64,000 bases of DNA from contig OY282444.1 in NCBI GenBank assembly GCA_958296125.1, positions 682,001 to 746,000 of the forward strand. The letters are read 5' to 3'. How positions within the stretch are numbered: the stretch's first letter is position 1; every line of letters starts with the position of its first letter. Positions 1-64,000 of the stretch are shown piece by piece. The translations under genes were made by a program, and so were the position numbers. Under the pieces are notes generated by a model, which was not told the DNA's origin, did not search any database, and was given only the letters and a program-made list of their open reading frames with translations. This DNA comes from an uncultured Poribacteria bacterium (GTDB taxonomy: Bacteria > Poribacteria > WGA-4E > PCPOR2b).

Positions 1-437
1 GCCAGAACTCTGTTCCTACGAAGGAGTGCCTGGAACACAAGGTAAGCACATGGCGTATCCGCCATTCCCAAGCTAAGTTTCGCTGCCATCGCGCAAGATA
101 GCGTTGGAATAACAATTAAGGAGAAACCCTCACTGAAAGGTTGAAGGTTCGTAATTTCGCTGGCTACGAAAACTTGTTCATTTCTGCATGTGGATCGAAT
201 ACGGGAAACGTCCAAGAGCTTGACCGCCATATCTGACAAAATAGCTGTGACAATATAGCCCCGCTGAATGCACTTATCAAGCTGTGCCAGAGGCTGTGCC
301 AGATCGACTTGAGTGGCATCGAATATCGCCAGAATCCGTTTATCGGGCGGGGAAGATGTCAAAGAGATTCCCTGTTGCGTGAGCACCTTCATCACTTCTG
401 CTTCAATCCGCCGAATTATCTCTGGACTGAACCCCAC
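1..437 (-). CDS. BMC-associated flavoprotein (PF02441-like), partial
   Basis: The minus-strand frame is open from a GTG at 437 to the left edge, so the C-terminus is missing (about 145 codons seen). The segment IPTLSCAMAAKLSLGMAD resembles the conserved core of the flavoprotein (phosphopantothenoylcysteine decarboxylase-like) family, which binds FMN. It overlaps the 3' end of the pduL gene by 35 bases, so it is translated in the same operon. The first residues (PEIIRRIEAEVMKVLTQQG) form a likely amphipathic helix of the kind used as an encapsulation peptide, which is why I prefer the GTG at 437; an ATG at 392 is the alternative. Flavoproteins of this family are known from microcompartment loci of Planctomycetes and relatives, and a redox or decarboxylation role inside the shell is an inference. 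Family is fairly sure, substrate unknown. Confidence 0.7.
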   Translation of the reverse strand, partial: MGFSPEIIRRIEAEVMKVLTQQGISLTSSPPDKRILAIFDATQVDLAQPLAQLDKCIQRGYIVTAILSDMAVKLLDVSRIRSTCRNEQVFVASEITNLQPFSEGFSLIVIPTLSCAMAAKLSLGMADTPCAYLVFQALLRRNRVL

Positions 438-1155
438 TTAGATACCTCTCATCTTTCAGCAGCTCGACCCCTTCTCCTCCACGTAAACCGGCGGCATTCG
501 CGTCATCTGTATCTAGATGCATCTGCGGCACATAACTCGGTGATATTTTCGGATGAATGTTTTCAAAGGTCAATGCACGTTCGCCGGGAATGCGAACTTT
601 TAACAAATCCCCTTCGCGTATACCCCAATTTTCCGCATTTTGGGGAGTCATGTGAATATGGCGCGTCGCACAGATTGCGCCCTCTTCTAAGTGAATAGAT
701 CCCTTGGGGCCAATCAATACAATCGACTCTGAACCTGCGAGATCACCTGAATCGCGAATGGGTGGATTCAGGCCTAGTCGAATTGCATCGGTCCGTGCGA
801 GCTCAGCCTGAGAATAATCCCTCACGGGCCCGAGAATCCGAAGCCCTTCAATTGGTTGCATACGTCGTCCAACAACGGTTAATGTCTCTTTCGCCGCAAA
901 TGCACCGGGTTGATACAAAGGGGCGTGAACTGTTAATTGATGGCCCTCGCCGTACAAAATCTCCAAGTGTTCTTGAGTCACGTGTGCATGTCGTGCTGAA
1001 ACACCAACTGGAATTTTCTGCTGTTGAGCGACGGTGTCACAGGCACGCTGCCCGGCCTCGCACATTCGTAAAGCACAGCCGCCACAGGGTTCGCCCTGTT
1101 CTAATTGTTCAAGCACTTTATGAGTGACCAGTTCAATGAGTGCCTTGTCATTCAT
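403..1155 (-). CDS. pduL: PduL-type phosphate acyltransferase of a microcompartment
   Basis: PduL converts acyl-CoA plus phosphate to acyl-phosphate and CoA, recycling CoA inside a bacterial microcompartment. Seen here: VGVSARHAHVTQEHLEILYG and ATRHIHMTPQNAE, which carry the histidines of the two zinc sites, then RDSGDLAGSESIVLIGPKGS and MHLDTDDANAAGL. The first about 17 residues (NDKALIELVTHKVLEQLEQ) look like an encapsulation peptide, which supports the ATG at 1155 over the upstream in-frame ATGs at 1200 and 1215 that lie inside the shell gene. Between this peptide and the catalytic domain is an unusual cysteine cluster, C-x2-C-x4-C-x6-C. The gene sits between the BMC-H gene (29-base gap) and a flavoprotein gene that overlaps its end. 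Family assignment is secure; the acyl substrate (acetyl, propionyl or lactyl) cannot be read. Confidence 0.92.
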   Translation of the reverse strand: MNDKALIELVTHKVLEQLEQGEPCGGCALRMCEAGQRACDTVAQQQKIPVGVSARHAHVTQEHLEILYGEGHQLTVHAPLYQPGAFAAKETLTVVGRRMQPIEGLRILGPVRDYSQAELARTDAIRLGLNPPIRDSGDLAGSESIVLIGPKGSIHLEEGAICATRHIHMTPQNAENWGIREGDLLKVRIPGERALTFENIHPKISPSYVPQMHLDTDDANAAGLRGGEGVELLKDERYLSGVQSRDNSAD

Positions 1156-1183
1156 CCGCTGTTTTCCCCAACTCAATGTTTCA

Positions 1184-1516
1184 TCAATTTGCTGCTTCAT
1201 CGCTGGCGATATCAATCGTCAGTGTGTTATCATCAGACTGTTCTTGGATGGGTAAAACCGATTCAACTTCTGTATGTGGCCGTGGAATAACGTGGACCGA
1301 TACGACTTCCCCGACCCGTGCAGCTGCTTCCGCACCGACATCCGTGGCTGCTTTGACAGCACCAACATCACCACGGACTATGACCGTCACATATCCGCCA
1401 CCAATCTTTTCATAGCCGATAAGTTGAACATTCGCCGCTTTGACCATCGTGTCAGCCGCTTCGACGCTTCCAACAAACCCTCTCGTTTCAACCAAACCTA
1501 AAGCCTCTCCAGCCAT
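1184..1516 (-). CDS. BMC-H hexameric shell protein
   Basis: 110 residues with a single BMC domain of the PduA/EutM/CcmK kind: [20 protein letters not shown] at the start, then [20 protein letters not shown], where KIGGG forms the expected pore loop. It should assemble as hexamers that tile the facets of a protein shell. A C-terminal tail of about 25 residues, acidic and Thr/Asp-rich, extends beyond the usual 90-residue domain. It is the first visible gene of the operon BMC-H, pduL, flavoprotein; the remainder (aldehyde dehydrogenase, other shell proteins) would lie past the left edge. Start at ATG 1516; no strong ribosome binding site is seen. Confidence 0.93.
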
Positions 1517-1599
1517 AATCGATATTGTAACCTGTACCTTTCAACCTGAACAACCTGATACAAAAACGTATAAAGCGTTCGGTTTGCATTGAGCTGTGT

Positions 1600-1887
1600 T
1601 TAGCTCGCTGGAAGTACCCTCAAAGCACGGGCGACATTCTTGATGAATATCCCAGTCCGTTCCGAGACCAGGCGTGCGCCGTTTAAACCCCTGTCCATCC
1701 TTGTGCTGTCCGACGCGTTGATGACTTTAGCACCGCCTAATTTCTCAATCACTTCACCCGTCCACGATACGGTTTTGGAGGTATACGCTTCACACACATC
1801 AATCACCTGCACCCCAAACTATTTACGCAACGTCTCCTTTTGCTGGGGCATCGGTAAGATTTCTATCTTCATTGATTTGATTACGGT
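1600..1887 (-). pseudogene. Decayed TnpB (IS200/IS605 or IS607 type) remnant
   Basis: The last 70 codons read VIDVCEAYTSKTVSWTGEVI then KVINASDSTRMDRGLNGAR, the C-terminal RuvC/zinc-ribbon end of TnpB, with a normal DR-x-x-NGAR active-site region but with the zinc cysteines replaced (SKTVSW rather than SKTCSxC). Directly upstream, in the same frame after a TAG, is KIEILPMPQQKETLRK, which resembles the N-terminus of TnpB (PTPEQKxxLRxxFG). So the two ends of the gene are joined and about 300 codons in the middle are gone. TnpB is the transposon-encoded RNA-guided nuclease related to Cas12. This copy cannot be functional. Confidence 0.7.
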
Positions 1888-2200
1888 ATTGGCGCAAACC
1901 ACACATTCTACAGGAAAAGATGCGGAGAATTGCAAGTCAACCTGCTCACGGAACGGAGTTGGCAGTAAGCTCTGCTTCGGGCCTATGAGCTGTCGGGTCA
2001 AGAACCATGACCTCTCCACCGTTTTGTTCGACCCAGATCTGAATCCCAATCTTATCGGGTTTGCTTTGAACTCTCGACGAAGTCGGAGCCGAACGGGGTT
2101 GACTACTAGCAACTTAGGTTCAAAATAACAGATAATCTCAAAGTCGTTATAGCAGTATATCACAATCTATCAATGGATTCAAGCATTTTTAGGACTCATC

Positions 2201-2445
2201 ACTAGGTTCTGTTGACATTTCATTGCAACCAAACAGTCAAGGGAGTGCACAGCCCCATGATCCTTCGTAGGGGTTGAATCTCTTAACCCTTTGTTCATAC
2301 ATCAGAAACGATTTTGGGCTGCTGTCGGTCAACTTTCCAAAATCGACAATACCTAGATGTTGCGGGTTGATTGAGCCAAGATTGTGGCGCGACAGTATTT
2401 TGTCGAGATATGAATATAGACCTACAAATGTCAACACGCCCTAGT
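2201..2445. mobile_element. MITE-like or IS-end element with inverted repeats
   Basis: The left end (2201-2223) reads actaggttctgttgacattt and the reverse complement of the right end (2421-2445) reads actagggcgtgttgacattt, so a 245-base segment is bounded by imperfect inverted repeats. If CTAG at 2202-2205 and 2441-2444 is the target duplication, the element itself begins with G(T/G)(T/C)(C/G)TGTTGACATTT. The inside has no recognisable transposase; the only open frame is 66 codons and matches nothing I know. The same end sequence occurs once more, reversed, at 49760-49777. Confidence 0.55.
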
Positions 2446-2570
2446 CATGAAATTTACAAAATTACATTTTTTTATTGACAGAACCGACGAAACACAGATA
2501 TTCTGTCAATTGATCAAATACCTCCATAAATCTCTGAACTCACTTAACTTATGCGATATAGAGAAACTTC

Positions 2571-4787
2571 ATGACACGACACGAGTTAAAACGCGTCTTG
2601 AACCGACTTTGGTTCATTATCCTCGTTGTTTGGGGAGCGGGGTGTATCCCCAATCACCCTTATCCGGTTTCAGAGCATTCACAGGCAATTTACTATAGCA
2701 CTTTTGCGGAGGAACCGAAACATCTGGATCCAGCAATTTCATACAGTTCAGGTGAGTATCGTTTCATCCAACAGATCTACGAACCCCCGCTCCAGTACCA
2801 CTACCTCAAGCGTCCATATCAGCTTATCCCGCTGACAGCTGAATCCGTGCCGAAGCCGCGTTATCTTGATGCTGAGGGAAAGGCTTTGCCGGATGATGTC
2901 CACCCCGACCAAGTTGCGAAAACGGTGTATGAAATTCGCATTCGCCCCGGAATCCAGTATCAACCCCATCCGTGCTTTGCAAAAGATGAGGGAGGCAATT
3001 TCCGCTACCACACATTGACAACCGGCGATGCAAAAGGGGTCTACGCGGTGAGCGATTTCCCTAAAACGGGTACGCGAGAACTGATTGCCGAAGACTACGT
3101 CCACCAGATTAAGCGGATGGCAGATCCGAGGGTCCCTTGCCCTCTCCTGAGTCTGCTAGATAATTATATCTTGGGTATGGGAGAATATGCAAAAGCATTG
3201 CGAGACGCGCTCGAGGCAGAACGTAAGAAACGCCGGGCTGCGGTGGGAGCCACCTATAACCAAGCCGTCGATGAACGAAAGAATCCTATCTCCTTGGATA
3301 TAGATGCCTTCCCATTTCCGGGAGTCATGGTCGTTGACCGATACACCTATCGAATTACCCTCAAAACCAAATACCCACAATTCGTTTACTGGTTGGCGAT
3401 GCCTTTTTTTGCACCGATGCCCAAGGAAGGCATTGACTTCTATGAGCAGGGATTGCTGAAAGATCGAAACATCACAATCGATCGATTTCCAGTTGGGACG
3501 GGGCCTTACCGCCTTGATACCTTCAAGCCACATAAGGAGATTATTCTCGTTCGCAACGAGACCTTTCACACTGAATTGTATCCTGCGGAGGGAGCAATCG
3601 GCGATAGAGAAGCGGGATTGCTCGCCGATGCAGGTGTAAAATTGCCGCTGATTCCTAAAGCCATCTACAAGCTGGAGAAGGAGTACATCCCCCGCTGGGC
3701 CAAATTTCTGCAAGGATATTACGACGCATCCGGACTCTCCTCAGATACTTTTGATCAAGCGATTGCGTTCTCCGACACCGGCGACCCACGGACGAGCGAA
3801 CTTTTACAATCCCGAAATATTGTGCTACAAACGAATGTGGACGTGACCACATTCTATCTCGCGTTCAATATGCTCGACGATGTGGTTGGCGGCTATAGCG
3901 AAGATCGGCGGCAACTTCGTCAGGCGATTTCGATTGCGCTGGATTATGAGGAATACATCGAAATCTTCCTTAACGGGCGCGGTATTCCTTCACACAATCC
4001 AATCCCCCCCGGTATCTTCGGATATGAGGAGGGTGAAATCGGCATCAATCCGTATACCTATAACTGGGGTGCAAAACAGGGCGCAACTCGCAAATCATTG
4101 GAGGACGCGCGTCAACTTCTCGCTGAGGCGGGATACCCTGGGGGTCAGGATAAAAATGGCAATCCGCTCATCGTTCATTTTGACAACTACCGAACTGGAC
4201 CTCAAGCAACTTCTTTCCTGAATTGGCTGCGTAAACGGTTTGAACTCATCGGTATTACGCTGGATATCCGAACGACAGACTATAACCGTTTTCGAGACAA
4301 GGTGAGAAATGGAAGCTCCCAGATCCTCATGTGGGGTTGGCACGCGGACTACCCCGATCCAGAAAACTTCCTCTTTCTACTCTATGGGCCGAATAGCAAG
4401 TTCAAATTTGATGGCGAGAATGTCGCCAATTACGACAATCCAGAATATAATCGGCTGTTCGATCAGATGCAAAACATGGACAACTCCCCTGAACGACTCC
4501 GGATTATCCGCCAGATGAAGTTAATCCTCCAACGCGATGCCCCTTGGGTATTTGCCTATCACCGTGTCAACTTTGAACTTTACCACGAATGGCTGAAAAA
4601 TGGAAAACCAAATACTACCGGATATAATACCCTCAAATACAAGCGTATTGACAGTACGCTACGCGTTCAGCGGCAGGAAGAATGGAATCAGCCGGTTCTT
4701 TGGCCCATTTGGGGTGCTATCGGGTTTCTGATTATTGGAACGATTCCAGCCGTAGTGACAATCTGGCGAAGGGAGCGCGGCAGGTAG
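2571..4787 (+). CDS. ABC transporter substrate-binding protein, family 5 (OppA/DppA-like)
   Basis: 738 residues. It should bind an oligopeptide, nickel chelate or oligosaccharide outside the membrane and deliver it to an ABC permease. The N-terminus (FIILVVWGAGC, Cys25) looks like a lipoprotein signal with a weak lipobox. Typical family-5 features follow: FAEEPKHLDPAISYSSGEYR near residue 45, VGTGPYRL near 310, LRQAISIALDYEEYI near 450, ARQLLAEAGYPGG near 515 and WGWHADYPDPENFLF near 585. Unusually, the last about 30 residues form a transmembrane segment followed by RRERGR, so the protein appears anchored at both ends. A lysine/arginine-rich insertion lies near residues 205-230. The nearest permease gene (6654-7634) is on the other strand. 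Confidence 0.88.
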   Translation: MTRHELKRVLNRLWFIILVVWGAGCIPNHPYPVSEHSQAIYYSTFAEEPKHLDPAISYSSGEYRFIQQIYEPPLQYHYLKRPYQLIPLTAESVPKPRYLDAEGKALPDDVHPDQVAKTVYEIRIRPGIQYQPHPCFAKDEGGNFRYHTLTTGDAKGVYAVSDFPKTGTRELIAEDYVHQIKRMADPRVPCPLLSLLDNYILGMGEYAKALRDALEAERKKRRAAVGATYNQAVDERKNPISLDIDAFPFPGVMVVDRYTYRITLKTKYPQFVYWLAMPFFAPMPKEGIDFYEQGLLKDRNITIDRFPVGTGPYRLDTFKPHKEIILVRNETFHTELYPAEGAIGDREAGLLADAGVKLPLIPKAIYKLEKEYIPRWAKFLQGYYDASGLSSDTFDQAIAFSDTGDPRTSELLQSRNIVLQTNVDVTTFYLAFNMLDDVVGGYSEDRRQLRQAISIALDYEEYIEIFLNGRGIPSHNPIPPGIFGYEEGEIGINPYTYNWGAKQGATRKSLEDARQLLAEAGYPGGQDKNGNPLIVHFDNYRTGPQATSFLNWLRKRFELIGITLDIRTTDYNRFRDKVRNGSSQILMWGWHADYPDPENFLFLLYGPNSKFKFDGENVANYDNPEYNRLFDQMQNMDNSPERLRIIRQMKLILQRDAPWVFAYHRVNFELYHEWLKNGKPNTTGYNTLKYKRIDSTLRVQRQEEWNQPVLWPIWGAIGFLIIGTIPAVVTIWRRERGR

Positions 4788-4887
4788 GGGCAGAAGAATT
4801 ACCGCCTCTCCGCTGATTGGGCAAGGGGGAGTAAAACTTAGATGCAGTGTCAGTCCAATAAAAGAACTGCGTCCTCGGAGTATGCCA

Positions 4888-6627
4888 CTACTTTTTTCGG
4901 ATTCCAGTTCCCTCTGTCAGCACCACCCGCTGATTTACACCGATCCCGGTAAAGCGTTCGGTATCCCCGCCTAACCAGACCACCTCAATCCAATCGACTG
5001 TAGTTTCCTGCGCCAGTCCGAACTCAGCAGTCAAGCTGTTGAAGGACAGATAGCTCGCGCCGGCGTTGATTTCACGTAGCTGTATCCGATCTCCCGCTTT
5101 GAGTCGAATTCTTGATCCGACGGCATCACGGTTGCCTTTCGTGCCAATTAGCTTGATATGCAGCCAGTTGTTGCGATTGCCGCCTTCGTTTCGGAGTAAA
5201 ACCGCGCGGTCGTGGTTATTGACGATAAAAATATCGACATCGCCATCGCTATCGTAATCGCCAAAAGCGACACCGCGTCCCACGCGGTAGGGTAGTGCGG
5301 CAACCCCAGTCGCTGCGGACGCATCGGCGAAGACCCCATCGCCATCGTAACGAAAAAGCTGGTCTTTCTGCGGGATAAGCAGGTCGTAATTATCAAGATA
5401 TTGGAATGTGTGCCCATTGGCGACAAAAATATCAAGGTCGCCATCGTTATCGTAGTCGAACAAATCCGTCCCCCAACCCACATACTTAAGACTTTCTTCA
5501 CCGAGCGACGCACCGTAGGAGTCATCAACGAGGTGGATGGACTGCACCTCTCCCGCTTTCGAGGACTTCTCTCCAATCGCCTTCTCCTCTTTCCACAGGT
5601 TGCTGTATAGCGCGTTTTCCTGCTCAATCCAGTGGCTGATAAAAAGGTCCAGATCTCCGTCGCCATCGTAGTCGCCCGTTGCCAAACCCATTGAACCGCG
5701 AAAATCCGCCGCCCACGACGCATCGCTCACGTCTGCAAATGTGCCATCACCATTGTTGCGGTACAGAAAGTTGGGCGATAGGTCATTCGCAACATAGAGC
5801 TCAAGGTCGCCATCCAGATCGAAATCCGTGAAAATAGCCTGCAAGCTGCGCCCACCGTAGGATTCGACACCCAATTCTGCGGTGACATCAGTGAAGGTGC
5901 CGTCTCCGTTGTTGCGATATAGCACATTGTCCTGCGGCTCGAAGGAGTGGGGGTTTAATATACGTGGCACGGACTGTCCGTACTGCATTGAGACCTTTTG
6001 GGCTTCTGCTAATTTGTCGAGATCGTGTTCGATATAGTTAGGAACATAGAGGTCCAAATCTCCGTCATTGTCATAATCACCGAATACTGCACCCGTTCCC
6101 CATCGCGTATCGCCGACACGCGCTTCTGTCGTGACATCGGTGAAAGTGCCATCACCATTATTACGATACAGCACATTCGGTCCATAGTTTGTGACATAAA
6201 GATCCAGATCTCCGTCGTTGTCATAATCACCGAAAACACAACCCATGCCGTAGCCACGGTCACCGGCCCCGGCTTCCTCGGTGACATCGGCAAACGTGCC
6301 ATCTCCATTGTTGCGATACAACACATTGCCCGGCGATGCCTTCGTCACTTTAGCGTTGAATGGACCGGGGTTGTTGACTACATAAAGGTCTACATGACCA
6401 TCCTTGTCGTAATCGGCGAAGGCTGCACCGGAGCCGACATCTTCGGGCAGCACGGATGAGCGCACTCCATACGAGTGAATAAAGGTAATGCCCGCCGCTT
6501 CCGTGATATCTTTGAAGATAACGGGAGGCTTTGCAGATTGAGCAAAAATAGGTATGAGAATGCACAGTGCTTGAATCGACAGAATTGCGAAAATCCAACC
6601 CATCTGTTGACCAATGTTAGCTTTCAA
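4888..6627 (-). CDS. Secreted CRTAC1-like protein: FG-GAP/VCBS repeats plus ASPIC/UnbV
   Basis: 579 residues with a hydrophobic signal segment (WIFAILSIQALCILIPIFAQ). The body is at least six FG-GAP-type repeats of the form VLYRNNGDGTFxDVT followed by FGDYDNDGDLDLYVxNY; the Asp/Asn-rich DxDxDGDxD loops are calcium sites and the repeats fold as a beta-propeller. The C-terminal 90 residues (NNWLHIKLIGTKGNRDAVGS, then VDWIEVVWLGGDTERF) are the ASPIC/UnbV domain. Function is likely surface or periplasmic binding; no enzymatic site is seen. The start is a TTG with a GGAAAGG ribosome site; an ATG at 6603 is the alternative. It lies 26 bases downstream of the permease gene and may be co-transcribed with it. 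Confidence 0.85.
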   Translation of the reverse strand: MKANIGQQMGWIFAILSIQALCILIPIFAQSAKPPVIFKDITEAAGITFIHSYGVRSSVLPEDVGSGAAFADYDKDGHVDLYVVNNPGPFNAKVTKASPGNVLYRNNGDGTFADVTEEAGAGDRGYGMGCVFGDYDNDGDLDLYVTNYGPNVLYRNNGDGTFTDVTTEARVGDTRWGTGAVFGDYDNDGDLDLYVPNYIEHDLDKLAEAQKVSMQYGQSVPRILNPHSFEPQDNVLYRNNGDGTFTDVTAELGVESYGGRSLQAIFTDFDLDGDLELYVANDLSPNFLYRNNGDGTFADVSDASWAADFRGSMGLATGDYDGDGDLDLFISHWIEQENALYSNLWKEEKAIGEKSSKAGEVQSIHLVDDSYGASLGEESLKYVGWGTDLFDYDNDGDLDIFVANGHTFQYLDNYDLLIPQKDQLFRYDGDGVFADASAATGVAALPYRVGRGVAFGDYDSDGDVDIFIVNNHDRAVLLRNEGGNRNNWLHIKLIGTKGNRDAVGSRIRLKAGDRIQLREINAGASYLSFNSLTAEFGLAQETTVDWIEVVWLGGDTERFTGIGVNQRVVLTEGTGIRKK

Positions 6628-6653
6628 CTTTTCTGACCTTTCCAGTTTTTCGG

Positions 6654-7634
6654 TTATCGCAATCGGATTCGGGGATCAACGAGCGTATAACTGATATCCG
6701 TCAACAACAAGCCCACGATATACAGCACCGAACCCAGATAAACCATACTGCGGACAATCGCGAAATCTTGTGCGTTGATAGCGTCAATGGTGAAACTGCC
6801 CAGTCCGGGAATTGAGAAAAAGTTCTCCATGACGAGGCTGCCCATAAACAGAAATGGAATCGCCAAAACCACGTTTGTCAAGATGGGGATCATCGCGTTC
6901 TTTAGCACATGCTTGAACAGCACAACGTCCTCGCCAAGTCCCTTCGCACGGGCAGTTCGCACATAATCCCGATTCACCTCTTCAAGGAAAATGGTGCGGT
7001 AAAAACGGACACCGATGCCAATGCCGCTAATGAGGCCGATAACTGTGGGCAGAAAAACAAACTTCAGCATATTCACGCCGGTGTCATAGCCGGAAATTGG
7101 GAATAGACGGAGCATTTTGCCAAATAACCACTGTCCGGCGATGATATAAAAGAGCGTGGAGATCGACATCAGAATCACAGCAACAATAGTTCCCCAAAAA
7201 TCGACATAGGTCGCGCGGTAGTAAGCGATGATCATCGAAAAGGTGATATTGACGAGCAAGCCTATGATAAATGTCGGAATAGCGATAGCAAGGCTTGCCC
7301 ACATCCGGCGGGAGATCTGGTACCCGATGTCAATATTGTTCCGATCTGACTTACCGAAGTCGAAGAGGAATAGCCGCATGGCTTTTTGGGAGAAGATTGT
7401 CTGCGTGAAAACTGAGAACCCAGATTCCTTGATGTTGAGAAACAGCGGTAGATGATAGCCGCGATCTCGCTTCCAGCGGTGCACGTCTTCTTGGGTGATA
7501 TTCTTCTCCCCAAGAATCTTTCGTGCCATATCATCAGGCGAGTTGACGATGAAAAAGAGCAAGAAAGTGATGAGATTGACACCGATTAAGATTGGGAGGG
7601 CGTAAAGGGTGCGGCGTATAATGTAATTGAGCAT
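6654..7634 (-). CDS. ABC transporter permease (DppB/OppB family)
   Basis: 326 residues. N-terminal IRRTLYALPILIGVNLITFL is the standard first helix of DppB/OppB permeases. The EAA-type cytoplasmic loop is present as DYVRTARAKGLGEDVVLFKH followed by VLKNAMIPILTNV, and the end (LLTDISYTLVDPRIRLR) matches the family. About six membrane segments are seen. A periplasmic insertion of about 60 residues follows helix 1. It forms one half of the membrane channel of a peptide-type importer. The partner DppC permease and ATPases are not in the window, and the substrate-binding protein lies beyond the next gene on the opposite strand. Confidence 0.9.
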   Translation of the reverse strand: MLNYIIRRTLYALPILIGVNLITFLLFFIVNSPDDMARKILGEKNITQEDVHRWKRDRGYHLPLFLNIKESGFSVFTQTIFSQKAMRLFLFDFGKSDRNNIDIGYQISRRMWASLAIAIPTFIIGLLVNITFSMIIAYYRATYVDFWGTIVAVILMSISTLFYIIAGQWLFGKMLRLFPISGYDTGVNMLKFVFLPTVIGLISGIGIGVRFYRTIFLEEVNRDYVRTARAKGLGEDVVLFKHVLKNAMIPILTNVVLAIPFLFMGSLVMENFFSIPGLGSFTIDAINAQDFAIVRSMVYLGSVLYIVGLLLTDISYTLVDPRIRLR

Positions 7635-7647
7635 CGGTGAAACGGTC

Positions 7648-7713
7648 CGTGAAACGTGAAAACAATTTGTTCATTGGCACAGTCGGGCTAGGAAGCCCGA
7701 CCTACGGGGCTTA
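7648..7713. repeat. Interspersed repeat R2, copy 1 (with REP-like hairpin)
   Basis: The segment starting cgtgaaacgtgaaaac, then ttgttcattgg, ending cctacggggctta, recurs in altered form at 14834-14884 (cgtgaaacgtgaaaac, tagttcattgg, cctacgaggctca). At 7682-7701 it contains an 8-bp perfect hairpin (gtcgggct, loop agga, agcccgac). It lies in the gap between the alcohol dehydrogenase and permease genes. Function is unknown; it looks like a REP-type element. Confidence 0.6.
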
Positions 7714-7721
7714 ATGGAGCC

Positions 7722-8687
7722 CTACTGCCAAATTATCAGAACGGCAAGTGCTTCGTCCGGATGATGCCACAGGAAGTCGAAAGCCTCCTTTGCGCCCTTA
7801 TAGGGGAAACGACGGTTGATCATTTGAGCTGCTTGGATTTCTCCTGAACGAATCTTATCCAACGCACGTCGGGCAATTTGCCCGCGCGGCTCATCAGTGA
7901 GAATGCCCGCCACAAGCCGTTTGCTCATAATCTTTGATGAATATAACGGCAACGGGGCACCTTGGTATAAAGCAATCAACTGGATGGTTCCCTTCCTGCA
8001 CACCATGTCTTGCGCCTGCTCAAACGATTTAACTCCAGCATGTCCGCCGACGCAGTCGATCACAAGGTCTGCCCCCTTCCCATCGGTTAAGCGTTGCACC
8101 GCTTCAACAGGGTCCTCTTCCGAAGCGTTGATAGTAACATCCGCCCCCAACTCATCGGAGAGTTGACAACGCAGCGGCACTGCATCAACGGTGATGATAC
8201 GGTCGGGGCCATATCCGCGCAGCACCTGCATCATCAGACTTCCTACGATGCCTTGCCCAAGAATGACAACCGTATCTCCTTTTTGGATTCCTGATGAATC
8301 TGCCCAAGCTACCGCGCTTATCGAGAGCGGCAGGAATGTCCCTTCTTCAAAGGAAATATCATCTATGAGGGGCACGACCCGTCCATCTACACTGGCATCA
8401 ACCTCTCCGACGGCATATTCGGCGTGCGGTGCAACAACCATCACCCGCTGTCCAACCTGATACTCCGTGACCGCCGATCCAATCTGCTCAACGACACCCG
8501 TGAGGGAGTATCCCATCATCGATGGAGGGATTGCCTCCTCCCTAATATAACGACGAAACAGTTCGGAACCACGACTAATCAGCGTGGTATGTGTCCGCAC
8601 CAAAACTTGACGACTATTAATCTCAGGTATCGGTATATCTTCCAACTGAATGTTACCGAAACCTTCTGGCTTAATCACGCGAATCAT
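7722..8687 (-). CDS. Zinc-type alcohol dehydrogenase-like (MDR superfamily)
   Basis: 321 residues from the ATG at 8687, chosen because AGGAGG lies eight bases upstream. It has the medium-chain dehydrogenase layout: a GroES-like N-terminal half (PIPEINSRQVLVRTHTTLIS, then GYSLTGVVEQIGSAV) and a Rossmann half with GQGIVGSLMMQVL for NAD(P) binding. The cysteine-rich structural zinc loop and the catalytic Cys/His pair of classical alcohol dehydrogenases are absent, so it resembles the zinc-independent or bacteriochlorophyllide/threonine-dehydrogenase-like group. Substrate unknown, probably a sugar or polyol. It heads a minus-strand run with the permease and FG-GAP genes. Confidence 0.82.
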   Translation of the reverse strand: MIRVIKPEGFGNIQLEDIPIPEINSRQVLVRTHTTLISRGSELFRRYIREEAIPPSMMGYSLTGVVEQIGSAVTEYQVGQRVMVVAPHAEYAVGEVDASVDGRVVPLIDDISFEEGTFLPLSISAVAWADSSGIQKGDTVVILGQGIVGSLMMQVLRGYGPDRIITVDAVPLRCQLSDELGADVTINASEEDPVEAVQRLTDGKGADLVIDCVGGHAGVKSFEQAQDMVCRKGTIQLIALYQGAPLPLYSSKIMSKRLVAGILTDEPRGQIARRALDKIRSGEIQAAQMINRRFPYKGAKEAFDFLWHHPDEALAVLIIWQ

Positions 8688-8711
8688 GGCATACCCCTCC
8701 TGTGCGTACAA

Positions 8712-9597
8712 GATAAAACATGCGTAGCAACGTAATTCATTGCGCGTTCATGACGGATGAGGAATCTCTCAACTACAACCCTAAAAACGCTATGAGCATA
8801 TCTCCGAGTCTTCATCATATTCTACAACATAATTCCAATTATGTCCCCACTATTTTAACCTAAATTGCCATCCGAATACTTAATTAGCCAAACTCGTACT
8901 GTTTTCCGTCTTGGAATTGTACTCTGCCACCCCAGTGGGGCGCAATGTGAGTCGCGAAATGTTGCACGGATACGCTTCAACTAGAATTCGGACACATACG
9001 GAAAACTAAATGACTTGAGCTATACACCTGCCGCAGATACCCGGAACATTGCGCTATGGTCATAGCTTAATCCACCGTATATGATCGTGTAACATGGCGG
9101 ATATTTAGAGCTATGTGAGTGAATTCAACGTTGCTATAGACATATCGCTCCGCTGGAGCGAAAACCTGATAGATTTTCAACGGCTAGCAGCTTGGGTTAC
9201 TTTATTTGAAAATCCTTGAGCCCCAATCTGTTTTCGTGAATGCGATGCGAGCACGTTTTTGATTGACTTTGTAGGAGCACTTAACATAAAATGTTTGCGT
9301 TGAACCTACGGCGCGCTGTTAAAGAGAGAATTTAATTTATTTAATTTTAAATGTCATATAATCACTCTAAACAGCAGATAGGTCTAATACTATAATTGAT
9401 ACGTTTTTGGTTCATTGATACATTAATAGAATAACGCAAGGTGCCACCTGTTGTCCCGCTGGAGCTTTGGGTTGTGGTGATTCGTTCTTGCTATACCATT
9501 GCGCTCCTCTGGAGCAAAAGGCTAAGCACCTCATGTTTAACAGAGAACCGATGGATTCTCAATAACCAGCAACTTCGGGCTAGAATAGGAGATTCGG
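8712..9597. other. 886-base intergenic region with interspersed repeats
   Basis: No gene is seen. The right half is built from repeat copies: a partial copy of repeat R1 at about 9126-9199 (cgctccgctggagcg hairpin, then ctagcagcttgggtta) and a fuller copy at 9435-9582. At 8930-8955 a related sequence occurs inverted (ccccagtggggcgcaatg). Promoters for the divergent genes at 8687 and 9598 should lie here but no convincing -35/-10 pair could be picked. Confidence 0.6.
9435..9582. repeat. Interspersed repeat R1, copy A
   Basis: This segment begins cgcaaggtgccacctgttgt, has ccattgcgctcctctggagc near 9495, and ends gaaccgatggattctcaata then ccagcaacttcgggcta. It matches 22464-22648 over the same order of blocks. 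Both copies sit immediately upstream of a PQQ beta-propeller gene. A 74-base partial copy lies at about 9126-9199. Confidence 0.65.
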
Positions 9598-11766
9598 ATG
9601 CGAGCTTGGGTTACACTTAAAGCAGTCCCTTATCTGTTGTGCATCTTAATAGGGGCGGGTTTTTGTGCCCTCCTGATTGATTTTAACAACGTTTTGGCTT
9701 CAGATTGGCCAAGTTGGCGCGGCCCCAATCAAAATGGTTCGTCTTCACAAACCGATTTAATCTCAAGCTGGTCGGTGGATGGCGAAAACTTAATTTGGAA
9801 GGCAGACTTTATCGGTCGCTCCACACCAATCGTTTTGAATAATCGAGTCTATGTCATCGGGCGCGTTGGGATGGACATCACCGAGCAGGAACGGGTTGCC
9901 TGCTTCGATGCCGAAACGGGAGATCCGCTCTGGGAACACCGATTCAATGTCTTTCACAGCACTATCCCTTTTAATCGATTGGGCTGGACAAGTCTGGTGG
10001 GAGATAGAGAAACGGGTAACATTTACGCCCACACTATCAGCGGCGTATTTACCTGTTTCGACAAGGATGGCAAGGTTGTTTGGTCATACTCTTTGACAGA
10101 GGAATTTGGTCGGTTCACAGGCTACGGTGGGCGTGTTGTTACACCTGTCGTTGATGGAGATCTTGTGATCCTCAGTTTTCTTAACACCAGTTGGGGGAGC
10201 CACGCGGCGATGCGCCATCGTTATTTCGCCTTTGACAAACGGACCGGCGGGGTGGTGTGGACAGCAACACCCGGCGGCCCCCCGAAGGACACGACCTATC
10301 CTGTCTCTGTTATAGCCGAGATAAATGGCCGTCGGTTGTTAATTGATAGCAACTCGGACGGCCATGTGTACGCAATGGACGTGCAAACGGGTGAGAGAGT
10401 TTGGGGATTCCAAGTCAGTCAGGGACCGCTCAATGCGTCAGTGGTCGTAGATGGCACACGGGTTTACGCAAGTCACAATCGGGAGAACACCGATACGACG
10501 ATGATGGGACGCGTTGTCTGCATTGATGGAACAGGCACAGGGAATATAACCCAAACGCACGAACTCTGGCGAGTTGATGGCATAGAGGCGGGTTTTAGCT
10601 CCCCGGCTATAGCTGAGGGTCGGCTTTATGTTGTGGACAGCTCGGCGAATTTACATTGTCTCAATGCCGAAACAGGGGAGGTACATTGGACGCATAGCCT
10701 CGGCACAGTGGGTAAAGGGTCCCCTGTTATCGCTGACGGTAAAATCTATGTCACGGAAGTCAACGGGTATTTTCACATCCTGCAACCGGGTGAGAACGAG
10801 TGCAAAACGCTCAGCACAACACAGATTGAAAGGGAATCGGGTCGTTATGCGGAGATCTACGGCTCACCTGCCATCGCCTACGGTCGAGTTTATTTTACTA
10901 CTGAGGAAGGGCTTTACTGCTTGGGGGTGCAACGGTCTTCCCCTCCCGTCTCAATCCAGATTGTCCCCGCCGAAGTTTTAGCCCAGTCGGGGGAAAGCGT
11001 CCAATTCAGCGTTCGTGCTTTTGACGATAAAGGTGCGCTGATCAGCGAAGGGGATGCTGAGTGGTCGCTCAATGGATTGTCGGGGATGATCGACGAGAAC
11101 GGAAAACTCACCCTTGAACCGAGTCACCCCGGTCAAGCAGGAACGGTATCGGCGAAGATTGGGGATTTACAAAACTCCGCACGAGTCCGCGTCATTCCAC
11201 AGTTGCCGTGGCACGAAGATTTTGAGTTGATAGAGGAGGGGAAGAATCCTCCGCATTGGGTTCGTGCAACCAACCGCTTCGTCGTCCGTGAGATGGATGG
11301 AAACAAAATTCTCGTCAAACCGCCTGCCCGCCGTGGATTGCACCGCTCCAACGTCTATATCGGTCCCCCGGATATGAAGGATTACACTCTCCAAGTCGAT
11401 TTGCTGGGGACTCAGCCAAAGCGAAGCCTCCCGGACATGGGACTCATCGCCCATCGCTATACCCTTGAGATGCAGGGCAATCACCAACGGCTTCATATAC
11501 TCTCGTGGCGATCAGAACTCCGAATGGCAAAATGGGTGGATTTTAAGTGGGAGCCGAACGTTTGGCACACTATGAAAATGAAGGTGGATATCGTAGATGG
11601 CACGGCGCACGTCAAGGGAAAGGTTTGGGAAAGAGGCGAGCCGGAACCTGAAGAATGGACGATTATCGTTGAGGATCCGCTGCCGAATCGGGAAGGGAGC
11701 CCGGGCATCTACGGCTATTCGCCCGCTGAGATTTACTACGATAATTTGAAGGTTTGGAGGGATTGA
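9598..11766 (+). CDS. Secreted PQQ-type beta-propeller with Ig-like and C-terminal beta-sandwich domains
   Basis: 722 residues. A signal/anchor segment (LLCILIGAGFCALLIDF) is followed by DWPSWRGPNQNG, the usual entry to this family. Residues about 40-440 carry PQQ-type blades such as VACFDAETGDPLWEHRF, VYAMDVQTGERVWGF and LHCLNAETGEVHWTHSLG. Residues about 450-535 look like a bacterial Ig-like (Big_2) domain (VPAEVLAQSGESVQFSVRAF). The last about 180 residues resemble a concanavalin-type (LamG/DUF1080-like) fold (MKDYTLQVDLLGT, WEPNVWHTMKMKV, YYDNLKVW). No cofactor-binding residues can be confirmed; many such proteins are scaffolds without PQQ. Start ATG 9598 has AGGAG at a good distance. The ATPase gene follows after 8 bases. 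Confidence 0.85.
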   Translation: MRAWVTLKAVPYLLCILIGAGFCALLIDFNNVLASDWPSWRGPNQNGSSSQTDLISSWSVDGENLIWKADFIGRSTPIVLNNRVYVIGRVGMDITEQERVACFDAETGDPLWEHRFNVFHSTIPFNRLGWTSLVGDRETGNIYAHTISGVFTCFDKDGKVVWSYSLTEEFGRFTGYGGRVVTPVVDGDLVILSFLNTSWGSHAAMRHRYFAFDKRTGGVVWTATPGGPPKDTTYPVSVIAEINGRRLLIDSNSDGHVYAMDVQTGERVWGFQVSQGPLNASVVVDGTRVYASHNRENTDTTMMGRVVCIDGTGTGNITQTHELWRVDGIEAGFSSPAIAEGRLYVVDSSANLHCLNAETGEVHWTHSLGTVGKGSPVIADGKIYVTEVNGYFHILQPGENECKTLSTTQIERESGRYAEIYGSPAIAYGRVYFTTEEGLYCLGVQRSSPPVSIQIVPAEVLAQSGESVQFSVRAFDDKGALISEGDAEWSLNGLSGMIDENGKLTLEPSHPGQAGTVSAKIGDLQNSARVRVIPQLPWHEDFELIEEGKNPPHWVRATNRFVVREMDGNKILVKPPARRGLHRSNVYIGPPDMKDYTLQVDLLGTQPKRSLPDMGLIAHRYTLEMQGNHQRLHILSWRSELRMAKWVDFKWEPNVWHTMKMKVDIVDGTAHVKGKVWERGEPEPEEWTIIVEDPLPNREGSPGIYGYSPAEIYYDNLKVWRD

Positions 11767-11774
11767 GGAGAGTC

Positions 11775-12968
11775 ATGGGCAATCAATTAACCCGTTTACA
11801 CGTCAAAAATTTCCGATCATTGGCAGATGTCTCAGTTGGAACGCGCCCAATTAATGTCCTGTTTGGACCGAATGGTTCGGGAAAATCGACATTTTTGGAT
11901 ACTATTTGGTTCGTGAGAGACTGCACCAAGCGGGGTGTTGACGAGGCATCTTCTTATCGCAGTCACGGAATTGGCATGCTGTGGGATGGTGCTGATCAAG
12001 AAGCCAACATATCAATTAAGATTGAGACAGATTTAGCTGAATATGAAGTTTTATTTGGGTTCTCCGAAGGGCGGATTGAACCTTTTGCCGGGGAAATATT
12101 GCATTCAAAGCCCCGTGATCTTCGTCTGATTGATCGGAAAATAGGCAGTGACAAAGTTGAATTTTACCACAACTCGATGGAACAATTGGTTTCAATTAGG
12201 CTGAAGGATGCAGAAAAACTTGCTTTGAACTGGTATCCCGCTTTTGAAGATGAATCTGATGAAGCGGCTGAATTGGATCGATTGCTTCATTTTGTTCATT
12301 TTTACCATGCGCGCAAAATTGCGTTGCCTACGCTTAAACGTACCGGGTCAGAATCAAGCTATCAGACTTACTTACGGGAATATGGTCAAAATGTATGGTC
12401 TGTCCTACGGAATATCCACGATAAACGAGTAATTGATGATCGTTATGCTACGATCATAGATTTTATGAGGAAAAGTTTCCCCAATTTTGAAGATTTGCTC
12501 ATTGAGCAGACAGGACCCAATTCAGTTTACGGTAGTTTTTTAGAAAGAGGCCGTCAAGCCCCAATTCAAGCCTCTGGCGTATCAGATGGTCATCTGCAAA
12601 TGCTTATTCACCTAACGGCTCTATTCTCTGAGGGAACGGATCGAGACTCACTGATTGTATTCGATGAGCCGGAGACCTCGCTTCACCCTTATGCTATCTC
12701 AATCTTTGCCGAAGCGGTTAAGCAAGCCGTGGAAGAATGGAACAAGCAGGTTTTCATCGCAACACACTCCCCGGTTTTGATTGGTCAGTTTGAGCCGGAA
12801 GATATTTTGGCAGCAGAACTGGATGACTCCGGGCAGACGGTGCTAACGCGGGTCAGCGAGATGGGCGATATTCAAGATTTGCTGGAAAGCTATGATACCG
12901 GCTCGCTTTACATGGCTGAAGTCATTGCCCCCCAAAGTAAACCTTACGCCAAGGAGAAGGGAGAATGA
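11775..12968 (+). CDS. AAA/ABC-type ATPase (RecF/OLD-like)
   Basis: 397 residues from the ATG at 11775 (GAGGAGAG just upstream). LHVKNFRSLADVSV and LFGPNGSGKSTFLDTIWF form the N-terminal SMC/RecF strand and Walker A. SGVSDGHLQMLIHL is the signature-like motif, DSLIVFDEPETSLHP the Walker B with catalytic Glu, and VFIATHSPVLI the H-loop. This family is often one half of a two-gene defence module in which the second gene encodes a nuclease or effector. Here the stop overlaps the start of such a gene (ATGA at 12965-12968), but that partner is broken. Separate function as a repair or unknown ATPase cannot be excluded. Confidence 0.88.
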   Translation: MGNQLTRLHVKNFRSLADVSVGTRPINVLFGPNGSGKSTFLDTIWFVRDCTKRGVDEASSYRSHGIGMLWDGADQEANISIKIETDLAEYEVLFGFSEGRIEPFAGEILHSKPRDLRLIDRKIGSDKVEFYHNSMEQLVSIRLKDAEKLALNWYPAFEDESDEAAELDRLLHFVHFYHARKIALPTLKRTGSESSYQTYLREYGQNVWSVLRNIHDKRVIDDRYATIIDFMRKSFPNFEDLLIEQTGPNSVYGSFLERGRQAPIQASGVSDGHLQMLIHLTALFSEGTDRDSLIVFDEPETSLHPYAISIFAEAVKQAVEEWNKQVFIATHSPVLIGQFEPEDILAAELDDSGQTVLTRVSEMGDIQDLLESYDTGSLYMAEVIAPQSKPYAKEKGE

Positions 12969-13286
12969 CTGAACAAGATACACAGCCTGTCGAACACCCA
13001 CAATGCGCTTATTTTCGCTTCGGTTTAATCGTCAGCGGCAAAACCGAACAGCACCACCTCCCAAAGTTATTTAAGTCGGTAATGGAAACAGGGATTTGCA
13101 CCTTTTGACATCGAGCATGTTCTGTCTCGCCCAGACACCTGCGCTTCGCTAAGAACCCTGTTTGCTTGGTGCGTAAAGGTGTTGGAAAAACACTCTAATC
13201 ACGATTGTACAGGTTTCAATGAAAAATACAAACTTCGCGAGGGGAAATTGAGCGAAATCACACGAACACAGTTAGACAATTTTTAA
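12965..13286 (+). pseudogene. Broken partner of the AAA ATPase (DUF4276/TOPRIM-like)
   Basis: The frame starts at ATG 12965 overlapping the ATPase stop and reads AYFRFGLIVSGKTEQHHLPK, a start typical of DUF4276-like proteins (GLIVxGxTExxxLPxL, a probable TOPRIM fold with its Glu). It stops at about 13108 right after GICTF. One base out of frame the sequence continues DIEHVLSRPDTCASLRTLFA and WCVKVLEKH up to a stop at 13286, which looks like the C-terminal end of the same protein. About 100-150 codons between the two pieces appear deleted, with a frameshift at the join. The family name is from memory of the N- and C-terminal motifs. Confidence 0.65.
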
Positions 13287-13325
13287 TTTACGGTTAGCAA
13301 CCACTCACAATTTTAGAGGATCGAA

Positions 13326-14777
13326 ATGAGACATACACAAATTATAGGAATAGGTACTATCGCTTTTATCGTTCTTTTAACGGTGTTGATGGGTTCGGCA
13401 ATATCTGCCGCCACTGAAACGGCGATGTGGGGGTTTACGCCATCGCGCAACCTCGTCTCCGATGAGAAAAATCTGCCGGAAAAATGGGACGTGGAAACTG
13501 GATTGAATGTCAAATGGACAGCAGCCTTGGGTTCACAGACCTATGCGGGCCCTGTTCTCATCGGCGGCAAGGTATTTGTTGGCACGAACAATCAAGGGCT
13601 GCGAAATCCGAAACTTACCGGCGACCGCGGCGTCATCATGGCGTTCCGCGAGTCGGACGGGGAATTTCTCTGGCAATCCACACATACCAAACTCCCCGCC
13701 GGACGTGTCAACGACTGGCCTCAACAGGGTATTTGTTCAACCCCTTTCATTGAGGGCAACAGGCTTTACTATATTTCCAACCGCGCTGAAGTCGTCTGTG
13801 TCGATACTGAAGGCTTCATGGACGGAGAGAATGATGGCCCTTTCACGGAGGAGACCGACACTAGCAAAATCGATAGCGACATTATCTGGAAGTATGATAT
13901 GATCGAGAAATTGGAGGTTTTTCCTCACAATCTTGCCACCTGTTCCCCAGTCGGTGCCGGCGATTTGCTCTTTGTAGAAACGAGCAATGGCGTTGACGAA
14001 GGGCACGTTCACATTCCTGCCCCTTTTGCGCCGAGTTTTATCGCACTCAATAAAAGGACCGGCGAACTGGTTTGGGAAGATAACTCTCCTGCTGAAAATA
14101 TCTTACACGGTCAATGGTCTAACCCTGCCTACGGGGTAATCAACGGCAAACCCCAAGTCATCTTTCCCGGCGGCGATGGCTGGATCTACGCGCTGGAACC
14201 TGAGACCGGAACACTAATCTGGAAATTCGACTGTAACCCCAAAGATTCCGTTTGGGAACTGGGCGGGCGAGGGACACGCAATAATATTATTTCAACACCT
14301 GTCATCTGGGAGAATAAGGTTTACATCAGCGTGGGACAGGACCCGGAACACGGGGAGGGAGTCGGCCATCTCTGGGCGATTCATGCTACGGGTGAGGGGG
14401 ACATTACCGAGACAGGTGCTGTCTGGCATCGGGGCGACGAAGATTTCCACCGTACGATGTCCACCGTAGCGATTGCCGATGACCTGCTCTACGTGGCAGA
14501 CTTGAGCGGCTTCGTCTACTGCCTTGATGCCAACACTGGTAAACACTATTGGACGTATGACACCTTTGCCGCAGTGTGGGGATCGACATTCGTGGCGGAT
14601 GGCAAGGTATACATCGGAGACGAGGACGGAGATGTCGCTATCTTAAAAGCGGTTAAAGAGAAAGAACTTATTTTCGAGACTAACATGGGGAGTGCCGTTT
14701 ATACCACGCCAGTAGCAAAAGATGGTGTGCTGTATATCGCAAGTCGGAATACGCTCTTTGCAATTGCTATGCAGTAA
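13326..14777 (+). CDS. Secreted PQQ-type beta-propeller protein
   Basis: 483 residues with a signal peptide ([18 protein letters not shown]). Blades contain [38 protein letters not shown] and [19 protein letters not shown], each ending in the GxxxW motif of PQQ-like repeats, and cover almost the whole protein. Several cysteines and acidic patches are present but no quinoprotein dehydrogenase active-site motif is recognised, so an electron-transfer role is not supported. A ribosome site (AGAGG) precedes ATG 13326. It follows the broken ATPase partner gene and is probably separately transcribed. Confidence 0.85.
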
Positions 14778-14833
14778 TGTAAGCATGCAAAAGAGAGTGG
14801 TTCATCCCAAAAGAAAGCGCAAAACGATAAGTG

Positions 14834-14884
14834 CGTGAAACGTGAAAACCATTAGTTCATTGGTGTCCAACCTACGAGGCTCAT
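14834..14884. repeat. Interspersed repeat R2, copy 2
   Basis: This segment shares cgtgaaacgtgaaaac, a gttcattgg block and cctacg-ggct with 7648-7713, but lacks the hairpin part. Shorter tracts of the same tttcacgtttca unit occur at 22679-22700 and near 46005-46025. Confidence 0.5.
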
Positions 14885-14968
14885 AGAAGAAGAAAGTCCA
14901 AAATGCGAACGATTTCTTAGCATGGGCCAAGAGGGTTACACGATAGCAGTCTGGAGGAGAAGTAATCA

Positions 14969-15844
14969 ATGTCCAAGGATAACTTTCAACCTGTCAATTT
15001 ACCCTATCGATATGAGTTTGCAGCGGACGAACGCTCAGCGATTAAGGCATGTCATGATGCACACGGTTTTGCCGTTGTAAAAAATATGTTGTCGCCAGAT
15101 TATGTAGAAGAATTAAAGGAATCTATCAGTCAGGTACTTAATCCGGAGGGCAACTTGGAACGTGGGGAAACGCGTGTCAAGCACGCTTTCATCGAATACT
15201 CAAAACCCCTTTGGAAACTGCTTGAGCACGAAGAATACCTGAATATCAACCGATGTATTTTGGAAACCGACGCGCTCACCGTCCATCGCTCTGCTGCAAT
15301 CCTGAAGAATGTTGAATCGGGTTCGGTGACGTGGCATACCGACTGGTGTGGCTTTTCCGCACCGCCGCCAAGACACTCCGGCGACGTGTTGAATCGCGGT
15401 GATTGGCCCAACGGTATGTGGTTCTATCTCAACGGCACACATCCGAGCCGAGCGGGGCTTGCAGTTATCGGAGACTCCCATAGGGCTGACTGGCAACCAC
15501 CCGACGGGTTTGAATTCACGGCGGATCAGCGTTCATTTCACCGAACGGGCGAAGAACCGAAAGCCTATGACCGGCTGGATGTGCCGGGCGTAATTCCACT
15601 TTTCACAGAGCCGGGAGACCTCATCATTTTTGCGGCTCGGACGTATCATGGAGCCTTTCCGCACGGTGGCGATGAACCCCGTCTCTCATGCGGCTTTAAT
15701 TTCCGTCCAAGCCGAGAAAAACTCTCAATTCCGTGGCAGTTACCTAAATCAGCACGCCGGTTCATAGAGGGGCTTTCCCCTGAGTTGCGGCATTTCGTTG
15801 CGGATTACCCAAGTATTGATATCGACTGGAAACTGAAGGATTGA
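14969..15844 (+). CDS. Phytanoyl-CoA dioxygenase (PhyH) family protein
   Basis: 291 residues. Fe(II)/2-oxoglutarate-dependent hydroxylase fold: the metal motif HxD is seen in VTWHTDWCGF (near residue 122), and the distal His with the 2-oxoglutarate-binding Arg in ARTYHGAFPHGGDEPRLSCG (near 230). The region MWFYLNGTHPSRAGLAVIGD is the usual loop that ends in a conserved Gly-Ser/Asp-His. The substrate is unknown; these enzymes hydroxylate small molecules or acyl chains. It starts at ATG 14969 after GGAGGAG and is followed 31 bases later by the adenylating enzyme gene, so it is likely the first gene of the metabolic cluster. Confidence 0.88.
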   Translation: MSKDNFQPVNLPYRYEFAADERSAIKACHDAHGFAVVKNMLSPDYVEELKESISQVLNPEGNLERGETRVKHAFIEYSKPLWKLLEHEEYLNINRCILETDALTVHRSAAILKNVESGSVTWHTDWCGFSAPPPRHSGDVLNRGDWPNGMWFYLNGTHPSRAGLAVIGDSHRADWQPPDGFEFTADQRSFHRTGEEPKAYDRLDVPGVIPLFTEPGDLIIFAARTYHGAFPHGGDEPRLSCGFNFRPSREKLSIPWQLPKSARRFIEGLSPELRHFVADYPSIDIDWKLKD

Positions 15845-15875
15845 GCCTCCCATCATATAGGATACATCTACAATT

Positions 15876-16964
15876 ATGGACACCCTGAATCAATCATTAT
15901 CCAAAAAAGCGGGAGAAGCACATGCCCAACTTGATGCCCATGTTCGTGAAATCGTTCAGTGGCATTTCAGTCCAGAAACCGGCACTCCATTTTGGTTGGA
16001 ATTTGCAGAGACGCTCGATTTTGATCCCCGCGAGAAAATCGGAAGCTACGACGACTTAAAACTTCTTGGACATTTTCAGGATGAATGGCTGCGCGGCGGA
16101 CCGGTGCGGCGGTGGGTCCCCAAAAGGTACGCAGACCAACCTGTGTATGTATTTGAAACAGGTGGCTCCACCGGCGTTCCAAAGAATCGTATCAGTATCC
16201 GCGATTTCCAAATAGATTATGAAATGTTCAGTGAAACTTTGCCCGATGAGAGCTTTCCACGTGGTAGCGATTGGCTGATGCTCGGTCCCACGGGCCCACG
16301 GCGGCTCCGTCTCGCCGTTGAGTACCTCGCGCAACATCGCGGCGGCATCTGTTTCCTCGTTGACCTCGATCCGCGGTGGGTGAACAAACTGATTCAGTAC
16401 GGAAAACATCAGGAGTTGGATCTCTATAAAAATCACGTCATAGATCAATCTTTGCATATCCTACGCGCCCACGATAATATCCAGTGTCTGTTCACAACAC
16501 CGAAGTTACTTGAAGCGTTGTGCGAAAAGATCTCCCTACAAAAGGTTGGCATAAAGGGCATCTTTTGCGGTGGGACGGAGATGGATGCCCAATTCCACCG
16601 CTTTGCCCGCGAGGAGTTGGTGCCGGGAGTCGAATTTATGCCGACGTATGGGAACACGCTTATGGGTTTGGCGTGTTGCAAGCCGTTTAATCCTGCCGAT
16701 AACTACGCGATTATCTACTATCCGCCGCAACCCCGCGCTGTCATTGAACTAGTCAACCCCGACAACCCGGAAGAACCCGTTGACTACGGTGAAACCGGGC
16801 GCGTGATGCTGACCACACTAACGCGCGAGTTTTTCATGCCGCGTTTTCTCGAAAGGGATGAAGCGGAGCGGGCTCAACCCATTGAGCCGTATCCGTGGGA
16901 CGGCGTTCAAAACCTACGGCTGCTCTCAGAACTGCAGGAGTCCGTTGCGGTAGGAGTGTATTAG
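15876..16964 (+). CDS. Short acyl-adenylating enzyme (LuxE/PaaK-like)
   Basis: 362 residues. The AMP-binding P-loop is FETGGSTGVPKN (near residue 93), followed by GSDWLMLGPTGPR, IFCGGTEMDAQF and YGETGRVMLTTLTREFF, matching the core of phenylacetate-CoA-ligase and LuxE-like enzymes. It should activate a carboxylic acid as acyl-AMP and pass it to CoA or to a protein cysteine. The protein ends soon after the core and lacks most of the mobile C-terminal domain of normal 430-550-residue ligases; LuxE acyl-protein synthetases have the same short length. A LuxC-like reductase gene lies two genes downstream, which supports transfer to that protein. The exact acyl group is not readable. Confidence 0.75.
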   Translation: MDTLNQSLSKKAGEAHAQLDAHVREIVQWHFSPETGTPFWLEFAETLDFDPREKIGSYDDLKLLGHFQDEWLRGGPVRRWVPKRYADQPVYVFETGGSTGVPKNRISIRDFQIDYEMFSETLPDESFPRGSDWLMLGPTGPRRLRLAVEYLAQHRGGICFLVDLDPRWVNKLIQYGKHQELDLYKNHVIDQSLHILRAHDNIQCLFTTPKLLEALCEKISLQKVGIKGIFCGGTEMDAQFHRFAREELVPGVEFMPTYGNTLMGLACCKPFNPADNYAIIYYPPQPRAVIELVNPDNPEEPVDYGETGRVMLTTLTREFFMPRFLERDEAERAQPIEPYPWDGVQNLRLLSELQESVAVGVY

Positions 16965-17149
16965 CTCGGCTGCTTTGTGAATCCTTTAATTTCAGCAATC
17001 TTGATTAATTTTATGGGTATGCGGTGAACTTTCGGGAAGCAAAGCGGTAGGGAACGCAGAACTGTTTTCCTTACATGCGGAGATGTTTGGTCAGAATCAA
17101 TTGATCCCATTATCGAAACAAGTAGACAAGGAAAGAGAGGTAATGTTTT

Positions 17150-18901
17150 ATGCAGATGAGACCCATTACAGCGAATCCATCTCAGGTTATGGTTGAACAA
17201 CTGACAGCATCGGGTGTGAAGTATGTGTTCAATAATTCGGGCTCGCGCGAGGCACGCTTTTTCGATGCGCTGCATGTACACCCAGATATACACGGCATTT
17301 TAGCACTCCATGAGGGTAGTGTTGCAGCACAAGCAGGCGGTTATACGCAAGCAAATCTCGATCCGGGGGTTATGCTGGTCCATCTCGGCGCGGGGCTGGC
17401 CCAATGCTTGGGACAGCTAATCAACGTTTGGGCTGGCAGTCTGCCCGTCGTGGTTATCACCTTTGCAGGGGATACCGGTAGTTACGCCGATCGGATTGGA
17501 CTCGATCTCAGCCACGACTTTGGACCGACATCCATCGCTGCGCCTTTTACAAAGCAAAACTGGACCGTGATTGAACCCGACGGTCTCTCACAAGCGATTC
17601 ATCGTGCCTTACTGGTCGCCAAAACGCCGCCGGTGGGGCCCGTCCATCTCGCCGTTTATGATCGGGTGCTTGGCCCCGAACAGATAACCACGAACATTAT
17701 TGAAGGAGAACTCCCCGACCTCCACGCGGGTTATCCATCGGATAGTGATGTTGAGAAGATTGAATCCGCCTTGCATGATGCGAAATCCCCTCTGTTTTAT
17801 ATTGGGGACGGCGTTTGGAAAAGCGGCGCAGAAGCCCAAGTCGCCGCGCTCGCTGAACATTTTGGTGTCCCCTTTGTCGGGAGCTGGGGGAGAAGCATTT
17901 CAACAACACATAAACTCAATTGCGGACGGATGGATCAAGCGGCAAGTGCCCTTCAACCTGACCTAATCGTTTGTATCGGTATGCGGCATGGGGGCGGCGG
18001 AAAGCCGGGGGATTTCGGCACATTTTCCAAAGCGCAGCAGGTCATCGCTATTGGTCCGGATATCGAGCATGTTAAAAATATCCCGAATTTGGATCTGGCA
18101 ATTTTGGCGGATGAGTGTCGGACCTTTGAGCGGTTAGCGGAATTGGCATCGATTCATTCAACTTCAAAACACTTCGCGGAACGACGTGCTTGGGCGCAGG
18201 AACGAGCCGCCGCACTTCGTACACAGCGGCTAAAGGACGCACAACGGGCTGAAGCTCAACCGAACCAGATTCGGCCTTGGTTGGTCGCGGATGTCCTTGA
18301 CAAAGCATTAGAACGTCGTGGCGGTGGGATGGTGATGATTGAGCAATATGTGGTCCCCTTAGACACTATAGGTGGGTCAGATAGTGGTGGCAAGAATGTG
18401 TATATTCGGGCTGCCGGCGGTTCTGAGGGCTACGGTATTGGTGGGGCGGTCGGTTTGAAACTGGCAGCCCCTGACAAGCCGGTTGTCGGGTTGGTCGGTG
18501 ACGGTTCAATGTTCTACGCTGATTCAGGGCTTTGGACCGCAGCGCATCATAAGGTACCGGTTCTCTACATTATTTCCAACAACCAATCCTATGGTGTTGT
18601 CGCCTCCTCCTTTGGGCGCGCGAATGGGGTGATGAAGGAGACCGGGGAATATGCCGGTGTCGTTCTGGACGGAATTGACCCCGTGAAACTCGCAGAAGGG
18701 TTCGGTGTGGACGGCATGCACGTCCAAGATGAGTCTCGGCTTGCTGCAGCAATTGACCATGGGTTGAACGTGGTTGAAGGAGAGAATCGCCCATTTCTTT
18801 TGAATGTGCGTCTACCGTTAGGGGTGCCAGAGGGCGGACGTGCCGCGAAGCAATTCCGACTTGCGGATGCCGTAGCGACGGCTCAAGCTCGCGCGGCTTA
18901 G
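17150..18901 (+). CDS. Thiamine-diphosphate-dependent enzyme (benzoylformate decarboxylase / acetolactate synthase family)
   Basis: 583 residues with the three-domain layout of this family. The N-terminal domain has ILALHEGSVAAQAGGYTQA, where the Glu activates the cofactor. The C-terminal domain has VGDGSMFYADSG and, at the usual distance, NNQSYG, the metal/diphosphate motif GDG-x(about 25)-NN. The enzyme could decarboxylate a 2-oxo acid or join two carbonyl compounds. It sits between an acid-activating enzyme and an aldehyde-forming reductase, so an aldehyde is a likely substrate or product. Start at ATG 17150 with AGAGAGG upstream. A fragment of another ThDP enzyme is found at 49341. Confidence 0.85.
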   Translation: MQMRPITANPSQVMVEQLTASGVKYVFNNSGSREARFFDALHVHPDIHGILALHEGSVAAQAGGYTQANLDPGVMLVHLGAGLAQCLGQLINVWAGSLPVVVITFAGDTGSYADRIGLDLSHDFGPTSIAAPFTKQNWTVIEPDGLSQAIHRALLVAKTPPVGPVHLAVYDRVLGPEQITTNIIEGELPDLHAGYPSDSDVEKIESALHDAKSPLFYIGDGVWKSGAEAQVAALAEHFGVPFVGSWGRSISTTHKLNCGRMDQAASALQPDLIVCIGMRHGGGGKPGDFGTFSKAQQVIAIGPDIEHVKNIPNLDLAILADECRTFERLAELASIHSTSKHFAERRAWAQERAAALRTQRLKDAQRAEAQPNQIRPWLVADVLDKALERRGGGMVMIEQYVVPLDTIGGSDSGGKNVYIRAAGGSEGYGIGGAVGLKLAAPDKPVVGLVGDGSMFYADSGLWTAAHHKVPVLYIISNNQSYGVVASSFGRANGVMKETGEYAGVVLDGIDPVKLAEGFGVDGMHVQDESRLAAAIDHGLNVVEGENRPFLLNVRLPLGVPEGGRAAKQFRLADAVATAQARAA

Positions 18902-18957
18902 TAACCATCCACTGGGTAAAAACGAATCTGAATCTATATGCGCTGGAACCATTCATC

Positions 18958-20391
18958 ATGATACATATTCCAATTTTGCGGGCTGGACTTTCTTATAGAA
19001 GTTTGAATCTTGCCCACGTTTCACACATCCAGACAGGTGAACCGCTTGCAGTCGTGAGTCAGGCAAATCGTGGGCTGATTGCAAAGGATTTGCACCAAGC
19101 TAAGGACAACAAGCGAGTCCTCGAAGATTTGTCTGTGTTAGAACTTTTGGCAATTGGTAAAAAAGCTGCCAACCTTTTTATAGAATCAGAGCTGCCTTTG
19201 GACGATGCGTTGCAATCGCCCGATGACTATATTCATCAGGTTTCTGGGACGACGGGCTTGCCCCAAAGCCTTTGCCGCAACAATATGCAGAAGATACGGT
19301 TGGTTTTGGATGAAATGGAGGAGGTCTTGGATGGACTCACACGGGGCCTAGATCTGTCCATCATTGATTCTGGATGGGGCACCCATAACAAACGTCCACT
19401 GAGTTACGTTCCCCAAACCGACGCACTAGGGGCGGTGCTTCCAAGCAACTCCCCAGGTGTGCATTCCCTTTGGTTGCCAGCGATTCCGCTGAAAACACCA
19501 CTCATTCTCAAGCCCGGCAGTGAGGAACCGTGGACACCTTTCCGTATCGCGCAGGCTCTCATCGAGGCTGGCTGTCCGCCTCAAGCGTTTGGATTCTACC
19601 CTACGGATTATTCGGGGGCAGCAGAAATCCTGCTTCATTGCGGCAAATCTCTGCTGTTTGGCGGTGGTTCAACGGTGGCACCGTGGCAGGCGAATCCTAA
19701 CGTGCAGATTCACGGTCCAGGACGGAGTAAAATTATCATCGCTGAGGATAGAATCTCGCGTTGGGAAGAATACCTCGACCTCATGATTACTTCGATCGCC
19801 GAAAACGGTGGGCGATCTTGCATCAACGACTCCGGTGTCTGGGTTCCATCACACGGGCGCGAAATCGCAGAAACGTTGGCGAAACATTTGGCAGAAATCA
19901 CCCCAAAACCGTTAGACGATCCGGACGCCGAAATCGCCGCTTTCACCAATCCGAAAGCTGCCGAGGGGATTTCAGATCTCATCGACAACCAACTGAAAGT
20001 TCCCGGCGCAACGGATCTAACAGCCAAATATCGAGATGGAGGACGGGTAGTTGAAGAAGCTGGCTGCACCTTCCTCAGTCCGACCGTCATTTGGTGCGAA
20101 GACCCGGAACATCCACTGGCAAACACGGAGTTTTTATTTCCCTTTGTCAGTGTGGTAGAGGTTCCACAAGAGGAGATATTAGACCGTATCGGTCCGAGCC
20201 TTGTGGTAACCGCAATCACAGATGACGACGCATTTATCGTTGATCTGCACCGCTCCTCGGAGGTGGAACGTCTGAATTTGGGACCGCTCGCGCTCGCTAC
20301 GAATAAGATTGCCTACGGCGATCCACACGAAGGAAATCTGTTTGATTTTCTTTATCGGCAACGTGCGTTGCAAGTGAATCGCGGACAGTGA
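18958..20391 (+). CDS. LuxC/aldehyde-dehydrogenase-like acyl reductase
   Basis: 477 residues, the length of LuxC fatty-acid reductases. ALDH-superfamily features: VLPSNSPGVHSLWLPAIPLK (cofactor-domain start), LILKPGSEEPWTPFRIAQAL, LLFGGGSTVAPW and a catalytic cysteine near residue 288 in NGGRSCINDSGVWV. The usual ALDH glutamate is not obvious, which fits an acyl-thioester reductase rather than an aldehyde oxidiser. With the adenylating enzyme at 15876 it could reduce an activated acid to an aldehyde with NAD(P)H. It starts at ATG 18958, 56 bases after the ThDP gene. Confidence 0.72.
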   Translation: MIHIPILRAGLSYRSLNLAHVSHIQTGEPLAVVSQANRGLIAKDLHQAKDNKRVLEDLSVLELLAIGKKAANLFIESELPLDDALQSPDDYIHQVSGTTGLPQSLCRNNMQKIRLVLDEMEEVLDGLTRGLDLSIIDSGWGTHNKRPLSYVPQTDALGAVLPSNSPGVHSLWLPAIPLKTPLILKPGSEEPWTPFRIAQALIEAGCPPQAFGFYPTDYSGAAEILLHCGKSLLFGGGSTVAPWQANPNVQIHGPGRSKIIIAEDRISRWEEYLDLMITSIAENGGRSCINDSGVWVPSHGREIAETLAKHLAEITPKPLDDPDAEIAAFTNPKAAEGISDLIDNQLKVPGATDLTAKYRDGGRVVEEAGCTFLSPTVIWCEDPEHPLANTEFLFPFVSVVEVPQEEILDRIGPSLVVTAITDDDAFIVDLHRSSEVERLNLGPLALATNKIAYGDPHEGNLFDFLYRQRALQVNRGQ

Positions 20392-20417
20392 AAAAGATTC
20401 GCAAGCCAAAGGATAAA

Positions 20418-20558
20418 ATGCACCTAGAAATCGTGCCAAAAGATACAACGCTGGACGCTGCTCGTGTGCAATTTTCAATTTTGCGTAAAATAGGTATGGA
20501 GGAGCGGGCCCGTTGTAATTCTACGCAAGTTTCAGCATTCATCAAAGCCCAAAATTAA
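20418..20558 (+). CDS. Small 46-residue protein, probable truncated remnant
   Basis: The frame from ATG 20418 starts HLEIVPKDTTLDAARVQFSI followed by LRKIGMEERAR. It resembles the first third of a family of about 100-120-residue uncharacterised proteins that begin with DTSxEAxRVQxxxLRxMxPExR. After ERAR the resemblance stops and the frame ends 14 codons later, so it is likely a truncated copy rather than a complete gene. It lies in the 187-base gap before the creatininase-like gene. No function is known to me. Confidence 0.4.
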   Translation: MHLEIVPKDTTLDAARVQFSILRKIGMEERARCNSTQVSAFIKAQN

Positions 20559-20578
20559 TCTATAACAGGAGACAGTTT

Positions 20579-21325
20579 ATGATCTTAGCAGAAATGACCT
20601 CCCCCGAAGTTGATGCCCTGCCCCGCGATATTGTCGTGCTGATGCCGGTGGCATCTTGTGAACAACATAGCCTGCACCTGCCGGTATTTACGGACAGCCT
20701 GATCGGACAAGAGGTGGCGCGTCGTGTCCATGAACGCTGCCCGAACGATGTTCTGGTCCTGCCGATGCAGTGGCTTGGATATTCTCAACACCACATACGG
20801 TATCCCGGTACCATCAGTGCTATATCCGAAACTCACTTGCAGCTGATGATGGACATCGTCGCTTCTATGGTAGGACACGGCTTCAAGAAGATTCTCATTC
20901 AGAACAGTCATGGCGGCAATGGCGCGAATATCTCCGTCCTGCTCCAGCGTTTGATGGAGCGTTACGGCGATAGCGGCGCGGAATTTTATTCCCGTTGGGC
21001 GTGGGCAAGCGGCGGAGCACTCGATGAAATTCGTGAGTTAGGAGGCGGAGGCTCGGGGCATGCTGGGGAAACTGAGACCTGTATGATTATGGCAATCAAC
21101 CCCAGTCTCGTTCGCACAGACCGGTTAGACCCTGACGGGGAGCACGAAGGGATGCGGGTAGAGGGAATGTCCTCCTACTACCGACTCGATCAGCGTACGC
21201 GGCACGGTGGTGTCGGCGATCCACGCCCTGCAACCGCTGAAAAAGGGGAGCGGATGCTGCACGCTTCCGCCGATGAAATTGCTGGGCAGATTAAGCAGAT
21301 CCGGGCGTTGCGACCATTCGGTTAA
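20579..21325 (+). CDS. Creatininase-family amidohydrolase
   Basis: 248 residues. Metal-binding motifs of the family are present: VLMPVASCEQHSLHLPVFTD (Glu, His, Asp), IQNSHGGNGANISV and GGGSGHAGETETCMIM (His, Glu). Family members open cyclic amides (creatinine) or cleave formamides in cofactor biosynthesis such as MftE and ArfB. The substrate here is unknown, but the gene lies in the same-direction cluster with the acid-reduction genes and starts after AGGAGA. The iron alcohol dehydrogenase follows after 26 bases. Confidence 0.88.
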   Translation: MILAEMTSPEVDALPRDIVVLMPVASCEQHSLHLPVFTDSLIGQEVARRVHERCPNDVLVLPMQWLGYSQHHIRYPGTISAISETHLQLMMDIVASMVGHGFKKILIQNSHGGNGANISVLLQRLMERYGDSGAEFYSRWAWASGGALDEIRELGGGGSGHAGETETCMIMAINPSLVRTDRLDPDGEHEGMRVEGMSSYYRLDQRTRHGGVGDPRPATAEKGERMLHASADEIAGQIKQIRALRPFG

Positions 21326-21351
21326 TCCCCGCTTTTTACGTTCTACGCAAA

Positions 21352-22461
21352 ATGCAATCATTCGATTTCCAATCCAGCATCCGCGTCGTTTTCGGTGAAG
21401 ATGCCTTAGACCAGTTGGGAGATTTGACGACAGAGCTAGGGAGTGCACGGGTGCTCCTCGTCACCGATCCCGGTATCATCAGGGTAGGTATATTGGAAAA
21501 GGCACTTGATTCACTGAAAGCGGCGAACCTTGATGTCTTCGTTTTCGATGGTGTTGAGGAAAACCCGACAAGCCGCCATGTCGCAGATGGTGTCCGATTT
21601 GCCAAAGATCAGGGAGGAATTGATCTGCTCATCGGGCTTGGCGGCGGAAGCGCGATGGATTGCGCCAAAGGGATCAACTTCATCCTGACAAACGGTGGAC
21701 GGATGGAAAACTATTGGGGTGTGGACAAAGCAACCAAGCCGATGCTTCCCTCCATTGGCATCCCGACAACCGCAGGCACCGGCAGCGAAGCGCATTCTTT
21801 CACTTTAATCGCCCAAGAGGGTACGCATCAAAAGATGGCGTGCGGCGACAAAAAAGCCCGATTCCGAACGGTCATTCTCGATCCGGTTTTGACCACAACC
21901 ACCCCAAAAAGGGTAACAACCGCCACAGGTATTGATGCCATCTCCCATGCGGTGGAAAGCTACGTCTCCACACGGAGAAATTTTATCTCTCAGATGTTCG
22001 CCAAAGAAGCATGGCACTTGTTGGAAAAGAGTTTTGAAATTGTGGTAAATGACCCAGAAAATATAGAAGCCCGAAGCCGAATGCTTCTGGGAGCACATCT
22101 GGCGGGCACTGCGATAGAAAACTCCATGCTCGGTGCCGCACACGCTTGTGCAAATCCTTTGACCGCCAGATATAACATCACACACGGTGTCGCAGTCGCG
22201 TTGATGCTGCCCGGTGTAATCTACTTTAACAATCAAGCGGTGAGCACACTTTATCAGGAATTACACCCTGTGTCGCTGCATGAACGGGTTTCCGAATTAA
22301 AAGCTGTAGCAGAACTACCGGAACGGTTGAGGGATTTTGAGATTCAGCTTGAAGCCCTGCCCGAACTGGCAAAAGAAGCAGCCAAGCAGTGGACAGGTAG
22401 ATTCAACCCACGGCAAGTCAGTGAAGTTGAACTATTAGAATTGTATGAATTAACTTATTAG
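21352..22461 (+). CDS. Iron-containing (group III) alcohol dehydrogenase
   Basis: 369 residues. NAD-binding loop GLGGGSAMDCAKGINFIL and IPTTAGTGSEAHSF; metal ligands in GIDAISHAVESYVSTRRNF and GAAHACANPLTARYNITHG, which give the Asp and the His residues of the Fe/Zn site. It would interconvert an aldehyde and an alcohol and is a natural last step for the cluster upstream. No ribosome site is clear at ATG 21352, so translation may be coupled to the preceding gene. Confidence 0.9.
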   Translation: MQSFDFQSSIRVVFGEDALDQLGDLTTELGSARVLLVTDPGIIRVGILEKALDSLKAANLDVFVFDGVEENPTSRHVADGVRFAKDQGGIDLLIGLGGGSAMDCAKGINFILTNGGRMENYWGVDKATKPMLPSIGIPTTAGTGSEAHSFTLIAQEGTHQKMACGDKKARFRTVILDPVLTTTTPKRVTTATGIDAISHAVESYVSTRRNFISQMFAKEAWHLLEKSFEIVVNDPENIEARSRMLLGAHLAGTAIENSMLGAAHACANPLTARYNITHGVAVALMLPGVIYFNNQAVSTLYQELHPVSLHERVSELKAVAELPERLRDFEIQLEALPELAKEAAKQWTGRFNPRQVSEVELLELYELTY

Positions 22462-22463
22462 TC

Positions 22464-22648
22464 CGCAAGCCGCCACCTGTTGTCGCGTTTGGGGCTTTAG
22501 TATTTGGGTTAGACATGCCCTGCTATACACATTGCGCTCCTCCCCGATAAGATCTGGATTCAAAACTGGAGCGCGGAAATTGGACGTATAAGAAATCCCG
22601 CTCCTACAGGAAAACCGATGGATTTTCAGTATCTAGCAACTTGGGTTA
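22464..22648. repeat. Interspersed repeat R1, copy B
   Basis: This segment begins cgcaagccgccacctgttgt, has cattgcgctcctcc near 22530 and ends aaaaccgatggattttcagt then atctagcaacttgggtta. It is a second copy of 9435-9582, again just before a PQQ propeller gene. Its last part enters an open frame that would add 26 residues to that protein. Confidence 0.65.
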
Positions 22649-22695
22649 TTAATACGCAACACGCGATACGAATTACATTTCACGTTTCACGTTTC

Positions 22696-23811
22696 ATGTT
22701 TCACATTTTTCTGAGTTATACCCTGATCCATTCTATTGGACAGAGTCAAGCGTCTCCTGACGATTGGCTCAGTTTTCGCGGGGACCCTCAACTCACCGGT
22801 GTTGCCACCAGCGAACTGCCCGAAAACCCTGAACTGCTCTGGACATTCGAGGCGGAAGATGGAATCGAGTCAACCGCTGCGGTTGCAGCGGGAACGGTTT
22901 ATGTCGGTGCTTTAGACGGCTACCTTCACGCCATCAATCTTGAAAACGGGCAATTAAAGTGGAAATATCAGGGGTCCGGCGAGATTAAATCGTCTCCTAC
23001 TGTATTCAGAAATGTGGTATACTTTGGCGATGGTATGGGCGTTTTTCATGCAGTGGACACCCAAACAGGGGCACTCAGATGGACTTTCCAAGCCGAGGCT
23101 GAGATTATTTCATCCGCCAACGTTGCCCAAGATCGCCTATTGTTCGGTTCTTATGATCAATATCTTTATTGTCTCTCCCCCGAAGATGGTTCGTTGGTTT
23201 GGAAGTTCGAGACGGAGGGATACGTCCATGGATCGCCGGCGATTGTCAACGGTGCGGTTGTTATTTCAGGGTGCGACGGTTATCTACGCAGCATCAACAT
23301 CACTAATGGCGTGGAGCAGCAACAGATCGCATTGGGTGACTATGTTGGAGCCAGCCCTGCTATTTTGAACAACCGGGCGTATGCAGGAACGTTTGGGAAT
23401 CAGGTGTTGTGTGCAGGACTGGAAAACGCAGAAATTCTTTGGCGGTATCAACACCCGGAACGGCATTTCCCATTCTATTCTTCGGCAGCCGTGACGGCTG
23501 ATCTGGTTGTCATCGGTGGACGCGACAAAATGGTGCACGCTCTGAAACCACAGACAGGACAACTGCTGTGGACATATCCGGCCAAATCGCGGGTAGACTC
23601 CTCGCCGGTGATTGTCGGAGAGCGCGTTTTCTTTGGGACAGTGGGAGGGGAGCTCGTTGCACTGAGCCTTAATTCGGGTGAAAAGATCTGGGAATTTGTA
23701 ATTGGAGCATCTATTATTGCCTCGCCTAGTGTTATGGGGGGAAAACTTGTGATTGGCGCAGACAATGGCCGCATATACTGCTTTGGAGAAAGGGGAGCAA
23801 ACCGTGAGTGA
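22696..23811 (+). CDS. Secreted PQQ-type beta-propeller protein (BamB-like)
   Basis: 371 residues from ATG 22696, chosen because it gives a compact signal peptide (FHIFLSYTLIHSIGQSQA) before DDWLSFRGDPQLTG. An upstream ATG at 22618 lies inside an interspersed repeat and would place repeat-encoded residues in front. The body is about seven blades with motifs such as LHAINLENGQLKWKYQGSG, FHAVDTQTGALRWTFQ, LYCLSPEDGSLVWKFETEG and VHALKPQTGQLLWTYPAKS. No catalytic site is recognised. Its stop overlaps the GTG start of the radical SAM gene (GTGAGTGA), so the two are translationally coupled. Confidence 0.85.
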   Translation: MFHIFLSYTLIHSIGQSQASPDDWLSFRGDPQLTGVATSELPENPELLWTFEAEDGIESTAAVAAGTVYVGALDGYLHAINLENGQLKWKYQGSGEIKSSPTVFRNVVYFGDGMGVFHAVDTQTGALRWTFQAEAEIISSANVAQDRLLFGSYDQYLYCLSPEDGSLVWKFETEGYVHGSPAIVNGAVVISGCDGYLRSINITNGVEQQQIALGDYVGASPAILNNRAYAGTFGNQVLCAGLENAEILWRYQHPERHFPFYSSAAVTADLVVIGGRDKMVHALKPQTGQLLWTYPAKSRVDSSPVIVGERVFFGTVGGELVALSLNSGEKIWEFVIGASIIASPSVMGGKLVIGADNGRIYCFGERGANRE

Positions 23812-25150
23812 ACAACTGAAAACAGCGATTCCTGAACCGACGACAACACGGACTTATGCAAAGGAGACGGAGGTTGGAAGCGTTTTTGTTTCTAACTATC
23901 CACCGTATTCATTCTGGGGAAAAGAATATGTGCCGGAAGCGATAAAGGCATTGAATTCTCCACCAATGCCGGAAGCCACTTTAGGGCTTTATCTGCATAT
24001 TCCGTTCTGTCGCAAACGGTGTAAGTTCTGTTACTTCCGAGTTTACACAGATAAAAACAGTTCCGATATTCAGACCTACCTTGATGCGTTGGGGACAGAG
24101 GTTGAGCTTTACAGCGAAATTCCATCCGTGGTGGATCGACCGCTGAAATTCGTTTACTTCGGCGGCGGTACGCCTTCCTACATTAGCAGCAACCACTTAA
24201 AAGCACTTGTCAAACGGATTAAAGCGACAATGCCTTGGGATAGTGCCGAGGAGGTCGCTTTTGAATGTGAGCCGGGGACGCTGACGCAAGGCAAGTTGGA
24301 AGCGATTAAAGCGATCGGCGTTACACGGTTGAGCCTCGGTGTCGAAAATCTCAACGACACCATCTTGGCGGAAAATGGGCGAGCCCACCTTTCCAAAGAG
24401 GTATATCGGGTGGCCCCGTGGATTGCCGCCCTTGAATTTGATCAGGTCAACATAGATCTAATCGCAGGAATGGTCGGGGAAACGTGGGACAGTTGGCGGG
24501 ATACTGTCGAGCGAACCATCGATCTGGATCCTGACAGCATCACCATTTATCAGATGGAATTGCCGTTCAACACCGTTTACTCAAAGGATATTTTTGGAGG
24601 CAAAGATCTATTTGTAGCGGATTGGAAAACGAAACGGGAATGGCACCACTACGCGTTTGAGCAATTGGCAGATGCCGGATATAAGATGTCAAGCGCATAC
24701 ACAATGGTGAAGCAGGATAAGTCGGGGCAATTCGTTTATCGGGATGCAGTCTGGCGTGGCAGCGACATGCTCGGCACAGGCGTTGCCTCTTTCTCCCACA
24801 TGAGCGGTGTCCATTTCCAAAATGCGACAAGTTGGGACGACTATGTTAATTCACTCCATGCGAACCGGTTGCCGCTGGATCGTGCGTTTCCCACAACGCC
24901 GGAGGAACGTCTGACCCGAGAGATGATACTGCAATTAAAGCTGGGGAAAATAGAGACAGCCCATTTCCGTGAGACATTTGATGCTGATATTTTGGAGATG
25001 TTTGGTTCAACCTATCAAAAACTTCAAGATGAGGGGATGCTGGCCTTTGATAAAGATGCTGTAACGTTGACGCGAAAGGGATTGCTTCGAGTGGATGGGT
25101 TGTTGCCGGAGTTCTACGCCCCCAAATACCAGAATGCGCGGTATACGTAA
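23804..25150 (+). CDS. Radical SAM protein, HemN/HemW-like
   Basis: 448 residues from GTG 23804, chosen for the AGGGGAG ribosome site and the overlap with the previous stop. LYLHIPFCRKRCKFCYF carries the CxxxCxxC iron-sulfur motif (near residue 70), and FVYFGGGTPSYIS is the SAM-binding GGGTP strand, as in oxygen-independent coproporphyrinogen III oxidase relatives. Further family motifs are RLSLGVENLNDTILAENGR and NIDLIAGMVGET. A HemW-type C-terminal winged helix region is present (LTREMILQLKLG). Whether it is a haem chaperone or a separate methyltransferase-like enzyme cannot be told; the unusual 60-residue N-terminal extension argues for the latter. Confidence 0.85.
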   Translation: MSEQLKTAIPEPTTTRTYAKETEVGSVFVSNYPPYSFWGKEYVPEAIKALNSPPMPEATLGLYLHIPFCRKRCKFCYFRVYTDKNSSDIQTYLDALGTEVELYSEIPSVVDRPLKFVYFGGGTPSYISSNHLKALVKRIKATMPWDSAEEVAFECEPGTLTQGKLEAIKAIGVTRLSLGVENLNDTILAENGRAHLSKEVYRVAPWIAALEFDQVNIDLIAGMVGETWDSWRDTVERTIDLDPDSITIYQMELPFNTVYSKDIFGGKDLFVADWKTKREWHHYAFEQLADAGYKMSSAYTMVKQDKSGQFVYRDAVWRGSDMLGTGVASFSHMSGVHFQNATSWDDYVNSLHANRLPLDRAFPTTPEERLTREMILQLKLGKIETAHFRETFDADILEMFGSTYQKLQDEGMLAFDKDAVTLTRKGLLRVDGLLPEFYAPKYQNARYT

Positions 25151-25171
25151 GGGCGGGTTTTCAACCCGCTC
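25151..25171. terminator. Hairpin between convergent genes
   Basis: gggcgggtt, loop ttc, aacccgctc forms a 9-bp stem with one G-T pair in the 26-base gap between two convergent genes. There is no T-run, so it may be a REP-like element acting as a bidirectional stop rather than a classical terminator. Confidence 0.45.
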
Positions 25172-25176
25172 CCGGG

Positions 25177-25851
25177 TTAAGACACGAATGCAACCTCGGG
25201 GGCAATACTTAAGAGCCAGATAATGATTGCCCCAAAACATGCTTTGGTTCTATCTGTATCGGTGAAAACGCGAATGGCTATCGCTATCACAGCGATATAC
25301 CATAAACTCAAGGGATTAAAGTGACTTAGAAACATTAGTAACTTGACGTTTTCACTTGAGCCCAATAGCAGATGGAGCCCCGGAATCATTTGCATATCGG
25401 TTATATTCTTGATACCTTCAACATCTCCAAAAACGACTAGCAATGCCGTATTGACCAGGGCTATCAGGATGCCAATCAACGAGGTATGTACAACGGCTGC
25501 ATAGATGTGTTTAAATTTTATCGCTTCATTTATTGCAAGAAATCGAGTTGATAGGGTGAGTATCGCACTCAGAATGAGAAACCAGAGAATCGATCCAACA
25601 GGCGGAGCAATAAAAGTGGATATTTGGGTAATTTTTTTGGCGATTTCAATTTGGTCAGAGGGCACTCCTTCTTCCGTCAGTTGTTGGTACATAATCTGTT
25701 CGATAAAGGGGAACATGGCCCACGCGATTCCAATAGAAAACAGACAAAAGATGACAATTGCCAATACCCACTTCGGCTCCGATTTGAGATGTGTAAACGC
25801 GGCTCCCGGTTCAGCGAAAATATCAGCGATATTCTGCCAACTGCCTTTCAT
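25177..25851 (-). CDS. Yip1-domain membrane protein
   Basis: 224 residues with about five hydrophobic segments (WVLAIVIFCLFSIGIAWAMF, VGSILWFLILSAILTL, HTSLIGILIALVNTALLVVF, PLSLWYIAVIAIAIRVF, FGAIIIWLLSIAPEVAF). The start, IADIFAEPGAAFTHLKSEPK, is typical of bacterial Yip1/DUF-type inner-membrane proteins. Function is unknown in bacteria. It is convergent with the radical SAM gene and appears monocistronic. Confidence 0.8.
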   Translation of the reverse strand: MKGSWQNIADIFAEPGAAFTHLKSEPKWVLAIVIFCLFSIGIAWAMFPFIEQIMYQQLTEEGVPSDQIEIAKKITQISTFIAPPVGSILWFLILSAILTLSTRFLAINEAIKFKHIYAAVVHTSLIGILIALVNTALLVVFGDVEGIKNITDMQMIPGLHLLLGSSENVKLLMFLSHFNPLSLWYIAVIAIAIRVFTDTDRTKACFGAIIIWLLSIAPEVAFVS

Positions 25852-26732
25852 AATTTTTCAGACTCCATTTTTTTAAAGGTTCTCAACAATCTGGGATGTT
25901 GATACCCGGTTTAGACATCAGGGCTTGTCGTTCGGGAATCGCTGCCATAGGATGTCCTTACTGGGACATTTTGCATGTTTTTTTGGTGACTGCATTGTAT
26001 TCTTAGGCATCCGCACCGCTCGGATAGACATATCCAAGCCGTTTCTGGGGATGTGCCGTGGATTTGTCAATCTACTGCGAGCGGTGTTGATTTTCAGCCC
26101 GGTTTGCAACGTTTCCCATAAGTGGCAACTTGAGTTATTATTAGGACTTATTGACATATTCTCTGTTCCAACTCGGCTTTTACCCCTGATGACTGTTTTC
26201 GGCAGGAAGCCTAGCTGTCAGTGCATTGTACACCAAAGCACTTTTGAAAACAAGAAAAAACAATGCTAAAGCAGGTCTGTATCCTAAACATGAATGTTTG
26301 GGATACAGACCTACAGGATTTTTGATAAAGCGCAAGGGCATAAAAGAAGGATGTTACCTCCCACTCTTCCATTTTTCTTCTGAGCGACTTTGCGTTAAAT
26401 CCAGAGAAAACCCCCTATCTACTTATTGCCGAAAATAATACCAATGCAGATCTGCGTTCCCTGGGGATCCATCCCCCCTCCTTGGATGACCGTCCCGCGC
26501 GGGAAGATTTTCGACAGGTTTTGTAGGAGTGATCTCCTGGTCGCGGCTCCCAGGGCTCATAAGGCTATCCCATGCGGGCAGACTTCCCACCTTGTCAAGT
26601 TAGCACCGTCCACGTTGACCTCGGAGACCGACACGGAAGAGGTTACCTTTGCATTGGAGCATCTTCAGCGGCTCTTGGACGGTGTAGGGGAAACGGTAAC
26701 GGGTGAAACGGAAGTTTTGGAGCATAATGTGT
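25852..26732. other. 881-base intergenic region, no confident gene
   Basis: No recognisable gene is seen. Open frames up to 114 codons (25925-26269, 26426-26770 on plus) lack family motifs and ribosome sites. The region holds a strong palindrome at 26273-26312 and a stray cttgagttattattaggact sequence near 26128 that resembles repeat ends elsewhere in the window. It separates the housekeeping-type genes on the left from the type III-B CRISPR locus on the right. Confidence 0.5.
26273..26312. repeat. 40-base near-perfect palindrome
   Basis: aggtctgtatcctaaacat and atgtttgggatacagacct are reverse complements with one G-T pair, separated by GA. This gives a 19-bp stem with a two-base centre. There is no T-run after it. 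It could be a cruciform or a REP/transposon end. Confidence 0.75.
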
Positions 26733-27827
26733 TCACTCCCAACCGAAGGCAGTGCGTACGTATTGATTAAACGCTTGCCGGAGATAATCCCACCTATCCT
26801 TTCCCCAAATTTCTAGGGACAGGCTTGAATGCCCTGTCGCCTCCTTCAATTCCGCTTGGATAAGCCGCTGGGCCTCTCGCGAAGCACCACACAGCACGAT
26901 GGCACGTGCTTCCACACCACCGAGTTGTCTCATCCGTAAAATAGCCTCCATCCCTTTTTGTTTCACTAAGCGGTGTTCATAAGCAAGAGTGCACGAAACG
27001 ACAACAATTTGGTACCCCAGTACCGCAACTACGTCCAGTTCAAACGGTTTAACACTTGCGTCTGTCGCATTAGCTCGCCGCACATATACCTTGTGGAAGA
27101 GTTTATAGTTCCTTCGATCCGGGCTCTGCCGAGCAATATCTGCCAAGGCACGCTGGAGGGCAGCATACGCACCGTACTCAAGAAGGTCAGAGGTGAGATT
27201 CATACCGCTCCTCAGGGCCGCACAACCCCTAGCCAACTGTTGTTCACTGAGGGTTCCGGGGGCGGTGCATTCTTTCGTTCGATTGTTACCCGATTCATCC
27301 CAGTATTCGTAGGGAAATGGGCCGAGTTCAAAGCCGTTGAGTTCAGCAACGCAATGCAGACAGGGCTTGACCCCCTTGCGAGTATCTGAGACTAAGGCAT
27401 TTCCATCCCGGTCTACGAGGGTCGCGCCTGAGTCAGCACGTGGATCCAGATAGGAGGTCTCTAAGTCAATCGGTTCCGATAAAACGGCTGTAACAGCTTC
27501 TGCAGCCACAACAGTTTCAACGCACATCACCTTAGTGCCACCCGTGTAGTGCACATGAATGCAAGTGGTATTGTCTGGTAAATTGTCCTTGAGATTCCGT
27601 GTAATGTCGTCGCGTACGGTAGATGGGTTCCCCGACACCGTTTCAACAGTATCACTAGAAAACGCGCCGCGACTACATTTCAGCAACCGGTCCCGTTCGG
27701 ACTTTGTTTCCTCCGTATACACAAGTCGTACATGAATCGGGTGTGGCAAGTGATCTTTCAAATGATGCAATGCCACCCAGACAGGTATCGGATTGGTTCC
27801 AACCGTAAGAATGAGGAGTGTGCCCAT
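26733..27827 (-). CDS. Card1/Can2-like CARF nuclease (DUF1887 type), ancillary to type III CRISPR
   Basis: 364 residues. The N-terminal CARF domain shows LLILTVGTNPIPVWVALHHL and, near residue 90, HVHYTGGTKVMCVETV, the loops that bind cyclic oligoadenylate. The C-terminal domain (about 225-364) is laid out like the PD-(D/E)xK nuclease of Card1/Can2: ELDVVAVLGYQIVVVSC near 262-280, a Lys-containing helix and RMRQLGGVEARAIVLCG. In the active-site strand the usual (E/Q)CK is replaced by VSCT, so the metal-binding Glu and the catalytic Lys are missing at their normal places. Cas10 in the same locus would supply the activator. It lies downstream of cmr6, separated by a CARF-HEPN remnant. Nuclease activity is not certain. 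Confidence 0.78.
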   Translation of the reverse strand: MGTLLILTVGTNPIPVWVALHHLKDHLPHPIHVRLVYTEETKSERDRLLKCSRGAFSSDTVETVSGNPSTVRDDITRNLKDNLPDNTTCIHVHYTGGTKVMCVETVVAAEAVTAVLSEPIDLETSYLDPRADSGATLVDRDGNALVSDTRKGVKPCLHCVAELNGFELGPFPYEYWDESGNNRTKECTAPGTLSEQQLARGCAALRSGMNLTSDLLEYGAYAALQRALADIARQSPDRRNYKLFHKVYVRRANATDASVKPFELDVVAVLGYQIVVVSCTLAYEHRLVKQKGMEAILRMRQLGGVEARAIVLCGASREAQRLIQAELKEATGHSSLSLEIWGKDRWDYLRQAFNQYVRTAFGWE

Positions 27828-27853
27828 AGCGGAAGTTTCTCCGTTTTTTATTT

Positions 27854-28197
27854 TTAAAATGGTTCGCTGTTGACCGTGGGTGGTGTCAATTCGCTCCCAA
27901 TTGGGGCGGGGAGAGCTGTCCTGTCTATGTGTCCGTAGATCTCCTTCCGCTTTTCACTATACTGGTTGAACAGCTCCTCATCCGTTCTGGTAGTGCTAGA
28001 GTTTGAATACACCGGATTGAGGGTATTGATTCCGTATTGTGCAAGGCGGTGTTGTTCAATTCATTCGAGAAGCCGATACAGAACCAGACACGCTATGTCA
28101 AGTTTCCCCTGCGATGCCCGACGGTGTGCGTTGTAATAGAGCGTAAACGCAAATCTGTGGTAAGTTTGTTAAGTTCGGCCAACTCGATTTGGGGCAT
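27854..28197 (-). pseudogene. Broken C-terminal HEPN part of a CARF-HEPN (TIGR02710-like) protein
   Basis: An ATG at 28197 after GAGGAGG opens with PQIELAELNKLTTDLRLRS. From there the recognisable sequence continues in a different frame as LYYNAHRRASQGKLDIACLV then LYRLLE, an in-frame TGA near 28068, then IEQHRLAQYGINTL, down to a TAA at 27854. This resembles the C-terminal HEPN domain of TIGR02710 CARF proteins (NAxRRAxxGxYDxAxxRLYRxLE, then QxRLxxYGI). One frameshift and one nonsense codon are present and the CARF half is gone. It lies between cmr6 and the Card1-like gene, so it is the trace of a third ancillary effector. Confidence 0.68.
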
Positions 28198-28213
28198 TAT
28201 GTTTTTCCTCCTC

Positions 28214-29572
28214 TTAGCCTTCAGTATCTTCATCCTTGGTGTATTCCCAAAATGTAAGTATTCCCTCATCAGCATCCGGCGTGCAACGAAAGTGTTTTGC
28301 AACGACAACCGATTCCATGTTCCCGTTACTCTTTTCAAGTTGATTGGAAACCGCTATTAACTCCTCTTGTACATCCACCAATTCGTCCGATGGTAATTTC
28401 TTGAGGGTTTTGCGAAAAGCAGTACTATAGATAAGTCGCGGAAGTTCCAAGATTCTTGACGAAAGCAGACTTGTTTTTAAGTTATCCCAGATCCATTTTC
28501 CAAAGTCCGATACCATCGCAGAATCCTCAATCGACTCAACCAAGGTTGGGAGGATTCCGGCTAATTGGCCCAGTTCAATAAAATCGTCCCGTGTCGCAAC
28601 CTGAGCCAGTTGTGCCGCGCAATTTTTAACCAACATAATGTCAATTAACTGCGGATCAGGATTGGGGTTGTTCGGATTGGAAAATTGCTTGTGAGCTTCA
28701 TCAAGGCTAATCTGGTTGGGCTTCTTGGGACGTGATCTGAGTGGAATTTGAAAGTTCGCGTTAGGTCTGAGACTTTTTGGGACACCGCTCCGCTTGCGGA
28801 AATATCCGTATCCGCTGGCGGTTTTTGCTCCCAAACCCTTGTCTCTCAATGTTTTGTCAACCCAATCTTTGGCACTGTTAATCAGATCCTGTTCCTTCGC
28901 CAAGATCACAAATCGAAAAGGCGTTTGCCCGACAGTCAAAAAGTTGATTGGGATTGGATTCTGCGTATCAGTGGGTAGCTCTGTGCCTGTGTAATAATTA
29001 GGAAAATGCGGATTCATTATATCAAGTGACAGGGGCACATTATCGATTGGATAGGCCGGGAGAAATTGAACATTTCCCGCGGATTTTTGGCTGCCAAAAA
29101 CAGCGAAGAAAGCCTTCTTTTTTTCTTGCAGATCTTCGTCGTCGCTATCTTTGATGTCTCGCATCGCCAAGTTTTCGTTGTTACTGAAATCTTCCTGAAT
29201 TACCCAACTTCGGACAACGCCCTTGAAGGTACTTCCAGGAAGATAAGGGATGCCGTAGACGTGCTCAAGCGTCATGTTAGTTTCCTGCACATGTCCGCCG
29301 CCAAGCCCAATAACCAGCCGCCCGTCGATCTCATAAAACCCGCAGAAAATACGGTAACTCTTTGCCAGATAGTGAAGTTGATTCGTCTGACGGTTTTTTA
29401 GGGGTACAATTGCGCGTTGCAAATCACCAAGATTCATTGTGTCAATTGAAAACTTAACTTTTCCACCGCTGTCTTGTTCATTTTCCAAGAAACACTGATA
29501 ACGCAAGGCGAAGTTTGAGATCTCATTGCGATTAACGAGGTCTTGTGTGTCAGATGGGCAATAAATCGGCAT
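28214..29572 (-). CDS. cmr6: Cmr6, type III-B effector subunit
   Basis: 452 residues. RAMP protein capping the Cmr complex near the 3' end of the crRNA. LVIGLGGGHVQETNMTLEHV followed by YGIPYLPGSTFKGVVRSWVI is the Cmr6 signature, and LRDKGLGAKTASGYGYF is the glycine-rich RAMP loop near residue 265. After it an extension of about 180 residues follows (beginning near GVPKSLRPN) that normal 250-320-residue Cmr6 proteins do not have; it is mostly predicted helical and has no motif I know. The start overlaps the stop of cmr5 (TGATG), so translation is coupled. It is the last intact gene of the cmr operon. Confidence 0.9.
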   Translation of the reverse strand: MPIYCPSDTQDLVNRNEISNFALRYQCFLENEQDSGGKVKFSIDTMNLGDLQRAIVPLKNRQTNQLHYLAKSYRIFCGFYEIDGRLVIGLGGGHVQETNMTLEHVYGIPYLPGSTFKGVVRSWVIQEDFSNNENLAMRDIKDSDDEDLQEKKKAFFAVFGSQKSAGNVQFLPAYPIDNVPLSLDIMNPHFPNYYTGTELPTDTQNPIPINFLTVGQTPFRFVILAKEQDLINSAKDWVDKTLRDKGLGAKTASGYGYFRKRSGVPKSLRPNANFQIPLRSRPKKPNQISLDEAHKQFSNPNNPNPDPQLIDIMLVKNCAAQLAQVATRDDFIELGQLAGILPTLVESIEDSAMVSDFGKWIWDNLKTSLLSSRILELPRLIYSTAFRKTLKKLPSDELVDVQEELIAVSNQLEKSNGNMESVVVAKHFRCTPDADEGILTFWEYTKDEDTEG

Positions 29573-29970
29573 CAGTTATCCTCCTCCACACCTTTCATCA
29601 GGCCATCAACGAACCGTCGAACCCAGTCCAATAACGCCAATGTCTCAGTCGTAATCCGGCGATATTCGTTGGAGGATTTACTAATAACGACCTCCACGAG
29701 TTCACTATTTTCACCCAATTCAATTAACTGCTTGCAGGCTAGCCATTCGCCAATCATATTATATAGTTTTGTGTTTCCGTCATCTCGTTTGTTGATGAAT
29801 GCCAATGTCTGTCCAAGCCCGTTGGTTTTGATGAGCACTGGAAGTTTTTTCGCGCCGGATTTGTACTTTTTCTTCAGATCTTCGTTAGAATTTTGGGCTA
29901 TCTCATTAACGCGATCATAAGCAAAGGCCGCACGTCCCTGTTCAATGCCTCTGATGCTGTTTTCGTTCAT
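29572..29970 (-). CDS. cmr5: Cmr5, small subunit of the type III-B complex
   Basis: 132 residues from ATG 29970, preceded by AAGGAGAC. An upstream in-frame ATG lies inside cmr4 and is less likely. RGIEQGRAAFAYDRVNEIAQ and VLIKTNGLGQTLAFINKR are the conserved helices of Cmr5, an all-alpha protein that lines the RNA channel as a filament. It starts 11 bases after cmr4 and overlaps cmr6. Confidence 0.92.
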   Translation of the reverse strand: MNENSIRGIEQGRAAFAYDRVNEIAQNSNEDLKKKYKSGAKKLPVLIKTNGLGQTLAFINKRDDGNTKLYNMIGEWLACKQLIELGENSELVEVVISKSSNEYRRITTETLALLDWVRRFVDGLMKGVEEDN

Positions 29971-29980
29971 TTCTGTCTCC

Positions 29981-30955
29981 TTAATCTCCATAGATTTTCG
30001 TCCGAACAATCCCTTTACCGATTGTTGCGTTTCCACCCAGTTGAATTACAGCCGGGAGCCCGTCTTCCAAGAATTCCATTACCTTTTCTGACTCATCGCG
30101 CTTCTCCTTTTTTTCTTGATCCGTCAACATAAAGAGACCTTTATCGGCATCGTTTTCCTGAAAGATGGGCGAGGTTAAGGCGAGTGAATAAAGAATCGAA
30201 TCGGAGGGGAGATATTCTTCGTACCACAAAGCTCCCTTTTGCACAGTTCCGGTTTCTTGGTTAATCTTGATTCGTGCGATGACCTCCGTTGAAAGTGTCA
30301 CAAAATCGCGAAAATCATCATTGCTCAACACGACGAGGTCTGTCTGCATTTTTTCGCGCCAATAACTATACTCGTCATCCGCAGGTAAGCCCTGCTTTGC
30401 AAGCCAGTTTGCCAGCTCATTTACGGTCGGATCGATCGTAACATCAAAGGTGTACTCTTCCAGCACGATCTTATTATCAGCAACAATAAGATTTGAGTAA
30501 TTGGGAATATAGTTGCTGCTCGTGATAGAGTGTTGGAAGTCAATATCACAGATCTGAAGGTCTTGTTTGAACCGCTCAAGCACAGCAGGGCAGGTAATCC
30601 ACCCGAAGACACCTGAAACCGACTTGACGGGGAAAAGCAACAAGCGAGCATCGGTAAAGCCTAGCGCGCCTGCGTATAGGTCCCCAGTCTCAGGGCCAAA
30701 GGCTAATTTAATGGCTTCCTTGTACTTAGCATCTTCGATGGAAGTGATATCCCAACCGAGCTGAAGCTGCGCTAGATTCGGTTGGGTGCTGAAAACTTCC
30801 CGGACCGCGCCCTTGATGCCCGATGCTTCGATCTTGGGATAGTTTGTATGTTTTTCGCGTTGGATTGGCAAATCGATGATGCCGAGATCGCTGCCACTTC
30901 CTACGTGCAATGATGTTTCAACAATTAAGAACAGAGGTTTTGCAGATTTGAACAT
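29981..30955 (-). CDS. cmr4: Cmr4, backbone RNase subunit
   Basis: 324 residues from ATG 30955 (AAGGAAA upstream); ATG 30973 is a possible longer start. KPLFLIVETSLHVGSGSDLG and IIDLPIQREKHTNYPKIEAS are the family signature; the Asp in GSGSDLG corresponds to the target-RNA-cleaving residue of Cmr4, so the complex should cut RNA at 6-nt spacing. GIKGAVREVF and the loop ATIGKGIVRTKI are the other RAMP glycine motifs. Several copies form the helical backbone on the crRNA. Confidence 0.94.
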   Translation of the reverse strand: MFKSAKPLFLIVETSLHVGSGSDLGIIDLPIQREKHTNYPKIEASGIKGAVREVFSTQPNLAQLQLGWDITSIEDAKYKEAIKLAFGPETGDLYAGALGFTDARLLLFPVKSVSGVFGWITCPAVLERFKQDLQICDIDFQHSITSSNYIPNYSNLIVADNKIVLEEYTFDVTIDPTVNELANWLAKQGLPADDEYSYWREKMQTDLVVLSNDDFRDFVTLSTEVIARIKINQETGTVQKGALWYEEYLPSDSILYSLALTSPIFQENDADKGLFMLTDQEKKEKRDESEKVMEFLEDGLPAVIQLGGNATIGKGIVRTKIYGD

Positions 30956-30972
30956 AATGGTTTCCTTCGTCA

Positions 30973-32064
30973 CTATTTTGACATTGCGCCAACATACGTC
31001 AGACCGAACCCTTCCTGTGTGCGTTGGGTGCCCATGTTTTTGTAATGCAAACAGTCTAAAATTGCATCAGTTTTTTCGCCGTTGATTACCCGAAAATAGT
31101 AAACACTCCCAGCAGGTACCGCACGATACACCTTTTTGGGGCGGCGGTGTGCAACATCCCATCCCCCAATAGTCACGTAATTCCCTACCGCGGCAGTAAT
31201 TAACTCAATATCCCCGTGGAAACACTTAGGCAACCAACCATCATTAAAAATCGCGTGTGTCGCTAAATAGAGTTTGAATTTTCCAGAGTCACGCACCATT
31301 TCTCGAACTGTAGAGCAGTCATCGGCTAAAATCGGGTCAGTTTTTTGGGTAGTTATCTTGTAGCTAAAACTTTTGCCCTCGCCGCCAAGTTTTATCAGTG
31401 CACTTTCGGGAAGCTGATCAATTCCATCAACATCAACGACAAATCCGAACTCCGAATCACTGAAGCGTTTCATGTTAATCCGATAAAGCATACCTTCGTC
31501 AGTTGCTAATGTCTTGTGACTTCGGGTGATACCCACCTTCGGTTCATCTATGATAAAGCCTGATTTTTCTGACGTTAGATTCGAGGTTTCACCAAGTAGG
31601 TATTTCCGCAAATTATCGCCCGAGATATAGCCACCTGCATGTTCAACCTGCACCGTGGAATTATTCCATGTCAGGAGTGTGGACAATTTGGAATTTGAGG
31701 AAAACGTATCACTTTGCGATTCCATCGATAGCGGATACAGTGTCGCGCTGCCCGATTTCTTCTCGGACACCAAATCGCGCGGGGTTGGATAGTAAAGAGG
31801 ACCATCACCACGTCCTAAGAATACCCCCTTAATCTGGATTGATGCACTTGCGAGCGACTGCTTTGTGCCAATAACCGATTTCATCTGGTCACTGGCAAAC
31901 CGCTCCATATCGCCGCAGAAAGCGATATAAGCAGTCCGCAATGCCCCCATTACTGTCGAAGGAGACGGCGTTTCAATTGAGTAGCCTTCCGATTGCTCCC
32001 CCCGCGTGAAGGGGCGGCCATCGCGGAAGAAAAAGGTGTCATTCGGTTTCAGAAACAGTCTCAT
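30973..32064 (-). CDS. cmr3: Cmr3, crRNA 5'-tag-binding RAMP subunit
   Basis: 363 residues from ATG 32064, inside the end of cas10 (26-base overlap). LKPNDTFFFRDGRPFTRGEQ and PSPSTVMGALRTAYIAFCGD are characteristic of Cmr3, which holds the 5' tag of the crRNA together with Cmr2. The C-terminus has FGLTYVGAM. An upstream in-frame start at 32115 would add 17 residues with no family match. Confidence 0.92.
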   Translation of the reverse strand: MRLFLKPNDTFFFRDGRPFTRGEQSEGYSIETPSPSTVMGALRTAYIAFCGDMERFASDQMKSVIGTKQSLASASIQIKGVFLGRGDGPLYYPTPRDLVSEKKSGSATLYPLSMESQSDTFSSNSKLSTLLTWNNSTVQVEHAGGYISGDNLRKYLLGETSNLTSEKSGFIIDEPKVGITRSHKTLATDEGMLYRINMKRFSDSEFGFVVDVDGIDQLPESALIKLGGEGKSFSYKITTQKTDPILADDCSTVREMVRDSGKFKLYLATHAIFNDGWLPKCFHGDIELITAAVGNYVTIGGWDVAHRRPKKVYRAVPAGSVYYFRVINGEKTDAILDCLHYKNMGTQRTQEGFGLTYVGAMSK

Positions 32065-33961
32065 CTGTTTTGGCCTCCCGCGCGATAAAATTGATAATCT
32101 CCAAAAAACTGACAAAGTCGCTAAATTTCATCCGCTCGTTAGCCAGCAAAGCGGTTAAATCTTGAACATTGTTATGAATCTTCTGTTGAATTTCTGTATC
32201 TGAACAAACAGTTTCGCTCGTCGCCCGTCGGATCAAGCGTTCAAGTTCCGCCTCAACTAAGTGGGGCAATTCAAGTACACCATTGCGGTTGGCGAGTCGT
32301 GCAAAGACCTCACGGAAAGTATACATGAATTTCTTGGAAACTTCCCCTTTCTTGATAATTTCAACGAGGGTTTGGCTCACTGTAATCATATCAATGTTCA
32401 CGCCACTCTCATCCTTATATTTCCATTTGAAAACCGTCTGCGAGATATTACCAGAGTGCTTCAACAGCGCGATACCGACGGCGTTTTTCCCATCAACAGA
32501 TTTTGCCTCCCGCTCCATGGCGCGGGCTCGATTAAGCACATCGCCAAGCGGTACTTTGCAGTGGGCAATACAAATACCTACGGATGCTGTTGATGCCGGA
32601 TTATCCTCTCCATTTAGGTTTGGAAAACTCCATCGAAGTCTACAAAGGATTTTCAGCAAATCGCTCAGGTTTGCCAATGCGAGTACGTCGTCACCGCCGG
32701 CATAGATGAGCTTTCCAAGGTAGTCTTTCTCCACAATTTGCTGAACTTTTGTCGTATACTCATTCAGTTTACTGCTAATCTTGGTATGTGCTTCCGAGTC
32801 CTCGGATTGCGAGATTGTCTGTCCCATTCCGTCTCCGTCAAGGACGATCACCGCAAAGTATCGGCTTGCATCGAAGCCAATATGATTGTTGATAAGCTTC
32901 CGGCGCAACTTGTCGCATTGGCTGATTACTACCCTCTGCTCCATTTGCACTTTTTTACTAATTCCGTGGTAACGTTCAAGATTTTGCTCCGAAAAAGACT
33001 CCTCAAAAAGCCAATCTCCATCAACATTCCAACTCTTTTGAATTTCTCTGAGCTTAGGAACAGGATCCACAGTCACTTCAAGCTTATTGTTATTAGTATC
33101 TTTAAACGTGCTAACTGCCTCAACAAACTTCTTGTATGTCTCTGTTGCCTCATCATCATCCGCGATTTGAAGTTTGAAGTCAGCAGTGGCCACCTCCGAG
33201 GTTGATTGAAAAGAGAGATTTTTTATCTCTGGATGTTTTTTGCCGAAATACTCCCCGGCAAGACGCTTGGTAAGACAAACCGTGCAAAGTGCCTCATCCT
33301 GTCGACAGTATTTCGCACGACGCTGGGCAAACCGCCGCCACCATTTCATCGGGTCCCCTTTGCCGTTGTGAAATATTTCCCGGTCCCCACAGAGCGAACA
33401 TTTTCGTCCACTTTCGTTAACCTGATAGAAGGCGCGGCAGTTTTTGGCAGAAGCAAGCCGCGTTCCGGTTTTGGCATACCAATCCTTATACTCCCCACGG
33501 CACCCACTTGAAACAACCCAATAGAGCTCAAAAAAATGCTTAATCTGTTTTCTAAAGAGCTCAGCCGCGTAAGTATTATCCCATGCCCCTTTATTAACAA
33601 TCTTAACAAAGATCTCAACCGCGTGTTTTGCCATCTTTTCAAATTCACATTGGACAGCCGCTTCAACATACCGCATCGTTTGGGTTAATTCGTCAATTGA
33701 CAGATTTTCACTCATGGCGAGAAAGAGGTTCGGAAACGAGGGAAGCGTAATATCTGCATTCTGCCAGGATTCAAATGGCGAACCGTTTTCAATTGAGGGA
33801 TAGATGATTTTGACACCCTCTTTATTGTAAATCTGATTAATTGCGGTTGCGTTGAGATATGATAGAATATAGCTACCAAGCCATAAATCTTCCGTTTTCC
33901 GTGCGGTTGTGATAAATTTTTGTACGGGCGTAATCGTGAATAGGATGAGATTTTCAGTCAT
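32039..33961 (-). CDS. cmr2: Cas10 (Cmr2), cyclic-oligoadenylate synthase of the type III-B complex
   Basis: 640 residues. The N-terminus (LILFTITPVQKFITTARKTE, then DLWLGSYILSYL) is the Cmr2 opening; no N-terminal HD nuclease domain is present, so DNA cleavage by this subunit is not expected. A zinc finger is seen as CSLCG near residue 190 and CTVC near 225. The first Palm domain has DGDGMGQT near 373 and the second has the active motif YAGGDDVLAL near 420, intact, so it should convert ATP to cyclic oligoadenylate when target RNA binds. The C-terminal part is helical (D4). Start ATG 33961, 9 bases after cmr1. Confidence 0.94.
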   Translation of the reverse strand: MTENLILFTITPVQKFITTARKTEDLWLGSYILSYLNATAINQIYNKEGVKIIYPSIENGSPFESWQNADITLPSFPNLFLAMSENLSIDELTQTMRYVEAAVQCEFEKMAKHAVEIFVKIVNKGAWDNTYAAELFRKQIKHFFELYWVVSSGCRGEYKDWYAKTGTRLASAKNCRAFYQVNESGRKCSLCGDREIFHNGKGDPMKWWRRFAQRRAKYCRQDEALCTVCLTKRLAGEYFGKKHPEIKNLSFQSTSEVATADFKLQIADDDEATETYKKFVEAVSTFKDTNNNKLEVTVDPVPKLREIQKSWNVDGDWLFEESFSEQNLERYHGISKKVQMEQRVVISQCDKLRRKLINNHIGFDASRYFAVIVLDGDGMGQTISQSEDSEAHTKISSKLNEYTTKVQQIVEKDYLGKLIYAGGDDVLALANLSDLLKILCRLRWSFPNLNGEDNPASTASVGICIAHCKVPLGDVLNRARAMEREAKSVDGKNAVGIALLKHSGNISQTVFKWKYKDESGVNIDMITVSQTLVEIIKKGEVSKKFMYTFREVFARLANRNGVLELPHLVEAELERLIRRATSETVCSDTEIQQKIHNNVQDLTALLANERMKFSDFVSFLEIINFIAREAKTDETVSETE

Positions 33962-33970
33962 TATGTATTC

Positions 33971-34801
33971 CTATGCCAAAATTGCGGCAATAAAAGCCAC
34001 CTGTTTCTGCTTATAGTTGTGAGGGTCCGCGCCTGGAAAAACAGAGTTAAGTTGTGTGACAATCGGGACAAATTTATTGCCAATTTTCTGAATACGAACG
34101 TGAATCGGCGAAGCCATCCGTGGAGAGGCACTACCCAAAGCGTTATCGCTATGGTCATGTGTTGCCTGCCCGATCCTGCGGAGTAGGTCATTGACATTAT
34201 CCCATAATGTATTACTGAAATGGACTGCTTTAATCACTGGGTAGTCTGGAAGCCGAATTGTGGGGTCAACCTGAATCTTATTAGGATTTTCCTGGAATCG
34301 CCCTGGTGAAATCCCGATAAGCGTTTGATACACTTTTTTTTCAAGTTCCGCGACGGTCTGAAAACTCCAATCTTGATAACGGATTGAACCAAATCCCCTT
34401 CGTGAGCGATTACCAACGCCGCCGAGCAGGAAGCTAATTTCAGCAATTTGCCTGTATTGGTTAAGCTGTAGGGCTACGAACTTGAGGTTAAATGTGCTGT
34501 TAGGACGGTAAGCTTGCCTCTTAAAGCTACCAGATTTATGCGGAAGAGGGGCACATTCGTCAAACGGTAATGCTGGTACGCTGGGAATACGAATCGATAA
34601 AGGCGATCTGCCTTGCGTATTACCGAATAAGCGGCTTTCCTCTTTGTGCAGATTGTCTACGTTCATTTTCCCCACCGTTGCCCGCCACCAGTAGCGAAAC
34701 AAGGCTTTGAACGGCGGTGGTCGAAGTTCGAGCGTTTGGTTGTCTGCCCCATGAAGAAACATCGGTGTCACGGTTTCAAGTTTCAACTGAATACTTTTCA
34801 T
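33971..34801 (-). CDS. cmr1: Cmr1, RAMP subunit of the type III-B complex
   Basis: 276 residues, at the short end for Cmr1. LKLETVTPMFLHGADNQTLE, LRPPPFKALFRYWWRA and GGVGNRSRRGFGSIRY are its signature (FKxxFRxWWRA and the glycine-rich loop). It binds near the 3' end of the crRNA at the target-capture end. It is the first gene of the operon cmr1-cas10-cmr3-cmr4-cmr5-cmr6. The 145 bases upstream contain no gene and then a direct repeat. Confidence 0.92.
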   Translation of the reverse strand: MKSIQLKLETVTPMFLHGADNQTLELRPPPFKALFRYWWRATVGKMNVDNLHKEESRLFGNTQGRSPLSIRIPSVPALPFDECAPLPHKSGSFKRQAYRPNSTFNLKFVALQLNQYRQIAEISFLLGGVGNRSRRGFGSIRYQDWSFQTVAELEKKVYQTLIGISPGRFQENPNKIQVDPTIRLPDYPVIKAVHFSNTLWDNVNDLLRRIGQATHDHSDNALGSASPRMASPIHVRIQKIGNKFVPIVTQLNSVFPGADPHNYKQKQVAFIAAILA

Positions 34802-34947
34802 TGTGCTTTTCCTTGAATTGGGCTTGGCCAGGGGATAGGTTTCCCGAAGTAATAAGACTGTGTAAAATCAGTTTAACCTGTCTAACAATCTTTTGTCAAA
34901 AAAATTGCCATTGAAATACAGTTGATACGTCATCACGCTGTTTAATT

Positions 34948-35133
34948 TGCATCCCCTGAACACTCCTCGATGGCCGACAAATAGAGTGTAACACAACATC
35001 ACTTTAATGTCAAATGCCAACGTTTTTTGTGCGCGTCTGGACGGGCAATAAATTGCCCTACTACAAACCAGGAGGGTTTCAGCTTCGGTCAAGCCAATGG
35101 CAATCACTCTCCACAAACGGATCACTGTCCTGC
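34948..35133. repeat. Direct repeat, copy 1 (flanks the CARF-HEPN-CARF gene)
   Basis: 186 bases from tgcatcccctgaacactc to gatcactgtcctgc, about 85% identical by eye to 37099-37282 with almost no length change. It includes the last 18 codons and 3' flank of the CARF gene, a hairpin (gggcaat, aa, attgccc near 35043) and the block acacaacatcactttaatgt. It is not a CRISPR repeat: only two copies, too long, and coding in part. Confidence 0.8.
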
Positions 35134-36860
35134 TCTTCTATTGGCCGGCGGTCGACGAGGGCGAAGCGTTTTATCGGACGATCCAATTTCTGGGCATCTT
35201 CAGAGAGCCGTTGCACAATCAGGCCCATCAGTGTTGTGCCACCCGTCATGTTGGCCACGACCTTGTCGGAATTTAACAGATAGCGATGGGCATGTTCCGC
35301 TGCTGCATCGATCTCATCAAAACCGCCGAACGGATCTGTCAATTCGATCTGTTTAATAGGACCTTCAAAGTCCGCACGTTTGGCAGCTTCAGTAATACTA
35401 CCTGCTGATGTGGCTGAACAAATCACCAGACAGGTATCAGGTCGGGCGACCTTTAATGCTGAGAACAACACGCCTGGCTTCGTCCCTTGCGGTGAAAGCA
35501 GAAGCCGACCACCATTACCGCCCAGCGGTGGCAGGTCAATCCTACCTTTTTTCAGTTCATTCCAAAAACCTCGAACATCTTCAAGAGAATTGGGAGGTTC
35601 TTCAAGCAGATCTTCACGCATTGCATGATGGTGGAGTGCATTGCGTAACTCATTCGTCAGTTGATTCCAGAAGGTGCCGAATTCCTTCTGCTCATCTGTA
35701 ATAGTGGATCTGAACGCCGGATCTCTGACAAAGGCTCCGATAGCCCCAAGGCGATGCTCATACGACTGCCGTAGTTTGTAAGTTAGCCAAGCTCCAGTTT
35801 TCTCGTAGGACTGGCCTGAGTTCCAAATTGCCCAAGAAATTACCCACTCACGCATCAAGCCCACTGCTAGTGAAAGTTGGTCGCGACCCAAGTACAAATC
35901 AATCATATAAGCCTGCCGCTTCAACTCATTTTCATCTAAAGGGATTTTGCGTTTCCAGTTCTTCCCTCCGCTTGGAGGCGTTGCAAAAGCCGATTTTTCT
36001 GCTGCGCTGACGATAGCCTCAACGAGTTCGGCAATCAGGGGCGGGAGTCCGGCAAAATTTATAGTGGGAAGTTGTTGAATTGGAGTAATGAGTGCCTTAC
36101 TGGCTTTTTCTAATTCTAGCGGCAAGGCGGACTCGTAAGCAAATGCATACTTTTTGAGCCAATCGACCGAGCTTTTGGCTTGTTTGGCTTGCTCGTTACG
36201 CTGCGTCCCCGCTTTCTGGTTACCGGACTTGAACAGCTTGCTCTTTTTCTGCATTAGTACATCTGCCAATGGCTGAAGGAGGTCCGCCATAGGCTTTGTT
36301 GTCCCCTGATCTCGAAACATCCGCACCGCGTGGAACCACTCCGGCAATTCAAGTAATGGCTGCAGGTCAATGATGGGTTTAGGCGTGTTTGGTGGAGATC
36401 CTTCTATCATGCCGTAATAGGCACCGCGAATCTTGACACCGCGAAGCGATTTAAGGTAGAGCACTAAAGCATAGAAGATAAATGGAAAATGTCGTAGCCC
36501 TTGCGTGACATCAAGCGTGAGTTCCGCGCCTTCTGGAATGCGTTCGGCAACAGATTCAAGAATCTGACCGATTTCTTCACGGCTGCTTCCGTTGGGGATA
36601 TCAACCCTTTCAGGGTCAAAGCCGAGGATTTGGAAAATTCCTGCCTGAAAGGTTTTCCACGTCGTATTCTTGGCCTCTTGCGTGATCACAGCGACAACGC
36701 TGTTAGGCAGCTGCTCAGGTTTTAGAAGTTGCACCAAAGCTAATGGGGTAAGTTCCGCTTCGGCCGGTTGCCCATCCAACTCGTATTCCGTTTTTCGGGC
36801 CTGCGTCCCCAAACTTGTCAATAGAATATGATCCGATGGCTGGTAGATCGTCGTCTCCAT
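35079..36860 (-). CDS. CARF-HEPN-CARF protein, type III CRISPR ancillary RNase
   Basis: 593 residues from ATG 36860 (GGAG upstream; an upstream TTG at 36875 is less likely). Residues about 8-160 are a CARF domain of the TM1812/Csx1 kind (ILLTSLGTQARKTEYELDGQ, then LTLDVTQGLRHFPFIFYAL and YYGMIEG). Residues about 300-440 are helical and contain RNALHHHAM near 404, an Rx4H motif of HEPN RNases. Residues about 447-593 look like a second CARF domain: LLLSPQGTKPGVLFSALKVA, then CLVICSATSAGS, and NMTGGTTLMGLIVQRL near 537. Two sensor domains around one HEPN is unusual; ordinary Csx1/Csm6 has one. It should cut RNA non-specifically when Cas10 makes cyclic oligoadenylate. It lies 277 bases upstream of cmr1, within a direct repeat pair. 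Confidence 0.85.
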   Translation of the reverse strand: METTIYQPSDHILLTSLGTQARKTEYELDGQPAEAELTPLALVQLLKPEQLPNSVVAVITQEAKNTTWKTFQAGIFQILGFDPERVDIPNGSSREEIGQILESVAERIPEGAELTLDVTQGLRHFPFIFYALVLYLKSLRGVKIRGAYYGMIEGSPPNTPKPIIDLQPLLELPEWFHAVRMFRDQGTTKPMADLLQPLADVLMQKKSKLFKSGNQKAGTQRNEQAKQAKSSVDWLKKYAFAYESALPLELEKASKALITPIQQLPTINFAGLPPLIAELVEAIVSAAEKSAFATPPSGGKNWKRKIPLDENELKRQAYMIDLYLGRDQLSLAVGLMREWVISWAIWNSGQSYEKTGAWLTYKLRQSYEHRLGAIGAFVRDPAFRSTITDEQKEFGTFWNQLTNELRNALHHHAMREDLLEEPPNSLEDVRGFWNELKKGRIDLPPLGGNGGRLLLSPQGTKPGVLFSALKVARPDTCLVICSATSAGSITEAAKRADFEGPIKQIELTDPFGGFDEIDAAAEHAHRYLLNSDKVVANMTGGTTLMGLIVQRLSEDAQKLDRPIKRFALVDRRPIEEQDSDPFVESDCHWLDRS

Positions 36861-36957
36861 AGGAATTGGCTCCAATTTCTGTTTGTAAGCTTAAACTGAA
36901 TAGTCCTGTGCCTGTGATTGAGATACAGTTCCTACGTCATCCCGTAACTTTGTCTGC

Positions 36958-37096
36958 TAGGACTTATGCACTTCAGATTACAGTAGCTCAATTTAGGGAG
37001 CGTCCGTGCCTCCGTTCCGCCTGGTCTCGGAACGGACCCGATCTCATCGAGAGGTTGCCCCTACGAGACTTTGAACGTTCAACTACGTAAGTCCTA
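36958..37096. mobile_element. 139-base MITE with inverted ends and 5-base target duplication
   Basis: The left end is TAGGACTTATG and the right end reads CGTAAGTCCTA, its reverse complement with one change. TCTGC occurs directly on both sides (36953-36957 and 37097-37101), as expected for a target-site duplication. It encodes nothing and must have been moved by a transposase elsewhere. It separates the CARF-HEPN-CARF promoter region from the outer direct repeat. Confidence 0.75.
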
Positions 37097-37098
37097 TC

Positions 37099-37282
37099 TG
37101 CATCCCCTGAACACTCTTCGATGGCTGACAAATAGAGTGTAACACAACATCACTTTAATGTCAAATGCCAACGTTTTTTCGCGCTGCTGGACGGGCAATA
37201 AATTGCCATACTACAAGCCAGAGCGTTTCAGCTTCAATTAAGTCTGTGAGAATCTCCCTGCACAAACGGATTACTGTCCTGC
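37099..37282. repeat. Direct repeat, copy 2, with a vestigial CARF gene 3' end
   Basis: This is the second copy of 34948-35133. Read on the minus strand, 37282-37234 encodes QDSNPFVQGDSHRLN and a stop, matching the end of the intact protein (QDSDPFVESDCHWLDRS). Upstream of it the match stops and a TAA appears in frame, so only the last codons of a former paralogue remain. The 3' flank is better conserved than the codons. Confidence 0.75.
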
Positions 37283-37670
37283 CCATAGGGAACGGAAACA
37301 ACTTAGAACCGTGCGAATACGGCAGTGTGGGGCCTTCAAATCGGGCAGGCAATAGGGTCATTTAATTCTCACATATTATTGTCTGAATCACGGATAAACA
37401 CGGATTGATGGATGATACGGATAAAAGACGGTCTCGACAGCTGACATAAGAAGGCGCAATAAATGCTCACTTACAAACAGCGGGGCAAGATGCCCCGCCT
37501 ACCGGGTGTGGGGATAGAACGTGCGGCTACAAACAGCGGAGCATGAGCCAAAACCGAAAACTAAATAGCCCTAGGCGAGCAAGAAAACAGCGTTGATATA
37601 TCGATCACGATGTGATACAATTTGTAAAAATGTTCAGCTTGCTTATTATACCAAGGGGGTTTAGATAAAA
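37283..37670. other. Intergenic region with a REP-like hairpin
   Basis: No gene is seen. At 37480-37498 gcggggca, loop aga, tgccccgc forms a perfect 8-bp hairpin followed by ctacc, the same design as 7682-7701, 49686-49720 and 60025-60045. Near 37390-37430 short repeats of acacggat / atacggat occur. The propeller gene at 37671 has no strong ribosome site. Confidence 0.5.
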
Positions 37671-38969
37671 ATGGAAGATAGAGCTTGCGCCTTGCTGAGA
37701 CGGTTCGCCACGGTGTTGTTTGGTACTTGGTATTTAGTTGGTAGCGTGTTGAGTGCTAAAGCGGAGTGGCCCCAATGGCGTGGACCTAATCGCGATGGAG
37801 TTTCCAATGAAGTGGGGCTCCTCAAGGTGTGGCCCGCGAACGGTCCCAAAGTGCTTTGGAAGGTTCCAATCGGAGAGGGATTTTCTGGCATCTCCGTTTC
37901 TCAGGAACGGGTTTACACCATGTTCTCCAAAGGAGACGACGAGTTTGTCGTCTGCCTTGATGCCACAGATGGGGGAGAAATTTGGCGTTTCCGATCGGAT
38001 AAAAATTACCACGAGGGTCAGGGCGGCAATGGGCCACGTGCGACACCGACGATTGACGGGGATCTCCTCTTTACAATCAGTGCCCACGGCAAATTGTATG
38101 CCCTGAACGCTGGGAATGGGCATACAATTTGGTCGCATGACCTACAGCAAAAGTTCGGCAGCAAAATGCCGAGATGGGGGTTCAGCACATCGCCGCTGGT
38201 TGATGGGGAGTTGCTTCTGGTCGAAGTCGGTGGGAAAGGTGAAAAATCTATCGTTGCTTTTCATACAAACACCGGTGATGTGATATGGAGTTCTCATAAA
38301 GACAAACTTGGATACTCATCGCCTATCGCCATTACGGTCAAGGGGGTTCGACAAATCATCTGTTTTACAGGGACTCAGCTGGTTTCCGTCTCTCCAACCG
38401 ATGGAACAATCTACTGGAAATACCCGTGGAAGACCGGCTATGATGTCAACGCCGCCACGCCGATCTTTATTCCACCGGATAAAGTCTTCATATCCTCCGG
38501 GTATGGCAAGGGTGCCGCCATGCTAGGGATGAGAGTTTTTGTTTCGCCCGATGATGAGCGCACCGCAAGGGTACAAATCAGGGAAAACCAAAGTAAAATC
38601 AGGGTTGAAGAAATCTGGAAGAGTCGCAAACTAAAGAACCATTTTGCCTCTTCAGTTCTTCACGGAAATCATCTGTATGGCTTCGACAATTCCATCTTGA
38701 AGTGCATTGAGGCAAACACCGGCGAGGAACAGTGGAAGACCCGTGGATTTGGAAAGGGTACGGTGATGCTCGCTGATGGCTACTTGATTATTCTCAGCGA
38801 CCGTGGCAAGTTGGGGCTAGCTAAGGCAACGCCTTCGGGATATACAGAAAAAGCGAGTGCGAAAGTGCTGAGTGGACTCTGCTGGACTGTGCCGACGCTT
38901 GCGAATGGTAAACTTTACGTGCGAAACGAGAAAGAAATGGTCTGTTTAGACATGACAGGGAAGCATTAA
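37671..38969 (+). CDS. Secreted PQQ-type beta-propeller protein
   Basis: 432 residues. A signal segment (TVLFGTWYLVGSVLSAKA) precedes EWPQWRGPNRDGVSNEVG, the standard entry motif. Blades: VVCLDATDGGEIWRFRSDK, LYALNAGNGHTIWSHDLQQ, IVAFHTNTGDVIWSSHKDK, LVSVSPTDGTIYWKYPW and LKCIEANTGEEQWKTRGFG. No enzymatic motif is recognised; a structural or binding role is likely. Its closest layout in the window is the N-terminal part of the 9598 protein. It stands alone between the CRISPR locus and the enolase-superfamily gene. Confidence 0.85.
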   Translation: MEDRACALLRRFATVLFGTWYLVGSVLSAKAEWPQWRGPNRDGVSNEVGLLKVWPANGPKVLWKVPIGEGFSGISVSQERVYTMFSKGDDEFVVCLDATDGGEIWRFRSDKNYHEGQGGNGPRATPTIDGDLLFTISAHGKLYALNAGNGHTIWSHDLQQKFGSKMPRWGFSTSPLVDGELLLVEVGGKGEKSIVAFHTNTGDVIWSSHKDKLGYSSPIAITVKGVRQIICFTGTQLVSVSPTDGTIYWKYPWKTGYDVNAATPIFIPPDKVFISSGYGKGAAMLGMRVFVSPDDERTARVQIRENQSKIRVEEIWKSRKLKNHFASSVLHGNHLYGFDNSILKCIEANTGEEQWKTRGFGKGTVMLADGYLIILSDRGKLGLAKATPSGYTEKASAKVLSGLCWTVPTLANGKLYVRNEKEMVCLDMTGKH

Positions 38970-39075
38970 GAAAAGCGAGGTTGATGCGGTGATGGCGATG
39001 CTTCTCCCCATATTTTGATCGCAATAAGTCTATATCTACTTATCCCCCTTTGGATTCTATTTGGGAGGACTTTTT

Positions 39076-40428
39076 ATGTCCAAAAGCACGGACATTCGGA
39101 TTCTGGATGTCAGTTGTGATTTTGAGGAATATCAATACCGTACCCCGCTCAAATTCGGTGGTGTCGCGATAGATAATTGTGGACTGCTGAATGTGCGTAT
39201 ACAGGTGCAGACACGCGATGGAAAAGAGGCAGTCGGTTTCGGGTCTATGACGCTCAGCAATGTGTGGGCGTTTCCACCGCGTTACGTCCCCTTTGACCAA
39301 AGTCTTGAGGCGATGAAGCGTCTCTCAGGACAGCTGGTTGAGGCCACACGCGAATGCGATCTGTGCGCTCACCCCGTAGATTTCTCCGAGGCACTTGAAC
39401 CTGAATTCCTGCGAATCGCAGCCGGTCTCTCTACGGAGATGCAGCTCGCCACACCAATTCCGAAGCTCTGCACGGTAGTTGCAGCAAGCCCCATTGATGC
39501 AGCCCTCCACGATGGATTCGGTAAGGCAAACGGTATCAACAGCTACGATGGGCTCAGTGAAGATTTCATGAGCCACGACCTCTCGCACTACCTTAATGAA
39601 AAATTCGCAGGTAAGTACCTTGACCAATACACCTTGCGAAAGCCGAAGCCAAAGATGCCGCTCTACCATCTGGTCGGCGCGCTTGACCCACTGACCGATG
39701 CTGATATTCCGAACCGTCTCAATGACGGACTGCCCGAAACGTTGCCGGAGTGGATTGTCGCAGATGGATTGACACATCTGAAAATTAAGCTGAATGGAGA
39801 TGACTTAGACTGGGATGTGCAGCGGGTGCTTTCGATTGAGAAAATCACCGCCGAAACACAGGCAGGACGGGGTGTGAGTGAATGGTATTACTCTGCGGAC
39901 TTCAATGAAACCTGCCAAGATGTCGAGTACCTGTTGGCGTTTCTGCACAAAATTCAGGAGGGTGAGGGACACGCCTTTGAACGGTTGGCTTACATCGAGC
40001 AGCCGACAAATCGAGATCTCAAGGCACACCCCGATAACAAAATGCACCGAGCAGCAGAGATTAAACCGGTCGTCATCGACGAGGCACTGACCGACTTTGA
40101 AACTTTTCAACTCGCACGAGAACAGGGCTATTCTGGTGTCGCACTCAAGGCGTGTAAGGGACAATCTCAAGCGTTGCTTATGGGGGCTGCGGCGATTGAA
40201 TACGATATGTTCTTGGCGGTACAGGATCTGACCTGCCCGGGGGCATCATTCCTGCATTCTGCAGGACTGGCTGCGCGGGTACCACGAGTCACCGCAATTG
40301 AGGGGAACTCTCGCCAATACTGTCCTGTGGCAAACGAGGTGTGGAAGGACAGATTTCCCTCAATTTTTAATATTACTGACGGAACGGTGGGCACTCATGT
40401 TCTGACAGGCAATGGGCTAGGACATTAG
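39076..40428 (+). CDS. Enolase-superfamily protein (mandelate racemase/muconate lactonising type)
   Basis: 450 residues from ATG 39076 with GGGAGGA upstream. The C-terminal barrel shows the expected catalytic set: THLKIKLNGDD (KxK, near 235), SADFNE, YIEQPTNR, VVIDEALTDF and GVALKACKGQSQALL (Lys on the last strands). An N-terminal capping domain is present. Such enzymes abstract a proton next to a carboxylate in acid sugars or dipeptides; the substrate cannot be told. Near the middle a long loop (residues about 100-190) is larger than usual. Confidence 0.85.
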   Translation: MSKSTDIRILDVSCDFEEYQYRTPLKFGGVAIDNCGLLNVRIQVQTRDGKEAVGFGSMTLSNVWAFPPRYVPFDQSLEAMKRLSGQLVEATRECDLCAHPVDFSEALEPEFLRIAAGLSTEMQLATPIPKLCTVVAASPIDAALHDGFGKANGINSYDGLSEDFMSHDLSHYLNEKFAGKYLDQYTLRKPKPKMPLYHLVGALDPLTDADIPNRLNDGLPETLPEWIVADGLTHLKIKLNGDDLDWDVQRVLSIEKITAETQAGRGVSEWYYSADFNETCQDVEYLLAFLHKIQEGEGHAFERLAYIEQPTNRDLKAHPDNKMHRAAEIKPVVIDEALTDFETFQLAREQGYSGVALKACKGQSQALLMGAAAIEYDMFLAVQDLTCPGASFLHSAGLAARVPRVTAIEGNSRQYCPVANEVWKDRFPSIFNITDGTVGTHVLTGNGLGH

Positions 40429-40466
40429 CGGAAGCGAGTTGATTGGCAAAATTGAAAGTAGACGCG

Positions 40467-40706
40467 ATGAAAACACCGACGGTCATAGACCTGTTTTGCG
40501 GCTGTGGAGGTATGTCCTGGGGATTGTATCAGGCAGGTTTCAAGATTCTCGCTGGAATTGATAATTGGAATCGGGCCCTACAGACTTTTCGGCATAATCA
40601 CCCGGAGACCAGCACTGTTGAAGCCATATCGGAACTCTCCAATTCTTGCTGGATTTCCTCGTCATCATATTCGGCAATAGGAATACCCTGCTGGCTTAAA
40701 AGCTGA
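40467..40706 (+). pseudogene. N-terminal fragment of a C5-cytosine methyltransferase
   Basis: From ATG 40467, TVIDLFCGCGGMSWGLYQAG is motif I of Dcm-type methyltransferases, and GIDNWNRALQTFRHNHPET follows as motif II. The match ends near 40610; the remaining codons come from the opposite-strand antitoxin-like fragment. The Pro-Cys catalytic loop and target-recognition domain are missing, so the protein is not active. Confidence 0.75.
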
Positions 40707-40790
40707 ATAAAATCCCACAAGTGCATCTCTGTCAACTTTGCAGCTTGTCCTAAAGAAAGAACATTACAGTGAGGTTCTCTCCATAGTAGC
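40598..40790 (-). pseudogene. C-terminal fragment of a UPF0175 antitoxin-like gene
   Basis: The minus frame ending at 40598 reads LSLGQAAKLTEMHLWDFIQL then SQQGIPIAEYDDEEIQQELE, the helix-turn-helix and acidic end of UPF0175 proteins, which pair with PIN-type toxins. No start codon or N-terminal half is seen in the same frame. It abuts the truncated methyltransferase head to head. Confidence 0.65.
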
Positions 40791-40844
40791 CTGCAACTTT
40801 TCGCTCTTCGGGGCGGTGGTCATCAATAACAGTATCAAAAACCA

Positions 40845-41618
40845 TCAATCCGTTTTATTTCCCTGTTTTATAAATGAGCTCAATAGATCCACCGGTATCG
40901 GGAAAACCAGTGTTGAGTTTTTCTCGGCTGCCACTTCAATGAGGGCTTGCAGGTAACGAAGTTGGATACCGATTGGATTTCTGCTCAAAGTTGTTGCGGC
41001 TTCCGTTAAGGCTTCGGAGGATTCCAACTCTCCTGTAGCGTGGGTAAATTTGGCACGGCGTTCCCGCTCTGCTTCCGCTTGTTTCGCCATCGCTCGCTGC
41101 ATTTCTGCGGGTAGGTCTACATGTTTAATCTCCATAGCGACGACGCTGATTCCCCACGTTTCGCTGTGCCTTCGGATAATCTCCTCCAACTCTTGATTCA
41201 GTTTTTCGCGTTCTGACAAGAGGTCATCAAGTTCTGCACTTCCGAGTACGCTTCGGAGCGTTGTTTGCGCCAGTTGGCTGATTGCAAACCCAAAATCTTC
41301 GACCTCAACGACCGCTCTTGCCGAGTCCACGATTCGGAAGGTTAAAACAGCGTTCACGCTCACAGAGACATTGTCCTTAGTAATTACATCCTGTGGTGTC
41401 ACATCCTGTACGACAGTCCGAAGACTCACGCGTTGCATCCGCTCAATCCAGAACGGTATGAGTAGCACCAACCCGGGGCCCCTCGCGCCGGTCAAACGCC
41501 CCAACCGAAATACAACCGCCCTCTCATATTCTCTGAGGATACGGACAGAAGTCATCATCGCTATAATGAGCACAACCATTGCGATTCCGATTTCGTTCAT
41601 AAAATTGATTTGTGGCAT
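40845..41618 (-). CDS. Slipin (stomatin/SPFH family membrane protein)
   Basis: 257 residues. An N-terminal membrane helix ([19 protein letters not shown]) is followed by the SPFH/band 7 domain: [59 protein letters not shown] and [19 protein letters not shown] charged coiled-coil helix ([18 protein letters not shown]) follows. Bacterial slipins form oligomeric rings in the membrane and are often paired with NfeD, which is not seen here. The start follows AGGAGAGG. Confidence 0.92.
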
Positions 41619-41655
41619 TTACCTCTCCTTCTAAAATAACAATCCTAATTCAGTA

Positions 41656-42666
41656 TTATTCGTTAAGTTTTCTTGCATATATTGCCCATAGCACAAAGCA
41701 GGTGGTTTGTAAATTCGCCGTTGGCTGTTTTAGCTCAATAGGGGTGGCACTGACGAAACTTCCATCTTCCTGTTGCACCTCCCTCAAATACCTGAGCGCG
41801 ACCTTATCCGCATTCAAGGGATCTTCCCCAATAACCAACGCGAGAACCGCATAGGCAGTAATTTCCGGATCGCTCGGCGCACCTTTCCACTTACCAAATC
41901 CACCATCATCGTTTTGCATCCGTTTTAGCCACGCAAGTTGTTCATCGATATCATAAACAATTGACAATCCCTGCAACACCCACGCTGTGACAAGTACACT
42001 AGACCGTATCCCCGGTCCCATTGACCACCCCCCATCGAAATTGATACGATTCTCAAGCCAAGTAGCAGCTTTGGGAATAGGGGAAAACTTCTGATTAAAG
42101 CCAAGTTGCCCAAACCCTGCTAAAACAGCCGATGTATAGAGCGGGTTCCCGGGTTGGCGTACCCCACGTCCCCAACTTCCGCTTGCTTTCTGCACTTCCC
42201 GCAGCCATTGGAGTCCGTTAAACTGTTCATCCGGATTCGTTTCGGCTCGCTTTAGTGCAATGATAGCAAAAATGGTATGCGCGGTATTTTCGTTCCAACT
42301 TCCATCTGGCTTCTGATGTTTTATTAGATAGGTGACCCCTCGACGGATGACACTTGAACCGGATCCCCACCCTTTTAACATCAGTGCCTGCACTGCAATT
42401 GCGGTGATTTCAACATCACTTTCTCCACCCGGTATGAGAGGCCAACCGCCATCCACATTCTGATGTTTGAGGATATATGATGCAGCCAATTCGATGGTAT
42501 CATAAGTTGATTCTGCCGCCATCCCCGCTGTTGTGTGTAAACTCAATACAATCAGAAGTAAACGGGTCCATAACTTACAGAAAGCGTATTGGGAAATAGG
42601 AAAAGGGAGATTCGAGCGGGGAGAGCGGGAGAGTTGCCTCCACCTCTCCAAGTTTCTTGGTTTCAC
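41656..42666 (-). CDS. Secreted prenyltransferase/squalene-oxidase-repeat protein
   Basis: 336 residues starting at GTG 42666 after AAGGAGG. A long n-region precedes a signal helix (WTRLLLIVLSLHTTAGMAA). Repeats of the alpha6-alpha6 barrel type follow: ASYILKHQNVDGGWPLIPGG, VTYLIKHQKPDGSWNENTA, LEKGSWGRGV-like units, ENRINFDGGWSMGPGI and LKRMQNDDGGFGKW. The DXDD acid motif of squalene-hopene cyclases is not seen, so it is probably a binding or structural relative, not a cyclase. Its gene lies 37 bases upstream of slipin on the same strand. Confidence 0.8.
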   Translation of the reverse strand: MKPRNLERWRQLSRSPRSNLPFPISQYAFCKLWTRLLLIVLSLHTTAGMAAESTYDTIELAASYILKHQNVDGGWPLIPGGESDVEITAIAVQALMLKGWGSGSSVIRRGVTYLIKHQKPDGSWNENTAHTIFAIIALKRAETNPDEQFNGLQWLREVQKASGSWGRGVRQPGNPLYTSAVLAGFGQLGFNQKFSPIPKAATWLENRINFDGGWSMGPGIRSSVLVTAWVLQGLSIVYDIDEQLAWLKRMQNDDGGFGKWKGAPSDPEITAYAVLALVIGEDPLNADKVALRYLREVQQEDGSFVSATPIELKQPTANLQTTCFVLWAIYARKLNE

Positions 42667-42730
42667 TTTCTGCCTCCTTTTCGGGTAAGCACATACAAAT
42701 CGCCTAGCAATTTACCGAGTGCCCCTTCGC

Positions 42731-43858
42731 TTAATTCGCGTGCGGTTCAATAACAACCTTATAGACCCCCTCCTCACCAAGCATCTGGAGGCCTTCCTCT
42801 AGACGAGCAAGGGGAAGATGATGGGTAATTAAATCTTTTAGGGGAGCGCGGGTTCGTTCTAAAAAATCGAGGGCAGTTTGGAATTGGATCTGTGGATATG
42901 CCCACACACCGCAGATATCAAGATCTTTGTTGCAGATCTGGTGTGGACGCACATTAACCGAACCTGAATCGGTATAGTGTCCCACCTCAATCACTTTGCC
43001 GCCGCGGCGGACAAGATCAATCGCTTCAGCAAAGACACTCGGTAACCCGGCGCATTCGATCACGATGTCCGCCCCCGCTCCGCTTGTGAGATCTTGCACC
43101 TGCTCAAGGCGTTGTTCAGGGGAGGTTTCACCAACATTGATAACGACATCTGCCCCCATATTTTTCGCCATATCCAAACGACTGTCCACAATATCAGTAG
43201 CAATAATTGTTCCCGCACCGGTGCTACGGAGCACGGCAACCACGAGGAGTCCAATGGGGCCACAGCCAAGAACGGCAACACTGTTCCCGATGCCGTATCC
43301 CGCCCCGACTTGCGGCACGCCCGGCGCATGGGCACGCTCTACAGCACGGGTCGCGACAGCGACCGGCTCGGTCAGGACACGCAGCTCTTCGGGGATTCCT
43401 GCTGATACCTTAAACACCCAAGAGTTGCCGTGGATGTAGGTATACTCAGAAAACTCCCCGGTCAGGTGAGGTGGGGTTTCGCAGTTACTGAACCCGTAGA
43501 TTGTTCGGTTCGTGCATAAAGTCGGACGATGCGGAAAACGCAAACAATAGTAGCATTTCCCGCAGTTTTTTGAGCCGGGCACAACCGTCACCGGATCGCC
43601 GACTTTAATCGGTCCACCCATTACATTCATCACCTGATTTGCATCTTTGCCAATTTCAGCGACAGTGCCAACGACCTCGTGCCCCGGAATCACGGGGAAG
43701 TTCAGGTTTGTATGACCGAGATACATGTGTTTGTCGCTACCACAAATTCCGACTTGGTCTACCTGAAGAAGTAGCGCATCGTCGGCAGGGGTTGGTTTTT
43801 CAAATTCACGAATCTCGATTTGTCCCGGTGTCGGCATTACCGCAGCCTGTACTTGCAT
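42731..43858 (-). CDS. Zinc-dependent alcohol/polyol dehydrogenase (MDR)
   Basis: 375 residues. Catalytic zinc: VGICGSDKHMYLGHTNL and PVIPGHEVVGTV; structural zinc loop: GSKNCGKCYYCLRFPHRPTLC-type spacing near residue 95. NAD-binding motif AVLGCGPIGLLVVAVLRSTG. The layout is that of threonine, sorbitol or galactitol dehydrogenases. Substrate unknown. It is not in an obvious operon; the nearest upstream gene on the same strand ends 151 bases away. Confidence 0.9.
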   Translation of the reverse strand: MQVQAAVMPTPGQIEIREFEKPTPADDALLLQVDQVGICGSDKHMYLGHTNLNFPVIPGHEVVGTVAEIGKDANQVMNVMGGPIKVGDPVTVVPGSKNCGKCYYCLRFPHRPTLCTNRTIYGFSNCETPPHLTGEFSEYTYIHGNSWVFKVSAGIPEELRVLTEPVAVATRAVERAHAPGVPQVGAGYGIGNSVAVLGCGPIGLLVVAVLRSTGAGTIIATDIVDSRLDMAKNMGADVVINVGETSPEQRLEQVQDLTSGAGADIVIECAGLPSVFAEAIDLVRRGGKVIEVGHYTDSGSVNVRPHQICNKDLDICGVWAYPQIQFQTALDFLERTRAPLKDLITHHLPLARLEEGLQMLGEEGVYKVVIEPHAN

Positions 43859-44009
43859 TTGGGAAACTCCTTATGTCCATATCTGTATGTCCATATCTGT
43901 TGTATGTTTGCTTTCTTTAATCGGGGTTTAGAATCAGCCGCAATTACTCTTGGTATAGCATCAAAGGAAAATGATAGATAGGTCCCCTCATGATGATGGG
44001 AGTTTGACC

Positions 44010-45416
44010 TTATTTCAGTATCACCATCCGCCGCGTGGCTGTGAATTCACCTGCCATCAGCGTGTAAAAATAGAGGCCACTGGCAACAGACTCACCAAGT
44101 TGATTGCGTCCGTTCCAATATATCGCACGGCTGCGACTCTGATACATACCCGCCGCTTGATGTCCCACCGCTAAACGTCGAACCAGCTGCCCATTCATAT
44201 CATAAATCGTCAGCACTACCTCTGCGGGGGTTGCCAGCTGATACGGTATCCACGTTTCCGGGTTAAACGGATTTGGGTAATTACGGAGCAACACGGTCTC
44301 TTCGGGAACCAGCAAGGCTAACAGATTTTGGAGATTCTCAATGCCCTGTTTGAAGGCAAGCGAACCGTCATCCTCCAACCGCGCCTGTGCAATCCACGTT
44401 TCTATTGTCGTGGGATCCACATCTGCTGTTCCAACCACTAGTGCTGCGGGCGCTGCTGTGTTACTGAAAATTTGTGCGATATGGACGAGGTCAAGAATAT
44501 TGACGACACCGTCGCCAGTAACATCTGCCGGCGAGTCGGCGGGTAGGTCTTTCCCGAACTGCTGTGCGACGGAGACCAAATCCAGAATGTTCACCTGCCC
44601 GTCTCCATTCACATCCCCGGCGACAACTTGTTCCTCAACAGTGAGAGTGATTTCATGCGATTCTACAGGGACGTTCCCCCCGGTGATAGCGTCAAACTGG
44701 AGGTTTTGCAATGTCAACTTGGTTTCGCCGCTCGATTGTGCCTTGAACCCCACCTGAAGCAGTGTGCCGGTGCCCCTCACGCCTGGGTCACCCTGTATCT
44801 CCGCACTGAGGCCTGTGATGTTACCCGCTGCGTTATCAATGCTCCCACCCTGAAAGGTGGTTGTTCCGCCGCCCATCGTCAGGAAATCGCCTTCGCTCAC
44901 ATCAATAGCTTCGAGGGTTGCAGGGTCAAACGCAATATCAAGCTGCCACTTTGCCAAGTCAAATGCAGTTTCCGCGCCGATGTCGATGGTAAAGGTATCG
45001 CCGACGTGAATCGGCATCTCGGAAAGAATATGGTCAACCCTGGGAGCAGGCAGTGTCGCCCAATCGGGTGCGTCGGCTAAAATCCAGTTTTTTATCGTTT
45101 CAATCTCTGCATCGGGTAGAGGAGGCCCCCCTAACGGCATCAGTGCCCCCCCTTCTCCAAGGAGACGCTTATACAATCTGGACGCATCAGGGTCTCCCGG
45201 AACAACCGCTCCGTTTTCTGCGGTGAGTGCACTGTGATCTTCAATTAAGAGTATCGCTGCAGCGGGACCGCCGGATCCGTGGCAGCCGAGGCAGCTCCGT
45301 TCAAAGGTAGCATAAGCATCTTGCGCTAATTGATATTGGGCAGATACAATTTGCGAACCCGTAACGAGAAACAGAGCAATGAGCATAAGTATTGGGAATG
45401 TCTTTAAGTTTGTCAT
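44010..45416 (-). CDS. Secreted cytochrome c, cohesin-like, dockerin and FlgD-like tail protein
   Basis: 468 residues with a signal peptide (ILMLIALFLVTGSQIVSA). A haem motif CLGCHG (near residue 42) lies in a PSCyt1-like domain ending IKNWILADAPDWATLP. Residues about 112-235 resemble a cohesin-type domain (GDTFTIDIGAETAFDLAKWQ). Two dockerin-like calcium repeats follow, GDVNGDGQVNILDLVSVAQQ and DVTGDGVVNILDLVHIAQ. The C-terminal 90 residues are a FlgD Ig-like sorting tail (NYPNPFNPETWIPYQLAT, ending ATRRMVILK) shared with the 60054 protein. It may link an electron carrier to a cell-surface assembly; that is inference. Confidence 0.85.
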   Translation of the reverse strand: MTNLKTFPILMLIALFLVTGSQIVSAQYQLAQDAYATFERSCLGCHGSGGPAAAILLIEDHSALTAENGAVVPGDPDASRLYKRLLGEGGALMPLGGPPLPDAEIETIKNWILADAPDWATLPAPRVDHILSEMPIHVGDTFTIDIGAETAFDLAKWQLDIAFDPATLEAIDVSEGDFLTMGGGTTTFQGGSIDNAAGNITGLSAEIQGDPGVRGTGTLLQVGFKAQSSGETKLTLQNLQFDAITGGNVPVESHEITLTVEEQVVAGDVNGDGQVNILDLVSVAQQFGKDLPADSPADVTGDGVVNILDLVHIAQIFSNTAAPAALVVGTADVDPTTIETWIAQARLEDDGSLAFKQGIENLQNLLALLVPEETVLLRNYPNPFNPETWIPYQLATPAEVVLTIYDMNGQLVRRLAVGHQAAGMYQSRSRAIYWNGRNQLGESVASGLYFYTLMAGEFTATRRMVILK

Positions 45417-45475
45417 GCCTTAATCCTTTCTTGTGAGTGGCTGATTTTGTTTTAGGAAAACTCCTTTACAATTTA

Positions 45476-46063
45476 TTATCGCCTGATTTGCTGGTCAATC
45501 AGGTTAAAAACTTCTTGCACTTCTTCCGCAGTCAACTGCGGCAGTGGATGCACCAATTGAATGATCCCAGCGCGATCAATCAGCACAACTGTGGGCATCT
45601 GGAGCAGCATCCCATACTGTTGGGAAACTTCACCTGTCCAGTCCAACAAGACACTCGGTAGATCTACCTCCGCCCCAGCTTCTCGGAGATTCGCTTTAAG
45701 CTTCCCCTTCAGAAACAGACGTGCAAAGATCGACACACCAGATCCGTTGGCAATAGGAAGAATCCGCAGCTCCTCAGTATACTGTTCAAGGAATAGATTT
45801 AGCCACGTTTGACCGCGATCGATGTTATCCTTATCAAAGCCGAACAATAATATATGTTCCCCACGGAATTGGCTTAATCGAATTTCTGTATCGTGCTGAT
45901 CCTTGAGGATAAAATTGGGAGCTATTGTCCCGCGCTCTGGAATGATAAGCGGTGGGGCGGCACACGTCAGAAGAACAAGCGGGATAAACAGAATCCACGT
46001 GTTTGAAACGTGAAACGTAATGCGTAACCTGTAAAGTTGTGTATCTACCTTCCTCCCTCTCAT
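45476..46063 (-). CDS. Redoxin (AhpC/TSA-like) lipoprotein without catalytic cysteines
   Basis: 195 residues. A hydrophobic segment ends in LVLLTC, a probable lipobox, after an N-terminal stretch partly encoded by a cacgtttca repeat. The thioredoxin-like fold is seen as GTIAPNFILKDQHDTEIRLS followed by QFRGEHILLFGFD, and later LLDWTGEVSQQYGMLLQMPT then VVLIDRAGIIQLVH. The usual CxxC or peroxidatic Cys is absent (FGFDKDN in its place), so it is likely not a redox enzyme of the standard type. Confidence 0.7.
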   Translation of the reverse strand: MRGRKVDTQLYRLRITFHVSNTWILFIPLVLLTCAAPPLIIPERGTIAPNFILKDQHDTEIRLSQFRGEHILLFGFDKDNIDRGQTWLNLFLEQYTEELRILPIANGSGVSIFARLFLKGKLKANLREAGAEVDLPSVLLDWTGEVSQQYGMLLQMPTVVLIDRAGIIQLVHPLPQLTAEEVQEVFNLIDQQIRR

Positions 46064-46148
46064 TCTATCTGATAGGCAAGCATCGCTTATCTTGACAAAG
46101 ATTGGATCTCACTCGCCTTCCCCGCCTTTCCTCCTTGGATGCTTCCTT

Positions 46149-47303
46149 TTAATCAGACCAGATTGGTGTCAACACCTTTGTCAATTGAATCAGGCTATCC
46201 AGATTATGAGCCGGTAAGAAATAGTCAACGTGCGGCAGTGCCGTGCGTATGCCGCGACAGATTGGCTGATACCCTTCACTACCGAGCAGGGGGTTCAGCC
46301 AAATCAACTTATATGCTTGACGATGCAGTACCTCCATCCCCTTTTGAAGGATATCCGCTTCACCCCGGTCCCAACCGTCACTGATTAAAATGACAACAGT
46401 TCTGTACGCAGAGAAAGAGCGTCCAAACTCTCGGTTGAAGGCGACGATGCTCTCACCGATTCTCGTTCCCCCCGACCAATCAGGCACAACCTGTGCGACT
46501 TCACGTAGCCCCTCTTCAAGCCCTTTGCGGCGGAGGAGTCCGGTGATGTTGGTGAGCTCTGTGCTGAAGACCGCAACTTCGACCTCCTCAAGTGCTTGCT
46601 GCATCCCGTAGATAAACTGAATCAGAAAGGTGGAATAGTAGTCCATCGATCCGCTGACATCACAGAGCAGCAAAATCTTGTTTTTCTTGACCTTTTGACG
46701 CTTCCGGATCAATTTCAGCGGCTCCCCACCGTAGGCGATGTTTTTACGCCAACTCCGTCGAAAATCAATTGTTTTTCCTTTGGTACTGGTCTTTTTCCGA
46801 CGGCTCAGTTTTGTTGCCAACAATGGAACAAGTTTAGCAATAACCTCCTGCGCCTTTTGCATCTCCTCTGCCGTGAACTGACCAAAATCCTTTTGGGTCA
46901 AAACCTTCTCAGCACTATAGGCAATTGTATCCTCTTCCCCTTCCTCTTTATCGTCATCCATTTCTGTCCATTGGTCCAAGTTTACCACTGTTTCTTCGGC
47001 GTTGAACAGATTTTCAAGGGACATCACCTGCTCTTCATCCGTATCAATTCCCAACTCCTGTGGATCGGGGCGCGGATATCTCCAGAACCAGTCAAAAGCG
47101 GTATCAAATAACGCCCGATCCGATTCATTAGCGATCAGGTTCATCTTGGCGGTATCGTAGAAATCCTGTTGTTCTCCAATATCGATTATTTCAACGCTTC
47201 GGCAGAAACTGATTTGATTCGTTGTGGTAACATTTACGCCCATCTGCTTGAGTAATCGGCAGAAGGCGGTAATTTCTTGAAGGAGGGGTTGTTGATTAGT
47301 CAT
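46149..47303 (-). CDS. CoxE-like VWA-domain protein
   Basis: 384 residues. The C-terminal half is a von Willebrand A domain with the metal-site motif LLLCDVSGSMDYYSTFLIQF and later VILISDGWDRGEADIL. The N-terminal half is helical and rich in acidic residues (MDDDKEEGEEDT). CoxE works with the CoxD AAA ATPase in maturing the active site of molybdenum CO dehydrogenase and related hydroxylases. The MoxR/CoxD-like ATPase gene lies 64 bases upstream, supporting this. Confidence 0.88.
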   Translation of the reverse strand: MTNQQPLLQEITAFCRLLKQMGVNVTTTNQISFCRSVEIIDIGEQQDFYDTAKMNLIANESDRALFDTAFDWFWRYPRPDPQELGIDTDEEQVMSLENLFNAEETVVNLDQWTEMDDDKEEGEEDTIAYSAEKVLTQKDFGQFTAEEMQKAQEVIAKLVPLLATKLSRRKKTSTKGKTIDFRRSWRKNIAYGGEPLKLIRKRQKVKKNKILLLCDVSGSMDYYSTFLIQFIYGMQQALEEVEVAVFSTELTNITGLLRRKGLEEGLREVAQVVPDWSGGTRIGESIVAFNREFGRSFSAYRTVVILISDGWDRGEADILQKGMEVLHRQAYKLIWLNPLLGSEGYQPICRGIRTALPHVDYFLPAHNLDSLIQLTKVLTPIWSD

Positions 47304-47367
47304 AGATTAAGTCCGATCAGGATTTACTACATTTTCAGGATAATCAGGAAAATCCCGTAAGCCTAAT

Positions 47368-48303
47368 TTACCCGCGCATATACCGCCAATCGGCTTTTTC
47401 AGCGTCGTTTGCCTCAGAATCACTTCTAGCACCATCTACCATCTTGTCCAAGCCTGTCTCTCGTGCCCGTTGAATATCATCTTGATATTTGAAAATGCAA
47501 CCGAGCGTTTCATCAACGATGGCAGGGTCTAACCCGTCCTTACCCAATGCAATGAGGGCTAATCCCCAATCTAATGTTTCTGCGACTCCCGGCTTTTTGT
47601 AGTAATCTCCTTCTCTAAATACCCGCATCAGGTTACAAAGTTGCTGTGCAAGCATATCGTCAATATGCGGCAGCTTGGTTTTAACGATTGCGAACTCCTT
47701 CTCAACGGACGGATAATCTATCCACTGATAGAGGCACCGACGTTTCAGGGCTTCGTGGATCTCCCGCGTGCGATTTGAAGTCAGCACCACATAAGGAATG
47801 TGTTTGGCACGAATGGTCCCAATCTCTGGAATGGTAATCTGAAAATCTGACAGGATTTCGAGGAGGAATGCTTCAAATTCGCTATCACTTCGGTCTACTT
47901 CATCAATGAGAAGAACGGGCGGTGCCGCCCCATCAGCCTGAATGGCTTCGAGGAGCGGGCGTTTTAGCAGAAATTCCTCGCTGAAGAGGTCTGCACCAAT
48001 CTGCTCTTTGTCCATGCCCTGCACCTCGTCAATGCGCAGTTGGAGGATTTGTTTCGTGTAATTCCACTCATACAACGCACTATTCACATCCAGTCCTTCG
48101 TAACATTGCAAACGGATTAGATTTCCACCAGTTGCCCCTGCCAAAACCTTTGCAACCTCTGTTTTCCCGACACCGGGCTCACCTTCAAGGAAAATCGGTT
48201 TTTTCAGGTGATGCGCTAAGTAGATTGTTGTTGCCAACGCTCGATCGGCAATGTAATGCTGTTCCACAAATGTTTCTTGTACTTCTTCGATTGATTCAAT
48301 CAT
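47368..48303 (-). CDS. MoxR/CoxD-like AAA ATPase
   Basis: 311 residues. Walker A FLEGEPGVGKTEVAKVLAG, Walker B VLLIDEVDRSDSEFEAFLLE, sensor 1 YVVLTSNRTREIHEALKRR (with arginine finger). The MoxR family acts as a chaperone for metal-cofactor insertion together with a VWA protein. The gene is followed by the CoxE-like gene and preceded by a MobA-like gene, the typical accessory set of a xanthine-dehydrogenase-type enzyme. Confidence 0.92.
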   Translation of the reverse strand: MIESIEEVQETFVEQHYIADRALATTIYLAHHLKKPIFLEGEPGVGKTEVAKVLAGATGGNLIRLQCYEGLDVNSALYEWNYTKQILQLRIDEVQGMDKEQIGADLFSEEFLLKRPLLEAIQADGAAPPVLLIDEVDRSDSEFEAFLLEILSDFQITIPEIGTIRAKHIPYVVLTSNRTREIHEALKRRCLYQWIDYPSVEKEFAIVKTKLPHIDDMLAQQLCNLMRVFREGDYYKKPGVAETLDWGLALIALGKDGLDPAIVDETLGCIFKYQDDIQRARETGLDKMVDGARSDSEANDAEKADWRYMRG

Positions 48304-48344
48304 TTACTATCCTTTTACGATTAGGTTTCATTTGCCACCCAATT

Positions 48345-48965
48345 TTATGCAGTTGAGGATTTCCGCAATGCTTCTTCGTAATCTGCCCGATAGTCAATGT
48401 CCCACAATACTCTGTCAGTATCGACAGGCACATAATGGATGTCATCTGCATATTTTTGGAAAAGCGACCGAACCCCGCCGCTAGCTCCATCCAGGGCAAG
48501 GAGGTCAGCAGCGTAGCGTCGGTTAAAAATTACAGGATGCCCGCGACGATAGTTATAACTTGGCACCGCAATTCCACCTTCTGTTTGGACGTATGTGTCA
48601 ATGACCAGATTAACCAGATCCGGCGTGATGAGTGGTAAGTCTACCAATGTCATCGCGAACGCATCGGCGGAAGCTGAAATCGACCGCACACCGCACTGTG
48701 CAGAGGTCAGCATACCCTGCTGATAATCGGGGTTGAATGCGATTTTGACCGGTTTGTGCTGGATGTGTGCTTGAACCTTCTCAGCTTCGTGTCCAACAAT
48801 GACGATAACCTCATCCAGCTTAGATCCAAGTAGATTGTCGATCACGGTTTCAATAATCGTGCTGTCGCCGAAAGGAAGGAGTTGCTTAGGTTCACCCATG
48901 CGGGTGGACAGTCCCGCAGCGAGGATGATGCCTGATATTTTGGGTGTTATTTGGGCGGGACTCAT
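48345..48965 (-). CDS. MobA-like nucleotidyltransferase (MocA/CoxF-like cofactor enzyme)
   Basis: 206 residues. GIILAAGLSTRMGEPKQLLP is the nucleotide-binding loop of the MobA-like NTP-transferase superfamily, and FAMTLVDLPLITPDLVNLVI the metal-site Asp region. MocA-type enzymes add CMP to molybdopterin for xanthine-dehydrogenase-type enzymes. With the MoxR and CoxE-like genes it forms a maturation cluster; the molybdenum enzyme itself is not in the window. Confidence 0.88.
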   Translation of the reverse strand: MSPAQITPKISGIILAAGLSTRMGEPKQLLPFGDSTIIETVIDNLLGSKLDEVIVIVGHEAEKVQAHIQHKPVKIAFNPDYQQGMLTSAQCGVRSISASADAFAMTLVDLPLITPDLVNLVIDTYVQTEGGIAVPSYNYRRGHPVIFNRRYAADLLALDGASGGVRSLFQKYADDIHYVPVDTDRVLWDIDYRADYEEALRKSSTA

Positions 48966-49340
48966 TTTACGCCTGAATTTGGTTACTGTTTACGATCAGT
49001 GATAAGGTGCACAATCACAGGTCGTTTATCTGCAAGCACAAAGGTATCAACCCACTTGGGCCCCCTACGTTACGCTTCCAATCAACAGATTATTATTCTT
49101 TCTATGGCTCGGATGGAAATAATACACGCAAAAATCAATTCCAGCAAGTTTTATTTGAGGGGAAGGTCTATTCTTGCGAATTTTTCATTTAGTGGTTCAT
49201 GTCACAAGTCCGTATGGAGATCCTTTGGGGCTTTAGGGGACTTAGGTTCTTGATATTCTATAGACATCCGGAATCTGCGATGCCGTGGGACTGACTCAAG
49301 CTAGAACCCCAATCGTTGGTCCAAAGCTGTCTTGATAAGC
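48966..49340. other. Intergenic, no confident gene
   Basis: No clear gene. Just upstream of the MobA-like gene a minus frame reads WVDTFVLADKRPVIVHLITD and a stop near 48985, which looks like a protein C-terminus and may be a gene fragment. The rest (about 49080-49340) shows nothing recognisable. Confidence 0.35.
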
Positions 49341-49590
49341 CTATGAATCAACCCGTGCGTCAATCAGCGTCATTCGATTAGCCTCCATCGCCAGTTTCAA
49401 CTCACTTTCAAACTGCTCAGGTGTGCTTACCGTAATCCCTCTCAGACCACACGCTGTGGCAATTCCAGCGAAATCGACAGAATGGGAATCCAAAGCGTAC
49501 TGGGGCATACCACGCGATTTCTGGCGAGCCTTCATTGTTCCCAATGCTTGTATGAATTTCTTGATGGGGCATCAACCGCTATCACTTACA
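49341..49590 (-). pseudogene. C-terminal fragment of a ThDP-dependent enzyme
   Basis: The minus frame reads ALGTMKARQKSRGMPQYALD, SVDFAGIATACGLRGITVST and MTLIDARVDS with a stop at 49341. This is the end of a pyruvate-oxidase/acetolactate-synthase-type protein (xDFAxIAxAxGLRGxxVxTPEQ). The rest, including the cofactor motif, is missing and no start is seen. It is not the same sequence as the end of the 17150 enzyme, so it is a different lost gene. Confidence 0.65.
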
Positions 49591-49905
49591 TTATGTCATA
49601 AGATGCGGGGTTGATCCAGAAAAAACAACCTGCCCGCTCATTTTGCACATTGCTTTACGTTATCATAATCCAAGTTGCTAGATAGCTCGTAGGTCGAGTT
49701 TCCATACTCGGCATCTACTAGAAACAACTTAGCGACGAATTACGGACACGACTCACATCAATGTCAACAGAACCTAATAACCTAAGAAAATGATTGATAA
49801 AATTGGACAACCGTGATATATTTTTCACAATTTCCAAAGCCCAATTTTTGGTCATTAGATGGAAAATACCCACCATAAGCGTGGAAGAACGAGGAACGAA
49901 TTATC
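49591..49905. other. Intergenic region with repeat ends
   Basis: Contains ccaagttgctag (49670-49681), the reverse of the R1 repeat end; a hairpin family member near 49690-49720 (gtaggtcgagt ... actcggcatctac); and at 49760-49777 aatgtcaacagaacctaa, the reverse of the end of the element at 2201. No gene is seen. Confidence 0.5.
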
Positions 49906-50946
49906 ATGCACGGATTGACGTTAGCAAATCCTTACTTGACTAACGAATTATCGCCGCCGCCTGCCAGGAGTTACCGCTACCGGCAGTGGGTTGAACGCGG
50001 ATATCAAGCCCACCTACAACCAATTCCCTCCGACAACGAATTGGGAGTCCTCATCGGGCAGATGGGCTGGGTAGGGAGCCACGCCCATGCACACGGCTAT
50101 CTGTGGGCTTCGGCGGGTAATATGGGCGCGCTTTTATCCGATGCAGTGGATGAAGCCTGTCTGCTCCCACGCAATAAATCTCCACGTTACGCATTGCCCC
50201 CAGCAATTACTGTGAAAGGGTTGGCAGGGAGACATGTTCTCTTAACAAAGTCCGGATCACGGTTGGACATGATCGCTTTGGAACATCCGGCACTTAACTT
50301 GACACTTGTTGAAGTGGAAGACGACGGTGTGCATTACCGCATGCGCTTCGGTGCACCTGTACCCTCCGCACTCGACGAGGTTCAGACGAAGCCTCCGAAA
50401 CCGACGAGTGAGATGTTTCACTATATGCTAATTTTTGAGCAACTTGAAGCAGATGGTTTCAAAGCGTTGGTGCATCTACAACCAAAGTTCTTGAACCTAA
50501 TCTCTCGCAGTGAACATGGGGAGGCATCACGATTTTATGACTTCCTGAGAGGGTATGAACCAGAAACCCCGATTATGTACGATAAATCTGGCGGAATCGG
50601 TTTTGTACAAGAGCGAGCACCGGGCATCCCTGAACTTTCCTACGAAAGCCTGTGTCTCTTTAAGGGCGAAGACCTCCCAGCAAACCAACGCCACGAAATG
50701 CGCCACATCATTTATTGGGTTGGACACGGCACATTTTCCCGCGGGGTTGATATGCTCGATGCCTATAGGCATTCCGAATATTTTGAGGCTGCAGCTCGAA
50801 TGACGTGGGAAGCCAACCAGAATCGTATTCATGCCCAGGCGTATAGCGAAGAGATTGTGAACTGTATCCTTCGTGAGTTCCAAGCGAACCAAGAATCCAC
50901 TCAAGACCCACCCCCTGAACGGGACAACTTGTATAACTACCCGTAG
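49906..50946 (+). CDS. Class II aldolase/adducin-like protein with an altered metal site
   Basis: 346 residues. The order of motifs matches class II aldolases: ASAGNMGALLSDAVDEACLL near residue 67, HVLLTKSGSRLDMIAL, PTSEMFHYMLIFEQLEADGF (catalytic-type Glu), LVHLQPKFLNLISR, and a C-terminal VGHGTFSRGVDMLDAYRHSE then YFEAAARMT. In the zinc motif HxH the second histidine is Gln (HLQP), while the later His is kept. So either metal binding is changed or it is a non-catalytic relative. Substrate unknown, likely a sugar phosphate or derivative. It stands alone on the plus strand. Confidence 0.65.
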   Translation: MHGLTLANPYLTNELSPPPARSYRYRQWVERGYQAHLQPIPSDNELGVLIGQMGWVGSHAHAHGYLWASAGNMGALLSDAVDEACLLPRNKSPRYALPPAITVKGLAGRHVLLTKSGSRLDMIALEHPALNLTLVEVEDDGVHYRMRFGAPVPSALDEVQTKPPKPTSEMFHYMLIFEQLEADGFKALVHLQPKFLNLISRSEHGEASRFYDFLRGYEPETPIMYDKSGGIGFVQERAPGIPELSYESLCLFKGEDLPANQRHEMRHIIYWVGHGTFSRGVDMLDAYRHSEYFEAAARMTWEANQNRIHAQAYSEEIVNCILREFQANQESTQDPPPERDNLYNYP

Positions 50947-50983
50947 TCAAGGAATCTGCAATCAGGCAAATGGCCGTAGCCCC

Positions 50984-52939
50984 TCAAATCTTCCGTGCGA
51001 AAGTATGCCCCTCCATAATCGCGTGCTGAAGCGTGCGCGGTGCGAAAGCATCGCCGACAACGAAGCACGTCACCTTGTCTTGGAGCAACTGAGATAGCTT
51101 GTCAACCGCTTGCCCACCAAAGGCATATACTATAGCATCATAACCGTTCAGCTCACCCTTCGTCTCAGCCCAAGCGTTTTCGGTGATGAGGGTATCGCCC
51201 TGAATCGCACGGACATGCAGGTGCGGATGGATAACAATCCCTTTGCAGAACAGGCGTTGATACACCGGCGGGCGCGTTGTTGCACCGAGCAGCGTGCAGA
51301 TTGCCTCCATACTTGTGATGATCTCCACAGATTTGCCTTCGTCAAGCAGTAACTCCGCAACACTAGGCCCTTGGAAACCGTATTCCTCATCAATCACCGC
51401 TATACGCTCACCTTTTGGAACATCGCCGTTCAAGACAGACCACGCATCCACCGTGTTTTTAACCCCAGAGACCTCCGGGGTTAGTGGACGCGCACCAGTT
51501 GCTACAACGACGACATCGGGGGATTCATTCAAGATTGATTCAGCGGTTGCCGCGCAGTTGAGTCGTATCTCCACCCCGGATTTTCGGCATTGTTCCCCCA
51601 TCCATTCTGTTGCACCTGAGAACTCTCCGCGCAATGGAGCTTTGGCGGCAATCAACGTTTGACCGCCCAACTCGCTCCCTTTCTCCATCAACAAAACCTC
51701 GTGTCCACACCACCGTGCGATGCGCGCAGCTTCCAGCCCGGCGGGCCCGCCGCCGACAACTACCACCTTGCGCGGCTGTTCTGCCGGTGTGAGTGCGCCT
51801 AACTCGGTCTCCCTGCCTATCGTAGCGTTCTGTACGCACGTCACGCCACGTCCGGTATAGATGCGATCAATGCACCCTTCGTTGTAGCCTCGACATAACC
51901 GGATGTCATCCAGCTGACCCGCCATCGCTTTTTGAGGTATTTGTGGATCAGCGATCAACGCACGGGTCATGATGACCAGATCCGCCTGCTCGTTTGAAAC
52001 GATTTGCTCCGCTTCCATCGGATGTGTCACTCGTCCTGCCGTGATGACCGGCACGGACACTACACTTTTAATTGACGCTGCCAACGGCGCGTATGTTGCA
52101 TGTTGGAAGGTCATGTCTGGCACCGCCCCCGCTTCACCGACGAAGGTTTCGGCAGTTGCTCCGATGACGCTAAAGTAATCGAGGATTCCCAGCGTATCCA
52201 GTTTCCTTGCAATCGCTTGCATCATTGCATTGTCAAGCCCCCCCTTGGTGAAATCATCACCTGTGATGCGGATGCCGATGATGAAATCATCGCCGCACCG
52301 CTCACGGATAGCCTCGATAACCCGTATACCAAAGCGCAAACGATTCGGGAGCGAGCCGCCGTACGCATCGGTGCGTTGGTTCGCGTTCAGCGTCCAAAAT
52401 TGATCAATCAGATGGCAGTGACTCGCATTCACTTCGCAGCCGTCAAAGTTGCCAGCCTTCAATCGCCACGCGGCATCCGAAAACGCTTGAACGAACTCCG
52501 TTATCGTGTTTTCATCAAGTGTGTGCGGCGTTTCGCGGTGGTTCGGCTCACGGACGGGAGATGGTCCATACATCCGATGAAGCCGGTCCACGCTCCGCCC
52601 CCGTCGCCCACGGTGTGTAATCTGCGAAAGGACCGGAACATCGTAGGCGTGCATTGTGTCGGCAAATTCAGCGAGGTATGGAATTACACGGTCGTCGAAC
52701 AATTCTACGCCGTTCCAATCCCGCGCCGGCGAGGTTGGATGCACACCTGCCGACCCGAAACACATCAGTAGCCCCACCCCGCCCTTTGCCTTTTCCTCGT
52801 AGTAACGTCGCGCTTTTTCCGTTGGAATCCCCTCTTCCGCCAAGGCATCAGCATGTGCCGATGTGACGATGCGGTTCTTGACCGTGGCATGGCGGAGTTG
52901 TAGAGGCGTGAATAGATGTTTAAATATCGGTGCAGCCAT
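50984..52939 (-). CDS. FadH-like NADH:flavin oxidoreductase (old yellow enzyme with FAD/NAD domain)
   Basis: 651 residues. N-terminal FMN TIM barrel (FTPLQLRHATVKNRIVTSAH, then NASHCHLIDQFWT and RLRFGIRVIEAIRERCGDD), a linker that normally holds a 4Fe-4S cluster, and a C-terminal FAD/NAD domain (KVVVVGGGPAGLEAARIARW). The linker reads CRGYNEGC and then, 11 residues later, C: three of the four cluster ligands of 2,4-dienoyl-CoA reductase are present but the second Cys is Tyr. Relatives include trimethylamine dehydrogenase and various demethylases. It faces a homocysteine-methyltransferase-family gene upstream on the same strand, which suggests a demethylation pathway (inference). Confidence 0.88.
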   Translation of the reverse strand: MAAPIFKHLFTPLQLRHATVKNRIVTSAHADALAEEGIPTEKARRYYEEKAKGGVGLLMCFGSAGVHPTSPARDWNGVELFDDRVIPYLAEFADTMHAYDVPVLSQITHRGRRGRSVDRLHRMYGPSPVREPNHRETPHTLDENTITEFVQAFSDAAWRLKAGNFDGCEVNASHCHLIDQFWTLNANQRTDAYGGSLPNRLRFGIRVIEAIRERCGDDFIIGIRITGDDFTKGGLDNAMMQAIARKLDTLGILDYFSVIGATAETFVGEAGAVPDMTFQHATYAPLAASIKSVVSVPVITAGRVTHPMEAEQIVSNEQADLVIMTRALIADPQIPQKAMAGQLDDIRLCRGYNEGCIDRIYTGRGVTCVQNATIGRETELGALTPAEQPRKVVVVGGGPAGLEAARIARWCGHEVLLMEKGSELGGQTLIAAKAPLRGEFSGATEWMGEQCRKSGVEIRLNCAATAESILNESPDVVVVATGARPLTPEVSGVKNTVDAWSVLNGDVPKGERIAVIDEEYGFQGPSVAELLLDEGKSVEIITSMEAICTLLGATTRPPVYQRLFCKGIVIHPHLHVRAIQGDTLITENAWAETKGELNGYDAIVYAFGGQAVDKLSQLLQDKVTCFVVGDAFAPRTLQHAIMEGHTFARKI

Positions 52940-53072
52940 GATGATTTCCTCCCCGTCACAAAGAGATTAACAAGTTTATCTCTGTTACTCCAAACGCTCA
53001 ATGAGCGCAATCAGCTCCTGAACTGATTGCACTCAAGTCAAAATGACCCGTTGATTCATATTTTTAGCGGTT

Positions 53073-54050
53073 TCACGCCTGCCGCCGTTTCCAATTAAAC
53101 TCAGTCTCACTCATCGGGTCATCGGGATTGGGTTGCCAGACCTCTGGCTCGTCATACTTGCCCAACGCCCGTGCCATCTCACGGACATGGCTGGCACCAC
53201 TGCCACAGCAACTCCCGATATAGTTCACCCCCATGTCCTTCGCTTTGTACGCGAACGCCTCCATCTCGTAGCGCGTGAGTTGGTTCGGTTCAAGGCGGTC
53301 GGGGAAGGCAGGTGTCCCCGTGAACCAAGGGACTTCATCGGAGCAGCGGAACGCTACGGGCTGTGCAGCGAGGTAGGCACCGGTTGCGTTACGCATTTCT
53401 TCAATGAGGGGATACATCCGTTCGGGATCTCTCATGCAGTTGAGGCCCACAATGTCCGCTCCTGCATCACACAGACGCTTTGCACATTCAGCAGCTGTTA
53501 CATCGTCATCGGTTTGGTGGCTACCACGAAACGCTACGGTAATCATTGTAGGCAGATTCGTCTTCGCTTTAATCCGTTCAAGGCACAGCAAAGCCTCACC
53601 AAAATACCAGAACGTTTCTCCGATGAAGAAATCTACCCCCTCTTGGGCTTCAATCTGTTCATCAAACATGCCCGTGACCCGAGCCTGCGCTGCTGGACTG
53701 TCCGCTTCCCATTTCCACGTCGCACTCAAATCCCCTGCGACGAGTGCTTTATCACCGGCCACCTCTTTGACAATACGGGTCGCTGCACGGTTAATCTCAA
53801 ACGTTTTGTCCGCATAGCCAACCGTTCCCAACTTTTCGCGGCTGCCGTAGAACGCCATCACTTGTAGGACCTCTGCGCCCGCCATGAGAAACTCACGGTG
53901 CATTTCTCGAATTGCGTCGGGATGGGTAACAGCTAATTCCGGGGTGAATGCGCCTGCAACGACGTAGCCGCGCCTCTCCAATTCAACGATATAGCCGCCG
54001 TCACCGAGCACGATGCCGTCAGCCAGTTGCTCCAAAATTCCTTTTGCCAT
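53073..54050 (-). CDS. Homocysteine S-methyltransferase-family protein
   Basis: 325 residues, zinc-dependent methyltransferase barrel. Zinc cysteines: one in DIVGLNCMRDPERM (near 200) and the pair in YIGSCCGSGASHVREMARAL (near 285). LADGIVLGDGGYIVELERRG at the start and ELAVTHPDAIREMHREFLMA match BHMT/MetH N-terminal relatives. It could move a methyl group from a betaine or similar compound to homocysteine. The next gene downstream is an FadH-like enzyme, a family with known N-demethylases. Confidence 0.88.
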   Translation of the reverse strand: MAKGILEQLADGIVLGDGGYIVELERRGYVVAGAFTPELAVTHPDAIREMHREFLMAGAEVLQVMAFYGSREKLGTVGYADKTFEINRAATRIVKEVAGDKALVAGDLSATWKWEADSPAAQARVTGMFDEQIEAQEGVDFFIGETFWYFGEALLCLERIKAKTNLPTMITVAFRGSHQTDDDVTAAECAKRLCDAGADIVGLNCMRDPERMYPLIEEMRNATGAYLAAQPVAFRCSDEVPWFTGTPAFPDRLEPNQLTRYEMEAFAYKAKDMGVNYIGSCCGSGASHVREMARALGKYDEPEVWQPNPDDPMSETEFNWKRRQA

Positions 54051-54421
54051 GTGATTTTCCTCTACTTTTTGGGATCTTGTTCATACCTTATTTGAGGACG
54101 ATAATTACATAATGAGCTGTTGTAGATCTATGCCCTCTGTGTATAGAAAATGATACGTAACGAGTAATACGTGAGGGATTGCTACTGACCCCTCAGGGGA
54201 ATTGTATCCGTTATAGGAATTAGGCAGTTGAGAAATCAGAACCTGGGGCTAACCTCTGTCGTGGCGCAGAAACTGATTTCGATGAAATCGGGGTTTCCTC
54301 AGCTGCGGAGAGCATAGGTTAGGAAAGCTGTGTCTACGATTAGATTTCTATTGTCGTATGCCAAAGTCCTATACAGTGTTTACATGCGATTGCCCCGTGC
54401 CCCGTATATTGACACGGTTTT
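54051..54421. other. Intergenic, nothing recognised
   Basis: No gene, repeat or regulatory site could be supported in these 371 bases. Confidence 0.4.
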
Positions 54422-55489
54422 TTACGCACTATTTTTTTGTGCCGCAATCAACGGGTTTTCGCCAGACGATAGCGGCAGCACCACAGTCTGTTCCTCGACA
54501 ATCGACTGGTAAGCCGCCATCAGCGTTTCGACAGCGATGAGCGCGGTTTCGATGTTGCTTGTCGGCGGCGTACCGTTTTCGATTGCGCCAATCAATTGCT
54601 CCACCGAACCTACGACTGTTGCACCTTCGACAAACTGATTATAATCTTGGGGGACATGGTTGATTGTAACGACCTGCGCGCTCGCGTCAATAAACATCGT
54701 TTGATGCTCAAAGTTGATGGTCATTGAATTGCTATGACGACGGGCTTTGACCAACTGTTGCTTGCCCACCTCAAGAAAAGCGAAAAAATCGCCATAGTCG
54801 AGGACAATCTGGCCGAAGTTTTCGACATCAGCTTCTGCGAAAACGTCCCAGAGTTTTCGCCACTTTGCGGTGACAGCTTTTGGACGACCGAACAACGAGA
54901 CCGCGTAGTCAATCGCATAGCAGCCCATATTGGTCATCTCGCCGCCGCCGGACTCCTGGGGAGGGTCAAGCCGTTCGGGCCATGCGGACGCTAATTCAAA
55001 ATCCATCGGAAAATTCATCCCGAAGAGATGATGAAAGCCCATCACCGTGCCATGAACTCCTGACCGTACCTCTTCCAACAACCTTGCATAGACCGGTACG
55101 AAACGAACCATTGGTATATCGTGCACGAAATGGACGTTGCATGTTTTGACCGCTTCAGCGATGCGGCGGGCACTGCCCAAACTTTCACAGAGCGGCTTGT
55201 TGAGAAAAATGTGTTTGCCCGCAGCGGCAGCAAGTTCAACCATATCCGCCTTATCACACGGATCGCAGGTTACCGCAATGAGATCCACCTCCGGGTGATT
55301 GATGACCGCTGCGTATGAACTCGACAAAGGGGCACCGAGGGATTGTTGTAACTCTTCCGCGCGACGTAGATTCTCTTCGTATGCAGCGATAACTTGGGTA
55401 TCAGATCTATCCTTGAACATGCTGCAGATACCTGCGCCGTGTGTGCAACAGTTACCGAGGATGCCTACATTATACGACTTCATTTTCAC
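54422..55489 (-). CDS. Gfo/Idh/MocA-family oxidoreductase
   Basis: 355 residues. N-terminal Rossmann fold (YNVGILGNCCTHGAGICSMF) with an unusual Cys-Cys in the nucleotide loop, then HIFLNKPLCESLGSARRIAE carrying the catalytic-type Lys (NKP in place of EKP), and GGEMTNMGCYAIDYAVSLFG, the conserved G-H/C-D region where the common His is Cys-Tyr. It would use NAD(P) to oxidise a sugar or polyol hydroxyl. It is followed upstream by a sugar isomerase gene on the same strand 154 bases away; such pairs catabolise inositol-like or unusual sugars. Confidence 0.87.
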   Translation of the reverse strand: MKMKSYNVGILGNCCTHGAGICSMFKDRSDTQVIAAYEENLRRAEELQQSLGAPLSSSYAAVINHPEVDLIAVTCDPCDKADMVELAAAAGKHIFLNKPLCESLGSARRIAEAVKTCNVHFVHDIPMVRFVPVYARLLEEVRSGVHGTVMGFHHLFGMNFPMDFELASAWPERLDPPQESGGGEMTNMGCYAIDYAVSLFGRPKAVTAKWRKLWDVFAEADVENFGQIVLDYGDFFAFLEVGKQQLVKARRHSNSMTINFEHQTMFIDASAQVVTINHVPQDYNQFVEGATVVGSVEQLIGAIENGTPPTSNIETALIAVETLMAAYQSIVEEQTVVLPLSSGENPLIAAQKNSA

Positions 55490-55643
55490 CTCTGTCCCTC
55501 CGAAATTGGGTTACTCAACGGGATAGCGGACATAATCGGTTACGGTGACTGGAAATATCGGGAGTATTTGAGGGGGGCAGCTTCTCAATTTCGTGTTGAG
55601 GCTCTATTTCCAAGTTACGACACGACGGAGTATGCCTACTACT

Positions 55644-56504
55644 TTATTCAAAAAGCCGCTTGAATTCCGGCAGACATTCCCAAAATCCATCTTCAAATGT
55701 CCCGTTATCGGGTCGATAGACACTTTCAAGAGAGATGCCCCCTTGATAGTTGTCCCGCAGGAGCGCGTTGGCGATGCCTTCAAGGTATGGGGCGACATCT
55801 CCCTCACCTAGCCGACAGAAGCGAACCGTTGCTCTTGAGATATCAACCTGGCAATCTTTGAGATGGATATGACCGATATAATCTTTAATCTCTGCGTAGG
55901 CATCCGGATACGGCACTTCCGTACAATACATGGTATTGGGGATATCCCAGAGGATTTTGAGATGCTTGCTCCCTAGGTCGTCGATCAGTTTTTTCGCCAG
56001 AACGCCCGATGTTATCATTGCACTGTTTCCGGTTTCAACAACGAGGGTCACCCCTTCCTCTTCCGCTAACTTTACCGGGGCTTCCATGAGCTTTAGCAGC
56101 TTATCCCAAGCCCCTGTGCTGGCAACCCACTCCTCCGCACCGTTCGCGCCAAAGATAATCATCTCTTTTCTGCAACTCATGATTCTCACTAAGTTGGTTC
56201 CCAACGCTTGCGCGATGTGAATACACCGTTGAAGCCCCGCTATATGTTCCTGATAGATAGCATCCTCCGGTTCAATTTCCATCACGGGAAGTCCGGCAAA
56301 ATTGTGTCGTGAAACACAAGAGATTTCCACCTGATACTGTGCAACTAATGTTTTTATTTTTTGAATCTCCTCCGGCGTTTGGTCGCCAACCTCCTTGTCC
56401 CAAAGGAACTGGAATTCTGCATATTTGAGTTCTGCTTTAGCCATCGCCTTCAACGCGTGCTCAAGGTCCCTACTGATACCGTTGGTAATGACACCGAGTT
56501 TCAT
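55644..56504 (-). CDS. Sugar phosphate isomerase/epimerase (xylose-isomerase-like barrel)
   Basis: 286 residues from ATG 56504. KLGVITNGISRDLEHALKAM begins the TIM barrel; VTLVVETGNSAMITSGVLAK, LKILWDIPNTMYC and YIGHIHLKDCQVDIS carry the metal ligands Glu, Asp, His; ISLESVYRPDNG supplies the last Glu. This is the AP_endonuc_2 fold of sugar isomerases. The gene precedes the Gfo/Idh oxidoreductase on the same strand, so the two likely act on the same sugar. Confidence 0.88.
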   Translation of the reverse strand: MKLGVITNGISRDLEHALKAMAKAELKYAEFQFLWDKEVGDQTPEEIQKIKTLVAQYQVEISCVSRHNFAGLPVMEIEPEDAIYQEHIAGLQRCIHIAQALGTNLVRIMSCRKEMIIFGANGAEEWVASTGAWDKLLKLMEAPVKLAEEEGVTLVVETGNSAMITSGVLAKKLIDDLGSKHLKILWDIPNTMYCTEVPYPDAYAEIKDYIGHIHLKDCQVDISRATVRFCRLGEGDVAPYLEGIANALLRDNYQGGISLESVYRPDNGTFEDGFWECLPEFKRLFE

Positions 56505-56654
56505 CCTGTTCTGCCCCCCTAACGACCCGTATTTTTTCGTATAAGTCACAGTTGAATCTTGTCCAGAAATCAGGTAAAATACATGGTGATTTTAGTATAA
56601 CAACGCGCGCAAAGTCAAGGACTGAATTTAGTTTTCATCAAAAATCTTCCTTTA

Positions 56655-56690
56655 GGTGTGGAAACCCAAGCCTTAGACTTGGGAGGGAAT
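56655..56690. repeat. Hairpin resembling an IS200/IS605 right end
   Basis: gtgtggaaacccaagcctta then gacttgggagg folds with stem cccaag/cttggg and loop ccttaga. Hairpins of this form follow tnpB genes in IS200/IS605 elements. No transposase is nearby, so it would be a solo end; a chance hairpin is possible. Confidence 0.35.
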
Positions 56691-56786
56691 ACTCGCTTTA
56701 GCTTTATTTTTCAAATATCGTCATGTGCAAGTCCCGGCTGCCCACATAGTGCCGAGTCTGGCGTTCTCGTATCATAGAGGCTACAA

Positions 56787-58724
56787 TTGGCAGACACCTC
56801 TGACACCCCAAAAAGTGGTTTAACGCTCAAGTCCCTCCTGACCACGCTGCTGCTCACTCCAATCAATGCGGCTTGGGTCATCCAACTGGAAGTAGTTCGC
56901 CATACCTGCCCAACGATTATCCATCCGTTCGCAAATGTGATTTTTCTTTTCTTTTGGCTGATTCTGATTCAGTACATACTCGGTAAAATTTCCCCCATAC
57001 TCAACCTTTCTCAGCAGGAATTGTTGACAATCTATGTCATGTTGTGTATTGTCTCCTGCCTCTGTTCGTATGACTGCATGGAAGTCTTAATTCCACTTAT
57101 GGGGCATCCGTTTCGGTTTGCAACCATTGAAAACGAGTGGCAACAACTGTTTTTCAAGCAGCTTCCCCAGTGGCTCACCATTTCCGACGAAAAAGCACTA
57201 ACAGCTTTCTATGAAGGCGATTCAAGTCTCTATAGGGGACATCATTTTAACACATGGTTCATCCCTGCTCTTGCGTGGATCTCGTTCATCTTCGTGATGA
57301 TGATTGTGATGGTGTGTATCAACACGCTGTTACGTGTTCAGTGGGCGGAACGTGAACGGTTGACTTACCCAATTATTCAACTCCCGTTAGAAATGACCCA
57401 TCCAAAATCGAGGTTCTTCAAAAACAGACTGATGTGGCTGGGTTTCGGCATCATCTCGCTGATTGTGACAGTGAACATTCTAAACTCAATCTACCCGTCT
57501 GTTCCCTATATCCCCATCAAACGTCAGGACATCCATCAATACTTCACCCATCGCCCATGGAACGCGATGGGCGGGGTGCGAATCTCTTTCTATCCTTTCG
57601 TTATTGGAATTAGTTTCCTCATACCGCTCGAGCTCCTGTTTTCATGCTGGGCGTTTTTCTGGGTTTACAAGATCGAACTGATGGTGGGTGGCATAATGGG
57701 TTGGCGCAATCTCCCACGTTTCCCTTATGCCAGTGAACAAGCATTCGGTGCGTATGTAGCGATATTAGGATTTATACTGTGGAGAGGGAGATTGCATTTC
57801 AAAGGGTTAGTGCGTCATCTGTTGGGAACGCGTGCATCTGCGTCACAACTGGATGACTCTCGTGAACCGATGCCGTATCGCCTTGCCGCTGGAGGCATTG
57901 TCATCGGCATGATCTTCTTGACGGTTTTCTCCTACAAAGCAGGGATGTCGTTGTGGGTGATCCCAATTTTTTTCGGAGCCTACTTCTTATTAGGAATAAT
58001 GGTTGCTAGACTCCGTGCCGAATTAGGTTTCATGGTACACGATATGATTGGCATCGCACCACATAGTATGATTATTACCGGTTTTGGCACACGTCAACTG
58101 GGTAAGGGCACCCTGACCATCTTCGCGCTGTACCTGTTCTTCACCCGCACCAATTGGGCAAACCCGATGCCGGAACCGCTCGAAGCCTTCAAAATATCAT
58201 CTCTGCGGAATATTAACCCCCGTAATATGGCGGTTGCCATTCTGCTCGCAACGGTTATCGGATCGACGATTACCTTCTGGCTCCTGTTGGATATTTACTA
58301 TCGGCACGGTGCAGCATCCGGCTACTTCTATCCAAGCACATTGGGATTCGGGCGGCACGCTTACGGTCTACTTGAGAATTGGCTGAGTTTTCCCCAAGGG
58401 TACGATGGGCCCGCACTTGCTTTCACGGGGGGCGGCCTTGGGGTGGCAGGCCTGTTGATGGTTTTGCGGGCGCGCTTTTTGTGGTGGTCGCTCCACCCAC
58501 TTGGCTATGCGATGGCAAATAGTTGGGGGATGTATAATCTGTGGTGCTGTCTCTTTGTCGTTTGGGTCGCCAAGCTTATTATCTTACGCTATGGAGGCCT
58601 ACGTGCGTATCAACGCGCGATTCCCTTCTTTTTGGGGTTGGCGTTGGGAGACTGTATAGCTGGCAGCATCGGGAGCATTTTAAGCATTCTTCTAAACACG
58701 CCTGTGTATGAATTTTTTCCCTAA
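56787..58724 (+). CDS. Large multi-pass membrane protein (DUF6785/DUF6784-like)
   Basis: 645 residues with about 12-14 membrane helices, for example VIFLFFWLILIQYILGKI, IFVMMIVMVCINTLL, LGFGIISLIVTVNILNSIY, VIPIFFGAYFLLGIMVARL and AVAILLATVIGSTITFWLLL. Motifs such as ERERLTYPIIQLPLEM and ARLRAELGFMVHDM are typical of a family common in Planctomycetes and Poribacteria; distant similarity to OPT transporters has been suggested. The substrate is not known. The start is a TTG at 56787 with AGAGG upstream. Confidence 0.78.
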   Translation: MADTSDTPKSGLTLKSLLTTLLLTPINAAWVIQLEVVRHTCPTIIHPFANVIFLFFWLILIQYILGKISPILNLSQQELLTIYVMLCIVSCLCSYDCMEVLIPLMGHPFRFATIENEWQQLFFKQLPQWLTISDEKALTAFYEGDSSLYRGHHFNTWFIPALAWISFIFVMMIVMVCINTLLRVQWAERERLTYPIIQLPLEMTHPKSRFFKNRLMWLGFGIISLIVTVNILNSIYPSVPYIPIKRQDIHQYFTHRPWNAMGGVRISFYPFVIGISFLIPLELLFSCWAFFWVYKIELMVGGIMGWRNLPRFPYASEQAFGAYVAILGFILWRGRLHFKGLVRHLLGTRASASQLDDSREPMPYRLAAGGIVIGMIFLTVFSYKAGMSLWVIPIFFGAYFLLGIMVARLRAELGFMVHDMIGIAPHSMIITGFGTRQLGKGTLTIFALYLFFTRTNWANPMPEPLEAFKISSLRNINPRNMAVAILLATVIGSTITFWLLLDIYYRHGAASGYFYPSTLGFGRHAYGLLENWLSFPQGYDGPALAFTGGGLGVAGLLMVLRARFLWWSLHPLGYAMANSWGMYNLWCCLFVVWVAKLIILRYGGLRAYQRAIPFFLGLALGDCIAGSIGSILSILLNTPVYEFFP

Positions 58725-58874
58725 GTGATTCGGTTGCGTAAAAAAGAAAAGTAATTCCGTCGTTCTTCTATCAAGTTGATAGTTATCATCTCTTGAGGTC
58801 GAACGTGCCCACCTAGCAGCGGCCCCAGTGCCACCTTTGATGCTTCAAGGAGATTGACCGTGTTTATAAGTCCT

Positions 58875-59942
58875 TCAATCAAACACCAGCACCGTCCGCG
58901 CGACCTTCCCTTGGTTCATATCGTCGAAGGCTTCGTTGAGTTCGTCCAGCGGACGGTAGCGCGAGATGAGTTCGTCAAGCTTAATTTTACCCTGATTGTA
59001 TAAATCGAGGATCCAGAGAAAGTCAACACGCGCCCGGGCAGCACCATGGAAAGCACCCATTAGCGTCCTGTCATATAGCAGATGCGACCCGTCAATCGAG
59101 ATGTCCTTGTCTGTTGGCTGCACTCCAACCACTACGGCAGTTCCGGTGGTGCGGACTGAGTCGATCGCTTGTCGCACCAGTGCTGGAAATCCGACAACCT
59201 CAAAGGCATAGTCGGCACCTCCGCCGGTGATCTCTTTGATTCGCTGGACGGGATCTTCTTTAGAAGCATTGACAAAATGCGTAGCCCCCATCTGCTCCGC
59301 CAACTCTAACTTATAGGGGACCCTGTCAACCGCGATGATTCTACCTGCCGAAGCGAGGACACCGCCTTGAATGGCATTCAGTCCGACACCACCGCAGCCG
59401 AACACCGCCATCGTGGCACCGGCTTCGACCCTCGCACGATTCACGACGGCACCGATGCCGGTGATGACCGCACAACTGATGAGACAAGTCTTTTCGAGCG
59501 GTGTGCTGTCCGGAACTTTGACACAGGCATCAGCAAGGACAATGGTCTGCTCAACGAAGGTGGGCCTAAGGTGGTAAATTGGTTCACCGTTTTTCGTCAT
59601 ACGGCTTACGGGAGCAGCGGGATGCGTCTCACACAACGCCGGACTGCCGTTGCTACAATTGCGGCAGTAACCGCACATGGCATCAAGAGAGAGGATGACC
59701 TTGTCCCCGGGAGCAACGCTAGTCACACCGGGACCGACCTCTCGGACGATACCCGCGCCTTCGTGGCCCATGACCCATGGGGTTGGCTCACGCTTGATAT
59801 GAGCGTTCACATAGTGGTAGTCGCTGTGGCAAACACCCGCGCCGACAATATCAAGCAACACTTCACCCGCTTGCGGTGGTTGAATTTCGAGTTCTTCAAT
59901 AGATACCGGAACGTGGGGTTGGTAAAAGACCGCTGCTTTCAT
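58875..59942 (-). CDS. Zinc-dependent alcohol dehydrogenase (class III-like)
   Basis: 355 residues from ATG 59942 after GGAGG. Catalytic zinc: [17 protein letters not shown] and [19 protein letters not shown]; structural zinc loop [15 protein letters not shown]; cofactor loop [20 protein letters not shown]. The layout matches the class III formaldehyde/S-(hydroxymethyl) alcohol dehydrogenases, including the [13 protein letters not shown] region, but the substrate could be another alcohol. Single gene between a membrane-protein gene and the giant LRR gene. Confidence 0.92.
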
Positions 59943-60053
59943 GGTTTCCTCCAATTTTCTCATAGGGTATGGTCAGACGATAAGCTGTTTTGGGGTGGCT
60001 TGCACTTTTGGTATCGTCTTGCCGTTGGGGGCAGGATCCCCCGCCTACGTGTC

Positions 60054-63000
60054 CTATTTCAAGATCATCATCTTCCGCGTGGCGGAATAATCGCTCGCCC
60101 TCAGGGTGTAAAAGTAAATTCCACTCGCTACCCGCTCCCCCAACCCGTTTCTGCCATCCCAGTAGATTGCCTTCGATCGACTCTCGTAGACCGCTGCAAT
60201 TCGATGCCCAACCTCAATACGGCGCGTCATACGGCCGCTCGAGTCATAGATAGTCAATGTAACCAAAGCATCCTCCGCCAACCGATACGGTATCCATGTC
60301 TCCGGGTTAAACGGATTTGGATAGTTTGCTAACAGTTCTGTTTCCGAGGGTATCTCGTAGGCAACCAATGCTGGCAGCTCAATCCGACTCCGCTTCACAT
60401 CTTCAGCCGTCACCGTATACCGCAACGGCTCCACTCCGATTAACGGCGAGGAAGATCTGACAGAGATTTCAAGGCTATCCCCAATCATAGCCGCCCGCCC
60501 CGTCTCCACGTCAACCACGGTGAGTCGATAACCCTCCTTCTCATCCCCGATTCCGATAGGGAATGCAGAGCTGCGTTCCGTGCTGACCGATCTGCCGGTG
60601 GAGAGGTTCTTGATGATGACACGGAAACCCAACCCTGACCGTAGGTGGGGCCTCTTGTCCCACCCACCTACGCGGGAAACGATTGACCCGCTCACCGCCA
60701 AAATGGGAGTGGTATCCGTCACTTGGATACCTGTAAGTGAGGAATGCAGATCCCCATTCCCTACCGATGGGGCGGCAACTAGGGCTGAGGTATTATACCA
60801 CCCACCGCCGGAAATAGCCACCGTTGTCGCCCTCTGAGCCCTCAGGAGAAAGGATTGCCCGCCTGTGATAGGGATATCACCCTCGTCACCCGCTTGTCTA
60901 ACCGTATGGAACTCCCCGTTATCCGAAACGGTAATGGCAATAACATTGTCCCGGATTCCATCGAGCGCAAGGCCGCTCACCCGGGCTATCCGTGAATCTT
61001 TCAACGGCACCCCTACTAGGTTGGAACCCGGGTGCAACGTTATCGATGCCCTCCTCTCTCCCCCGTCAGCGGTGAGAGAGGAGGGGGTGCCAAGCGCATC
61101 GCCTCGCAGACGAACCGCCACCGGGGCTTTCATGGCTGCAATGATACCTCTGTCCGCCATCAACGGCGGGTCATCGGACGTGCCTTTGTCTGGTGCCCCA
61201 GAATAGCTGAACCATCGCTGAGTAACCGGGTCATGGGTGCTGAGGAGGTTGACGGTGGCTGCCCCACCGAGGGCATCGTAGAGAGCGGATACCGATTCGA
61301 TGGACTTTTCCACTCCGTCAACGGCAGTCACCTTCAGGGGGAGGTGAATCAAGCTGATGCCCGCCGGCACCGACCAGAAGTATTCCGTAGGGACCTTATC
61401 GTAGACAGCATTAAAGGTCACCGATGACTTAATCCCAGCAGTCACCTTGACGGTGTTGGTTCCCAGGTTTGGCCCCAGCGCGAGCGCACTCTCCGCCCTG
61501 CCGTTTTTACCCGTCGTTGTGCGCGTGACACTGAGCGCACCACCGCCCGCGGTGACGGCAAAAGTGACCGAAATCCCTTCAAGCAAGGAACCGTGTTCAT
61601 CCTGCGCTTCAACCACGAATGGGTTCGACAGCGGTGCGAAGGATATCCCTTTCTGGTTATCCCCCGAGATTTTCAGAAGGGCCCGGTGGGGGCGGTTGTC
61701 AAACTTTACCTCAATCCCTTTCGCCTGAAGGACGGGGATGTGCGTGTGGATGGAGGCGTAACTCAGCGGGTTGCCATTAAGATACAGTCCTGTGCTGTCC
61801 CATTCTGTCCCTGTCAAGTTTAACCCCAATAGGGGGGACACATCCGAGATAGCGTTGGTGTCAAGATACAGCGTTTTCAGTTGTGTCAACCCTGCCAATG
61901 CAGATATATCCGAGATAGCGTTGTCGTAAAGATACAGCGTATTCAGTTGTGTCAACCCCACCAACGCAGATATATCCGAGATTGCGTTGGTGCCAAGATA
62001 CAGCGTATCCAGTTGTGCCAACCCCGCCAACGCAGATATATCCGAGATTGCGTTGTTGGTAAGATCCAGCCATGTCAGTTGTGTCAACCCCGCCAATGCA
62101 GATATATCCGAGATTGCGTTGTCGTAAAGAGACAGCGAATTCAGTTGCATCAACCCCAAAAGCGCAGATATATCCGAGATAGCGTTGGTGTCAAGATACA
62201 GTCCATTCAGTTGTGTCAACCCCGCCAACGCAGATATATCCGAGATAGCGTTCCAACCAAGATACAGCGTATCCAGTTGTGTCAACCCCAAAAGCGGCGA
62301 AAGATTTGATACTGCATTACTGTTGACATAGCCCTCTCCGCTGACCCACTCACCATCAAGCAACAGCTCTCTGAGAGTGTGTGCATATTCAAGGCCGGTG
62401 AGGTCTTGAATGTTCGCGTTTCGCGCGTCAAGATGGGTCAAAGTTGTTATCTCCCACGCGATAAGCTCCGCACCGACCGGCTTGCCGAGTCCCTCTGCTA
62501 TCTTCGCGCGAAGAGCCGCATCAGGAATAGTCACGGGGGTATTGGCATTGGTGAGGGTAGGGGGGACCGCCGTTGCAGTGAAACGCACCGGCTGCGAAAT
62601 CTCTGCGGCAGCCACAGAGACAGTAGCGATGCCTACGGTTTGCCCCAGCGTCAAGCGTGCCTGTGCCCTGCCGGTGAGATCGGTTGTGGCCGTTGTCACA
62701 CTGAGCTCTCCGCCCCCAGCGGTGACCGCAAAGGTGACAGGCACCCCCGAAAACGCCCGATTCTGCTCATCCCGCACTTCCACGACAAACGGGCGTGGCA
62801 ACGCCGCATTGACTGCGGCATGCTGCTCAACCCCTGAGATTTTCATGAGCGTCGTCGGCGTGCGGTTGTCAAACTTTACCTCAACCCCTTTCGCCTGAAT
62901 GGCGGGGATGTGCGTGTTGAGAGAGGCGTAACTCAGCGGGTTGCCATTAAGATACAGCCCTGTGCTGTCCCACTGTGTCCCTGTCAAGTTTAACTCCAAT

Positions 63001-64000
63001 AGGGGGGACACATCCGAGATAGCGTTGGTGCCAAGATTCAGCGTATTCAGTTCTGTCAACCCCGCCAGCGCAGATATATCCGAGATAGCGGTGTTGCCAA
63101 GATTCAGCGTATTCAGTTCTGTCAACCCTGCCAGCGCAGATATGTCCGAGATAGCGGTGTTGTAAAGATACAGCGTATTCAGTCGTGTTAACCCCGCCAG
63201 CGCAGATATATCCGAGATAGCGTTCCAACCAAGATACAGCTCATTCAGTTGTGTCAAGCCCGCCAGCGCGGATATACCCGAGATAGCGGTGTTGTGAAGA
63301 TACAGCCATGTCAGTTGTGTCAAGCCCGCCAGCGCAGATATATCCGAGATAGCGTTGTTGTAAAGATCCAGCCCACTCAGTTGTGTCAACCCCGAAAGCG
63401 CAGATATGTCCGAGATGGAGGTGCGACTAAGATTCAACCGTGTCAGTTGTGTCAACCCCGCCAGCGCAGATATGTCCGAGATAGCGGTGTTGTTAAGAGA
63501 CAGCCATGTCAGTCCTGTCAACCCCGCCAACGCAGATATATCCGAGATAACGGCATCATTAAGAGACAGCCATGTCAGTCCTGTCAACCCCGCCAGCACA
63601 GATATATCCGAGATTGCGGTGCCACTAAGATCCAGTCCTGTCAGTTGTGTCAACCCCGAAAGCGGCGAAAAATTTGATACTGCATTACTGTTGACATAAC
63701 CCTCTCCACTGACCCACTCACCACCAAGCAACAGCTCTTTGAGAGTGTGTGCATGTTCAAGACCCGTGAGGTCTGTTATCTGGCGGTTGGGGGCATAAAT
63801 CCTCCTTAAGTTTAGCATCGTGTGCGTCGTGAGATCCGAAGAACCGATGGCTTCCCGCACGACCGCCGCTAAATTGGCATCCGGCATGGACACAACTTCG
63901 GAGGGCAGCAGCAGGGAAGTCACGTCAATTGGATACCTCCGACTCGATGAGATGTTTCCATGCACATCGATAACACGAAGCGATACAGACTCACTTTTTG
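60054..64000 (-). CDS. Giant LRR/Ig-like surface protein with FlgD-like tail, 5'-partial
   Basis: More than 1303 residues; the frame is open to the right edge (it reads SVSLRVIDVHG before a GTG at 63965), so the N-terminus lies outside. Two similar modules follow one another. Each has a cap (TGLExAHTLxELLLxGEWVS), a run of 22-residue leucine-rich repeats (ISDISALAGLTQLTxLxL), and a Big_1-type Ig domain (VPVTFAVTAGGGELSVTTAT; ISVTFAVTAGGGALSVTRTT). A beta-rich region follows (about 840-1200), and the last 90 residues are the FlgD Ig-like tail (LLANYPNPFNPETWIPYRLA, ending ATRKMMILK). This suggests an exported adhesin-like protein resembling internalins. The tail is the same kind as in the 44010 protein. 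Confidence 0.88.
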   Translation of the reverse strand, partial: KSESVSLRVIDVHGNISSSRRYPIDVTSLLLPSEVVSMPDANLAAVVREAIGSSDLTTHTMLNLRRIYAPNRQITDLTGLEHAHTLKELLLGGEWVSGEGYVNSNAVSNFSPLSGLTQLTGLDLSGTAISDISVLAGLTGLTWLSLNDAVISDISALAGLTGLTWLSLNNTAISDISALAGLTQLTRLNLSRTSISDISALSGLTQLSGLDLYNNAISDISALAGLTQLTWLYLHNTAISGISALAGLTQLNELYLGWNAISDISALAGLTRLNTLYLYNTAISDISALAGLTELNTLNLGNTAISDISALAGLTELNTLNLGTNAISDVSPLLELNLTGTQWDSTGLYLNGNPLSYASLNTHIPAIQAKGVEVKFDNRTPTTLMKISGVEQHAAVNAALPRPFVVEVRDEQNRAFSGVPVTFAVTAGGGELSVTTATTDLTGRAQARLTLGQTVGIATVSVAAAEISQPVRFTATAVPPTLTNANTPVTIPDAALRAKIAEGLGKPVGAELIAWEITTLTHLDARNANIQDLTGLEYAHTLRELLLDGEWVSGEGYVNSNAVSNLSPLLGLTQLDTLYLGWNAISDISALAGLTQLNGLYLDTNAISDISALLGLMQLNSLSLYDNAISDISALAGLTQLTWLDLTNNAISDISALAGLAQLDTLYLGTNAISDISALVGLTQLNTLYLYDNAISDISALAGLTQLKTLYLDTNAISDVSPLLGLNLTGTEWDSTGLYLNGNPLSYASIHTHIPVLQAKGIEVKFDNRPHRALLKISGDNQKGISFAPLSNPFVVEAQDEHGSLLEGISVTFAVTAGGGALSVTRTTTGKNGRAESALALGPNLGTNTVKVTAGIKSSVTFNAVYDKVPTEYFWSVPAGISLIHLPLKVTAVDGVEKSIESVSALYDALGGAATVNLLSTHDPVTQRWFSYSGAPDKGTSDDPPLMADRGIIAAMKAPVAVRLRGDALGTPSSLTADGGERRASITLHPGSNLVGVPLKDSRIARVSGLALDGIRDNVIAITVSDNGEFHTVRQAGDEGDIPITGGQSFLLRAQRATTVAISGGGWYNTSALVAAPSVGNGDLHSSLTGIQVTDTTPILAVSGSIVSRVGGWDKRPHLRSGLGFRVIIKNLSTGRSVSTERSSAFPIGIGDEKEGYRLTVVDVETGRAAMIGDSLEISVRSSSPLIGVEPLRYTVTAEDVKRSRIELPALVAYEIPSETELLANYPNPFNPETWIPYRLAEDALVTLTIYDSSGRMTRRIEVGHRIAAVYESRSKAIYWDGRNGLGERVASGIYFYTLRASDYSATRKMMILK
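61830..62310 (-). repeat. Tandem 66-base LRR units, block 2
   Basis: About seven units of 66 bases with the core cagatatatccgagat(a/t)gcgtt encode 22-residue leucine-rich repeats. Units are very similar to each other and to block 1 at 62990-63665, which shows recent duplication or conversion. Confidence 0.85.
62990..63665 (-). repeat. Tandem 66-base LRR units, block 1
   Basis: About ten units with the same core, encoding the first leucine-rich repeat run of the protein. Third-position differences are few and several neighbouring units are nearly identical, so the number of units may vary between strains. Confidence 0.85.

Follow-up and report, generated by a model that had tools for sequence, protein, structure and literature searches.

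Genes and features of the locus

A CARF-HEPN-CARF gene occupies positions 35079..36860 (-) of the window, the whole 64-kb stretch of DNA that was analysed. Its open reading frame is uninterrupted in the ORF list of the window, and it heads a minus-strand type III-B (Cmr) operon. The product has 593 residues if translation starts at the ATG at 36860 and 598 if it starts at a TTG at 36875; the ATG is the better start because a GGAG lies about 9 nt 5' of it, and the length of 593 residues given in the first-pass annotation is preferred on these grounds. Residue numbers used here are those of the 598-residue form, from which 5 is subtracted to obtain the 593-residue numbering.

Profile matches place cmr1 (33971..34801), cas10/cmr2 (32039..33961), cmr3 (30973..32115), cmr4 (29981..30973), cmr5 (29572..30036) and a cmr6 with a C-terminal extension (28214..29572) on the same strand. 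The Cas10 sequence retains an intact cyclase-type GGDD (AGGDDVLAL), and the CARF-HEPN-CARF gene thus adjoins Cmr1-6 with a GGDD-bearing Cas10 predicted to be cyclase-competent. The operon also contains a CARF-PD-(D/E)XK effector of the Can2/Card1-like kind (26733..27827 (-)), identified by PADLOC CARF4--CARF_PDDEXK (7e-39); Pfam CARF_Card1 matches it at 8e-4, under the curated cut-off, and it keeps TGGTK. No CRISPR array was found within the 64-kb window. The CARF-HEPN-CARF protein is a predicted Csx1-type effector of this type III-B system.

The gene is bracketed by direct repeats of about 190 bp, as found by sequence comparison. The downstream copy (34945..35133) includes the last codons of the gene, and the upstream copy (37096..37282), 88% identical, carries QDSNPFVQGDSHRLN*, a relic of the 3' end of another C-terminal CARF. 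The only other trace of the repeat found in the genome is 38 bp of a third copy, and a part of the repeat of about 59 bp lies on both sides of the orthologue in L033.

Other features of the locus and its genome may be recorded here. Residues ~311-423 of Cmr6 (28214-29572 (-)) are homologous to positions 205-315 of the 359 in CARF7--CARF_RelE PDLC01934 (E 1.7e-17), and in L039 an equally extended Cmr6 adjoins a CARF7-RelE protein, with 33% identity over 91 aa; such a module, present both in a Cmr subunit and in an effector, could serve for docking. Elsewhere in the genome, a CARF7 (PF09651) gene (G000:C1:2623901-2624314) suggests another cyclic oligoadenylate (cOA)-responsive locus that could share its activator with the Cmr locus. 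Seventeen 66-nt direct repeats in two arrays at 61837-63666 are consistent with 22-aa leucine-rich-type protein repeats.

Domain organization and predicted fold

The CARF-HEPN-CARF domain order read in the first pass was confirmed by TIGR02221, alignment of the Rx4H motif, a PADLOC match, AlphaFold2 and Foldseek. The N-terminal CARF (N-CARF; residues ~14-192, 36300..36836 (-)) was assigned by TIGR02221 and by a phmmer match to the Csx1-Crn2 CARF 8y75. The score of 82.2 bits to TIGR02221/cas_TM1812, above the cut-off of 76.25, bears out the TM1812/Csx1 type that had been proposed (TM1812/CARF2), and the domain has DVTQGLRHFP (DVTQG) where DxTHG is expected. A single HEPN RNase domain is present by alignment and AlphaFold2 (residues ~307-442, 35550..35957 (-)), delimited by alignment, AlphaFold2 helices and PADLOC CARF_HEPN models. 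Its Rx4H motif, R411-NALH-H416 (35628..35645 (-)), was correctly picked out at the first reading: the alignment with 13 relatives shows R411, N412 and H416 to be invariant.

The C-terminal CARF (C-CARF) comprises residues 452-598 (35082..35522 (-)). The first-pass annotation had read a second CARF, of a different type, in the last ~150 residues and had named structure prediction and fold search as the way to check it; both uphold the reading. An AlphaFold2 model of the last 154 residues (19 sequences) has beta-alpha CARF topology with pLDDT 91.7 and pTM 0.87, and the full-length model (27-sequence alignment) has pLDDT 91.1 and pTM 0.84. Foldseek of the C-terminal model against the PDB gave 45 matches at E<=0.001; among the matches listed all are CARF proteins, including the CARFs of TtCsm6, EiCsm6, Can2, Cam1 and Crn1. 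With the full-length model the top match is the Marinitoga Csx1-Crn2 fusion. Profile comparisons of C-CARF reached the Can2 CARF 8bao (8.5e-5) and, by hhalign, TTHB144 (7e-6), and TIGR02710 is matched by 7 of 19 C-CARF members, such that C-CARF lies nearer to the TIGR02710/Csm6-Can2 CARFs and N-CARF is of TM1812/CARF2 type. A scan of residues 445-598 gave no match to a Crn2, Csx3, Csx16 or Csx20 profile.

The whole protein matches the PADLOC model PDLC01840 (CARF2--CARF_HEPN_CARF) with E 5.8e-142 and 472 bits, residues 14-596 aligning to positions 3-544 of 547, and the other two models of that name rank after it. Mean identity among relatives is 49.8% for C-CARF, 48.9% for N-CARF and 37.5% for the linker and HEPN. 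Because the match is full length and C-CARF is as conserved as N-CARF, the architecture is not a product of chance.

Distribution of the architecture

PADLOC contains three models named CARF2--CARF_HEPN_CARF (PDLC01838-01840), a naming that appears to derive from the classification of CARF domains in Makarova et al. (2020, NAR 48:8828). In the home phylum of the window's genome the C-CARF profile was found in 8 of 85 genomes, six having the fusion (7 genes) and two a stand-alone gene. A scan of GTDB contigs yielded further fusions in MAGs labelled Latescibacteria, Latescibacterota and Planctomycetota. When 392 genomes were sampled from the phylum of the Planctomycetota MAG (G085, L037), nine contained C-CARF; seven, G085 included, have both CARFs and HEPN in one ORF of about 560-660 aa, and the other two are a fused ORF cut by a contig start and a contig with masked bases in the gene. 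Since fusions occur in genomes of the home phylum, in GTDB MAGs and in sampled genomes of another phylum, the CARF-HEPN-CARF architecture is widespread, and it is already named in a public library. The novelty implied at first for a two-CARF layout is therefore withdrawn, many proteins of the same architecture being found in the PADLOC models and as fusions in at least two phyla. The protein is a further member of the catalogued CARF2--CARF_HEPN_CARF group and, as such, an expected variation; what is added beyond the catalogue is the pattern of gain and loss, the stand-alone form and an unusual pocket motif.

Loss and stand-alone forms of the second CARF

The second CARF is a module that can be separated from the rest of the protein. 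Close orthologues, with 63-70% identity across CARF-HEPN, stop directly after HEPN (L008/L035, L009/L038 and L010/L036), and in a tree of the CARF-HEPN part these unfused proteins nest among fused copies at 2 or 3 places, support for the placement of L009 being only 0.66. A relic, HFVESNFHWLN*, just past the stop in L035 points to loss of C-CARF by deletion. As some close orthologues have lost C-CARF with CARF-HEPN intact, the domain appears to be an add-on and not the activating sensor.

Stand-alone relatives with the same motifs were also found. That in L040 has 147 aa and opens a Cmr operon, and that in L041 has 140 aa and begins about 30 bp downstream of a gene whose product has a Card1 nuclease domain at its end. 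In a further locus of the home phylum (L046), Csx3 occupies the C-terminal slot of the CARF2-HEPN protein (594 bits to CARF_HEPN_CSX3), and PADLOC also has Csx16 and Csx20 fusions of the CARF2-HEPN core.

Two of these contigs contain other genes of interest. Beside the stand-alone C-CARF, L040:2870-4362 (+) encodes a 288-aa protein that neither Pfam nor PADLOC matched, together with a CARF protein of 207 aa in which no effector domain was recognised. In L036:4147-5748 (+) a Can2/Card1-like effector (residues 181-532) is in frame with an N-terminal RAMP-like stretch of ~180 aa, which reflects a fusion or else an accident of frame in the MAG.

Residues of the C-CARF pocket

Placement of the pocket was inferred from strand order and alignment. 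Its face is the most conserved part of C-CARF in 19 fused and stand-alone copies, in which G464, G468, L470, A473, S487, G518, G545, G546, T548, D575, R577 and P586 are invariant. Motif I, SPQGTKPGVLFSA (residues 461-473, 35457..35495 (-)), aligns with G58-T59-S60 of TtCsm6; the Thr/Ser is not conserved, position 465 being T, R, G, L, N, M or V and 466 mostly K/R/S/T in the 19 copies. Motif II, TGGTT (544-548, 35232..35246 (-)), places T548 at K137 of TtCsm6 and K94 of TTHB144, and the lysine of the K94/K106/K137 type is absent, with Thr in 19/19 C-CARFs. A third motif, DRRPIEEQDSDP (575-586, 35118..35153 (-); DRR..EQ..P), has D575, R577 and P586 invariant and R576 and Q582 nearly so among the 19 copies; it aligns with mobile loop 165-179 of TtCsm6 and takes the place of that cA4-closing loop. 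In the same alignment S487 falls at T81, an adenine contact, T544/G546 at T133/G135, and L573/R576 at the cleavage residues Y161/N164.

In characterized proteins the pocket lysine is critical. K137 of TtCsm6 is essential for cA4 binding and cleavage, the mobile loop shutting over cA4 (PMC10897365); K94 of TTHB144 is essential for cA4 binding/cleavage (PMC6599890), as is the pocket K90 in Can1 (PMC6981274). The second CARF of Can1 contacts cA4 through T384, and Can1 does not cut cA4 (PMC6981274). Judged by its residues, C-CARF has the look of a CARF that binds a ligand, but it does not resemble a ring nuclease of the Crn1 type.

Proposed role and its alternatives

The means by which type III CRISPR effectors are turned off are under active study. 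For C-CARF, an even chance is given to the reading that it clears cOA, by cleavage or sequestration; taken separately, cleavage is put at a little below even and sequestration is quite improbable. Upon target recognition Cas10 would make cOA, most likely cA4 as in Csx1/Can2 loci, and the N-CARF dimer would bind it and switch on the HEPN dimer to cut RNA, both steps being taken from the protein families involved. The C-terminal CARFs of the dimer would provide a second binding site that removes the activator, mainly through slow cleavage (ring nuclease), else through sequestration, such that RNase activity would be restricted in time or confined to activator levels above a threshold. In its mode of action the protein would resemble the Csx1-Crn2 fusion, with the added domain being of CARF type instead, and cleavage, if any, would use residues other than those of Crn1/TtCsm6, perhaps R576/R577 of the DRR motif.

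Activator removal is favoured because there are stand-alone CARFs without an effector, known ring nucleases in the same slot, and the precedent of Csx1-Crn2. The L040 and L041 proteins have no attached effector domain to drive, and a stand-alone CARF that lacks an effector is not known to have another established role in type III loci. The nearest solved structure to the full-length protein is that of the Csx1-Crn2 ribonuclease-ring nuclease fusion, and the nearest to C-CARF include, among the matches listed, the cA4-degrading TtCsm6 and Crn1. Csx3 was not detectable in the window's own genome, whose locus has two effectors, one of them of the Can2 type, and this also counts for clearing. The Csx1-Crn2 fusion has been shown to limit its own activity, its two cA4 sites being in competition (PMC7293037), and effectors of the Can2 type have no ring nuclease activity of their own and are accompanied by ring nucleases in 66% of loci (PMC12409355).

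Against simple Crn1-type catalysis are the replacement of the pocket Lys by Thr (19/19), the unconserved Thr/Ser of motif I and the presence of stand-alone Csx3 at two fused loci. In G021 and G078 these Csx3-like genes lie immediately upstream of the fused gene (L047:15003-15368 (-) and L039:7471-7977 (+)), giving two candidate activator-clearing proteins in one locus. As loci with two ring nucleases are rare (10/242, about 4%; PMC12409355), this counts against clearing, as does the second CARF of Can1, which also has Thr at the pocket position and binds cA4 but does not cleave it. C-CARF homologues were not found in phages, plasmids or viruses, which weighs in the same direction: 123 pattern matches of the profile in viral contigs included 0 relatives, the stand-alone C-CARF had no homologue in phage and plasmid records, and no BFVD fold matched at E<=0.001. 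The ring-nuclease idea of the first-pass annotation thus gains from the stand-alone homologues and from the ring nucleases found in the same slot, but the canonical residues are missing and Csx3 co-occurs in two loci.

A model of complementarity, with C-CARF replacing a separate ring nuclease, was dropped, since in G021 and G078 Csx3 accompanies the fused gene and since a CARF7_DUF2103 gene, found beside two unfused orthologues, follows the fused gene in L045 too. Related searches are to be read within their scope. In a PADLOC scan of 72 small ORFs from fused loci the 25 commonest families were listed, and a ring nuclease could be present beyond them; searches for Csx16 in 13 genomes and for Csx3 in 9 Planctomycetota genomes gave no match in any, and carry no weight on the presence of either.

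A rather unlikely alternative is that C-CARF is a second sensor, for another ring size or the same ligand, that tunes HEPN allosterically as a dual-input switch. The intact pocket motifs would suit it, Thr for Lys would permit a CARF to bind and not cleave, which is what the second CARF of Can1 does (PMC6981274), and Csx3 in two loci argues against a redundant clearing domain; however, the stand-alone homologues have no effector to drive, several losses of C-CARF leave the CARF-HEPN enzyme intact, and mixed ring sizes in one locus are very rare (PMC11229360). It is improbable that C-CARF is a pure sponge that binds cA4 tightly, never cuts it, and so sets an activation threshold. Such a function agrees with a conserved pocket devoid of the canonical catalytic residues, and some Csx15 proteins are documented non-enzymatic sponges (PMC13148439), but the capacity of a sponge present 1:1 with the sensor would be small beside the large pools of cOA in type III systems (an argument made in PMC13148439).

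CARF domains dimerise, and a C-CARF that has lost its ligand function, serving dimerisation or docking only, would be in keeping with this, as would the literature searched, which contained no activity data for the CARF2--CARF_HEPN_CARF family or for the C-CARF subfamily. This reading is highly improbable, with invariant residues on pocket-facing loops (G464, S487, TGGTT, D575, R577) that the stand-alone copies have in common. A frameshift, misassembly or fusion artefact, for which the 3'-end relic upstream of the gene and between direct repeats might speak, was rejected as having a negligible chance, the same full-length architecture recurring in genomes that are independent of each other and come from at least two phyla, and the C-terminal frame being conserved to its last residues.

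For activator clearing, a broader proposal is put forward tentatively, at somewhat under an even chance: C-CARF and its stand-alone relatives may be an unrecognised cOA-clearing family that uses the DRR..EQ..P loop and not the Crn1/Csm6 lysine, acting in cis when fused to Csx1 and in trans as proteins of 140-147 aa beside Card1-type nucleases or Cmr operons. That more families of ring nucleases will come to light is expected by workers on these systems (PMC12409355). Orthologue pairs with and without C-CARF, together with the small stand-alone versions, make the role of this CARF subfamily directly testable.

Comparison with known systems

The closest folds and profile matches for C-CARF, among the matches listed, are the CARFs of TtCsm6 and TTHB144, and Crn1, which differ in having the pocket Lys and motif I Thr/Ser that C-CARF does not. 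Can1 (TTHB155) likewise has two CARFs, the second with GTT as in C-CARF, but is monomeric, has a PD-(D/E)XK nuclease, and its two CARFs share one cA4 (PMC6981274). Csm6-2 (CARF-HEPN-CARF-HEPN), seen in type III-D loci (PMC11229360), also has two CARFs per chain; it is a fused Csm6 dimer with two HEPNs, whereas the present protein has one HEPN and unlike CARFs and is not a Csm6-2. The Csx1-Crn2 protein of Marinitoga (8y6z, 8y7g) combines, in the same way, a Csx1-type CARF-HEPN with an extra C-terminal cOA-related domain, but there this is Crn2/DUF1874, unrelated to CARF and with catalytic H495. CARF2--CARF_HEPN_CSX3 (L046) shares the CARF2-HEPN core and has Csx3 in the slot held here by C-CARF. 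With CARF2--CARF_HEPN_CARF (PADLOC PDLC01838-01840) the domain order is the same, the match is full length, and nothing essential differs.

Follow-up and report, generated by a model that had tools for sequence, protein, structure and literature searches.

Genes are lost and gained through homologous recombination between direct repeats that flank them. The ancillary effectors of type III CRISPR loci differ widely from locus to locus, and the exchange of an effector without breakage of the adjoining operon is seldom visible. The described systems closest to the locus considered here are type III-B (Cmr) loci that carry cOA-activated CARF-HEPN effectors of the Csx1/Csm6 kind together with Csx3/Crn3. 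As outlined in published accounts, the CARF-HEPN proteins described so far in PMC11229360 are ribonucleases activated by cOA, and Csx3 is the cA4-cleaving ring nuclease Crn3 (PMC12409355; PMC7371418). The present locus resembles these in its cmr1-6, in the protein that I call CHC, a CARF-HEPN protein with a second CARF, and in the csx3 that stands beside CHC in relatives. Then there is Csm6-2, outlined in PMC11229360 as a CARF-HEPN-CARF-HEPN fusion, which has in common with CHC two CARF domains and a HEPN in one chain.

The locus and its genes

The window, the whole stretch of 64,000 nucleotides that was analysed (G000:C1:682001-746000), lies inside one contig of 5,156,246 bases in a Poribacteria genome, and its relatives are likewise Candidatus Poribacteria. 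It holds all of cmr1 to cmr6, with cas10/cmr2 among them, and the system is type III-B. By profile matches, cmr1 (33971-34801), cmr2 (cas10; 32039-33961), cmr3 (30973-32115), cmr4 (29981-30973), cmr5 (29572-30036) and cmr6 (28214-29572) are all on the reverse strand, as is an intact CHC gene at 35079-36860. CHC matches the PADLOC model CARF2--CARF_HEPN_CARF PDLC01840 over its full length (E 5.6e-142, protein 9-591, model 3-544 of 547) and contains the catalytic R-x4-6-H of HEPN domains, here RNALHH (R-x4-H) at residue 406; a search of Pfam at E 0.001 gave zero matches for it. Judged by this sequence, CHC is predicted to be a CRISPR-linked ribonuclease effector.

A second CARF effector (26733-27827, reverse strand) has its best matches in Csx1 PDLC01512 and in CARF-PDDEXK models, and behind it, on the same strand, are the first 31 codons of a cas6 (26633-26725). 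Another cas6 of this genome is at G000:C1:1252566-1253489 and is 37% identical to that of G007, a genome of the same genus. The product of cmr6 is long (452 aa), and its residues 311-423 match the CARF_RelE model PDLC01934 (205-315, E 1.8e-16), as if part of another CRISPR effector had been fused to it. A k-mer scan and TRF found no CRISPR-like array in the window, an adjoining array being common for III-B and not obligatory; the regular signals that they gave are 66-base tandem repeats at 61842-63658 (61842-62289 and 63012-63658), which we take to be probably a repeat-protein gene. Rfam gave zero families at 24000-40000.

A repeat made of a gene end and a predicted promoter

CHC is bracketed by two copies of a unit that I call T, consisting of the last codons of CHC, a small hairpin and a predicted promoter of the sigma-70 type. 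Repeat search and alignment place the inner copy, which leads into cmr1, at 34945-35133 and the outer copy, where the CHC tail is a relic, at 37096-37282, both on the reverse strand. They are 87.8% identical over 189 columns (local BLAST), and the direct repeat that the initial annotation had placed here is real. The direct-repeat families within it, D1 (84 nt, 96%), D2 (62 nt, 79%) and D3 (48 nt, 88%), have one spacing of 2149-2151, and CHC is the sole long ORF between the copies. The brackets are direct, not inverted, and CHC plus T has neither a recombinase of its own nor inverted ends that bound it, as a transposable element would. When 34940-35140 was searched against its own genome of 5.16 Mb, T was found in two places only, as a pair (100%; 88%, E 3.0e-61), and a third match, at G000:C1:5076023, comprised 38 bases of the hairpin region only.

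The likeness of the copies extends through all parts of T: 54/69 columns are identical in the tail, 27/28 in the hairpin and 84/90 in the promoter part. The tail and hairpin together (81/97) differ from the promoter part in identity, weakly (Fisher p 0.043). The outcome that would have told against a shared coding end, identity confined to the non-coding half, did not appear. The hairpin, of the form GGGCAAT..ATTGCCC, has its core GGGCAATAAATTGCCC at 35043-35058 in the inner copy, and the core of the outer copy is at 37193-37208. This core is dispersed, with 1-6 exact matches in 5/6 genomes of the genus. A terminator scan found no intrinsic terminator in T.

The inner copy carries the tail codons of the intact gene, QDSDPFVESDCHWLDRS (35079-35132), and the outer copy still encodes the relic QDSNPFVQGDSHRLN (37234-37281), each read on the reverse strand and each with its stop, as had been claimed. 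Aligned by translation, the two differ in eight codons, with six amino-acid changes, one Arg-to-stop and a single change that is synonymous (the count that the initial annotation had suggested making); a widely conserved tryptophan of the CHC tail has become arginine. This is the pattern one would see in a sequence freed from selection at the protein level. A degenerate tail pattern matches the 64-kb window exactly twice, at the two T tails. The tail peptide (D/E..PFV..HWLD) also ends CHC in repeat-less loci of G069, G065 (two loci), G043 and G058, and a pattern search found it at CHC ends in two Latescibacterota loci and one Planctomycetota locus. Since CHC proteins of repeat-less relatives have this peptide as their own end, the outer copy is a CHC remnant; that it belonged to an unrelated gene, the second outcome that had been named as fatal, did not appear. 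A relic of csx3 or of some other gene was considered and rejected, the tail being CHC's own and csx3 stopping before it in G006 and G007. No CHC tail was found by pattern search before cmr1 in six CHC-less cmr loci outside the genus (G040, G011, G016, G068, G033, G025).

Gene ends have been left behind elsewhere. In G067 (L058 7172-7201, reverse strand) a CHC relative ends after HEPN, without the second CARF, and the CHC tail codons FVESNFHWLN plus stop are found about 100 bases past the stop of that gene, as though a deletion had taken the second CARF and spared the tail. In G040 (L105 919-1014, reverse-complement reading) csx3 is reduced to its last 34 codons, directly before cmr1, another 3'-end relic at the same spot.

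A 139-bp element, presumably MITE-like, interrupts the outer copy at 36958-37096. Its ends are inverted (TAGGACTTAYGYA..) with TA at both, and parts of it match many places in the genus. Past the element the outer copy resumes at 36905-36957 (reverse strand; repeat family D5) and runs into the CHC leader, 28 nt at 36917-36944 matching 34910-34937 at 86%; the element is therefore younger than the duplication. On its other side the relic abuts, at 37283-37319 on the reverse strand, the left flank of a lost csx3; G006 and G007 have the same sequence upstream of their csx3. A lone CRISPR-repeat-like sequence, GTTTCAATTCCCT, is found upstream of csx3 in those two genomes and at a cmr-free place in G008 (L060, L008, L122), and the window has an altered form of it at 37283-37300, the edge of the csx3 deletion.

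The promoter part of T

A promoter-like TTGACA-17-TACACT stands in the inner T before cmr1 (34985-35013) and in the outer T before CHC (37136-37164), both on the reverse strand. The scan that found them gave 6 sites against an average of 2.9 in shuffles and by itself is no proof; conservation is more telling. Across 72 genomes, TTGACANNAAAGTGATGTT has five exact matches, all before type III genes: CHC and cmr1 of the window, cmr1 of G016, and cas6 of G018 and of G020. With one mismatch or none allowed, there are 11, the additional places being cmr1 of G033, two in G027, and one each in G059, G064 and G070. By the queries used, no type III gene is near the last three; in G027 there is no type III match at either place, the first of which is presumably inside a WD40-like coding region.

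A longer consensus tells a similar story. It is matched at 21-22 of 22 positions at six type III places and at 10-14 before nearly all other genes tested (one cmr3 reaches 16), and random 330-base stretches of the same loci mostly give 10-15, except those that overlap the sites. In G006 and G007 the score is 15-17 of 22, a degenerate motif, which counts against the proposal made below. Two families of the order share the promoter-like motif TTTGACANNAAAGTGATGTTNTGNTA before cmr1, cas6 and CHC (window, G016, G018, G020, G033); it is possible that it represents a common type III promoter class or a regulator's site. The promoter half of T looks like an old promoter of a type III operon, one that the outer copy would have placed before CHC as well.

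Occupied and empty sites in related genomes

The search of relatives for one, two or no copies, proposed by the initial annotation, showed three arrangements before cmr1 within the genus. In G006 the order is csx3, a relic reading GAGCAGGACAGCAATCC..GCTTGACTGAAGCC, hairpin, promoter, cmr1: one T and no CHC. The gene upstream of csx3, which we take to be PQQ-like, is 82% identical to its counterpart in the window, and cmr2 is 79% identical to the window's. It is the gene order of PQQ-like gene, csx3 and cmr1 that ties G006 to the window. The whole G006 genome gives nothing above a 33% partial match to CHC, and another CARF-HEPN-like gene, after cmr6, is 26% identical to it. A short contig with CHC could be absent from the bin, though the assembled contig crosses the site unbroken. 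In G007 the order is csx3, a relic with the same 24-base deletion as in G006, hairpin, promoter, CHC, T, cmr1: two T with CHC. The window has T, CHC, T, cmr1 and has lost csx3, which is absent from its entire genome (6 of the 72 genomes searched have a match, the window's not among them). Occupied and empty sites are thus both seen, as states that differ between species. The genus sample comprises two genomes with the bracket and one with the empty site, all the relatives being drafts and only the window being in a single contig, which counts against the proposal made below.

Outside the genus, G065 (C129) has an order without any relic: csx3, a short leader, CHC, cmr1. The leader resembles the one found after T in both the window and G007, and therefore T sits between csx3 and leader. 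A DNA search for the 3' end of CHC in the 2.5 kb upstream found it in 2/9 CHC-type loci, the window and G007 (the nine being the window, L008, L052-L056, L058 and L059; L057, without upstream sequence, L060, with only a distant 26% relative, and L061, without CHC, were dropped before the count). When 12 loci, including three added from other phyla, were searched with the peptide, the window alone had the whole relic, and G007 had six residues of it. Matches to CHC at E 0.001 occur in 19/72 genomes of the order, several of them only weak or partial and to other CARF proteins; at E 1e-60 a search of the phylum found no CHC loci beyond those of the order.

A possible route of effector exchange

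I propose, with a probability of about 0.66, that CHC is lost, regained or swapped here through homologous recombination between T copies, and that cmr1 is left with a promoter each time. The starting points are the repeat itself, the CHC origin of the relic, the states of one T and two T within one genus, the likeness of the copies within a genome and the differing lineages of CHC inside one and the same bracket. From these I infer a crossover in T as the mechanism, the function of the promoter and the direction of each change. T would be the junction of CHC and the next operon, with the tail of the one, the hairpin, and the promoter that drives cmr1. The second T would date from a time when a CHC gene stood in tandem with T upstream, the outer tail codons being its remains. 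A crossover between the copies would loop out CHC with one T, leaving one T and a cmr1 with its promoter (the state of G006), and a crossover in T could also restore or exchange CHC together with one T. Gene conversion between the copies would keep both alike. CHC would be transcribed from the outer T and cmr1 from the inner T. Because each of the two T copies holds both the CHC end and the signal at which cmr1 starts, cmr1 would never be without its promoter.

The four T copies of the window and G007 have 15 columns that divide two against two, of which 14 group the copies by genome and 1 by position (10 against 1 without the 4 that adjoin an indel). The copies arose independently in the two lineages, or conversion has kept them alike; both origins require recombination at this place. 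The single T of G006 agrees with the outer copy of G007 at 7/9 differing columns on its left side, and on its right side with the inner copy at 7/11, with the outer at 2 and with neither at 2 (Fisher p 0.057, the last left out). This is suggestive of a mosaic of the two G007 copies, and gives no direction; it would fit a crossover between outer and inner copy and also an insertion into a single T. Part of it is explained by orthology of the flanks, by position alone, and the mosaic is a weak point of the proposal as well as a hint. A further point against it is that the 24-base deletion of G006 and G007 is absent from the window's relic, whose left joint differs too, so that this relic could be a separate event.

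The cargo has a history of its own. A tree of CHC places the window's protein beside those of Latescibacterota, G069 and one G065 gene, and that of G007 beside G058, G043 and the second gene of G065 (branch 96/93, rising to 100/99 when the Planctomycetota row is left out). A single clade of the window and G007 genes is rejected (p-AU 0.00124 with 10 rows, 0.000716 with 9 rows). By parts, it is rejected for the middle (0.0103) and the C-terminal CARF (0.00143) and is permitted by the N-terminal CARF third (0.232), which speaks against the proposal. CHC of the window and of G007 are 68% identical as proteins, an unrelated neighbour gene is 90-91% identical between the window and G006/G007, and G006 and G007 share csx3 at 88%, cas6 at 91% and cas2 at 93%. 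The window and G007 thus have the bracket in common, and its cargo is not of one descent. G007 has a Cmr module of a different type (its cmr2 is 48% identical to the window's), and the switch lies inside cmr1, after about 100 bases of genus-type sequence. This seam makes the Cmr exchange separate from the bracket; a swap of CHC along with the whole cmr module is not needed, the start of cmr1 still being of the genus type. G007 also has a CARF-RelE gene between cmr3 and cmr4 (L008 7554-8915).

The rival that survives best shares this mechanism and fixes its direction, so that its probability overlaps with that of the proposal: the relic is older, in the order csx3, relic T, cmr1 of G006, and CHC with T was inserted later by crossover in T, separately in the lineages of the window and G007. 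It accounts for the differing CHC lineages and for copies being alike in any one genome, and it yields the same mosaic in G006 and G007. The donor, however, must already have had T beside CHC, so that an earlier T-CHC-T or its circle is required, and the outer tail of the window is no closer to the G006 relic (34/45) than to its own inner copy (54/69). I consider this version possible, and less likely than the proposal in its general form.

The initial annotation offered either a lost tandem paralogue or a cassette added by recombination. Of this, the outer copy as a 3' relic of CHC is supported, and G006 has exactly the gene-less one-T state that recombination in the repeat would yield or begin with; intact tandem paralogues were found in no locus examined, and T-CHC-T may have begun with tandem paralogues or with an insertion. 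A stricter form of the first idea would have the upstream paralogue lost by ordinary deletions, nothing moved since, and CHC lost from G006 by an unrelated deletion. The continuation of T into the CHC leader (AGWTTAARCYTRYAAACAGA), which in G065 directly follows csx3, makes a joint such as a tandem duplication of leader, CHC and T would produce, and the G040 and G067 remnants are 3'-end relics of the kind it requires. It is too much to ask of ordinary deletions, however, that T copies group by genome, that the two bracketed genomes hold different CHC lineages, and that G006 holds exactly one full T with no ragged scar, and I regard this account as improbable. That T is a dispersed repeat inserted twice by chance can be dismissed: its hairpin core does recur around the genus, but the whole 185-base unit, with its codons and promoter beyond the core, is one pair at a single place in the genome. 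An assembly artefact is just as implausible, draft comparators notwithstanding, when the copies differ by 12%, one holds a 139-bp element, the window is in a single 5.16-Mb contig, and G007, a separate assembly, shows the same order.

The proposal goes beyond the initial annotation in the promoter common to other type III operons, the 139-bp element, the loss of csx3 and the other CHC lineage of G007. It would explain how an effector is lost with its csx3 off-switch kept (G006), or the reverse (the window), and T offers a concrete and testable route of effector exchange: sister species show the site occupied and empty, and the same bracket encloses two lineages of effector. One may go further and suppose that CHC plus T is a live on/off module, that within a single population some cells carry the ribonuclease effector and others do not, and that recombination in T always rebuilds the promoter of the Cmr operon. 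I think this doubtful. If true, immunity keeps its interference complex while the arm that does collateral damage is dropped or swapped for another allele.

Comparison with known systems

Literature searches with narrow terms turned up no precedent for CHC within T in titles and the starts of abstracts. The gain and loss of a gene by recombination is a known kind of process, and the locus resembles other cases of flanking repeats in having states of one and two repeats at one site and copies that are kept alike. Against Csm6-2, as it is outlined in PMC11229360, CHC is a protein of about 593 aa with an end-to-end match to CARF-HEPN-CARF and no room for a second HEPN, and its neighbour system is III-B, not III-D. 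Unlike the type III-B loci with Csx3/Crn3, the window is without csx3, and its effector lies between duplicated units of gene end plus promoter. And unlike the usual flanking repeats, T joins the end of its own cargo to the promoter of the operon that follows, so that a promoter remains in either state.
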